Of a stretch of DNA of 33,119 nt, positions 1 to 33,119 are shown one piece after another (within the stretch, counting starts at the first letter, position 1; every line of letters starts with the position of its first letter). The notes beneath the pieces were generated by a model. That model saw only the letters and a list, made by a program, of their open reading frames with translations. It did no database searches and had not been told where the DNA came from. A program made the position numbers and the translations under genes. Source of the stretch: Clostridia bacterium (GTDB lineage Bacteria > Bacillota > Clostridia > Christensenellales > Aristaeellaceae); NCBI GenBank assembly GCA_017396845.1, contig JAFQKQ010000082.1:1-33119 (forward strand), read 5' to 3'.

Positions 1-96
1 GACAGCCTCGAAAGCTATGTGGCGCGCAATAATGAACTTGAAATCGCTGTAGCACTGATGAAGGTTTCGGATGCGGCATATGCGTACTTCCATTAA
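1..96 (+). CDS. C-terminal end of an unknown protein (partial)
   Basis: An open frame enters from the left edge and ends at TAA 94-96, giving 31 residues with no recognisable motif. The piece is short, mostly helical in character and ends in an aromatic/His tail (AYAYFH). It lies 25 bp upstream of the first of two small peptide genes on the same strand, so it may be co-transcribed with them and could be relevant to their maturation or regulation; that is inference from position only. The function cannot be assigned from this fragment. Confidence 0.5.
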   Translation, partial: DSLESYVARNNELEIAVALMKVSDAAYAYFH

Positions 97-121
97 GTGA
101 TTGAAGAAAGGATGGCGCAAA

Positions 122-235
122 ATGAAGAGATTTGAAGAGCCGGAAATGCTCGTTCAGTATTTCGACATTGAAGATGTTATCACAACTTCAAGCGATGGCC
201 CTGCTGTCGGCGATAATGAAACTCCGTGGGGTTAA
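122..235 (+). CDS. Small RiPP-precursor-like peptide 1 (37 aa)
   Basis: A 37-codon frame starts at ATG 122, preceded by GAAAGGA at 106-112 (9 nt spacing), and ends at TAA 233-235. It begins MKRFEEPEM, contains IEDVITTSSDG and ends DNETPWG. It shares the pattern MK(K/R)FExPE-x5-F-x2-ED(V/I)IT with the peptide encoded 35 bp downstream, while the C-terminal 15 residues diverge. Conserved leader plus variable Gly/Asn/Trp-rich tail is what ribosomally made, modified or exported peptides look like. No Cys is present, so lanthionine or sactionine chemistry is not expected. I recall similar short peptides in many Clostridia without an assigned role. No modification enzyme is visible in the window. 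An alternative is an unmodified signalling peptide. Confidence 0.6.
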   Translation: MKRFEEPEMLVQYFDIEDVITTSSDGPAVGDNETPWG

Positions 236-270
236 AACAGCGGATAAAAAAGGAAGAAAGGAGGAGCGTT

Positions 271-384
271 ATGAAGAAATTCGAACTTCCCGAAATTGAG
301 ATTGTAAGCTTCAAGGTAGAGGATATCATTACCGAATCCGGTGCAGGAGAAAACACAGGCTGGGCTGACAACGGTAATATTTAA
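271..384 (+). CDS. Small RiPP-precursor-like peptide 2 (37 aa)
   Basis: A 37-codon frame runs from ATG 271 to TAA 382-384, with a strong ribosome binding site AAAGGAGGAG at about 257-266. It begins MKKFELPEI, has VEDIITESG in the middle and ends in a Gly/Asn/Trp-rich tail (ENTGW, DNGNI). It is a paralogue of the peptide at 122-235: the first ~22 residues align without gaps and the tails differ. Its ribosome binding site is much better than that of peptide 1, so it may be the more highly translated of the pair. A terminator follows 6 bp after the stop codon, marking the end of the transcript. No Cys; processing and function are unknown. Confidence 0.65.
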   Translation: MKKFELPEIEIVSFKVEDIITESGAGENTGWADNGNI

Positions 385-390
385 ACAATG

Positions 391-437
391 AAACTCCCTC
401 CGGCGCTAAAAGCGCCGGAGGGAGTTTTCCTTTTTGC
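391..437 (+). terminator. Strong intrinsic terminator after the peptide pair
   Basis: A perfect 17-bp stem (391-407 with 411-427) closes a 3-nt AAA loop and is followed by a T-rich run (TTTTCCTTTTT). It sits 6 bp after the stop codon of the second peptide gene. Confidence 0.9.
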
Positions 438-521
438 AGCTGCAACCACCCTTGGCGTTCCCTTTGGGAATCTCTTGTGCAGCTGCAAACGCCCTTGGCT
501 CTCCCTTTGGGAGAGCTGTCA
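436..521 (+). repeat. 43-bp imperfect tandem duplication with CCC-TTT-GGG palindromes
   Basis: The stretch starting GCAGCTGCAA at 436 is repeated from 479. Both copies carry CCCTTGGC followed by a small palindrome around CCCTTTGGG. The second copy has the longer stem CTCTCCC-TTT-GGGAGAG (about 500-516) and runs into another hairpin, GTCACC-GCA-GGTGAC (518-532). I recognise this sequence type as a dispersed intergenic repeat common in gut Clostridia; that is recollection, not a search. Confidence 0.65.
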
Positions 522-642
522 CCGCAGGTGACTGAGATGGTCTTACAGCCGATTTAAATATCAATGTCAATTTGTTCGCACTCGCTGCGAAAATTCCTGT
601 CGATATCCCGGTTGGAAAACCGTAAAACCGCTAAATCCGGAG

Positions 643-678
643 ATGACAAAAACGCGGAACGCTCCGCGTTTTTGTCAT
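643..678. other. Perfect 16-bp inverted repeat
   Basis: The arms at 643-658 and 663-678 are perfectly complementary around a 4-nt ACGC loop. The A/T-rich outer arms flank a GC-rich core, so it could act as a terminator on either strand (AAAAA on one side, TTTTT on the other). No gene abuts it, so it may be a relic or part of a mobile palindromic repeat. Confidence 0.6.
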
Positions 679-898
679 GCCCTGAAATTCATAATGCCGG
701 GACCATCAGCTTCGATAACCGGCGCTGCTGAGGCACAGTAAAGGTCCATGATAAATCTGCCAATGATCCGCTGCTTATAAATTTTCACAGGATATTTTCA
801 GAGAAAGAGATTCCGGAGCCTGCGCTCATGGGGAGTTGTTTCATTGCGGAGCTGCCGGGCATTTTCCGGTTGGTTGTTATCGTTTGGAGGGGGCATGT

Positions 899-951
899 GA
901 ACCCTCTCCGTCCTCGCTTCGCTCGGGCGCCTCTCCCAAAGGGGGAGGCAA
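899..951 (+). repeat. Dispersed GC-rich repeat, copy A
   Basis: The block AACCCTCTCCGTC...CGCTTCGCT...CTCTCCCAAAGGGGGAGGC matches the reverse complement of the block at 18445-18500, with the shared core CCGTC-CGCTTCGCT-GG and a terminal GGGGA(G/A)GC hairpin arm. Two copies 17 kb apart in opposite orientation, both outside genes, support a dispersed repeat family. The hairpin CTCTCCC-AAA-GGGGGAG lies at its 3' end. Confidence 0.7.
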
Positions 952-1163
952 GCAGCGCGCTTAACGCACTGTACGAAACGGTGTATGGAAGCGCGACCTT
1001 ATGTCTTCCGGACAAGATGTCCATTCTATTCTTGCAAGCTTATTATATCAGATGGTTATCATATATGCAAAGTTCTGACAGACAGCCTATTGGAACTAAA
1101 GCTGTTTTACGGGCATCGCCCTTTTGCAAGAGTTTTTTCGATATCAGATGATGACTGTGATTC

Positions 1164-2432
1164 CTATATCAAATCTCCGTTTGCGTCAAATACCAATTCC
1201 TCGGGCTTGCCGAGTATAATCATATCTTCGTGCTTCTTAACCTCTTCAAGCAGATTTTCCGATACCCATATCGTATCCATGGCAAGCGTATTCAAAATTC
1301 TGATCATGGTGATTTCATTCGGAGATTTTGCCGGGGTCATTTTGATGGTCGCTTGTATGGTTTCTTTTTGAGTGTCAAAGTACATGGGAATCTTGCATAG
1401 CTCCGTTACTGTGCTGGTGAGAGAGTTGGGGTAGGTGTTTTCCCGGCTGATTCGTTCCACAACTCTTTTCGAGCAGGTATCCGCCATGCCGAGGCCTACG
1501 AAATTGCCAAGCGTTTCGTCGGTGATATCGAGTATGCCGATTCTTGCGGCGTCGATTCCGCCTTTTACGTTTGGCACAATCCATCTGCCCGATACGTTCG
1601 GATCCATGCCTTCGCCGCTGATGTCCTTGCCGATTTTGTCGACGATCAAAACGTCCGTATGGTCAAGCTTGATTTTTGACATTTTTGATTTGGCAATCTT
1701 TAAAAGCTCAGGCTCGGTATCGGGAATTTCTTCGCCCGTCATTACGCGGATCATTGCCGTTTGATCGTAGGCGTTTTCTATGATGCCTACGCCGAGCGCG
1801 ACATTGGCATTTTTAAGAATGCCGAAAGCGAATTTTTCCACATTCGGGCCCAGATGCATAATGCCTTGTCTATGACAGACTTCCGCGCCCGCCTGACAGC
1901 CGAGTCCTATGGTCAGCATCTTCATAACGCCGCTTTCGTATCTTCCGCGAAAGGCGGTATGCGCTTTGATTCGGTTGAGTGAAACGATGCCGTCGGCTTC
2001 GGCGGCCAAACGGTTGATGAGGATGGATCTTCCGTCATCAAGCTCGCCGATTTTGGTTACTTCCATTGTGGCGATGACGGGGCAGCCTACAAATTCCTCC
2101 GTTACGCCGTATTCGCGGATGACGTCGAGCTGACCCTGCGCGGTTGAACCGCCGTGGCTGCCCATAGCGGGAATGACGAACGGCTTTCCGCCGAGTTCTT
2201 TAATGGCGGAGACTACTTCGCGTATGATACCGGAAAGATTGTTTATTCCCCGGCTTCCCGCTGTGATTGCATAGGTTTTGCCGGGCTGTATTTTTTCCCG
2301 TACTTCTTTCCGCGCCATTTCCGCCTTTACTGCGGAAGGCACATCATGAATATGACTTGCGTCAAACACCTGCCTGACAGGAACCATGCGGGGAATGGGA
2401 ATATTTTTCAGCATTTCATGAATCGAGCCCAT
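1164..2432 (-). CDS. LarA-like nickel-pincer-nucleotide isomerase family protein
   Basis: This 422-residue cytoplasmic protein resembles the lactate racemase (LarA, formerly DUF2088) superfamily, whose members racemise or epimerise 2-hydroxy acids with a lysine-tethered nickel pincer cofactor. Visible candidates for the active site, in the family's order, are His93 in the SHGG motif, His158 in KAHTAF, Lys171 in GVMKM (possible cofactor anchor) and His187 in EVCHRQG (possible Ni ligand). These assignments come from motif spacing only. The N-terminus lacks the canonical LarA spacing, so it belongs to a divergent subgroup and its substrate need not be lactate. It is the second gene of a two-gene minus-strand operon, 40 bp after the P-loop/SAD protein, with AAAGGA upstream of the ATG. 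No cofactor-synthesis genes (larB, larC, larE) are in the window. Superfamily confident; substrate unknown. Confidence 0.8.
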   Translation of the reverse strand: MGSIHEMLKNIPIPRMVPVRQVFDASHIHDVPSAVKAEMARKEVREKIQPGKTYAITAGSRGINNLSGIIREVVSAIKELGGKPFVIPAMGSHGGSTAQGQLDVIREYGVTEEFVGCPVIATMEVTKIGELDDGRSILINRLAAEADGIVSLNRIKAHTAFRGRYESGVMKMLTIGLGCQAGAEVCHRQGIMHLGPNVEKFAFGILKNANVALGVGIIENAYDQTAMIRVMTGEEIPDTEPELLKIAKSKMSKIKLDHTDVLIVDKIGKDISGEGMDPNVSGRWIVPNVKGGIDAARIGILDITDETLGNFVGLGMADTCSKRVVERISRENTYPNSLTSTVTELCKIPMYFDTQKETIQATIKMTPAKSPNEITMIRILNTLAMDTIWVSENLLEEVKKHEDMIILGKPEELVFDANGDLI

Positions 2433-2472
2433 GTAAGTTCATTCCTTTGCACTCATACTGTTAGAGTAATTC

Positions 2473-3396
2473 CTACAGCTCAAATGTATTCAGTCGCGAA
2501 TAATCCAGCGGCTTGTCGTTTTCTACGCCCACTCTTCCCACCAGCATGTAGGATTGCGTGATCGGGTCGTAAAAATAGTCGGGCAGGAGGCGGAAGCCTT
2601 CGATTTCGCCGGTGTTTTTGACATGTGTTCTGGGACCTGTGCAGAAGTGTACTTTTTCGCCGAACATGATGTGCGTTTCATCCTTGAAGGATACGGGGAT
2701 GTTATCGGCGATTCGGGTTTTCACATACTGCTCGATTTTCTGGATGTCCAGATCCGGCTTTTCGGGGAAATGGAGGATAAAGCCGCGGTGAACGTCGCCG
2801 TGAACATATTTATCGCGGTATTTTTCAAACAGCTGTCTTTCCGTAAGATCCTCCGCCGTGTGAGCCATCTTGCGGTACTTGATGGACTTGAATACGGTGT
2901 CCGCAAGCTCCTGCGGCTCGGGGCCGAAAATATTGGGCCTGGTTACGATGATTTCCTCGCCTACGCCGATCAACAGGTCGGCATTTCTGCTTAGATACGG
3001 GCGGACAAGCTCAAAATGCTCTACGACTACGCGCTTTCCCTTGTTGACAGCCGCCATAATCGCCTGCGCGAGCGCAAAAATCTGCGTGAACGCCATTTCA
3101 AAGCGTATATCTACATGATAGGTGTGGGGTGAATAGAATATGGACTCTTCCTCGATATCCAGAAGCGGCAGCGGACGAACGTTTACGCCGTTGTCATCGT
3201 TGGTCATTTCAAGCCCGGGGAACATGCCCTTTACGATCATGCTCTTTCCGGAACCGGCTTCGCCGACCACGCCGATCAGCTTGTCAAAGGGATTCAAGTG
3301 GCGCTGAGCAATCTGGCTTCCGAGATCCGCCATTCGCACCACGCCGCGCGGCGCGAAATAAGCGGCGTAAATCAATCTGTAATGCGATATATTCAT
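2473..3396 (-). CDS. P-loop protein with alanyl-tRNA synthetase SAD-like zinc motif
   Basis: This 307-residue protein has a Walker A motif, GEAGSGKS, at 45-52, so it should bind ATP or GTP. Near the C-terminus His242, His250, Cys252 and His258 lie in a context (THVKNTGEI) almost identical to the second additional domain of alanyl-tRNA synthetase, whose zinc site is HxxxH...CxxxH. The Cys-to-His spacing here is two residues longer. I recall related Clostridial proteins annotated by this SAD domain. It is not a synthetase: no catalytic or tRNA-binding domain fits in this length. The ATG at 3396 has AGGAGAG upstream and a good promoter 30-60 bp away. It is co-transcribed with the LarA-like isomerase, so a role in maturing or regulating that enzyme, or in 2-hydroxy/amino-acid metabolism, is possible but unproven. 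Confidence 0.75.
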   Translation of the reverse strand: MNISHYRLIYAAYFAPRGVVRMADLGSQIAQRHLNPFDKLIGVVGEAGSGKSMIVKGMFPGLEMTNDDNGVNVRPLPLLDIEEESIFYSPHTYHVDIRFEMAFTQIFALAQAIMAAVNKGKRVVVEHFELVRPYLSRNADLLIGVGEEIIVTRPNIFGPEPQELADTVFKSIKYRKMAHTAEDLTERQLFEKYRDKYVHGDVHRGFILHFPEKPDLDIQKIEQYVKTRIADNIPVSFKDETHIMFGEKVHFCTGPRTHVKNTGEIEGFRLLPDYFYDPITQSYMLVGRVGVENDKPLDYSRLNTFEL

Positions 3397-3428
3397 GCAT
3401 GTCTCTCCTGTCAGTGTTTCTGATTTTT

Positions 3429-3457
3429 ATTATAAAGGGCTTCCTTCCGCCCGTCAA
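3429..3457 (-). promoter_or_regulatory. Sigma-A-type promoter of the isomerase operon
   Basis: On the minus strand TTGACG (3452-3457) and a perfect TATAAT (3429-3434) are separated by exactly 17 nt. The promoter directs transcription into the P-loop/SAD gene and lies back to back with the citrate-lyase promoter. Confidence 0.75.
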
Positions 3458-3472
3458 CCGTATTTTGCCCCC

Positions 3473-3501
3473 TTGATGCAATTGTGAAAAAAAGGTATAA
3501 T
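3473..3501 (+). promoter_or_regulatory. Sigma-A-type promoter of the citrate lyase operon
   Basis: TTGATG (3473-3478) and TATAAT (3496-3501) are 17 nt apart. Transcription would start near 3508, which rules out the upstream in-frame ATG at 3484 as the citC start. The two divergent -35 boxes are only 15 bp apart, leaving little room for a shared activator site between them. Confidence 0.75.
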
Positions 3502-3528
3502 AAGGTATTGATGAAGGGAGGCGCTCAG

Positions 3529-4548
3529 ATGGAACAGGGCGGAATTCGCCTGGAATGGCTGACGGGCGCTGTAAAGGAAAAATGGCTAAGGCTCCTTGCG
3601 GAAGCGGAGCTTACGTATGAAGGCGATCCCGAAAGATGCATTATTGCAAGGGATGGGGAAGAGATATGCGCGACTGCGTCCATTGACGGTGACGTAGTGA
3701 AATATGTCGCCGTAAGGGGCGGATATCAGAATCAGGGGCTGTCTTCGATGGCTGTTTCCGGAATACTGGAGGACGCCATGATGCGCGGAAAGAAAAAGCT
3801 GTTCCTGTTTACTGCAAATGATAAGACCGCTTCCTTTTCGCCGCTCGGCTTTTCGCATATCGCATCGTTCCGGGGCGTATCGCTGATGGAATGGGGATTT
3901 TTGAAGATTTCGGATTACGCAAATAAGCTTTCCGCCTATAAAGCCGACGGGAAGAACGCCGCGATTGTAATGAATGCAAATCCTTTTACGCTTGGTCACA
4001 GACATCTGATCCAAGAAGCTTCAAAAAATGCGGACAGAGTGCATGTGTTTATGGTGAAGGAGAATAGAAGCGTTTTTCCGTTCAAAGCGAGATACCGGAT
4101 GGTAAAAGAGGGTGTAAGCGACCTTCGGAATGTGATTGTTCATCCGGGCAGCGAGTATATCCTTTCAAGCGTCACATTTCCCTCGTATTTTATCAAGGAA
4201 GCCGGGGAAAAAAGCGCATGGCAGGCGGGACTGGATATAAAGGTGTTTCAAAAATACATTTGTCCGGCGCTTGATATTCGGGTAAGATTTGTGGGCGAAG
4301 AGCCCTTTGACTTGGCTACGAAGGCGTACAACGAAAAGATGAAGGAAATCCTTTTGCCGGAGGGAATTGAGGTCCGCGAAATCAAGAGGCTTGAAACAGC
4401 GGGCGAAGCCGTGAGCGCATCGCGCGTTCGAAAGCTTTTGAGTGAAAACAAAAGTATAGATCATCTGGTTCCGGATTCCTCGAAACGGTATTTGGAAACG
4501 GAGGATGGCAAAATGATAATCGGGAGGCTCAGGGAGAATGGAAATTAA
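3529..4548 (+). CDS. citC: [Citrate (pro-3S)-lyase] ligase, CitC
   Basis: CitC acetylates the thiol of the citrate lyase acyl-carrier prosthetic group with acetate and ATP, switching the enzyme on. The protein has 339 residues. An N-terminal GNAT-like domain covers about 1-125, with the acyl-CoA loop-like GGYQNQGLS at 64-72. A C-terminal nucleotidyltransferase domain begins near 145, with NPFTLGHRHL at 151-160 carrying the GHxH-type nucleotide-binding motif, and SASRVRKLL near the C-terminus. I chose ATG 3529 because AAGGGAGG lies at 3514-3521 with 7 nt spacing and because the upstream ATG 3484 lies within the promoter; ATG 3511 is less well placed. The gene is the first of the cit operon and overlaps citD by 11 bp. 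Confidence 0.93.
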   Translation: MEQGGIRLEWLTGAVKEKWLRLLAEAELTYEGDPERCIIARDGEEICATASIDGDVVKYVAVRGGYQNQGLSSMAVSGILEDAMMRGKKKLFLFTANDKTASFSPLGFSHIASFRGVSLMEWGFLKISDYANKLSAYKADGKNAAIVMNANPFTLGHRHLIQEASKNADRVHVFMVKENRSVFPFKARYRMVKEGVSDLRNVIVHPGSEYILSSVTFPSYFIKEAGEKSAWQAGLDIKVFQKYICPALDIRVRFVGEEPFDLATKAYNEKMKEILLPEGIEVREIKRLETAGEAVSASRVRKLLSENKSIDHLVPDSSKRYLETEDGKMIIGRLRENGN

Positions 4549-4807
4549 GAAAGCCGCAGCTGCCGGAACGATGGAATCAAACGACGCGATGATTATGATT
4601 GAGCCGGGCGACGGAGAATTGGAGATTTTCGTGGATTCCGTCGTTGCTCGTCAGTTTGGAAAACAAATCGAGCGTGCGGTCATGGAAGTGCTGAGTCAGT
4701 ACGAAATCGAAGATGCGCACGTGCTTGTTAGGGATAAGGGCGCGGTGGAATGCACGCTGAAGGCGAGATGCGAAACGGCGATTCTTCGCGCGCTTAAGGA
4801 GGACTGA
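4538..4807 (+). CDS. citD: Citrate lyase acyl carrier protein (gamma subunit), CitD
   Basis: This 89-residue protein matches the small gamma subunit, which carries a 2'-(5''-phosphoribosyl)-3'-dephospho-CoA group on which acetyl and citryl groups are exchanged. The conserved N-terminal AGTMESND places the attachment serine at Ser14, as in characterised CitD proteins. The length is close to the usual 95-98 residues. The start overlaps the end of citC, and citE follows after 2 bp, which indicates tight translational coupling in the canonical C-D-E-F order. Confidence 0.94.
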   Translation: MEIKKAAAAGTMESNDAMIMIEPGDGELEIFVDSVVARQFGKQIERAVMEVLSQYEIEDAHVLVRDKGAVECTLKARCETAILRALKED

Positions 4808-4809
4808 AT

Positions 4810-5685
4810 ATGAGAAGTATGCTGTTTATCCCCGGAAATAATCCGGGCATGCTTTTAAACGCCGATGTTCACGGCGCGGACGCGATGATTCTGGATCTTG
4901 AAGACGCCGTGTCGCCCGATCAGAAGGACGCGGCGAGAATTCTTGTAAGAAACGCGGTACGGGCGCTTGATTACCAAAATGGAAAGCTGGTCATCCGAAT
5001 AAATCCCATAGGAACGCCATTTTTTGACGACGATTTACAGGCCGTCGTGCCGCTTTCGCCCGATTACATTATGCCGACGAAGGTGGATTCGGCGGAGTAT
5101 ATCAAGGCGCTTTCTGAAAAGCTTGATCTGCTTGAAGCGGAATGCGGTCTTGAAAACGGAAAAATTTCTATTATTCCGCTCATCGAAACGGCGGAGGGCA
5201 TTGAAAATGCGTTTGCAATCGCAAAAGCGGATAAAAGGGTAAAGGCGCTGTTTTTGGGTGCGGAGGACTACTCCGCCGATCTTCACGCGGTGAGAAGCAA
5301 GCAGGGAGACGAAATCCTTTACGCACGCGGACGCATTTTAAACGCCGCCCGAGCTGCCGCCATTGATGCGTATGATACGCCGTTTACCGATGTAAACGAT
5401 GAAGAAGGGCTTGAAAAGGATGCGAGTCTTGCAAGGGAGATGGGCTTTACCGGAAAGGCCGCCATATCGCCCAGGCACATAACCGCCATCAATGCAGCCT
5501 TCAGCCCGTCTAAAGCGGAGATACAATACGCGAAGGAAGTTCTGGAAGCGATTGAAGAGGGAAAGCGCCTCGGAAAGGGCGCTGTGTCGCTCAGAGGCAA
5601 AATGATCGATAAGCCGGTGGTCGACCGCGCAAAGCGCGTGATCGAGGATATGCTGGCGCTCGGACTTGGAGGCGATGACGAATGA
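4810..5685 (+). CDS. citE: Citrate lyase beta subunit (citryl-ACP lyase), CitE
   Basis: CitE cleaves citryl-ACP to oxaloacetate and acetyl-ACP. The 291-residue protein has the family hallmarks in order: the N-terminal FIPGNNPGML, the DLEDAV motif at about 29-34, IETAEGI and LGAEDY near the middle with the Mg-binding acidic residues, and the SPRHI segment near 220. The length matches typical CitE (about 290-300). AAGGAGG at 4797-4803 precedes the ATG. It overlaps citF in ATGA (5682-5685). Stand-alone CitE-like proteins exist (malyl- or citramalyl-CoA lyases), but the flanking citD and citF make this the true beta subunit. Confidence 0.95.
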   Translation: MRSMLFIPGNNPGMLLNADVHGADAMILDLEDAVSPDQKDAARILVRNAVRALDYQNGKLVIRINPIGTPFFDDDLQAVVPLSPDYIMPTKVDSAEYIKALSEKLDLLEAECGLENGKISIIPLIETAEGIENAFAIAKADKRVKALFLGAEDYSADLHAVRSKQGDEILYARGRILNAARAAAIDAYDTPFTDVNDEEGLEKDASLAREMGFTGKAAISPRHITAINAAFSPSKAEIQYAKEVLEAIEEGKRLGKGAVSLRGKMIDKPVVDRAKRVIEDMLALGLGGDDE

Positions 5686-7085
5686 ATAAACGTGCAGAAT
5701 CGCTTGGCGCGGCGATGAAAAAGGCGGGCATTCAAAACGGCATGACGATTTCCTTTCACCATCATTTGAGAAACGGCGATTATGTGATGAACATGGTGCT
5801 TGACGAGGCGGCAAAGATGGGGATTAAGGATCTTACGGTGCAGGCGTCGTCTGTGTTCGACGTGCACCAACCGATCATTGAGCACATCAGAAACGGCGTT
5901 GTCACGGGCATTGAAACCAACTACATGGGCGCAAAGGTAGGGAAGGCGATTTCGGAGGGCATTCTCGACAGACCCGTGCGCTTCAGAAGCCATGGCGGCC
6001 GTCCCGACGCGATTGAAAAGGGAAGAGTGAAAATCGATATCGCATTTGTCGCGGCCCCCTGCGCGGACGCATCCGGAAATGCAAACGGTATATATGGTCC
6101 TTCGGCCTGCGGATCGCTCGGTTATGCGTGCGCGGATGCAAAATATGCAAAAACGACCATTGTAGTTACCGATTATCTCGCAGAGTATCCGCTGTCTCCT
6201 GCGTCTATCGAAGAAACGGACGTAGACTATGTGGTTGTGGTCGATAAGATCGGCGACGCGGCTGGAATTGTGTCGGGAACCACGCAGATTACAAGAGACC
6301 CTGTAGGGCTTAAAATTGCCGAAACTGCGGCGAGGGTTATTGAACATTCCGGATATCTTGCGGACGGTTTTTCCTTCCAGACCGGCGCGGGCGGCGCATC
6401 GCTTGCCGTTACCAAGTATTTAAAGCCGATCATGAAGCGGAAAAACGTGTCCGGATCCTTCGGGCTTGGCGGCATTACCGGATATATGGTGGACATGCTG
6501 CGGGAGGGCTACTTTAAAAAGCTCATGGATGTTCAGTGCTTTGACTTGAAGGCGGTTGAATCGCTGAAAACCAACCCGGATCATATCGAAGTGTCCGCAA
6601 GCCGCTATGCAAGTCCCGGCGTCATTAGCGCATGCGTAGATCATCTGGACGCCGTCATTTTGGGAGCTACCCAGATCGATACGGATTTCAACGTAAACGT
6701 ACACACGGATTCAAACGGCTATATCATGGGCGGCTCCGGCGGACACAGCGATACTGCGGCGGGCGCGAAGCTTTCCATTATTGTAGCCCCGCTTTTCAGA
6801 GCGCGTCTTCCGATCATTGTAGATCGCGCGCTCTGCGTATCGACTCCGGGAAACACGGTGGACGTACTCGTAACGCAGCGCGGAATTGCGGTAAATCCCG
6901 CGAGGGAAGCGCTTAGAAAGCGCTTGACAGACGCGTGCCTTCCGGTGTACGACATCGGGGAGCTGAAGGAAATGGCGGAAAAAATCACGGGGAAGCCGGA
7001 CGATATCGAATTGGGAGAAAGAATTGCTGCGGAAGTGGAATATAGAGACGGAAGCATTATCGATAAAATTCGGTGCGTGAAATGA
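5682..7085 (+). CDS. citF: Citrate lyase alpha subunit (citrate:acetyl-ACP transferase), CitF
   Basis: CitF exchanges the acetyl group of acetyl-ACP for citrate, giving citryl-ACP for CitE. The 467 residues align with CitF of enteric bacteria from the GMTISFHHHLRNGDYV segment onward, including SHGGR, NANGIYGP, TGAGGASLAVT, FGLGGI, and TPGNTVDVLVTQRGIAVNPAR. It lacks roughly the first 40 residues seen in the 510-residue E. coli protein; that region is poorly conserved and outside the CoA-transferase core, so the enzyme is probably functional. The start overlaps citE by 4 bp, and the next gene begins in the same ATGA pattern. Citrate lyase is the only plausible assignment in this context. Confidence 0.95.
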   Translation: MNKRAESLGAAMKKAGIQNGMTISFHHHLRNGDYVMNMVLDEAAKMGIKDLTVQASSVFDVHQPIIEHIRNGVVTGIETNYMGAKVGKAISEGILDRPVRFRSHGGRPDAIEKGRVKIDIAFVAAPCADASGNANGIYGPSACGSLGYACADAKYAKTTIVVTDYLAEYPLSPASIEETDVDYVVVVDKIGDAAGIVSGTTQITRDPVGLKIAETAARVIEHSGYLADGFSFQTGAGGASLAVTKYLKPIMKRKNVSGSFGLGGITGYMVDMLREGYFKKLMDVQCFDLKAVESLKTNPDHIEVSASRYASPGVISACVDHLDAVILGATQIDTDFNVNVHTDSNGYIMGGSGGHSDTAAGAKLSIIVAPLFRARLPIIVDRALCVSTPGNTVDVLVTQRGIAVNPAREALRKRLTDACLPVYDIGELKEMAEKITGKPDDIELGERIAAEVEYRDGSIIDKIRCVK

Positions 7086-7597
7086 AAAGCGAAATTCAAA
7101 TGGCGCTTGACGCAAGGGAAGAGCGCTGGAATCAGAAACAGGCGCTGATTGGCAAGCATCGTATGCCGGTTATCTCTGTTACGCTTCGAATGCCGCGCAG
7201 CGTTCGAATGACGGAAGAAGCATGTGCATTCTTTGAAAGCATTCAAGCGGATTTCATTTCGCATATGAACGCGAACCGGTGCTTTCCTTTAAGGGTATTA
7301 AGCGGTAAAAACGCCGACGGGCCGTACTGCATGTATATCTGCGACGACGCTTCAAAAGCTAAGCGCCTTTCAATTGCGTTTGAAGATACGCGCTTTGGAA
7401 GTCTGATCGATGCGGATGTGACGGACGCGGCTTTTTACGAACTTTCAAGAACGGATTTCGGAAAGGAAAGCAGGACGTGCATCGTTTGCGGGAAAGAGGA
7501 TGCGAGGGTTTGTATAAGGCTTCAAAGCCACTTGGCGGAAGATACGAACAGCGCATGCCTTGAACTTATTCATCAATATATTAAAGGACGTAAATGA
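7082..7597 (+). CDS. citX: Apo-citrate lyase phosphoribosyl-dephospho-CoA transferase, CitX
   Basis: CitX attaches the prosthetic group to Ser14 of CitD. The 171-residue product has the family signature R(T)CxVCG followed by ARVCIRLQSH near the C-terminus (about 136-152), a PVISVTLRMP strand near the N-terminus, and the usual length of 170-180. I use ATG 7082, which overlaps the citF stop in ATGA as citF does with citE; a GTG at 7073 in the same frame would add three residues. No CitG, and no CitXG fusion, follows, so the triphosphoribosyl precursor must come from another locus. Confidence 0.88.
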   Translation: MKSEIQMALDAREERWNQKQALIGKHRMPVISVTLRMPRSVRMTEEACAFFESIQADFISHMNANRCFPLRVLSGKNADGPYCMYICDDASKAKRLSIAFEDTRFGSLIDADVTDAAFYELSRTDFGKESRTCIVCGKEDARVCIRLQSHLAEDTNSACLELIHQYIKGRK

Positions 7598-7598
7598 A

Positions 7599-8153
7599 AT
7601 GAAGATAGTAATTGCATCCGATATTCATGGCTCGGAAAAATATACGGAGGAGCTTGTAAAGAGAATCGAAGAGGAGAAGCCCGACAGAGTTCTGCTTCTG
7701 GGCGATCTTCTCTATCACGGTCCGAGAAATGATCTGCCCTGCGGCTATCAGCCAAAGCGCGTAATTGAGATATTAAACGGTATGAAAGAGCGTCTTTTCT
7801 GCGTTCGCGGAAACTGCGAAGCCGAGGTGGATCAGATGGTGCTCTCGTTTCCGGTAATGGCAGATTACGCCGTGATTCCCGTAAAAAACAGGATGATCTA
7901 CGCAACCCACGGGCACAACTATTCTCAAACTACGCCGCCGCCCTTAATGAAAGGCGATATTCTGCTTGCAGGGCATACGCACATACCCAAGTGCGAAATG
8001 TGCGAAGGCTTTATCTACATGAACCCCGGCTCCGTTTCCATACCGAAAAACGGAAGCGAGCACAGCTATATGACGTATGAGGACGGCGTATTTCAGTGGA
8101 AAAAGCTATTCGGGGGAGAAACATATATGAGGTATTCGATTGAGAACGCCTGA
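7599..8153 (+). CDS. yfcE: YfcE-type metallophosphodiesterase
   Basis: This 184-residue cytoplasmic protein has all calcineurin-like metallophosphatase motifs: SDIHG at 7-11, GDLLYHG near 43-49, GNCE near 76, THGHN and GHTH toward the C-terminus. It matches YfcE, a Mn-dependent phosphodiesterase active on model substrates with unclear physiological role. I take ATG 7599 because MKIVIASDIHG is the family's N-terminus; an in-frame ATG at 7560 lies within citX and would add 13 residues not found in the family. It is probably the last gene of the cit operon, directly followed by a terminator, with no obvious link to citrate metabolism. Confidence 0.9.
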   Translation: MKIVIASDIHGSEKYTEELVKRIEEEKPDRVLLLGDLLYHGPRNDLPCGYQPKRVIEILNGMKERLFCVRGNCEAEVDQMVLSFPVMADYAVIPVKNRMIYATHGHNYSQTTPPPLMKGDILLAGHTHIPKCEMCEGFIYMNPGSVSIPKNGSEHSYMTYEDGVFQWKKLFGGETYMRYSIENA

Positions 8154-8163
8154 AGCGCTCAAT

Positions 8164-8195
8164 GGCGGTTTGGAAAGCTTCCGAGCCGCCTTTTT
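8164..8195 (+). terminator. Intrinsic terminator of the cit operon
   Basis: A 12-bp stem with two G-U pairs (8164-8175 with 8179-8190) and an AGC loop is followed by TTTTT, 11 bp after the YfcE stop. Confidence 0.85.
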
Positions 8196-8297
8196 CATTA
8201 CAGGAGAATAATGTAAATTTTAAAGCCGGTATAGTATTTCTGAAGAAAATTGTCGAAAAAATGGCGCAATGATGCGGCGCGTATAACATAGGGATGA

Positions 8298-8326
8298 TTG
8301 CCAAATGCTTTCGTTCGTGTTATAAT
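8298..8326 (+). promoter_or_regulatory. Sigma-A-type promoter of the YesL-like/Hsp33 block
   Basis: TTGCCA (8298-8303), a 17-nt spacer and a perfect TATAAT (8321-8326) lie 68 bp upstream of the ATG at 8394. The intervening leader shows no obvious regulatory fold. Confidence 0.7.
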
Positions 8327-8393
8327 TAAAATTGTACAACTGTGCAGCCGATGAGATTACGGTTGTGAAAATGTCGTTTGGAGGGAATTCCAT

Positions 8394-9698
8394 ATGAGCG
8401 GACTTATGAACTCGTATTTTTACGGAAAAGCAGGCAAGGGCGATTATACTGTTGAACAGATGCCGACCACCAGAAAGCAGCTGTTCTTTACCACGCTGCG
8501 CGTACGCCTGTCTTCAATGGTGGGACTGAACTTTCTGCATGTGCTGTTTCTGATCCCGCTGCTCATTTGGACGTTCCTGTCTTCGCAGACGCTGATTCTG
8601 TATTCCTCTGACGAGGCGTATATGTTTGGCGGAGAAGCGATGGAAAATGCATATCACGAGTATCAGGATCTGAAGACGCAGTATGAAGCCACGGTGAATG
8701 CGCCTGAGCAGATCGTGCTTTTGCAGTCCAAACTTGACGACGTTGTTGATAATATCAAAAATATCAACGAAGGCAAGGTTATCATGGTCGAGGAAGCGCC
8801 GATTGTAGAGGGCGGAGAGGCTACTCAGCGTCCGCTTACGGTTGAAGAGCTCACCGTACAAAAGGAAGAGCTGGAGGCTCAGATCGCCGTAAACGAAGAG
8901 CTTTCCAAGGCGACGGAGAAAGATATTGAGCTTCTCGGCACCGAATATGTGAAAGCATATAACTATTACAATGAATTTGTCAGCAGCAATCTGAAAAGCC
9001 AGCTGAGCCTCATTTTGCTTGTGATGATTCCCTTGATCGCGCTGGCCGGTATCGGTTCCACGGGTCAGATGTATGTTCTTCGCAACTGGGCAAGAGACGA
9101 GCATTCCTTCATGTGGTCGGATTACAAGGCGACCATCAAGAGCAACTGGAAGCAGGGTCTTGTGATTGGTCTTCTCAACGGTCTTTCCATATATATATTC
9201 TACATTGCATATATCACCTACGGCGATATGGCGGCCAAAAGCGGCTGGTTCTTCGTCATTCCGCAGATGCTGATGGTAATGCTGCTTGTCATCTGGTGGA
9301 TGATGAATGAGATCATATTCCCGATGATGGTCACTTATGATATGAAAATCAGGCAGCTGATCAGAAACAGCGCCATTATGGTTATCGCGCGTCTTCCGTA
9401 CTCCATTCTGATTCTGATCGGTTCGCTCGTTCCCGCCGTCATCGGCCTTTGCCTGCCAATTCAGTTCTCCATGATCTTTATCGTGCTCTTCTACGGCCTG
9501 ATCGGCTTCTCTCTGACCGGCTTCCTGTATGCTTCCTATGCAAACAGCCTCTTTGACCGCTTCCTGAACCCCCGCATTGAGGGCGCAGAGGTCAATAAGG
9601 GCCTTCGCGAAGCAGAGGAAGACGACGATGATGAGGACGACAAGCAGGAAGAAGTTGTATTGAAGGAAGACCGCTTCTGGGAGCGTAAATCCAAATGA
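8394..9698 (+). CDS. YesL/DUF624-like membrane protein with extracytoplasmic coiled-coil insert
   Basis: This 434-residue integral membrane protein begins with a cytoplasmic N-terminus (MPTTRKQLFFTTLRVR) and a first membrane segment at about 43-66. About 130 polar residues follow (70-200), rich in Glu, Gln and Leu with heptad-like spacing, a probable extracytoplasmic coiled coil. Roughly five more membrane segments lie at 205-385, and a very acidic cytoplasmic tail (EEDDDDEDDK) closes the protein. The second half, with FPMMVTYDMKIRQLIRNSAIMVIARLP, resembles the YesL/DUF624 family found beside sugar ABC systems in Bacillota; classic YesL is about 210 residues and lacks the insert. It starts at ATG 8394 with GGAGGG upstream. 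The next gene overlaps by 4 bp. Function unknown; family assignment moderate. Confidence 0.65.
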   Translation: MSGLMNSYFYGKAGKGDYTVEQMPTTRKQLFFTTLRVRLSSMVGLNFLHVLFLIPLLIWTFLSSQTLILYSSDEAYMFGGEAMENAYHEYQDLKTQYEATVNAPEQIVLLQSKLDDVVDNIKNINEGKVIMVEEAPIVEGGEATQRPLTVEELTVQKEELEAQIAVNEELSKATEKDIELLGTEYVKAYNYYNEFVSSNLKSQLSLILLVMIPLIALAGIGSTGQMYVLRNWARDEHSFMWSDYKATIKSNWKQGLVIGLLNGLSIYIFYIAYITYGDMAAKSGWFFVIPQMLMVMLLVIWWMMNEIIFPMMVTYDMKIRQLIRNSAIMVIARLPYSILILIGSLVPAVIGLCLPIQFSMIFIVLFYGLIGFSLTGFLYASYANSLFDRFLNPRIEGAEVNKGLREAEEDDDDEDDKQEEVVLKEDRFWERKSK

Positions 9699-10444
9699 CA
9701 TATGCGCATTTAGCCGATATATACGATCATTTTGCTTCGGACTTTAACTACGACGAATGGACGGAGTGGTATCTTTCGATACTGAAAAGGGCGCAGTCGG
9801 AGGGTACGGACATATGCGACTGCGGCTGCGGCACCGGTTCTATCGCCGTAAGGCTTTCAAAGGCCGGCAAAAAGGTGATCGGTATTGATCTGTCCGAGGA
9901 CATGCTTCGCGTGGCCTCGGACAAAGCGCGCGCATGGGGCGTAAAAATCAGGTTTGTGAAGCAGGATATGAGAAAGCTTCAGCTTCCGCGCCCTGTGGAT
10001 GCCGTGATCGCTGCATGCGACGGGGTAAACTATCTGACGGATGAAAAGAGCGTAAAGCAGTTTTTTGCAAGCGCGTTTTCAGCAATCAAGCCGGGCGGCG
10101 CGCTGGCGTTTGATATTTCCAATTTGGATAAGCTTTGTTCGATGGGAAAAACCTATCTGTACGGAGAAGACAGAGAGGATGCAACCTATCTTTGGATGAA
10201 CGAGTTTTCCGAGACCGACAGAAAAATCAATATGCATCTTGCGTTTTTTGTGCGCGAGGCGGACGGAAGATACCGAAAATTTGAAGAGACACATGTGCAG
10301 AGGGCGCATCTGAAGAGTGAGATTACAGAATGGCTTGAGGAAGCGGGCTTTCGGGACATCACCGTTTACGGGGGCGATGAAGGCGAGAGCGGCGGCCCGG
10401 GCGGCAAGAGAATGTATATAACGGCAAAAAAGCCGAAGGCATAA
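9695..10444 (+). CDS. Class I SAM-dependent methyltransferase
   Basis: This 249-residue soluble protein has the Rossmann methyltransferase motif I DCGCGTGS at 42-49, motif II VIGIDLSEDML with the acidic ribose-binding residue, motif III-like VKQDMRKLQLP, and IKPGGALAFDI later. These define a small-molecule or protein class I methyltransferase. The acceptor-binding C-terminal portion (about 150-249) has no substrate-specific feature I recognise. The start overlaps the preceding membrane gene by ATGA, and Hsp33 follows after 16 bp, so it is co-transcribed with both. Substrate unknown. Confidence 0.88.
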   Translation: MTYAHLADIYDHFASDFNYDEWTEWYLSILKRAQSEGTDICDCGCGTGSIAVRLSKAGKKVIGIDLSEDMLRVASDKARAWGVKIRFVKQDMRKLQLPRPVDAVIAACDGVNYLTDEKSVKQFFASAFSAIKPGGALAFDISNLDKLCSMGKTYLYGEDREDATYLWMNEFSETDRKINMHLAFFVREADGRYRKFEETHVQRAHLKSEITEWLEEAGFRDITVYGGDEGESGGPGGKRMYITAKKPKA

Positions 10445-10460
10445 TGAAAGGGTAGAAAAC

Positions 10461-11360
10461 ATGGCGGACAACGGGATCATCAACATGGATGGATTAATGA
10501 GAATATCGCTGCTCGGCGGACAGGCGAGAGCGTTTTTGGTGGAAAGCACGCATATGGTGGAGAAGGCCAGACAAATTCACCATCTTTCAAGAACCGCAAC
10601 GGCAGCGCTTGGCCGCACGCTCACGGCGGCCAGCGTTCTGGGCTGCATGTTAAAGGGTGCCGACGAATCCGTTACCTGCCGAATCGACGGCGGCGGTCCT
10701 TTGGGGCTTTTGCTCGCGGTTGCCAAAAACGACGGAAGCGTGAAGGGCTTTGCGGCGCATCCCGAGGTCGACCCGCCCAGACGCGGCGAAAAGCTGGATG
10801 TAGGCGCGGCGGTGGGCAGAAACGGCCTTCTCACCGTCATCAAGGATATGCATATGCGCGATCCCTATGTGGGGCAGGTCGAATTGATGTCCGGCGAAAT
10901 CGGCGAGGACTTCGCTATGTATTTCACCTCCTCTGAGCAGACGCCGTCTCTGGTGTCTCTGGGCGTATTGGTCGGCGATACCGTTGAAGCCGCCGGCGGC
11001 CTTGTGATACAGATGATGCCCGGCGCAAGTGACGTCGCCATTAAGTCCATTGAATTAAGCGCCGGAATGTTTATGGATATTTCCAAAACCATACAGACCG
11101 ACCATCTGGACGGAGCGCTGTTCCAGCTGCTTTCGCATCTGGAGCCGGAGGTGCTTTCCAGACAAACCATACAGTACAAATGCGACTGCTCAAGAGAGCG
11201 CGTGGAGCGCGCGCTGATTTCCCTGGGCGAAAAGGAGCTTAGGGAAATGATCGACGAGCAGCACGGCGCGGAAGTGGACTGCCATTTCTGCAACACGCGC
11301 AGGCGCTTTACGGAGGCGGAGCTGGAAGCGCTTCTTCGCCAGGCCAAGGGCGGCGTCTGA
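10461..11360 (+). CDS. hslO: Redox-regulated holdase chaperone Hsp33
   Basis: Hsp33 is a cytoplasmic holdase that is activated when oxidants release zinc from its C-terminal cysteines, protecting unfolding proteins during oxidative stress. This 299-residue protein has the full length and the redox switch: Cys241 and Cys243 (CDC) and Cys274 and Cys277 (CHFC), a CXC-X30-CXXC arrangement. The N-terminal chaperone domain carries the family segments (R)TATAALGRTLTAASVLG and GGGPLG. GAAAGGG precedes the ATG. An Hsp33 gene fits a strict anaerobe that meets occasional oxygen. It sits between a methyltransferase and TPR/HEAT-repeat genes of unknown role. Confidence 0.96.
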   Translation: MADNGIINMDGLMRISLLGGQARAFLVESTHMVEKARQIHHLSRTATAALGRTLTAASVLGCMLKGADESVTCRIDGGGPLGLLLAVAKNDGSVKGFAAHPEVDPPRRGEKLDVGAAVGRNGLLTVIKDMHMRDPYVGQVELMSGEIGEDFAMYFTSSEQTPSLVSLGVLVGDTVEAAGGLVIQMMPGASDVAIKSIELSAGMFMDISKTIQTDHLDGALFQLLSHLEPEVLSRQTIQYKCDCSRERVERALISLGEKELREMIDEQHGAEVDCHFCNTRRRFTEAELEALLRQAKGGV

Positions 11361-11392
11361 TCGGCGGGAATTTTGTAAATTCGGAGGATTCG

Positions 11393-13090
11393 ATGACGAA
11401 ATTTGATCCCAAGGTGGTATCGTTTCAAAGAAACGCCAGCTATCTGCATGAGAAGGCGCTGAAAAACAGGCGCGAAGGCTTGAATGCGGATGCTATGGAG
11501 CTGATGCGCAAGGCTTGCGAGCAGGAACCGGAAAATGTGCGATATAAGCTCGATCTTGCGGAGATATACTCCGAGATGGGGCTGTTCGAGCAGGCAAGCC
11601 GAACGTTTACGGAGATACTGCTGGAGGACGGAAGCGATAAAAACTGCCTGTATGGGATGGCGGTAAATTTATACAAGCAGGGCGAGATTTCCCGCGCGGA
11701 GCGTGCGCTCGGCGCATATGTGGAGTTTTCCGGCACGGAGGGACGCAAAGCGGAGGCCAAAAGGCTGATGGATGAGATTTCCATCGCCCGCCGGATCGAC
11801 CGCCCCGCCAATCGAAAGCTGTTTCGGGCGATGCGCCTTGCCGCAAAAGCGTGTGACCAGATGAACGGCGGAAATAACGCCGAAGGCGCAAGGCTTTTTA
11901 AGAAATCCCTTGAAATCAAGGAGTATTCAGACGAGGTACGCGCGCTGTACGCTCATTCGCTGCTTACCATAAACGAAAGGGAAGCGGCGGTTCGGGAAGC
12001 GGATAAGTGTCTGAAAAGAAAATCGGAAAAAGGCGGACTCACCGCAAGGGCGCTGTGGCTGCTTTCTCAGGTTTATGAAGAAGCGGGCGATAACGAGAAG
12101 GCGAAGGCGCTGATTGATGAAGCCGTCGCGCATCCCGATCCGGAGCAGGAAATGCACCTTCGCGCCCTCATGTTTATGGACGATAAACGCTATGAGGAAG
12201 CGGAGGAAGCGATTAACCGCCTTTTGAAGGATACGCCGTATGATAAGCAGCTTTTGCACATGCTGTCGGTTGTAAGATACAACCTTTCGATGGGCAAAGA
12301 GGAGATCATCACCGGCTGGCGCAGAATTCAGAGGCTGGATCCGTATGATCCTGTGGCGGATTACTACCTTCGAGCGATGGATGATGGAAAAATGCCGCCG
12401 ATTCCTATGACGTATGCATACGCCATACCTGTATTTGAAGCGGCCAGACGCGTAAAGGCTTTGACCGATGTAATGCTGAAGGGTGAAAATGCCCTGAAAA
12501 GCGCGTGGGATGAAGAAGAAGAATTCCGTAAGATTCTCGAATGGGAACTGTATCAGAAGGATTCCAGAATCACGCGCCTCGCCCTTGCGATACTGGCAAG
12601 CATCAATATTCCCAAAACGAGAAATATGCTCAGAATTTATGCCGAGCGGCCGGATGTATCGGTAAAACTCAGGCTGTACGCCATGTACCTGATAAAAATG
12701 TCGAATATTCAGGAAGGCAATGCGCTTGACAGCGCGTATTCTCAGGCGGGTATGCCGTCCGAGGAGGAGCTGATGGCGGATATCACGGTGAGCGAAAGGC
12801 AGATGATCCGCCTTGCCGCAGAATATATCAAGGAAAATTTCGGAGAGTACCCGACGGCGGATATCGCGCTCATCTGGCGCACCTTCAAAGAGGCGAGAGG
12901 CGAGTCGGGCGATCCCGTGCGGCGTATAGAAACGGGAAGTGCGGCGCTTGCGCTGTTCTATATGGAAATGCGCGGCATGGAAGGCGACGTAATGGCGGTA
13001 TCCAAGTTCTATGCGTGCCCGCCGAGGCAGACTGCCTATATCGCAGGCGCGATCAGAAATGTATTCCATTCCAATTTTGAAAACGAATAA
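11393..13090 (+). CDS. Tetratricopeptide-repeat protein
   Basis: A 565-residue soluble protein without a signal peptide. TPR-like helix pairs are visible from about residue 15 to 290, for example the alanine/glycine-patterned segments KNRREGLNADAMELMRKA, YSEMGLFEQASRTFTEIL and YKQGEISRAERALGAYVEF, and later SQVYEEAGDNEKAKALIDEA. The remainder (about 300-565) is helical but not clearly repeated. TPRs are protein-protein scaffolds; the partner is unknown. The gene starts at ATG 11393 after GGAGGA and is followed after 25 bp by a HEAT-like protein, so the two helical-repeat proteins are probably made together. Confidence 0.8.
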   Translation: MTKFDPKVVSFQRNASYLHEKALKNRREGLNADAMELMRKACEQEPENVRYKLDLAEIYSEMGLFEQASRTFTEILLEDGSDKNCLYGMAVNLYKQGEISRAERALGAYVEFSGTEGRKAEAKRLMDEISIARRIDRPANRKLFRAMRLAAKACDQMNGGNNAEGARLFKKSLEIKEYSDEVRALYAHSLLTINEREAAVREADKCLKRKSEKGGLTARALWLLSQVYEEAGDNEKAKALIDEAVAHPDPEQEMHLRALMFMDDKRYEEAEEAINRLLKDTPYDKQLLHMLSVVRYNLSMGKEEIITGWRRIQRLDPYDPVADYYLRAMDDGKMPPIPMTYAYAIPVFEAARRVKALTDVMLKGENALKSAWDEEEEFRKILEWELYQKDSRITRLALAILASINIPKTRNMLRIYAERPDVSVKLRLYAMYLIKMSNIQEGNALDSAYSQAGMPSEEELMADITVSERQMIRLAAEYIKENFGEYPTADIALIWRTFKEARGESGDPVRRIETGSAALALFYMEMRGMEGDVMAVSKFYACPPRQTAYIAGAIRNVFHSNFENE

Positions 13091-13115
13091 ACGGAAGACG
13101 GGGGAGTAACGGCAA

Positions 13116-13946
13116 ATGTACGAGATTCTGGATTTTGACGCCAATTTTGCTGCATATTCGGAAAAATGGATGCAGATGAATCAGAAGAAGTTTAAGAATA
13201 TCGAGCAGATGGAGGATGCGATGCCGGAGGTGTACATGCGCTGGCTGAATTCCCCCGCGGCATTTCTGATGGGAGAAACGCCCGCGATGTATTTTACGAA
13301 ATACAATAATGCCTCCGAGCTCGTGCGCTGGGTGATTGAATACGAGAATGCGGATGTTCCTGTACCGGATCCCTTGCTGGAAAGAATCTCTGACTTGGGC
13401 GCCCGCGCGGTGAACGCGCTTATGAACGCCGCCGGAAACAGCGAAAACACCGCGCAGACCAGAATCACCTGCCTGAACCTTTTGAAGGAGACGGACGCGG
13501 GTGAAAAGCCGATGGAAATGTGCCTGGATATGATCGACAGGCGCGAGGAGGATGACGAACTGGCGGACGTAGCCGCAGAGCTGCTTTCCAATATGGGAAA
13601 AGCCGTCGTAATGCCCATTCTTGAAAGGTTTGAAGAGGTAACGGATGAGGCGAAGGAAACGTATCTGGACGTACTTTGCAACTATCCGGGCGACGACAGG
13701 ATTTATAAAGCGCTCATAGACGCATTCATTACGCACGATGACAAGAAGGCGCTGTACGCGTCCTTTATCGGAAAGCTCGGCGACGACAGAGCCGTTGATA
13801 TTCTGAAGGATGCGCTGAGTCTTCCGGAGATTTCCTATCTCGATTATCTTGAAATTCGAAACGCCGTTGAAATGCTCGGCGGAACCGTGGAAGGCGACAG
13901 AGAATTTGCCGGTGATCCGTATTACGAGACGCTGAAAAACGCATAG
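13116..13946 (+). CDS. HEAT-like helical repeat protein
   Basis: A 276-residue acidic cytoplasmic protein with no signal peptide. From about residue 85 to 265 it shows repeated pairs of amphipathic helices with Asp/Ala/Leu patterns typical of HEAT repeats: DELADVAAELLSNMGKAVVMPIL, ETYLDVLCNYPGDDRIYKALIDAF and YASFIGKLGDDRAVDILKDAL. The N-terminal ~80 residues are different and contain two Trp/Tyr-rich stretches. I recognise no catalytic motif. It starts at ATG 13116 after a GGGGGAG ribosome binding site and is sandwiched between a TPR protein and a zinc-ribbon/TPR membrane protein, which suggests a shared scaffold; that is inference. Confidence 0.7.
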   Translation: MYEILDFDANFAAYSEKWMQMNQKKFKNIEQMEDAMPEVYMRWLNSPAAFLMGETPAMYFTKYNNASELVRWVIEYENADVPVPDPLLERISDLGARAVNALMNAAGNSENTAQTRITCLNLLKETDAGEKPMEMCLDMIDRREEDDELADVAAELLSNMGKAVVMPILERFEEVTDEAKETYLDVLCNYPGDDRIYKALIDAFITHDDKKALYASFIGKLGDDRAVDILKDALSLPEISYLDYLEIRNAVEMLGGTVEGDREFAGDPYYETLKNA

Positions 13947-13982
13947 AATATATACATGCATTCTGCGTAAGGGAGTGAGGGC

Positions 13983-15383
13983 GTGTACTGTGTAAGGTGC
14001 GGAAAGCGTGCGGATGAAGGAAGGCGTTTTTGCATAAAATGCGGCATGCGCCTGATCGAACCCGATTTGCTGATCGAGCTTTTGAGGGCGCTGGACGGCG
14101 AAAGAAAACCTGCGCACGCAAAGAAACCTCAGAAAACCGGTGAAGAAAAAAATACAAAAAAGACCGAGCGCACGAAAACGGAAGAGATCCGCCCGGGTAA
14201 AAGCAGGGATAAGGATATAAGGCTCGAAAGGGCGCTCAAAAGCAATGAATACGAGTTTTCTTTTTCAAGCCGTGAAGTAAAGCCTGAAAAAAAGGCCGTG
14301 CGGCTTCCCGAAAAGAAGATAAGCAGGGAACCGGAAAAGAAAGCGGCTGCGCCTAAGGTTAAACCGGTTGTAAAGCTTCCCGAAAAGCGCGAAAGCGATG
14401 TGAATGCCGAAAGCAGGAAGGTTAAGCGCCCGCAGGATGGAAAGGTTAAAACCTCTGACGGCAAAAGAACGGAAAGAGCGGCTTTTTCCGGTTTAAAAAG
14501 CGAAAGCGGAATACGGGAAATAAGAGTTCCCGCAGAAAAGGCTGAAAAGCGCGGGAACGTAAAAACCGAAAAAAAGCCCGTTCGAAGCGCTCAGAGTGCA
14601 AAAAGTGTGAAAAGCGGGGAAACTGCCAGGAAAAGCGGAGAGGTTGTCAGGAAAAGCGTGCCCTCGGGAAAACGCAAGGCGCCGCCCAAACGGAAATCTG
14701 CGGGGGAGAGGCTGTTAGACGAGGGAAAAAGGGTTCTGAAAAAGACGGCGAACTTTGTCGCCGAAGGTAAGGAAACGATTCTGAAAAACCTATCGGAAAG
14801 ACAGCCAAAGCCTTATAAAAAGAATACCAAATCCGGAAAAGCGGTAAGCGCAAAGGAAGCAAGAGAACGCGAAGAGCGAAGGAAAAAGACGGTGGTTCCG
14901 AAGCGGGAACCCGTAAGAAGCGATTATCGGAAGGGTCATTCGAGGTACGAGGAGGAAACCTTTGTAGAAAAATACCTCCGATCGATCATCGCGATGACGC
15001 TTTTGGGAATAACGGTGCTCTTTGTGGTCGTTTGGGGCGTATCCTCGCCGGGCGGAAAGCGCGCATTTGCGCAGCTGGGCGTGGGCGGTTCGGCCGGATA
15101 CATACTTCTGGGCGATGACTGCATGGCGGAAGAAAACTATACGAGAGCGGTTGAGTATTATTACAAGGCGCTATCCCGAAGGACCAGCGAGGAGGCGGCT
15201 CAAAAGCTCGCCCTGGCCTATTCTCATACGGGTGATATAGAAAGAGAAGCAAGCGCGCTTTTACTTCTGATTGATAAGTATCCGCGAAATACCGATGCGA
15301 GGGAGCGGCTGTGGATGCTGTATCCCGATCCTGCGACGAGGCCTGCTGCGGTTCAGGCGGCGCTCAGCGGGGAAACCGATTGA
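13983..15383 (+). CDS. Zinc-ribbon membrane protein with basic linker and TPR tail
   Basis: The 466-residue protein starts at GTG 13983, preceded by GGGAGTGAGG; the zinc ribbon begins at once, so no upstream start is needed. Four cysteines, Cys3, Cys6, Cys17 and Cys20 (CxxC-x10-CxxC), form a zinc ribbon. A 300-residue, extremely Lys/Arg/Glu/Ser-rich region (about 40-325) looks disordered. One membrane segment at about 334-356 (IAMTLLGITVLFVVVWGV) is followed by a TPR-like C-terminal part (about 375-455: EENYTRAVEYYYKALSR and LALAYSHTGDIE). By positive-inside topology the ribbon and linker are cytoplasmic and the TPRs extracytoplasmic. The length of the basic linker is unusual. Function unknown; it ends the block that began at 8394. 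Confidence 0.75.
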   Translation: MYCVRCGKRADEGRRFCIKCGMRLIEPDLLIELLRALDGERKPAHAKKPQKTGEEKNTKKTERTKTEEIRPGKSRDKDIRLERALKSNEYEFSFSSREVKPEKKAVRLPEKKISREPEKKAAAPKVKPVVKLPEKRESDVNAESRKVKRPQDGKVKTSDGKRTERAAFSGLKSESGIREIRVPAEKAEKRGNVKTEKKPVRSAQSAKSVKSGETARKSGEVVRKSVPSGKRKAPPKRKSAGERLLDEGKRVLKKTANFVAEGKETILKNLSERQPKPYKKNTKSGKAVSAKEAREREERRKKTVVPKREPVRSDYRKGHSRYEEETFVEKYLRSIIAMTLLGITVLFVVVWGVSSPGGKRAFAQLGVGGSAGYILLGDDCMAEENYTRAVEYYYKALSRRTSEEAAQKLALAYSHTGDIEREASALLLLIDKYPRNTDARERLWMLYPDPATRPAAVQAALSGETD

Positions 15384-15468
15384 CCCTTTTATAGGAAGCG
15401 CGTCGGTAATGATTTACTTTTTTAATTAACTCTTATGAAAATAGAAACCTGAATGCGTTTTCAAATGA

Positions 15469-15497
15469 TTGACAAACGCAGTGCAAGTTGATAAAAT
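15469..15497 (+). promoter_or_regulatory. Sigma-A-type promoter of the CofE-like gene
   Basis: A perfect TTGACA (15469-15474) and TAAAAT (15492-15497) are 17 nt apart. Transcription would start at about 15503, immediately before the structured leader at 15505-15554. Confidence 0.8.
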
Positions 15498-15504
15498 ATT
15501 TAGT

Positions 15505-15554
15505 CGGCAAAGAAATGGAAACGACCATTTCGGGCGAAGAAATTCGCTTTGCCG
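15505..15554 (+). ncRNA. Candidate structured 5' leader (three-way junction)
   Basis: Three consistent stems are visible. P1 pairs 15505-15511 with 15548-15554 (7 bp). P2 pairs 15513-15518 with 15525-15530 (6 bp). P3 pairs 15534-15538 with 15543-15547 (5 bp) and is capped by a GAAA tetraloop at 15539-15542. The only unpaired junction bases are one G and CGG. The fold sits directly at the predicted 5' end and about 27 nt before the ribosome binding site. It does not match a riboswitch class I know. It could be a 5' stability element or regulator. Confidence 0.45.
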
Positions 15555-15595
15555 GTATTTCTGGATCCGATTGAAGATTCCGGGAGGGGTTACGT

Positions 15596-16777
15596 ATGGC
15601 AGGCACCATTTCCAGAGGCATTAAAGCGCCCATTATCCGCGAAGGAGACGACATCGTTAAAATCGTGGCCGATTCCGTTTTGGCGGCTGCGCAGGAAGAC
15701 GGATTTGCTCTTCAGACGAAGGATGTCATCGCCGTTACCGAAGCAGTTGTCGCCCGTGCGGACGGCAATTACGCGTCGGTTGACGATATTGCGGCGGATG
15801 TTCGTGAAAAGCTCGGCGGAGAAACCGTTGGCGTAGTATTTCCCATTTTAAGCCGTAACCGCTTTGCGATTTGCTTAAGAGGCATTGCGATGGGTGCGAA
15901 GAAAATCGTGCTTATGCTGAGCTATCCTTCCGACGAGGTGGGAAATCACTTGTTCGACGCGGACGCGCTGGATGAAAGCGGCGTAAATCCGTATACGGAC
16001 GTACTGAGCCTGGAGGAGTACCGCAAAGCCTTTGGTTATGTAAAGCATCCCTTCACCGGCGTCGATTACGTAGATTACTACAAGACGCTGATTGAGGAAG
16101 CGGGCGCGGAGGCAGAAGTAATTTTCGCAAACCACCCCGAGGCGATTGTAAAGTACACCAAAAACGTGATTTGCTGCGATATTCACACCCGCGAGCGTTC
16201 GAAAAAGCGCATTTATGCAAAGGGCGGCGAAAAGGTTCTCTGCCTGACCGACATTCTTTCCAAGCCCGTAAACGGCAGCGGCTACAATGCCGCCTACGGT
16301 CTTCTCGGCTCCAACAAGGCGACGGAGGACACCGTGAAGCTGTTCCCGAAGAACGCGCAGGAAGTTGCCGAGAATATCAAGAAGGAAATTCTTGAAAGAA
16401 CCGGCGTTGAGATCGAAGCCATGGTATACGGCGACGGCGCGTTTAAGGATCCGGTAGGAAAGATCTGGGAGCTCGCTGACCCGGTAGTCGGAGCCGGCTA
16501 CACCGACGGACTGATCGGACTTCCCAATGAGCTGAAGCTTAAGTACCTTGCAGATAACGATTTTGCCGATCTTTCCGGTGAAGCGCTTTCCGAAGCAATC
16601 AAGGCCCGCATTCAGGAAAAGAGCAAGGATCTGAAGGGGCAGATGGCGTCTGAAGGCACCACGCCCAGAAGACTTACCGACTTGATCGGTTCTCTTTGCG
16701 ACCTTACCAGCGGAAGCGGCGATAAAGGAACGCCTATCGTGCTGGTTCAGAACTATTTCAATAATTTCGCGAACTGA
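15596..16777 (+). CDS. Coenzyme F420-0:L-glutamate ligase (CofE)-like protein
   Basis: This 393-residue cytoplasmic protein starts at ATG 15596 behind GGGAGGGG. It resembles the CofE/FbiB glutamyl-ligase fold: IREGDDIVKIVADSVL near the N-terminus, KDVIAVTEAVVARADGNYASV at about 42-62 and, in the C-terminal half, GDGAFKDPVGKIWELADPVV with acidic metal-binding residues. True CofE is about 250 residues and adds glutamates to coenzyme F420-0. This protein is some 140 residues longer, and no cofC, cofD, cofG or cofH is nearby. F420 is not expected in most Clostridia, so another amide or gamma-glutamyl ligation is likely. It has its own promoter and a structured leader and appears monocistronic. 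Confidence 0.75.
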   Translation: MAGTISRGIKAPIIREGDDIVKIVADSVLAAAQEDGFALQTKDVIAVTEAVVARADGNYASVDDIAADVREKLGGETVGVVFPILSRNRFAICLRGIAMGAKKIVLMLSYPSDEVGNHLFDADALDESGVNPYTDVLSLEEYRKAFGYVKHPFTGVDYVDYYKTLIEEAGAEAEVIFANHPEAIVKYTKNVICCDIHTRERSKKRIYAKGGEKVLCLTDILSKPVNGSGYNAAYGLLGSNKATEDTVKLFPKNAQEVAENIKKEILERTGVEIEAMVYGDGAFKDPVGKIWELADPVVGAGYTDGLIGLPNELKLKYLADNDFADLSGEALSEAIKARIQEKSKDLKGQMASEGTTPRRLTDLIGSLCDLTSGSGDKGTPIVLVQNYFNNFAN

Positions 16778-16809
16778 CACCGCTTAGAATTCAGCGCATA
16801 GAACGAATT

Positions 16810-16861
16810 AAGTCCCCTTCCCGTGCCGTCAGAATGCATTTCACCGGCGCAAAGGGGACTT
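16810..16861. terminator. Long imperfect hairpin after the CofE-like gene
   Basis: AAGTCCCCTT (16810-16819) pairs perfectly with AAGGGGACTT (16852-16861), and GCCG/CGGC pair inside. There is no long T-run afterwards on the plus strand, so termination is plausible but weak; it may instead shield an mRNA 3' end. Confidence 0.45.
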
Positions 16862-16903
16862 ACGCATGCATAAATACCGGCGAATGAAAATGGGTGATGG
16901 AAT

Positions 16904-18184
16904 ATGAACGGGTTTTCCGCTGCTGCGAGCGTGCTGTCGGCAATTTCCGCCATCATGGGCTTTCTTGTGATATATAAAACGGCGCTCGCTGTATTGGGAT
17001 TTATCACCACGAAGAAATACCCGGCGGCCAAGCACATGCATAAATTCGCCGTGTTGATCGCGGCGAGAAACGAAGAGCGGGTGATCGGTCAGCTGATCGA
17101 CAGCATTTGGGCGCAGGATTATGATATGTCCCGGGTAACCGTATTCGTTGCTGCGGATAACTGCACGGATGATACTGCGAAGCGCGCAAGAGAAAAGGGC
17201 GCGGTATGCTATGAGCGCTTTGACGATACAAGGAAAACCAAGGGCTACGCGCTCGAATTTCTGGTGGATGCGATTTTCAGGGATTACGGATATGAAGCGT
17301 TTGAAGGCTTTTTTGTATTTGATGCGGATAATATACTCAAGCGGGATTATATATCCCGCATGAACGAGGCCTTCGACGCGGGCGAAAAAGTGATTACCTC
17401 TTACAGGAACACGAAGAACTTTACGGACAACTGGATTTCTGCATCCTATGCGCTTCATTGGCTGAGAACCGCGCGAACCGAGCATCGGTCAAGATCGGTG
17501 CTGGGACTCTCTGCAAGAGTTCAGGGAACGGGCTTTCTTTTTGCAAGGGAGCTTGTGAAGGACGGATGGCACTATACATCCTTTACAGAGGATCGTGCGT
17601 TTTCGGCGGATGCTGTGGTAAACGGATACCATATTGCGTATAACGATATGGCGCAATTTTACGATGAACAGCCGGTGGATTTGAAGATCGTGTTTCGCCA
17701 GCGAATCCGCTGGGCAAAGGGACATCTTCAATCCTTTACGGAGTCGGGCGGGAAGCTGTTTTTAGGCATATTCAAAAAAAGAGGACACGTGGCGTACGAC
17801 ATGCTGTGGACGGTGGTTCCGCAGGGACTGATCAGCCTGTTTATCCGCATTTCGGTGCTTATACTGTCAATCTGTGCAATTCGGATGGATACGGGCGCGT
17901 TTTCGGGAACGGGGAAGCTGTTTTCTGACTATATGCTGAGTTTTTGGTCTTCATGGTTTGGAAACGCGGTAACTGTGCTCGCTGTGCTTGTATTTGAAAG
18001 CCGGCGCATGCAGCGAATGCCGTTTTACAGGCAGGTATTTTACTGCCTGCTGTTTACGCTTTTTGATCTGATCGGATTGATTTCTACGGTGATTGCGCTT
18101 TTTATGAAGGTGGAATGGAAGCCGATACCGCATACGGCGGAGGCAAGCCTTACCGATATGGAAGAATCCATCAAAAGAGAATAG
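16904..18184 (+). CDS. Membrane glycosyltransferase family 2, processive type
   Basis: A 426-residue membrane protein with an N-terminal membrane segment (about 8-36), a cytoplasmic GT-A domain and three or so C-terminal membrane segments (about 298-410). The catalytic motifs of processive GT2 enzymes are all present: the nucleotide-binding AARNEE at 53-58, DxD as Asp140-Ala-Asp142, the TED catalytic base motif at 228-230 and QRIRW at 266-270. Hyaluronan, cellulose, poly-GlcNAc and chitin synthases share this set. The product is therefore likely to be a cell-surface polysaccharide or lipid-linked glycan; the sugar cannot be read from the sequence. It starts at ATG 16904 and is followed by a strong terminator. 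Confidence 0.9.
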   Translation: MNGFSAAASVLSAISAIMGFLVIYKTALAVLGFITTKKYPAAKHMHKFAVLIAARNEERVIGQLIDSIWAQDYDMSRVTVFVAADNCTDDTAKRAREKGAVCYERFDDTRKTKGYALEFLVDAIFRDYGYEAFEGFFVFDADNILKRDYISRMNEAFDAGEKVITSYRNTKNFTDNWISASYALHWLRTARTEHRSRSVLGLSARVQGTGFLFARELVKDGWHYTSFTEDRAFSADAVVNGYHIAYNDMAQFYDEQPVDLKIVFRQRIRWAKGHLQSFTESGGKLFLGIFKKRGHVAYDMLWTVVPQGLISLFIRISVLILSICAIRMDTGAFSGTGKLFSDYMLSFWSSWFGNAVTVLAVLVFESRRMQRMPFYRQVFYCLLFTLFDLIGLISTVIALFMKVEWKPIPHTAEASLTDMEESIKRE

Positions 18185-18190
18185 ATAATG

Positions 18191-18230
18191 ACGGCGATTG
18201 CGCAAAACCCACTGCGCAATCGCCGTTTTC
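18191..18230 (+). terminator. Strong intrinsic terminator after the GT2 gene
   Basis: A perfect 14-bp GC-rich stem (18191-18204 with 18213-18226) has an 8-nt loop and a short TTTT tail, 6 bp after the stop codon. Confidence 0.85.
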
Positions 18231-18334
18231 GGTATGTAAGTCAATTGTGAATTTGTTTTTTGAAGATAAAACAGACAGGAAATGAATCGAAGGCGCTCAC
18301 GCGCCGGGGCTTTTGCCATAAAACTTTTAAAGAA

Positions 18335-18380
18335 GAATTTGCCGATTTACCGGCAGAGTTCTTTTTTTGTTTTCTTTTTT
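18335..18380 (+). terminator. Second terminator-like hairpin with long T-tract
   Basis: TTGCCG and CGGCAGAG form an imperfect stem (about 18335-18361), followed by two T-rich runs. No gene ends close to it on the plus strand, so it may be a backup terminator or the end of a small unrecognised transcript. Confidence 0.5.
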
Positions 18381-18444
18381 TGCAGCAACCTCTGTATAGC
18401 CGGTAAAACAGATGAAATGCAGCGCAATTTCGCCCATTGCTTTT

Positions 18445-18500
18445 GCCTTCCCCGCTTGCGGAGAAGGGTGGCCTAGCGAAGCGAGACGGAAGGGGTTAGG
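18445..18500 (-). repeat. Dispersed GC-rich repeat, copy B
   Basis: Its reverse complement aligns with the repeat at about 899-951: AACCC(C/T)T, then CCGTC, CGCTTCGCT and GG, ending in a CTTCTCC/CTCTCCC-type hairpin arm with GGGGA(A)GGC. The inner hairpin is CTTCCCCGC-TT-GCGGAGAAG. It lies between two convergent genes, a usual place for such elements. Confidence 0.7.
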
Positions 18501-18639
18501 TTACTGATCCGCATACGTTTTGTTTCTTGCTGACGCTTTGAAAGAAACGAATAAGAACCCAGCCCTTCCGGCGCTCATGCACATACCGCCCGTTTGATTT
18601 GCTTAAGCTGTCTTCACGCATAAGCTCCCCCGTAAGCCG

Positions 18640-20127
18640 TTACCCCTTCTCGTACCAGTGATAGTCATATCCCTTCTCGGTTTCCATTTTCACGGGAGAA
18701 AGAGCAAAATGAATCACGGCGTTGGGTTTTGCCTGAATCGTAAACGTTGAACTTACGCGGCGGCTTTGTACAAGCGGCTGACCGGCCAGGCGCAGGGTTT
18801 CTGTTTCTTCGCGCGTGAGCGACTGCTTTTCGCCCATGTCGTGCCATACCTTCAGCGGATTGGCAGACTCTTCATCCACTGTTTTGGTAACCAGCGCGTA
18901 TTCTCCGGTTATAGGCAGATTGATTTCCGTTTCAAGCGCATTCTCGTGTTTGCTTTGTATGTTCCAGATTACGCCCTGATAGGAGCCGTTTTTCTCCCGC
19001 ATGATGACGGCGTTTTCGTCCTTGTATACGCAATCGCCCTTCAGGTTGTTGAAAAATACGAACGTCCAGTAAGTGGGCTTGGGAATCAGGCCATTTGCAA
19101 TCAATCCAAAGCCGCCGTGAAAGGGACGCGCGGGTACGCCCATCTCCTCGAATACATCGCCGAATGTCCAATAGGAATAGGAGCGCGCTACATCGCCCAG
19201 CACGGACAGAAGTCCGGCAATGTTAGCCGCGTTGTAGTTTGTATCGTGGATGGGGCAGAAGGGGTTGTAGGAAGTATTGAACTCGGTAATGTGCATATCC
19301 ATACCGCGGAATTCGGGGAAGGAATCGATAATTCTGCGGCTTTCCTTCATCTCATTATAGGTATAGCTGACGTCGCACATTGTGTGATACAGATACCGTC
19401 CGTTTCTTTCGGGCGTCTGTCCCATATATGCATGGCGGGTAACAAAGTCAAGGGGCAGACGGTGATCGCGCACATAGGTGAGGAAATCGGAAATCCACTG
19501 CTGCGAGCCTTCGCCGCCGCAAATGGCGGGGCCGCCGACTGTGAAGCGCGGATTTACCTCTTTAACCGCCTTTGCCGTGATTTCGTAAAGATGGAGATAT
19601 TTTGCTTTGTCCGCATTCTCCCAGAACACGGGCAGATTCGGCTCGTTCCATACCTCGATCGGCCATGTAACCGCTTCTTCCTCGCCGTAGCGGTCGATCA
19701 GATGGGTAAGCGTGGTCTTTACAAGGCGGATCCATTTTTCATCGTCCTTGGGCGGCGTTACGTTTCCCTGCCAGTAGAATACGGTCTGCGTGCCGGAGGC
19801 CATGTTCTTCGGCATAAAACCGAGCTCAAGAAACGGCTTAAGCCCCTTTTCGAGGTATGAATCCATTACGCGGTCAAGGTATGTAAAGCAATAACTTTCC
19901 GTTTCTTCGCCGTCCTTGTTCGTAAAGTTATGATATATCGCCATATCATCCGAAAAAAGACCGTGACCGCGTATGTGGGAAAAGCGTGCGCCGGATTGAA
20001 CGTAAGAAAGCTGCTTCTGATACTCCTCCTGAAGCGCAAGCCCCATTCTTCCGGTTCCGATGCAAAATGATGCATGGTTTTTAAAGGATGCGGCGCTTGA
20101 TGTGTTTATCGTAATGCTCTTTTTCAT
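18640..20127 (-). CDS. Glycoside hydrolase family 39 (beta-xylosidase-like)
   Basis: A 495-residue retaining glycosidase of clan GH-A without a signal peptide, so it acts in the cytoplasm on imported oligosaccharides. The (beta/alpha)8 barrel carries the acid/base Glu162 in EVWNEPN and the nucleophile Glu282 in HITEFNTS. The 120-residue spacing is close to that of the characterised GH39 xylosidase pair (160/277). The C-terminal part (about 370-495) is a beta-sandwich accessory domain. I chose the ATG at 20127 because AAAAGGAGA lies just upstream; a longer frame would add 26 unlikely residues. It is transcribed divergently from the ABC cluster. Beta-xylosidase is the best guess; related GH39 enzymes act on iduronides and other glycans. 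Confidence 0.88.
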   Translation of the reverse strand: MKKSITINTSSAASFKNHASFCIGTGRMGLALQEEYQKQLSYVQSGARFSHIRGHGLFSDDMAIYHNFTNKDGEETESYCFTYLDRVMDSYLEKGLKPFLELGFMPKNMASGTQTVFYWQGNVTPPKDDEKWIRLVKTTLTHLIDRYGEEEAVTWPIEVWNEPNLPVFWENADKAKYLHLYEITAKAVKEVNPRFTVGGPAICGGEGSQQWISDFLTYVRDHRLPLDFVTRHAYMGQTPERNGRYLYHTMCDVSYTYNEMKESRRIIDSFPEFRGMDMHITEFNTSYNPFCPIHDTNYNAANIAGLLSVLGDVARSYSYWTFGDVFEEMGVPARPFHGGFGLIANGLIPKPTYWTFVFFNNLKGDCVYKDENAVIMREKNGSYQGVIWNIQSKHENALETEINLPITGEYALVTKTVDEESANPLKVWHDMGEKQSLTREETETLRLAGQPLVQSRRVSSTFTIQAKPNAVIHFALSPVKMETEKGYDYHWYEKG

Positions 20128-20228
20128 GAAATCGTCTCCTTTTCTGAAGCCTCGGGAGTCATAGGGATTTCGGGAATCGCATCTCATTACTTCGACATAA
20201 AACAAATGAGTCCTTCCTAATAACGAAG

Positions 20229-20258
20229 ATAATAAAAATTTGTGATTAAAGCATGTAA
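20229..20258 (-). promoter_or_regulatory. Possible promoter of the GH39 gene
   Basis: On the minus strand TTACAT (20253-20258) and TATTAT (20229-20234) are 18 nt apart. The -35 box is poor, so activation or weak expression is possible. Confidence 0.4.
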
Positions 20259-20263
20259 TAACT

Positions 20264-20273
20264 AAAACGTTTT
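20264..20273. promoter_or_regulatory. LacI-family-type palindromic operator candidate
   Basis: The perfect palindrome AAAACGTTTT, with central CG, lies 10 bp upstream of the -35 box of the ABC operon and between the two divergent promoters. CG-centred A/T-flanked palindromes are typical of LacI/CcpA-family regulators. The wider match to the CcpA cre consensus is poor, with mismatches at the flanking T, G and A positions. Confidence 0.4.
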
Positions 20274-20283
20274 CTGAAACAGG

Positions 20284-20312
20284 TTGACATTGGAAGTAAT
20301 TTGTATTAGAAT
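20284..20312 (+). promoter_or_regulatory. Sigma-A-type promoter of the sugar ABC operon
   Basis: A perfect TTGACA (20284-20289), a 17-nt spacer and TAGAAT (20307-20312). Transcription would start near 20319, leaving a leader of about 85 nt before ATG 20404. Confidence 0.75.
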
Positions 20313-20403
20313 ATGTACATTATTTGTGCTATAGTATTATGGATTCATGGGCGCCAAAGCCCGCGTTCTCTCGCGAAAACGGAAAATCGAAGGGGCGTTT
20401 TTT

Positions 20404-23322
20404 ATGTGGAAAAAGTGTCGTAATGCTTTGATTGTGGTAGCCTGCCTTGCGCTGATTATCGGATTAATCGCGCTGCTTGGCGGCGGAAGCGAGAATTTCC
20501 AGGCGAAGTATGAAGGCGCCGATCTTACGACGGACGTCTCGGGTATCGGGCGCAGCGATACATACGATGCTTATTTAAGAAAGCATGCGTCTGATAAGCT
20601 TGGCGTTAATGAAATCAATACGGACATCGCCGCATTTACCGGCGATGGCGAAGCGCGCACGGACGAAAACGGCAATCCCTGCGTGTACACTTCGGACGAG
20701 TCCTCCGTAACTTGGACGGTAAACGTTGAGGAAGCGGGCATGTATACCATCATGCTTGATTACCTTGCGGTTCAGTCCCGCGGCGTGGATATCGAACGAG
20801 AGCTGTACATTAACGGTGAGCTGCCCTTTTCCGGAGCCGGCGCGCTTTGCTTTAACCGCCTCTGGACGGACGCAGGGGAAGTGAAACAGGACAATCAGGG
20901 CAATGATGTACGCCCCTCTCAGATGGAAGTATTCGGTTGGCAGAAGATGTATCTGAAGGACGATATGGGATATAACGTTGATCCGTATCGGTTCTATTTC
21001 AAAAAGGGCGAAAACACCGTCACTTTAAAGGGCATTAACGAGCCCATGATGATTCGCGAAATCAAGCTGATGCCGATTGAAAGAAACGTATCCTATGAAG
21101 AATATCTCGCGTCGCTTCCCGCTGTTGAAATGTCTGAGGAAGCAAAGAAATGGCAGACGACGATTCAGGGCGAGGATGCATATCTGCGTTCGACGCCGTC
21201 GCTCTATGCAAGATACGATCGTTCCTCTCCCGATACCGAGCCCTACAGCGTAAAGAACACCATCCTCAATTACATCGGCGGCGATCCGTGGCGCACGGCA
21301 GGCCAGTGGATTGAATGGGAGTTCGAAGTGCCGGAGGACGGATATTACAATATTTCCGTAAAAGCGAGACAGTCCTATCAGCGCGGCTCCGTTTCCGCAA
21401 GAACGCTCTATCTGGACGGAGAGATTCCGTTTGAAGAGGCGTCGGTGATTTCCTTCGATTATAATACCGCTTGGGAGGTTTATACGCTTTCGGACGCAAA
21501 CGGGGAAGCCTATAACTTCTATCTGGAAAAGGGCAAGCACACCGTTCGTCTGGAGGCGACGCTGGGCGAAATGGGTCCGATTCTTGAGCAGATCGAAGAG
21601 AGCATTTACAGGCTCAACCTGATCTACAGAAAGATTCTGGTATTAACCGGCGTAAATCCTGATCACTTCCGCGATTACAACCTTGCCAAGGTATATCCCG
21701 AGGTTATCGAGGCGATGGATCTTGAGAGCAAGAGACTTTATAAGCTGGTAGACGATACCGTAGCCATCACGGGACAAAAGAGCGACCGCGTGGCGGTTGC
21801 CCAGACGCTGGCAGCGCAGCTGGAGCGCTTTGTAAGAAACAACGACCGCATTACGCAGCAGTTCACAAACTTCAAAGACAATATCACGTCCCTGGGCACC
21901 GCCATGCAGAACATGTCCGAGACGAAGCTGGATATCGACTTGATCGTTGTGAGCGGCGCCGATTACGATGTTCCCAAGGCGAGGGACGGTTTCTTCCAGA
22001 AGGCATTGCACGAAATACGCTCCTGCGCAACTTCTTATTTTGTAGATTACAACTCTTTGGGCGATAAGTTCGAAGAGGGCGAGAGCGAAGACCTGATCGA
22101 GGTATGGATCGTGACCGGCCGCGATCAGAGTACCGTTCTTAAGACGATGATCGACGATACGTTTACGCCGATGACCAGGGAAAACGGACGAGAGATCAAG
22201 GTAAATGTAAAACTGGTTATCGCAGATACCCTTCTTACCGCAGTTGTCGCCGGAAACGGCCCGGACGTCGTATTGTCGCTTGGCTCCTGGTTCCCGGTAA
22301 ACTACGCAATGCGAAACGCGGCAGAGGATCTCACCCAGTTTGAAGACTTTGATGAGGTTGTAAAGCCCTTCTATGAGAGCGCGCTTCTGCCCGCAGAATA
22401 CAACGGCGGCATCTACGCGCTTCCCGAAACTCAGGAATTCTCGGTACTCTTCTACAGAACCGATGTGCTGGAAGAAATGGGCGTACAGCCGCCGGATACA
22501 TGGGACGATCTGATTGCGCTGCTTCCCACTATTCAGGGAAACAACATGTCAGTGGGTATTACCTATCCCGATATCGCGACGGTAGACCTTTCCATTCTCA
22601 ACTCCCTGATCTACCAGAACGGCGGATCGATCTACGATGCGGACGGCAAAAAGACGCTGATCGACGAAGAAAGCGGCGTAGAAGCGTTTAAGCTCTATAC
22701 TTCTCTTTACAACGACTACAGCCTTCCCACGGTATTCGACTTTGTAAGCCGCTTCCGTTCCGGTGAAATGCCGATCGGTATTGCAAACTACAGCGTATAC
22801 AATACGCTGGTTGTATCCGCTCCCGAAATCAGAAACCTTTGGGACTTCACGCTTTTCCCGGGCACTGTCAGAACTGATGAAAGCGGAAAGGAATACATCG
22901 ACCGCTCGGTTCACGCGCAGGGTCTTAGCTGCATGATGATTGCAACGGACAATGAACGCGTAAAGGAAAACGCTTGGGAGTTCATGAAGTGGTGGGTAAG
23001 CGCGGACGCGCAGGTGCGCTTCGGCCGCGAAATCGAAAGCATTCTCGGTTCCTCCGCCAGATACACCACCGCTAACCGCGACGCGCTTGAACAGCTGGCG
23101 TGGGGCGGCGATCAGCTGAAGGTTCTCAAAGAGCAGATGCAGTGGACGGTAGGCTTCCGCGAGATCGCCGGCGGCTACTCCACCACGCGCCACATGACCA
23201 ACGCCATCCGCCGTGTTATCAATACCAAGGAGGATGCGCGCGAAACGCTTTTGACCTATGCAAGGACCATCAACGAGGAAATCCGAATCAAACGCAAAGA
23301 ATTCGGCTTACCGCTGGAATAA
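20404..23322 (+). CDS. Membrane-anchored solute-binding protein fused to two carbohydrate-binding-like domains
   Basis: A 972-residue surface protein. An N-terminal hydrophobic stretch at 7-25 with no convincing lipobox or cleavage site suggests an uncleaved anchor. Two similar beta-sandwich modules follow (about 35-245 and 255-400); both contain a GxYxI strand, an R-x-LY(I/L)(N/D)GE(L/I)PF motif and a closing (Y/F)(Y/F)F(K/L)-type strand before KG-x4-V-x-L, as in CBM6/CBM35-like folds. A helical stretch (about 400-530) precedes a family 1 extracellular solute-binding domain (about 560-972) with GPDVVLSLGSW, GGIYALPETQEF and TWDDLIALLP. I start at ATG 20404 behind AGGGG; the in-frame ATG at 20347 lacks a ribosome binding site. 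Classic binding proteins are about 430 residues, so this is a fusion. Two permease genes follow directly. Confidence 0.85.
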   Translation: MWKKCRNALIVVACLALIIGLIALLGGGSENFQAKYEGADLTTDVSGIGRSDTYDAYLRKHASDKLGVNEINTDIAAFTGDGEARTDENGNPCVYTSDESSVTWTVNVEEAGMYTIMLDYLAVQSRGVDIERELYINGELPFSGAGALCFNRLWTDAGEVKQDNQGNDVRPSQMEVFGWQKMYLKDDMGYNVDPYRFYFKKGENTVTLKGINEPMMIREIKLMPIERNVSYEEYLASLPAVEMSEEAKKWQTTIQGEDAYLRSTPSLYARYDRSSPDTEPYSVKNTILNYIGGDPWRTAGQWIEWEFEVPEDGYYNISVKARQSYQRGSVSARTLYLDGEIPFEEASVISFDYNTAWEVYTLSDANGEAYNFYLEKGKHTVRLEATLGEMGPILEQIEESIYRLNLIYRKILVLTGVNPDHFRDYNLAKVYPEVIEAMDLESKRLYKLVDDTVAITGQKSDRVAVAQTLAAQLERFVRNNDRITQQFTNFKDNITSLGTAMQNMSETKLDIDLIVVSGADYDVPKARDGFFQKALHEIRSCATSYFVDYNSLGDKFEEGESEDLIEVWIVTGRDQSTVLKTMIDDTFTPMTRENGREIKVNVKLVIADTLLTAVVAGNGPDVVLSLGSWFPVNYAMRNAAEDLTQFEDFDEVVKPFYESALLPAEYNGGIYALPETQEFSVLFYRTDVLEEMGVQPPDTWDDLIALLPTIQGNNMSVGITYPDIATVDLSILNSLIYQNGGSIYDADGKKTLIDEESGVEAFKLYTSLYNDYSLPTVFDFVSRFRSGEMPIGIANYSVYNTLVVSAPEIRNLWDFTLFPGTVRTDESGKEYIDRSVHAQGLSCMMIATDNERVKENAWEFMKWWVSADAQVRFGREIESILGSSARYTTANRDALEQLAWGGDQLKVLKEQMQWTVGFREIAGGYSTTRHMTNAIRRVINTKEDARETLLTYARTINEEIRIKRKEFGLPLE

Positions 23323-23345
23323 TAAGGAAAGGAAGTTGATGTCAG

Positions 23346-24284
23346 TTGAAATCGAATTTCAAAGCGTTCCTGAGCATGAAGCGCGAAAGTATGCAGTATA
23401 ACTTCGCCAAGGCCAAACGCATGAAGGTATGCTATCTGTTTCTGCTGCCTTACGCAATTCTGTTTACGACCTTCTTCATCCTTCCCATCTGTACTTCCAT
23501 ATATTATAGCTTTACCCAGTATAATATTTTGGAAAAGCCGCAGCTTGTCGGTTTTCAGAACTACATCAACCTGTTTCTGCAGGACGAGGTATTCTTGACC
23601 GCCATTAAGAACACGCTGGTCATCGCGGTGATCACAGGACCGATCGGATACATACTTTCCTTCCTGTTTGCGTGGTTCATCAATGAGCTTCCCAAGTGGA
23701 TCCGCGCGGTTGCGGTTGTAGTATTCTACGCGCCGTCCATCGCCGGAAACGTATTCTACATCTTCTCCATCATCTTCAGAGGCGATGTTTACGGCTATCT
23801 GAACTCTTTCCTGGTAGAGTTTGGCCTGGTTGATTCGCCGATTCTCTGGCTCACGGACCCCAATTACATGCTGACGGTTATCATCATCGTCATCCTTTGG
23901 ATGAGCATGGGCACGGGCTTCCTTTCATTCGTTGCCGGTCTTCAGGGCGTTGACAGAAGCATGTACGAAGCAGGATATGTCGACGGCGTAAGAAACCGCT
24001 GGCAGGAGCTTTGGTATATCACGCTTCCCAGCATGAGACCGATGCTTCTTTTCGGCGCGGTTATGTCGATCACTCAGGCGTTTAACGTGTGCGATGTTCC
24101 CAGAGCGCTCGCCGGTTACCCGAGTACCGACTACGCGGCCCGAACTATCGTAACGCACCTGTTTGACTACGGTTTCTCGCGCTTTGAGATGGGTTACGCG
24201 TCCGCAATCGCTACGGTTCTGTTCCTTGTTATGATCCTTTGCAATAAGGCAATTCAGTCGATGCTGAGAAAGGTGGGCAGCTGA
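23346..24284 (+). CDS. Sugar ABC transporter permease, MalF/UgpA type
   Basis: A 312-residue permease of the CUT1 family. Six membrane segments are visible, the first at about 27-50 (VCYLFLLPYAILFTTFFILP). The cytoplasmic EAA loop, which docks the ATPase, reads YEAGYVDGVRNRWQELWYITLP. The most likely start is TTG 23346, with GGAAAGGAAG 10 nt upstream; the next in-frame ATG (23376) has no ribosome binding site. It pairs with the following MalG-type permease, and the solute-binding chimera lies 23 bp upstream. No ATPase gene is in the window, so a shared MsmX/UgpC-type ATPase encoded elsewhere is expected. Confidence 0.92.
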   Translation: MKSNFKAFLSMKRESMQYNFAKAKRMKVCYLFLLPYAILFTTFFILPICTSIYYSFTQYNILEKPQLVGFQNYINLFLQDEVFLTAIKNTLVIAVITGPIGYILSFLFAWFINELPKWIRAVAVVVFYAPSIAGNVFYIFSIIFRGDVYGYLNSFLVEFGLVDSPILWLTDPNYMLTVIIIVILWMSMGTGFLSFVAGLQGVDRSMYEAGYVDGVRNRWQELWYITLPSMRPMLLFGAVMSITQAFNVCDVPRALAGYPSTDYAARTIVTHLFDYGFSRFEMGYASAIATVLFLVMILCNKAIQSMLRKVGS

Positions 24285-24286
24285 GC

Positions 24287-25561
24287 ATGATGAATCAGTT
24301 AAACGTGCAGAAACCCGCCAAAAAATCCCGAGGAGACATACTGCATGAGCAGATGGTTCGACTGGGTGAAATTCAGCCGGAAAAGCCGCCGCTTAATAAG
24401 ATGCGCTTTCTGATTATTTCGCTGGTCGTGCTTGCAATGCTGGCCGCGCTGTTCATCGTATGCGATTACCGCTTCGGCGTTATTGAAGAATACGAGCTGA
24501 CGCTTGAAGCATCGGGAGAAATACAGGAACCGGCGGTAATTATTGAAGAGACCGCGCCAGAGGCCGAAGCGGGCGCCGAAACGGCTGCAGCCGAAGAGGA
24601 AAGCGGCGCGCCGAAGGATGCGGCATTCGGCGGCTTCTACAAGCTTGGAAAAATTATCGCAATCGTTGCAGGAATCATCTATACCGCTTTTGCTGTGATT
24701 AAGCTGCTCGCGCCCAAACGCAGAAAGCCCAACCGCAGTATATGGGGCGATATCGGAATTTATATCATGCTATTCATCGTGGCCATCGCCATGGTGTTCC
24801 CGCTGGTATTCTCGGTGGGCGCGTCTCTTAAGCCTCTTGACGAGTTGTTCCGCTTCCCGCCGACGGTTTTCCCCAGACAGCCTACCTTTGATAACTTCTC
24901 TGATCTGTTCGTCACCATGTCCCAGAGCTTTGTTCCGTTTTCAAGGTATCTGGTGAATACCGTTCTGATCACGCTGATCGGTACCGGCGGTCACGTGCTG
25001 ATCGCGTCCATGGCGGCATTCGTACTTTCCAAGTACGATTTCCCGGGCGGGAAGATCTTCTTCTCAATCGTCGTTACCGCGCTCATGTTCTCCGGTTACG
25101 TTACCGGTATTCCGAACTATGTAATCATGAGCAAGCTCAATATGATCGATACCTATTGGGCAATCATTCTCCCGGCGTTTGCCGCGCCGATCGGATTGTT
25201 CCTCATGAAGCAGTTCATGGAAGGGCTTCCGATGTCTCTGATCGAAGCTGCGCATCTGGACGGCGCGGGCGAGTTCCGCGTATTCTGGAGCATTATCATG
25301 CCGAACGTAAAGCCGGCGTGGCTTACGATTATCATCTTCTCCGTTCAGAGTCTGTGGAATACCAACGCATCCACGGTTATTTACTCCGAAGCGAAAAAGA
25401 CGCTCGTCTACGCGCTTCAGCAAATCCAGGCCGGCGGTATTGCCCGCACCGGTCAGGCGGCGGCGGTTACGGTCATCGTTATGCTGGTGCCCATTACGAT
25501 CTTCATCCTGTCGCAGAGCCGCATTCTGGAAACCATGGCGAGCTCCGGTCTGAAGGACTAA
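24287..25561 (+). CDS. Sugar ABC transporter permease, MalG/UgpE type, with acidic insert
   Basis: A 424-residue CUT1 permease, about 140 residues longer than the usual ~280. The extra part is N-terminal. A cytoplasmic stretch (1-38) and a first membrane segment (39-62) lead to an extracytoplasmic Glu/Ala-rich region (about 66-108), and then a second segment (about 118-138). The usual MalG core follows from about 155, with PLVFSVGASLKP, the FSKYDFPGG-like AAFVLSKYDFPGG and the EAA loop LIEAAHLDGAGEFRVFWSIIMP. It starts at ATG 24287, 2 bp after the previous stop. The acidic insert could contact the solute-binding chimera or another surface protein of the cluster; that is inference. Confidence 0.9.
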   Translation: MMNQLNVQKPAKKSRGDILHEQMVRLGEIQPEKPPLNKMRFLIISLVVLAMLAALFIVCDYRFGVIEEYELTLEASGEIQEPAVIIEETAPEAEAGAETAAAEEESGAPKDAAFGGFYKLGKIIAIVAGIIYTAFAVIKLLAPKRRKPNRSIWGDIGIYIMLFIVAIAMVFPLVFSVGASLKPLDELFRFPPTVFPRQPTFDNFSDLFVTMSQSFVPFSRYLVNTVLITLIGTGGHVLIASMAAFVLSKYDFPGGKIFFSIVVTALMFSGYVTGIPNYVIMSKLNMIDTYWAIILPAFAAPIGLFLMKQFMEGLPMSLIEAAHLDGAGEFRVFWSIIMPNVKPAWLTIIIFSVQSLWNTNASTVIYSEAKKTLVYALQQIQAGGIARTGQAAAVTVIVMLVPITIFILSQSRILETMASSGLKD

Positions 25562-25604
25562 AGATGGACGAATGCGTTTGAATTTCGACAGGGGGGATTA
25601 GACG

Positions 25605-27113
25605 GTGAAATCATTGGCAAGGGTACTGACGGTGTTCCTTGCATTCGTGATGCTGCTTCCTTCATTTGCAGCGTTCGCCAGCGAGGATGGTAACTTTACC
25701 ACTTATACCTACAATTACGATTATTGGCAGGATGAAATCGAAATGCCCGATGCGTACCGCGTTGAGCAGGTCATATATTCAAGCACGCTGGGACTTGAAA
25801 CGCCCATGAACAAGCCGGAGAGTTTGTATATCAGGGACAGTTTCATATATGTAGCCGATACCGGCAACAACCGAGTGCTCGAAATTGAAAGACAGGGGAA
25901 AGAGTTCGTACTTACGCGGATTATCGATACCATTTACGGTGCGATGCCCTCCAATCTGGTAGCGCCCAGCGACATGTTTGTCGATGAAAACGGTACGATT
26001 TACATTTGCGATACCGGCAATCAGCGCATTGTAAAAGCCGATAAGGATTTGAACTTCCTTATGAGCTTTACAAAGCCGCAGGATACCACCTTCGATCAGG
26101 GTGATTTCCTGCCCAGCCGACTGGTTGTAGACGTGTCCGGGCGCGTGTATACGCTTGCCACCAATGTAAACAAGGGTCTCATCAAGTATGAAGCGGACGG
26201 CTCGTTTGCCGGCTTTATCGGCGCGAACCCGGTTACATACACGATGGCGGAATACATCTGGAAGACGTTTTTCACATCGAAAGCGCAAAGGGCGCAGCAG
26301 GTGGCCTTTGTTCCCACCGAATACAGCAATATCGCAATTGATGACGAGGGTTTCATCTATGCCACGAACGCTGTATTCTCCGAATACGACCTCATCTGGG
26401 ACAACGCAAAGCCCATCCGCCGCTTGAACAGCATCGGAAATGATATTCTGGTCAAAAACGGCTGGCTGCCGCCGATCGGCGATATCTACTGGGAAGAGCA
26501 GTCCATCGAATACGGCCCCAGCAAATTCCGCGATATTACGGTGCTTGAAAACGATATCTATGTTGCCTTCGACCGCACCCGCGGACGCATGTTCGGCTAT
26601 GACAGTCAGGGAATTCTTCTCTGGGCGTTCGGTACGAAGGGAAATGTGGAAGGTACGTTTACCGGCGCTGCTTCCATTGAGCATATGGGCCGAGATCTCT
26701 ACTGCTTGGACGAACTCGGCTGCACGATCACGGTATTCAAGCCCACCGATTACGGCAACCTGATCTTTGAAGCCACCGACCAGTATCTCAAGGGCGATTA
26801 CGACGAAAGCGCAGACACCTGGAGAAAGGTACTGAAGCTCAATGCCAACTATAACCTGGCCTTCATCGGAATCGGCCGAGCGCTCATGCGTCAGGAAGAA
26901 TTTGAAGAAGCCATGGAATATTTCAAGATGGCATATGATCAGGAAAACTACGGCAGAGCCTATCGCTATTACCGCAAGGAAAAGATCGAGGGCAATATCG
27001 GCTGGATCGTTGCGGTGCTTGCCGTTCTTCTGATTGTGCCGCTGATTATTCGGAGAATCCGCAACATGAAATGGGAGGTGCAGGAATATGAGCGTAAAAA
27101 AGCTGGACGCTAA
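25605..27113 (+). CDS. Secreted, membrane-tethered NHL-repeat/TPR protein
   Basis: A 502-residue protein that starts at GTG 25605 behind GGGGGG. A signal peptide is evident (cleavage likely after AFA at 23-25). NHL-type beta-propeller blades cover about 60-400, for example YVADTGNNRVLEI at 82-94 and YICDTGNQRIVKA at 133-145. A TPR-like helical pair sits at about 405-460 (GDYDESADTWRKVLKLN and RQEEFEEAMEYFKMAY). One C-terminal membrane segment (about 467-485) and a basic tail anchor it. The propeller is therefore extracytoplasmic. NHL propellers bind proteins or glycans. The start of the Yip1-family gene overlaps by 26 bp, so both are co-translated. It could be an assembly factor or glycan sensor for the transporter; unproven. 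Confidence 0.82.
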   Translation: MKSLARVLTVFLAFVMLLPSFAAFASEDGNFTTYTYNYDYWQDEIEMPDAYRVEQVIYSSTLGLETPMNKPESLYIRDSFIYVADTGNNRVLEIERQGKEFVLTRIIDTIYGAMPSNLVAPSDMFVDENGTIYICDTGNQRIVKADKDLNFLMSFTKPQDTTFDQGDFLPSRLVVDVSGRVYTLATNVNKGLIKYEADGSFAGFIGANPVTYTMAEYIWKTFFTSKAQRAQQVAFVPTEYSNIAIDDEGFIYATNAVFSEYDLIWDNAKPIRRLNSIGNDILVKNGWLPPIGDIYWEEQSIEYGPSKFRDITVLENDIYVAFDRTRGRMFGYDSQGILLWAFGTKGNVEGTFTGAASIEHMGRDLYCLDELGCTITVFKPTDYGNLIFEATDQYLKGDYDESADTWRKVLKLNANYNLAFIGIGRALMRQEEFEEAMEYFKMAYDQENYGRAYRYYRKEKIEGNIGWIVAVLAVLLIVPLIIRRIRNMKWEVQEYERKKAGR

Positions 27114-27756
27114 AGGCGAAACGCGCTTTCAGCGCTACATCGCCTCCGTAAAATACGCAAAGCATGTAATCTTCCACCCCTTCGACGGATTCTGGGATCT
27201 GGTGCATGAAAAACGCGGAAGCCTTATGGCTGCGCACACGTTTCTCGCGCTGTTTCTGATTACGTATATTTTAAGGCTCATGTATACGAACTTCCAGTTC
27301 ATTACTGCGCCGATTCAGTACATCAATATCTATGAGCAGTGCGCGTCCATTCTTCTTCCGTTTATCATCATCTGTATCTCCAACTGGGCGCTTTCTACGC
27401 TCTTTGACGGAAAAGGCTATTTCAAGGATATCTATATGGCGCTGTGCTATGCGCTTGTGCCGTATTTCCTGATTCAGCTTCCGCTGGTGCTCATCAGCCA
27501 TGCAATCTCCTTTGACGAGTTTGCCTATTACAACGTGCTTGCCGGAATTTCTGTAATCTGGCCGGTATTTCTGGTGTTCGTCGCGCTCATGCAGGTGCAC
27601 GATTATACACCCGGAAAGGCGATCATCTTCCTGTTCGTCACCATTTTCGGCGCGCTTGTAATTCTGTTCCTCATTCTGGTATTCTTTAGCCTTTTGAGCG
27701 ACGCAGCGGCGTATTTCGTTTCGCTGTATCGCGAGATTGTCTTTAGACTTCACTAA
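27088..27756 (+). CDS. Yip1-family integral membrane protein
   Basis: A 222-residue polytopic membrane protein with about five membrane segments (roughly 48-68, 86-108, 118-142, 148-170, 178-212). The N-terminal cytoplasmic part ends in HPFDGFWDLVHEKRGS, the pattern that precedes the first helix in Yip1-domain (PF04893) proteins. The domain is widespread in Bacillota near ABC transporters but lacks an assigned role in bacteria. It overlaps the NHL/TPR gene by 26 bp and is followed 14 bp later by the DUF5696 gene, so it sits in the centre of the accessory trio. It may act as a membrane scaffold. Confidence 0.75.
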   Translation: MSVKKLDAKGETRFQRYIASVKYAKHVIFHPFDGFWDLVHEKRGSLMAAHTFLALFLITYILRLMYTNFQFITAPIQYINIYEQCASILLPFIIICISNWALSTLFDGKGYFKDIYMALCYALVPYFLIQLPLVLISHAISFDEFAYYNVLAGISVIWPVFLVFVALMQVHDYTPGKAIIFLFVTIFGALVILFLILVFFSLLSDAAAYFVSLYREIVFRLH

Positions 27757-27770
27757 GGAGGGGTGTGACG

Positions 27771-30359
27771 ATGAAAAAGCAAAAGTCGATTTTCATTCGT
27801 TTGCTTCCGTGGCTGATTCTATTGGCTGCGCTGGCGGTGTTTGTGATTTTTGTCGGAATCCCTCTGTATGCGCCTCAGGAAACGGAAGAGCTCGATCCGC
27901 CCGAGATTTTCTTCTATGAAGGAGATATGGACAAAGAATCCCTTAAGATGGAAAACGAGCATCTCCTTTTTGAGATGGATCCCGATACCACGCAGTTTAC
28001 TGTCACCGAAAAGGACACCGGCCGCGTATGGCGTTCGAATCCTGCGGATGCAGCAAGCGATACGAAGGCCGTATCCACCAACAAGGGCGTATTGCAGTCT
28101 ACGATGCTGCTCTATTACTCTCCCTCCGGCGGTACCGATATTGAAAGAAACAACTATCAGTACTCGATCGAAAACGGCAACTTTTCCTATGAGATCACGG
28201 AGGACGGAGCGATCAGAGTAACCTACGCGATCGGTCAGATCGAAAAGGTATACGTAATTCCTTATGCCATCACCGCCGAAAGGTACAAGATGTACACCGA
28301 CATGATGAGCGGTAAGGACAAGAAAAAGGTTGGCGGTTACTATTCCAAGCAGACGCCCGCATCTCTTGACAAGCTCAGCGCTGACGAAAAGGATGCGATG
28401 CTGGCGCTGTATCCGTCGCTTGCAGAGCAGGAGCTCTACATTATGAAGTCCAATATCTCCGCAAGCAACAAAGAAAACGCTGAAAAGGTGTTCGCATCTC
28501 TCGGATACAATCAGGCGGAATATGAACTGGATCAGCAGCTGATCGCGGGCAAGAAGGAGAGCGAAGAGCCCGTATTCAACGTGACGATGGAATACCGCCT
28601 GGACGGCGAAGATTTTGTCGTAAGCGTTCCCATGCAGGATATGCGCTACCGCAGCGATTATCCTTTGACCTATGTGACCGTGCTTCCCATGTTCGGTGCG
28701 GCGGGTCTTGATCAGGAAGGCTTCATGCTGGTGCCCGAGGGCGGCGGCGCGCTCATCAACTACAACAACGGAAAAATTAAGCAGAACAGCTATTTTGCCA
28801 ACATGTACGGCTGGGATTACGCGATGAAGCGAAAGGAAGTTATTTCCGAGACGCAGGCGCTGTTCCCCGTGTTCGGCATGACCGGCAACGGCGGTTCCTT
28901 CATCTGCGTGATCGAGGGTGCGACTTCCTATGCAGGTATTCAGGCCGATGTAAGTATGCGCTATAACAGCTATAACTACGCAAACGCCAAATACCATGTC
29001 ATTCACGGCGAAGAATACAATGTTTCCGCCAAGACGGCCGCTATCGTTAAGATGTTTGAAAAGCAGATCCCCGAGGACACGATCGTTCAGAGATACTGCT
29101 TTGCAGAAAGCGACAGCTATGTCGATATGGCGAAGACCTACGGAGAATATCTGAAGAGCGTGTATCCCGAGCTTAACCGGATCAATGAAGATGAGGATTT
29201 GCCGGTAAACGTTGAACTGGTCGGCGCAATCAGCAAGACCGTCATTAAGTTCGGCACGCCCGTAGACTCTTCCGTTGCCGCCACCACCTTTGACGACGCG
29301 CAGACGATCATTGAAGACCTCCGGGCAAACAACATTCATAATCTCAGCGTCCGCTTCTCGGGATGGGCAAACGGCGGCGTGAACCAAAGAGTTTTTGACA
29401 AGATCAAGGTAGTTAAGCAGCTCGGCGGGGAAGAGGACATGCTTGAGCTGATTGAAAGCGCCGAAGAAAACGGTATTCCGCTGTACTTTGACGGAATCAG
29501 CTGCTTTGCCTATGACAGCGGCATACTTCGCGGCTTCTCTCCCTTTAACGACTCTGCTCGCTATGCTACCCGTGAACAGGTCGAGATTGAGCCGTACTCC
29601 TTTGTAATCTATCTGCCTGTGGATTGGAAGGATTCCTTCCAGCTGACGAGTCCTGAGTATGCCGGTCAAATGGCCAGCAATCTCATAGAAAAGCTCGACG
29701 AAATGGATGCTTGCGGCGTCGCATTCCGCGATATCGGCAGCCTCCTGAGCGCGGACTACAATCCCAAGGCGCTTGTCACCCGCGAGCAGGTGAAGCAGAT
29801 GAACATCGAAACCCTGAAGGAAGCAAAGGATAAGGGTCAGCTTGTTCTGATCAAAGAAGGTTTCGATTTCGCGATTCCCTATGCGGACAGGATTACCGAC
29901 ATGGATCTGGACGGCACAGCATATTCCATTCTGGATGCGTCCGTACCGTTCTATCAGATTGCGCTGCATGGAAATGTTGAATATACGGGACTTCCCATCA
30001 ACATTTCTCAGGATTGGGAAACCGAGCTTCTCAACTGCGTTCAGTACGGCGCGGGTCTGAACTTCACGTTCATGGCAGAGGACGCCAAGATCGTTCAGGA
30101 AACCTATCATTCTGGCCTCTACGGTGCATATTACACCGATTGGGCGGAGGATGTTAAGAAGATCGTAAACGATTATCAGACCAGCATGAAGGGTCTGAAC
30201 CAGATTGAGATCGTTGATCACGAGATTCTGGGCGACGTTACGGTTACGACCTATGCGGACGGCAGAAGCGTTTATGTCAACTATGGATTTGAGGATTGCA
30301 CGGTTGAAAAGAACGTTGTACCTGCGCGCAGCTACTTTGTTGCAGGGGGTGACCGGTAA
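27771..30359 (+). CDS. DUF5696-type membrane-anchored extracellular protein
   Basis: An 862-residue protein with a single N-terminal membrane segment at about 6-34 (short basic N-terminus, then LLPWLILLAALAVFVIFVGIPLY) and the rest outside. I choose ATG 27771, spaced 7 nt from AAGGAGGGG; a GTG 6 bp upstream is too close. The segment MENEHLLFEMDPDTTQFTV opens a galactose-mutarotase-like beta-rich N-terminal part (about 60-440), and an alpha/beta part (about 480-840), with repeated strand-helix units such as VRFSGWANGG and IPLYFDGIS, resembles a TIM barrel. The overall shape recalls the DUF5696 family of Bacillota; catalytic acids cannot be assigned. Its place between two permease pairs suggests a glycan hydrolase or binding protein. 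Confidence 0.7.
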   Translation: MKKQKSIFIRLLPWLILLAALAVFVIFVGIPLYAPQETEELDPPEIFFYEGDMDKESLKMENEHLLFEMDPDTTQFTVTEKDTGRVWRSNPADAASDTKAVSTNKGVLQSTMLLYYSPSGGTDIERNNYQYSIENGNFSYEITEDGAIRVTYAIGQIEKVYVIPYAITAERYKMYTDMMSGKDKKKVGGYYSKQTPASLDKLSADEKDAMLALYPSLAEQELYIMKSNISASNKENAEKVFASLGYNQAEYELDQQLIAGKKESEEPVFNVTMEYRLDGEDFVVSVPMQDMRYRSDYPLTYVTVLPMFGAAGLDQEGFMLVPEGGGALINYNNGKIKQNSYFANMYGWDYAMKRKEVISETQALFPVFGMTGNGGSFICVIEGATSYAGIQADVSMRYNSYNYANAKYHVIHGEEYNVSAKTAAIVKMFEKQIPEDTIVQRYCFAESDSYVDMAKTYGEYLKSVYPELNRINEDEDLPVNVELVGAISKTVIKFGTPVDSSVAATTFDDAQTIIEDLRANNIHNLSVRFSGWANGGVNQRVFDKIKVVKQLGGEEDMLELIESAEENGIPLYFDGISCFAYDSGILRGFSPFNDSARYATREQVEIEPYSFVIYLPVDWKDSFQLTSPEYAGQMASNLIEKLDEMDACGVAFRDIGSLLSADYNPKALVTREQVKQMNIETLKEAKDKGQLVLIKEGFDFAIPYADRITDMDLDGTAYSILDASVPFYQIALHGNVEYTGLPINISQDWETELLNCVQYGAGLNFTFMAEDAKIVQETYHSGLYGAYYTDWAEDVKKIVNDYQTSMKGLNQIEIVDHEILGDVTVTTYADGRSVYVNYGFEDCTVEKNVVPARSYFVAGGDR

Positions 30360-31510
30360 TGGCTAAGGCAAAAATGAAGGGCGGCGTCAGACGCTGGACT
30401 CTGAAAGAGATCTTTTTGACCTATGTGCCTGTTGAGCCTTTGAAACGATGGTTTTACGAGTCGCATAGAAAGAACAGCGTCTTATTAGAACAGAAAACCG
30501 AAATAAAGCCGGATCAGTTTTTGAAAGAGGCGCTCAGAGATAGAAACGAAACCGACGGTTATCAGTCTTTGATAAAGACGCCCAGAAAGAGCAACGAAAC
30601 CTTCAGTTCCATGCGCTCCAGGAACGCCCGAATCGGCACGATGTTTGTGCTTCCGTTCATCATCGGCTTCCTCGTGTTCATGATCGGGCCGCTCGTCGAG
30701 TCGCTTATGATGAGCTTCTCATCCGTTACCATCGTCCGCGGAAGCGGCTACGAAAGCCAGTTTATCGGATTTACGAACTATAAATATGCGCTCAGCGTAG
30801 ACCCGGAGTTCAACACTTTCCTCGTGGACGAAATCGGCAGAATGGCGATCAACGCCATATCGACACTGGTTCTGAGCTTCGTTATCGCGGTTATTCTGAA
30901 CCAGAATTTCAAGGGCAGAACCGCTGCCCGCGCAATCTTCTTCCTGCCGGTAATCCTCGCCTCCGGTGTTCTGCCCGGCATTGAAGCGCAGATCGGTTCC
31001 AACCAGGAAATTACGATGATCGAGTCGGTTGCAGAAGAGCTGTCGTCCTCCTCCGGTATCAATATATCGGAAACGCTTCAGGAACTTCTGTCCGTATCCG
31101 GCGTTGCCGGAAGCGTATTCCAAATACTCTTTGACATGATTGACGCCATCTACGACATAGTAATGGCCAGCGGTATACAGATCATCGTATTCCTGTCCGG
31201 TCTTCAGGCCATTTCGCCTTCTCTGTATGAGGCGGCAGACATGGAAGGCTGTACCGCGTGGGAATCCTTCTGGAAGATCACGTTCCCCATGGTCAGCCCG
31301 CTGCTTCTTGTCAACTGCATCTACACCATTATCGACTTCTTCATGAAGAACGATAACAAGGTTATGGAGCTGATCAACGAGGTTATGTACAAGCAGGTTC
31401 GCTTTGGCGAAAGTGCTGCGATGAGCTGGATTTACTTCGCAATTGCCCTCTCATTCATTGCAGTGAGCTCCGTCATCATCACCAGGGGGGTGCACTACTA
31501 TGAAGACTAA
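30359..31510 (+). CDS. Second MalF-type sugar ABC permease, with extracytoplasmic insert
   Basis: A 383-residue CUT1 permease whose start overlaps the previous stop (TAATG), with AGGGGG upstream. A 93-residue basic cytoplasmic N-terminus precedes the first membrane segment at about 95-118 (FVLPFIIGFLVFMIGPLV). The EAA loop LYEAADMEGCTAWESFWKITFP is intact. Between membrane segments, about 210-265, there is a Ser/Glu-rich insert (AEELSSSSGINISETLQELL) with a second helical region that ordinary MalF proteins lack. Both extensions make it distinct from the permease at 23346, so the two transporters are not recent duplicates. It overlaps its MalG partner by 11 bp. Confidence 0.9.
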   Translation: MAKAKMKGGVRRWTLKEIFLTYVPVEPLKRWFYESHRKNSVLLEQKTEIKPDQFLKEALRDRNETDGYQSLIKTPRKSNETFSSMRSRNARIGTMFVLPFIIGFLVFMIGPLVESLMMSFSSVTIVRGSGYESQFIGFTNYKYALSVDPEFNTFLVDEIGRMAINAISTLVLSFVIAVILNQNFKGRTAARAIFFLPVILASGVLPGIEAQIGSNQEITMIESVAEELSSSSGINISETLQELLSVSGVAGSVFQILFDMIDAIYDIVMASGIQIIVFLSGLQAISPSLYEAADMEGCTAWESFWKITFPMVSPLLLVNCIYTIIDFFMKNDNKVMELINEVMYKQVRFGESAAMSWIYFAIALSFIAVSSVIITRGVHYYED

Positions 31511-32507
31511 TAAAACCGAAATCATCAGAAAGCGCAGTTTCTGGGAGGCTAACCGTCAGTCCGGCGGCTACCTCTTAAGAAATCGAGTTTCCCGCATTGT
31601 AGTTTCCTTTGTTCGCGCGCTGCTTTTGTTCGGCTTGTGCTTCATGATCATTCAGCCCCTTCTGACGAGGTTTTCCACCTCACTCATGACGGAACGCGAT
31701 CTGTACGATTCTACCGTAATCCTTCTTCCGAGGGAAGTTACCTTTGATAACTACAGAATCGTTGCCGATCTTACCAACCTTCCCAAGTCCATGCTCAATA
31801 CAATCTGGACGTGCACGCTGGTGTCTGCGCTTCAGGTTATCGCATGTACGCTCGTAGGTTATGGCTTTGCAAGATTCGATTTCCCGCTTAAGAAGCTTTG
31901 GTTCGGCTGCGTCATCGTAACCATCATCGTACCGCCGCAGACCATCGCAACGGCTTTGTACATGAACTTCGTAAACTTCGACATTCTGGGTATCTTTAAG
32001 CACTTTACCGGCAAGGGTATAAACCTTCATGGTTCATTGGTTCCCTACAGCCTGATGAGCTTAACCTGCATGGGTCTTAAAAACGGTTTGTACATCTACA
32101 TGCTCAGGCAGTATTTCAGGGGCATACCCAAGTCTCTGGAAGAAGCGGCGTATGTGGACGGCTGCAAAACGCTCAGAACCTTTGTGAAGATCATGCTGCC
32201 CGACGCCAAACCCACAATTCTCAGCTGTTTCCTTTTCTCCTTCGTATGGCAGTGGACGGATCTTTTCTACACCAGAAACTTCCTGTCCAACTATTCTATC
32301 TACTCTAACGAGCTTTCCACAATCCTTACCCGTATGAATTACTACTTCTCTACGGAGTCCGGAAAGCCCACTATCGTGCCGGTCGGCAGACAGATGCAGC
32401 TGGTATCCATCGGCATTCTGGTCTGCTGCATCCCGCTGATTATTCTCTACATCTTCACCCAGAGAACCTTTGTAGAGAGTATCGCGATGTCCGGTACGAA
32501 GGAATAA
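31500..32507 (+). CDS. Second MalG-type sugar ABC permease
   Basis: A 335-residue CUT1 permease with six membrane segments, the first at about 36-60 (ALLLFGLCFMIIQPL). The EAA loop reads LEEAAYVDGCKTLRTFVKIMLP. The ATG at 31500 lies inside the end of the preceding permease gene, with AGGGGGG 10 nt upstream. Residues about 155-185 include an extra loop (LGIFKHFTGKGINLHGS). It pairs with the permease at 30359 and is separated by 314 bp from the second solute-binding protein, which completes the importer. Confidence 0.92.
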   Translation: MKTNKTEIIRKRSFWEANRQSGGYLLRNRVSRIVVSFVRALLLFGLCFMIIQPLLTRFSTSLMTERDLYDSTVILLPREVTFDNYRIVADLTNLPKSMLNTIWTCTLVSALQVIACTLVGYGFARFDFPLKKLWFGCVIVTIIVPPQTIATALYMNFVNFDILGIFKHFTGKGINLHGSLVPYSLMSLTCMGLKNGLYIYMLRQYFRGIPKSLEEAAYVDGCKTLRTFVKIMLPDAKPTILSCFLFSFVWQWTDLFYTRNFLSNYSIYSNELSTILTRMNYYFSTESGKPTIVPVGRQMQLVSIGILVCCIPLIILYIFTQRTFVESIAMSGTKE

Positions 32508-32821
32508 GAAACGGGATTGCCCGGATCAGCGCAGCTGCTTTCCGGGGAATGAATCCTTCATAAGTCCATGCGCTCGGGTATGCTGCGTAAATCAACTGTT
32601 GATATAAAAAAACGGGTGATTCACAGGCCTCTTGCTGCCCTTCCGGGAGGAGGGGAGGCGGCTTGTGAGAGCCGCAGGGTGGCCGCAGACAGCCGGCTTG
32701 AAGCACAAAGTGTATATGAGCGCCTGCCTGAAGCATCAACGCTATCGCGGCGCCCCGTAAAATCGAATCTGTGTGCATGAGAAATCATGCATGTAGAAAT
32801 ATTATTTAGGAGGATCCCATT
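32508..32821. other. 314-bp gap before the second solute-binding gene
   Basis: No credible gene. It holds the 13-bp palindrome ATCAAC-T-GTTGAT (32591-32603), a GC-rich stretch with a GCGGCT/AGCCGC hairpin (about 32658-32676) that may be another dispersed repeat, and a hairpin just before the ribosome binding site (32774-32791). A 70-codon frame across 32568-32780 has no similarity I recognise and no ribosome binding site. I found no clear -35/-10 pair. Confidence 0.5.
32774..32791 (+). promoter_or_regulatory. Hairpin directly upstream of the solute-binding gene
   Basis: TGCATGA (32774-32780) and TCATGCA (32785-32791) are a perfect 7-bp inverted repeat around GAAA. It ends 17 nt before the AGGAGG at 32808-32813. 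It may stabilise an mRNA 5' end created by processing, which would raise binding-protein output relative to the permeases. Confidence 0.45.
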
Positions 32822-33119
32822 ATGAAGAAACTGGTCGCAATGCTCCTTTCCCTCATGATGCTGCTTGCATGCGCAAACGTGCTGGCGGAAGCTCCCGAAG
32901 GATACCCTGAGATCAAAGCAGGCGTAGACTTTGGTGGCGCACAGATCTACATCTACGACTATTGGACCGCAAGTGCTGATCGCGTAGCCGAGCCCACTGA
33001 TGAACAGCAGGCTCAGTATGACTACCGTGACTGGCTCGAGGCTACCTACAACTGCAAGATCACCCAGATCCAGAAGGGCGACTGGGAGTCCAACGTAACC
33101 GAGCTCATTAACTTCACCA
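32822..33119 (+). CDS. Extracellular solute-binding protein of the second sugar transporter (partial)
   Basis: The first 99 codons of a gene that continues past the window. The ATG at 32822 has a perfect AGGAGG at 32808-32813. A signal sequence covers the first 22 residues: basic MKK, then a Leu/Met-rich core. Two readings exist: signal peptidase I cleavage after VLA (residue 22), or a weak lipobox LLAC with Cys17 as lipid anchor; the second is less typical because the -2 residue is Leu. The mature start, with FGGAQIYIYDYW, matches family 1 binding proteins. It follows the permease pair 30359-32507 and is presumably their ligand receptor. Its codon use looks biased to preferred codons, as expected for an abundant protein. 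Confidence 0.85.
   Translation, partial: MKKLVAMLLSLMMLLACANVLAEAPEGYPEIKAGVDFGGAQIYIYDYWTASADRVAEPTDEQQAQYDYRDWLEATYNCKITQIQKGDWESNVTELINFT

Follow-up and report, generated by a model that had tools for sequence, protein, structure and literature searches.

Gene content and organization of the locus

The window, that is, the whole stretch of 33,119 nucleotides that was analysed, carries nine consecutive forward-strand ORFs, all of them present: an eight-gene octet (20404–32507) and a partial ORF for a binding protein at the contig end. The octet begins with the gene for SBPc (20404–23322), a binding chimera composed of an N-terminal helix, two tandem β-sandwich domains, a helical bundle and a C-terminal CUT1-type solute-binding domain. 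Two CUT1 permease genes follow, those of the MalF/UgpA-like pA, with an EAA loop (23346–24284), and of the MalG/UgpE-like pB, which has an acidic insertion (24287–25561). The next three genes, called here the trio, code for an NHL propeller and TPR protein that has a single membrane helix at its C-terminus (25605–27113), a multi-helix membrane protein with a Yip1 domain (27088–27756), and a DUF5696 protein in which an N-terminal membrane helix precedes a GH129-like β-sandwich and TIM barrel (27765–30359). The octet is completed by a second CUT1 pair, the MalF-like pC, with an N-terminal extension of about 90 amino acids (30359–31510), and the MalG-like pD (31500–32507).

Pfam supports all eight labels. 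With the starts adopted in a preliminary description of this DNA, the intergenic gaps are +23, +2, +43, −26, +8, −1 and −11 bp; alternative starts for pA (23376) and for the NHL/TPR gene (25632) would widen two of them to 53 and 70 bp. The gene labels and the close packing through 32507 given in that description are thus confirmed. The final binding protein, which it lists after pD, is not tightly linked: it lies beyond a gap of 314 bp (32822–33119) and is cut at the contig end after 99 amino acids. Pfam gave no match for this fragment, which is assigned from its position and from a 455-aa ORF, 93% identical to it, at the corresponding position in a congener.

Upstream of the octet and divergent from it, outside the core, a β-xylosidase-like GH39 gene occupies 18640–20205 of the reverse strand (PF01229, 3.2e-112; the solved β-xylosidase 1px8, 8.5e-144). 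No RNA element was matched in the window by Rfam at gathering scores. A promoter-like site (11/12) is found at 20284–20312 (one found, 1.0 expected) and a terminator-like site at 32768–32797 (one found, 0.3 expected); neither was used as evidence. The source genome, that of a gut bacterium and 73% complete, contains a second complete copy of the octet.

Permease pairs and ATPase

The BPD_transp_1 domain is found by Pfam in pA, pB, pC and pD. Reading of the translations by eye reveals a long acidic insertion in pB and, in pC, an insertion in addition to the N-terminal extension. Cross-matches between pA and pC and between pB and pD reach about 62–120 bits, versus 340–528 bits within each type. 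The two pairs are therefore not simple duplicates, as had been proposed, and a plain duplication of one permease pair is ruled out, pA/pC and pB/pD being only distant relatives. The strict EAA-loop pattern is present in 124/129 pA, 119/125 pB, 124/143 pC and 117/134 pD sequences, so that, as judged from sequence, both pairs look ATPase-competent. The octet has the MalF/MalG-type pair with EAA loop that defines CUT1 importers, but where such systems have one permease pair the conserved unit has two diverged ones. It also differs from the typical CUT1 importer, as presented in the available part of PMC11212667, in the constant addition of the NHL/TPR, Yip1 and DUF5696 proteins and of a multi-domain binding protein.

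None of the eight genes encodes a MalK/MsmX-type ATPase, and the source genome (73% complete) yields two MalK-type (OB_MalK) ATPase hits versus 82 permease-domain hits for ABC transporters of all kinds. The cello-oligosaccharide importer of C. bescii, a CUT1 ABC importer, uses the shared ATPase MsmK, according to the available parts of PMC8579813 and PMC12838199. The octet resembles the shared-ATPase importers dealt with there in its MalF/MalG-type permeases with EAA loops, its solute-binding protein, the absence of an ATPase gene from the locus and the small number of MalK-type ATPases in the genome. A UgpC-type gene lies immediately upstream of SBPc in locus L068 and in Paenibacillus cellulosilyticus; adjacency of such a gene is recorded for L068 and L218, and ABC-ATPase matches of lower score (82–108 bits) occur in six further loci.

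SBPc and the stand-alone binding proteins

The longest SBPc ORF begins at 20347. The SBPc ORF comprises 991 aa, with SBP_bac_1 at residues 617–889 (Pfam), and in comparisons with PDB sequences and folds the nearest counterparts of this domain are oligosaccharide-binding proteins. Pfam, PDB sequence and fold all identify SBPc as the sugar-type extracellular solute-binding protein of a CUT1 importer. The β-sandwich pair matches CBM35/golvesin domains below the cut-off. Since SBPc bears these tandem domains, it may be able to hold and load glycan chains. A view of SBPc or the flanking binding proteins as classical lipoproteins was considered and not adopted; of 117 SBPc N-termini, 9 show a lipobox-like pattern, as do 11 of 53 flanking proteins, a set of 425–500 aa that includes some proteins other than binding proteins. 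Over nine loci, the least conserved proteins are the flanking SBP-like one (44.4%; picked by place and length, seven of the nine matching an SBP family in Pfam) and DUF5696 (45.9%), and the most conserved is pA (77.5%).

Fold and catalytic positions of DUF5696

The DUF5696 protein matches its Pfam family at 2.4e-180. Its best matches by predicted fold (5opq_A, TMt 0.66, TMq 0.52; 5wzn_A, TMt 0.67, TMq 0.50) and its weak but significant profile matches (8rzk, E 2.5e-14; 5wzn, E 1.3e-11) are to GH129 enzymes, NagBb (described in the available part of PMC8106489) and ZgGH129. GH101 and GH36 are more distant. The relation to GH129 thus holds in both fold and sequence, with two differences: the window's protein has an N-terminal membrane helix, and the acid/base Glu is not conserved throughout the DUF5696 family. 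In NagBb, the catalytic pair is presumably formed by the nucleophile Asp D435 and the acid/base Glu E478. The window's protein has both residues at the equivalent positions, D654 and E696.

The DUF5696 protein could accordingly be an active retaining glycosidase, anchored in the membrane and trimming side chains where the channel opens. The locus would then both process and take up glycan, as had been suggested beforehand, a proposal compatible with a composite importer. In its favour are the GH129-like fold and the close relatives: among sequences at least 50% identical to the window's protein the Asp is invariant (74/74) and E696 is kept in 46/74. In the other 28, however, this position is M, Q, R, T, K or another residue, and of 54 sequences below 40% identity, 24 keep the Asp, 1 keeps the Glu and none has the pair. 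The nucleophile-position Asp is present in 105 of 118 sequences from loci with a separate Yip1 gene and in 9 of 28 from loci in which Yip1 is fused to the NHL/TPR protein; the corresponding figures for a Glu in the acid/base column are 51/118 and 1/28, and the adjacent register gives 6/118 and 6/28. In 29 diverse DUF5696 sequences no Asp or Glu column attains 90%. The GH129 catalytic pair is not a property of the family. Changes also affect the metal-ligand positions deduced from NagBb, a weak point, since most of them are likewise altered in three of four GH129-like comparison rows. An active glycosidase is therefore considered rather unlikely. Because the acid/base Glu is not family-wide, DUF5696 is read as a glycan receptor that probably binds its ligand and does not hydrolyse it. 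The earlier suggestion that the trio acts in processing is thereby weakened, although the window's own protein keeps both residues.

The NHL/TPR and Yip1 proteins

The NHL repeats (2.2e-10) and the Yip1 domain (1.3e-13) are matched by Pfam; the TPR match is below the cut-off. Elsewhere, both proteins are fused as a single ORF in 28 cases. Five changes between the fused and separate states are counted on a quick tree, calculated without bootstrap and with several long branches, and four of them are forced by its starred branches. These repeated fusions lend support to a role of the trio in assembly, another of the functions suggested beforehand.

Conservation and co-occurrence

Sixty-eight loci were compared: the window, L004, all 34 other DUF5696 hits of at least 438 bits in one search, and 32 strong places that were hand-picked out of 63 from a genome survey so as to spread over families. 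Set aside beforehand were four loci with weak hits (L069–L072), in which there are GH129-like enzymes and, according to the models used, no module; other weak hits also lie outside this set, and an 80-locus set overlaps it in several contigs. All eight functions occur in a single order in 48/68 loci and in permuted order in 6/68, and each of the 18 family codes with strong DUF5696 hits has loci in which the arrangement recurs. This recurrence argues against chance and excludes a lineage-specific oddity. Gene order is therefore kept in relatives, one of the two points on which the preliminary description had made its proposal depend.

In 397 other genomes of the phylum, strong DUF5696 and strong NHL/TPR matches mark the same 40 genomes, and the N-terminal half of SBPc marks these 40 plus two (G157 and G199), which have SBPc without DUF5696 or a strong NHL match. 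The thresholds for a strong match were set by eye at 319 bits or more for DUF5696, 192 or more for NHL and 427 or more for the SBPc N-half; G156 was kept at 111 bits, its match being interrupted by a contig end. Below the cuts lie four genomes of one family with SBPc-N at 143–182 bits, two more genomes at 72 bits or less, G282, in which an NHL piece scores 177 bits, and many genomes whose NHL matches score 85 bits or less. Fisher values were taken over 398 genomes, with the window's own genome outside the sets, and ignore relatedness. At least 56 of 63 DUF5696 places have NHL within 3 kb, and at least 56 of 71 NHL places have DUF5696 at such a distance; within 15 kb, DUF5696 is accompanied by SBPc in at least 42/63 places and SBPc by DUF5696 in at least 42/64. 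These tallies are lower bounds and copies are undercounted, as about three to four candidates were scored per genome. Between 8 and 22 DUF5696 matches, fragments included, were obtained in five of nine genomes searched.

The octet can be divided into part A (SBPc-pA-pB) and part B (the trio with pC-pD). Within the approximately 19.5 kb fetched, part A stands alone in L221 and L224 and part B in L188 and L211. In addition, pB is moved or missing in L056, L059 and L063, pD is moved in L194, and pD was undetected in L204 and L205. The earlier view of one multi-component glycan-uptake system thus gains from the conserved order and content across 18 family codes, and is weakened by the half modules and by the missing or moved permeases. 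Alternatively, the octet could be two separate importers with different substrates, which stay side by side since one polysaccharide gives two products, the trio serving pC-pD only. Each half does have its own permease pair, and the halves occur alone or swapped in order. However, each of the 40 other genomes that match DUF5696 strongly has SBPc as well and, to our knowledge, normal CUT1 importers need no five-gene partner; two independent importers are thus considered unlikely.

Flanking genes, regulators and substrate

The flanking genes were tallied from 144 of 145 same-strand genes of 200–1100 aa, at most two genes from the module, at 61 of the 68 loci. In the raw tally of the top 25 families listed, SBP_bac_1 is found in 32/53 and 6/91 flanking proteins, and GH10, GH26, GH43, GH5 and arabinofuranosidase families are also included. 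These neighbouring enzymes suggest that the substrate of the octet is likely a glycan. GH39 adjoins the octet in two congeners as well (L042 and L043). Being β-xylosidase-like, this neighbour is a weak pointer to xylo-oligosaccharides as the substrate in the window. The neighbours of the P. cellulosilyticus copy are LLM flavin oxidoreductases instead of glycosidases.

Some copies are close to regulatory genes. For instance, the copy in Butyrivibrio fibrisolvens D1 adjoins a histidine kinase and a response regulator, and an AraC-type sensor is found near L208. The trio, which combines an NHL propeller, TPR and a membrane domain, could then be a device that senses sugar or signals in connection with transport and feeds such two-component or AraC regulators. 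Regulators are inconstant, however: LacI-type proteins account for at least 3 and HTH_18 proteins for at least 2 of 91 flanking proteins (top 25 families listed), and none was found in the window from 15596 to the contig end (33119). A sensing device seems improbable.

A gpPUL, in the available part of PMC10318527, is defined by enzyme, ABC transporter and regulator, with no fixed accessory core. The octet loci are similar in having transport genes beside enzymes for plant polysaccharides, sometimes with regulators; in the window, GH39 and the transporter are present, and no regulator was found from 15596 to 33119. They differ from the gpPULs of that text in the recurrent eight-gene core.

A proposed composite glycan importer

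The octet is best read as a composite CUT1 glycan importer of two linked parts served by a shared UgpC/MsmX-type ATPase, to which we give a probability of about 0.55. Part A would be a complete importer, in which the tandem β-sandwich domains of SBPc itself would allow it to retain chains on the surface and to load them. Part B would provide the second permease pair, with DUF5696 as a membrane-anchored, GH129-like subunit that would bind glycan, probably without hydrolysis, and with NHL/TPR-Yip1 as the scaffold linking DUF5696 to the permeases. Exchangeable stand-alone binding proteins and secreted plant-wall enzymes would set the substrate, and one ATPase could drive both pairs. The analysis itself establishes gene order, co-occurrence, fusions, domain make-up, the predicted fold and the variation of residues; a physical complex, glycan binding by DUF5696, the identity of the ATPase and the substrate are what this model would add.

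Bacteroidota possess capture-and-uptake systems of the SusC/SusD type, in which a constant core is combined with variable enzymes and binding proteins. The octet shares these features, as well as expansion in some genomes, but its ABC permeases would reside in a Gram-positive cytoplasmic membrane with no TonB-dependent channel; Pfam matched no SusC TonB-dependent channel or SusD lipoprotein among the eight octet proteins and GH39. A more tentative possibility, somewhat doubtful at present, is that the octet forms a double-barrelled ABC supercomplex, a Gram-positive counterpart of SusCD with two CUT1 permease heterodimers joined by the NHL/TPR-Yip1 scaffold, DUF5696 as a catalytically retired GH129 barrel that has become a glycan receptor, and SBPc as tethered loader. 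Such a core would be multiplied to many copies in some genomes, exchangeable binding proteins and enzymes determining the substrate. The half modules indicate that parts A and B need not form one particle.

In the open-licence literature searched, no paper names DUF5696, none combines Yip1, NHL repeat, ABC transporter and glycoside hydrolase, and none brings together any three of YIP1 family, NHL repeat, ABC transporter permease and solute-binding. Standard annotation labels the trio merely as 'NHL repeat', 'YIP1 family' and 'DUF5696'. The octet is thus widely conserved and yet apparently undescribed, and it has the look of a standard platform by which many Gram-positive bacteria take up plant fibre. 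The usual picture of fibre uptake by Gram-positive bacteria of gut and soil is a simple ABC importer with three parts. The constant eight-gene core, strongly present in 40 of 397 sampled genomes besides the window's own and in many copies in some, suggests a second and more elaborate uptake architecture and, if this reading is true, would provide a function open to testing for both DUF5696 and a bacterial Yip1 family.

Organization of the octet in the window

The eight genes of the octet lie on the forward strand from 20404 to 32507, in the order SBPc (a solute-binding-protein chimera), pA, pB, NHL/TPR, Yip1, DUF5696, pC and pD, where pA and pC are MalF-like and pB and pD MalG-like CUT1 permeases. 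The order and tight packing through 32507 proposed in the preliminary description are borne out by the ORFs, by their successive spacings (+23, +2, +43, -26, +8, -1 and -11 bp, thus from -26 to +43 bp) and by Pfam, which agrees with every label. The stand-alone binding protein that had been placed at the end of the same run is present, but it starts at 32822, 314 bp past the octet, and is cut at 33119 by the contig end. Its 99 aa matched no Pfam family by themselves and, over that length, are 93% identical to a 455-aa ORF found in the same place in a congener. Upstream of the octet, in divergent orientation, there is a GH39 gene whose product is nearest, among proteins of solved structure, to beta-xylosidases (1px8, E 8.5e-144).

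A second copy (L004) is carried by contig C99 of the same genome, in the same gene order: stand-alone SBP, SBPc, two permeases, NHL/TPR, Yip1, DUF5696 and two permeases. Because the two DUF5696 proteins are just 27% identical, L004 is considered an ancient paralogue rather than the product of a recent duplication.

Elsewhere in the window, citrate lyase genes, unrelated to the importer, occupy 3484-7597 (by Pfam a ligase, an HpcH/HpaI-type lyase and the CitF alpha subunit), presumably together with the gamma subunit and citX. At 8394-9698 there is a membrane protein of 434 aa that matches DUF624 and contains a long Glu-rich insert, and at 13983-15383 a Lys-rich protein that carries a zinc ribbon at its N-terminus; the segment 14001-15000 has the highest AT skew in the window's table (0.44).

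Conservation and co-occurrence

Hits above the DUF5696 family cut-off were obtained in 26 of the 60 close genomes and 43 of the 398 sampled across the phylum, the window's own genome being counted in both sets. The neighbourhoods of strong hits were fetched and every ORF was scanned with models of the eight parts. The full octet was found in order in 48 of 68 loci: 34 with Yip1 as a separate ORF, two (L197 and L201) with Yip1 slightly below the 150-bit table cut, 11 with NHL and Yip1 fused, and L210, which is complete but has pB split in two. Six permuted loci (L193, L196, L198, L199, L212 and L214) run NHL-Yip1, DUF5696, pC, pD and then SBPc, followed in four of them by pA; in extended regions from four genomes of this kind (L225-L228), SBPc is followed by both pA and pB. 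Among the remaining 14 loci, five run into contig ends (L049, L052, L057, L058, L207), three have pB absent or moved (L056, L059, L063), two gave no pD in the scan with part models (L204, L205), one is rearranged (L194), and L188, L211 and probably L191 hold the NHL-to-pD half alone. The gene order is therefore conserved in relatives; its absence there had been named in the preliminary description as grounds for refutation. As a side observation, in L210 (7084-8337) the two pB pieces flank a 417-aa ORF on the opposite strand, as if pB had been split by an inserted element.

A separate scan of 80 named loci, many of whose titles mention ruminant gut sites, yielded 62 plain octets, three octets in which one piece is additional or split, and 15 partial ones with the order kept (one with an extra pD piece), some of which contig ends may account for. 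The annotated order is also that of the octet on plasmid pNP243 of Butyrivibrio fibrisolvens D1, where a two-component system and genes for GH43 and two SBPs lie close by, and, in fused form with ugpC directly upstream, in Paenibacillus cellulosilyticus.

Excluding the window's genome, strong DUF5696 matches occur in 40 of 397 genomes, and strong NHL/TPR matches in exactly the same 40. The strong SBPc N-half is found in those 40 plus G157 and G199, where a contig starts about 2 kb from SBPc and a search for DUF5696 found none. The Fisher p value for co-occurrence is <1e-50, a statistic that ignores relatedness. Copy number can be high, with 22 DUF5696 matches in G136 (several being fragments), 11 in G117 and in G096, 10 in G183, 8 in G209 and 1 to 4 in the other four genomes searched. 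One G096 match (C5:103998-104681) falls within an open frame whose reported length of 24,576 aa may reflect a run of unknown bases. Four genomes of one family lacking strong DUF5696 (G066, G109, G146 and G175) have frames of about 456-561 aa that match the SBPc N-half at 143-182 bits; these are possible simpler relatives of the SBPc-pA-pB part.

Two parts of the proposed importer and candidate ATPase genes

NHL/TPR and Yip1 form a single ORF in 28 cases among 152 loci, the only kind of fusion detected there, and Pfam places Yip1 after NHL in the fused ORFs of L066 and L056. On a quick pC+pD tree of 65 loci, the fused or separate state changes five times, four of them forced by starred branches. 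This repeated fusion is the best evidence here that NHL/TPR and Yip1 may act as one unit. Within the stretches fetched, SBPc-pA-pB occurs without the other half in L221 and L224, and NHL-Yip1-DUF5696-pC-pD in L188 and L211; all four loci come from G117 and G209, each with several copies. Since the halves are found alone, the octet can be read as two interdependent parts.

The strict EAA-loop pattern is present in 124/129 pA, 119/125 pB, 124/143 pC and 117/134 pD sequences. As the loop is kept in most copies, each permease pair appears capable of ATPase coupling; none of the eight genes encodes an ATPase. According to PMC11212667, a CUT1 system usually combines a single SBP and a single ATPase with two permeases, and PMC8579813 and PMC12838199 establish that in C. 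bescii one ATPase (MsmK) is shared. The window's genome (73% complete) has two OB_MalK hits, set against 82 hits to permease domains of every ABC type. A UgpC-type gene immediately precedes SBPc in L068 and P. cellulosilyticus.

DUF5696 and SBPc

The AlphaFold2 model of DUF5696 (mean pLDDT 85.9, pTM 0.83) best matches GH129 structures (TM-score about 0.66 by target, 0.5 by query), followed by GH101, GH36 and GH31, and a 29-sequence profile matches GH129 sequences at 2.5e-14 and 1.3e-11. Catalytic columns were anchored on L071, which hits DUF5696 weakly, lies outside any module and, at 1.2e-193 to NagBb, is a genuine GH129 homologue. We take NagBb D435 to be the nucleophile and E478 the acid/base; the title of 8rzk (D486N Michaelis complex) fits these roles. 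Leaving three further proteins unclassed, Asp occupies the nucleophile column in 105/118 proteins from modules with separate Yip1 and in 9/28 from fused ones, and Glu the acid/base column in 51/118 and 1/28, or 6/118 and 6/28, the register being uncertain by one residue. Proteins at least 50% identical to that of the window have Asp in 74/74 and Glu in 46/74 (elsewhere M, Q, R, T, K or another residue), those at 40-50% in 18/20 and 5/20, and those below 40% in 24/54 and 1/54, with both in 0/54. The 29-row alignment has no column in which Asp or Glu is conserved at 90% or more. Metal-ligand positions, inferred from a NagBb quadruple mutant, are also changed, which says little because most are changed too in three of the four GH129-like rows used for comparison. 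The window protein keeps both D654 and E696 and may therefore be an active glycosidase.

Across nine related loci, DUF5696 and the flanking SBP-like protein are the most variable (median pairwise identity 45.9% and 44.4%) and pA the least (77.5%), as expected if the two most variable proteins faced the substrate. DUF5696 is a putative receptor.

In the SBPc model (mean pLDDT 78.5), an N-terminal helix leads into two beta-sandwich domains, which are followed by a helical bundle and then by an SBP domain nearest to oligosaccharide binders, among them CbpB and the beta-1,2-glucan binder. The beta-sandwich domains repeat each other in tandem, at 28% identity over 108 columns and with a profile probability of 98.4. 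Because the CBM35 and golvesin matches fall under Pfam cut-offs, the label "CBM-like" is a lead only.

Flanking genes and proposed function

Same-strand genes at most two genes from the module comprised 53 proteins of 425-500 aa and 91 others, SBP_bac_1 being present in 32 and 6 of them, respectively. Flanking enzymes from the first and second sets include GH43 (4 + 3), GH10 (2 + 2) and GH26 (1 + 3); GH5 and arabinofuranosidase appear in four cases each, and CBM65 and CBM27 in two each. Individual instances include GH30 (L184), CBM27-GH26 (L210), apiosidase (L211) and GH106 (L188). The tally covers module neighbourhoods alone, and many of the proteins counted are something other than glycan enzymes, the second set spanning 112 families.

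In L218, on a P. cellulosilyticus plasmid, the module is followed, at 19874-29097, by genes for an NADPH-dependent oxidoreductase and four LLM-class flavin-dependent oxidoreductases, a hint of an unusual substrate at that locus. In L204 and L205 (G436), pC is followed by an ORF of 1590-1611 aa; a Pfam scan of the one in L204 gave a CBM4_9 match.

In the openly licensed literature, no paper naming DUF5696 was found, nor, with the terms used, any combining Yip1, NHL and sugar ABC transport. The gpPULs, as presented in PMC10318527, are without a fixed core of this kind, whereas the octet loci have one: the flanking enzymes vary between loci and the core is constant. Some of the rival readings are compatible with a two-part importer chassis. 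We infer that the octet proteins may form one physical complex, and that the window copy would import xylo-oligosaccharides. The octet is best explained as an invariant two-part chassis for CUT1 import, around which binding proteins and plant-wall enzymes are exchangeable.
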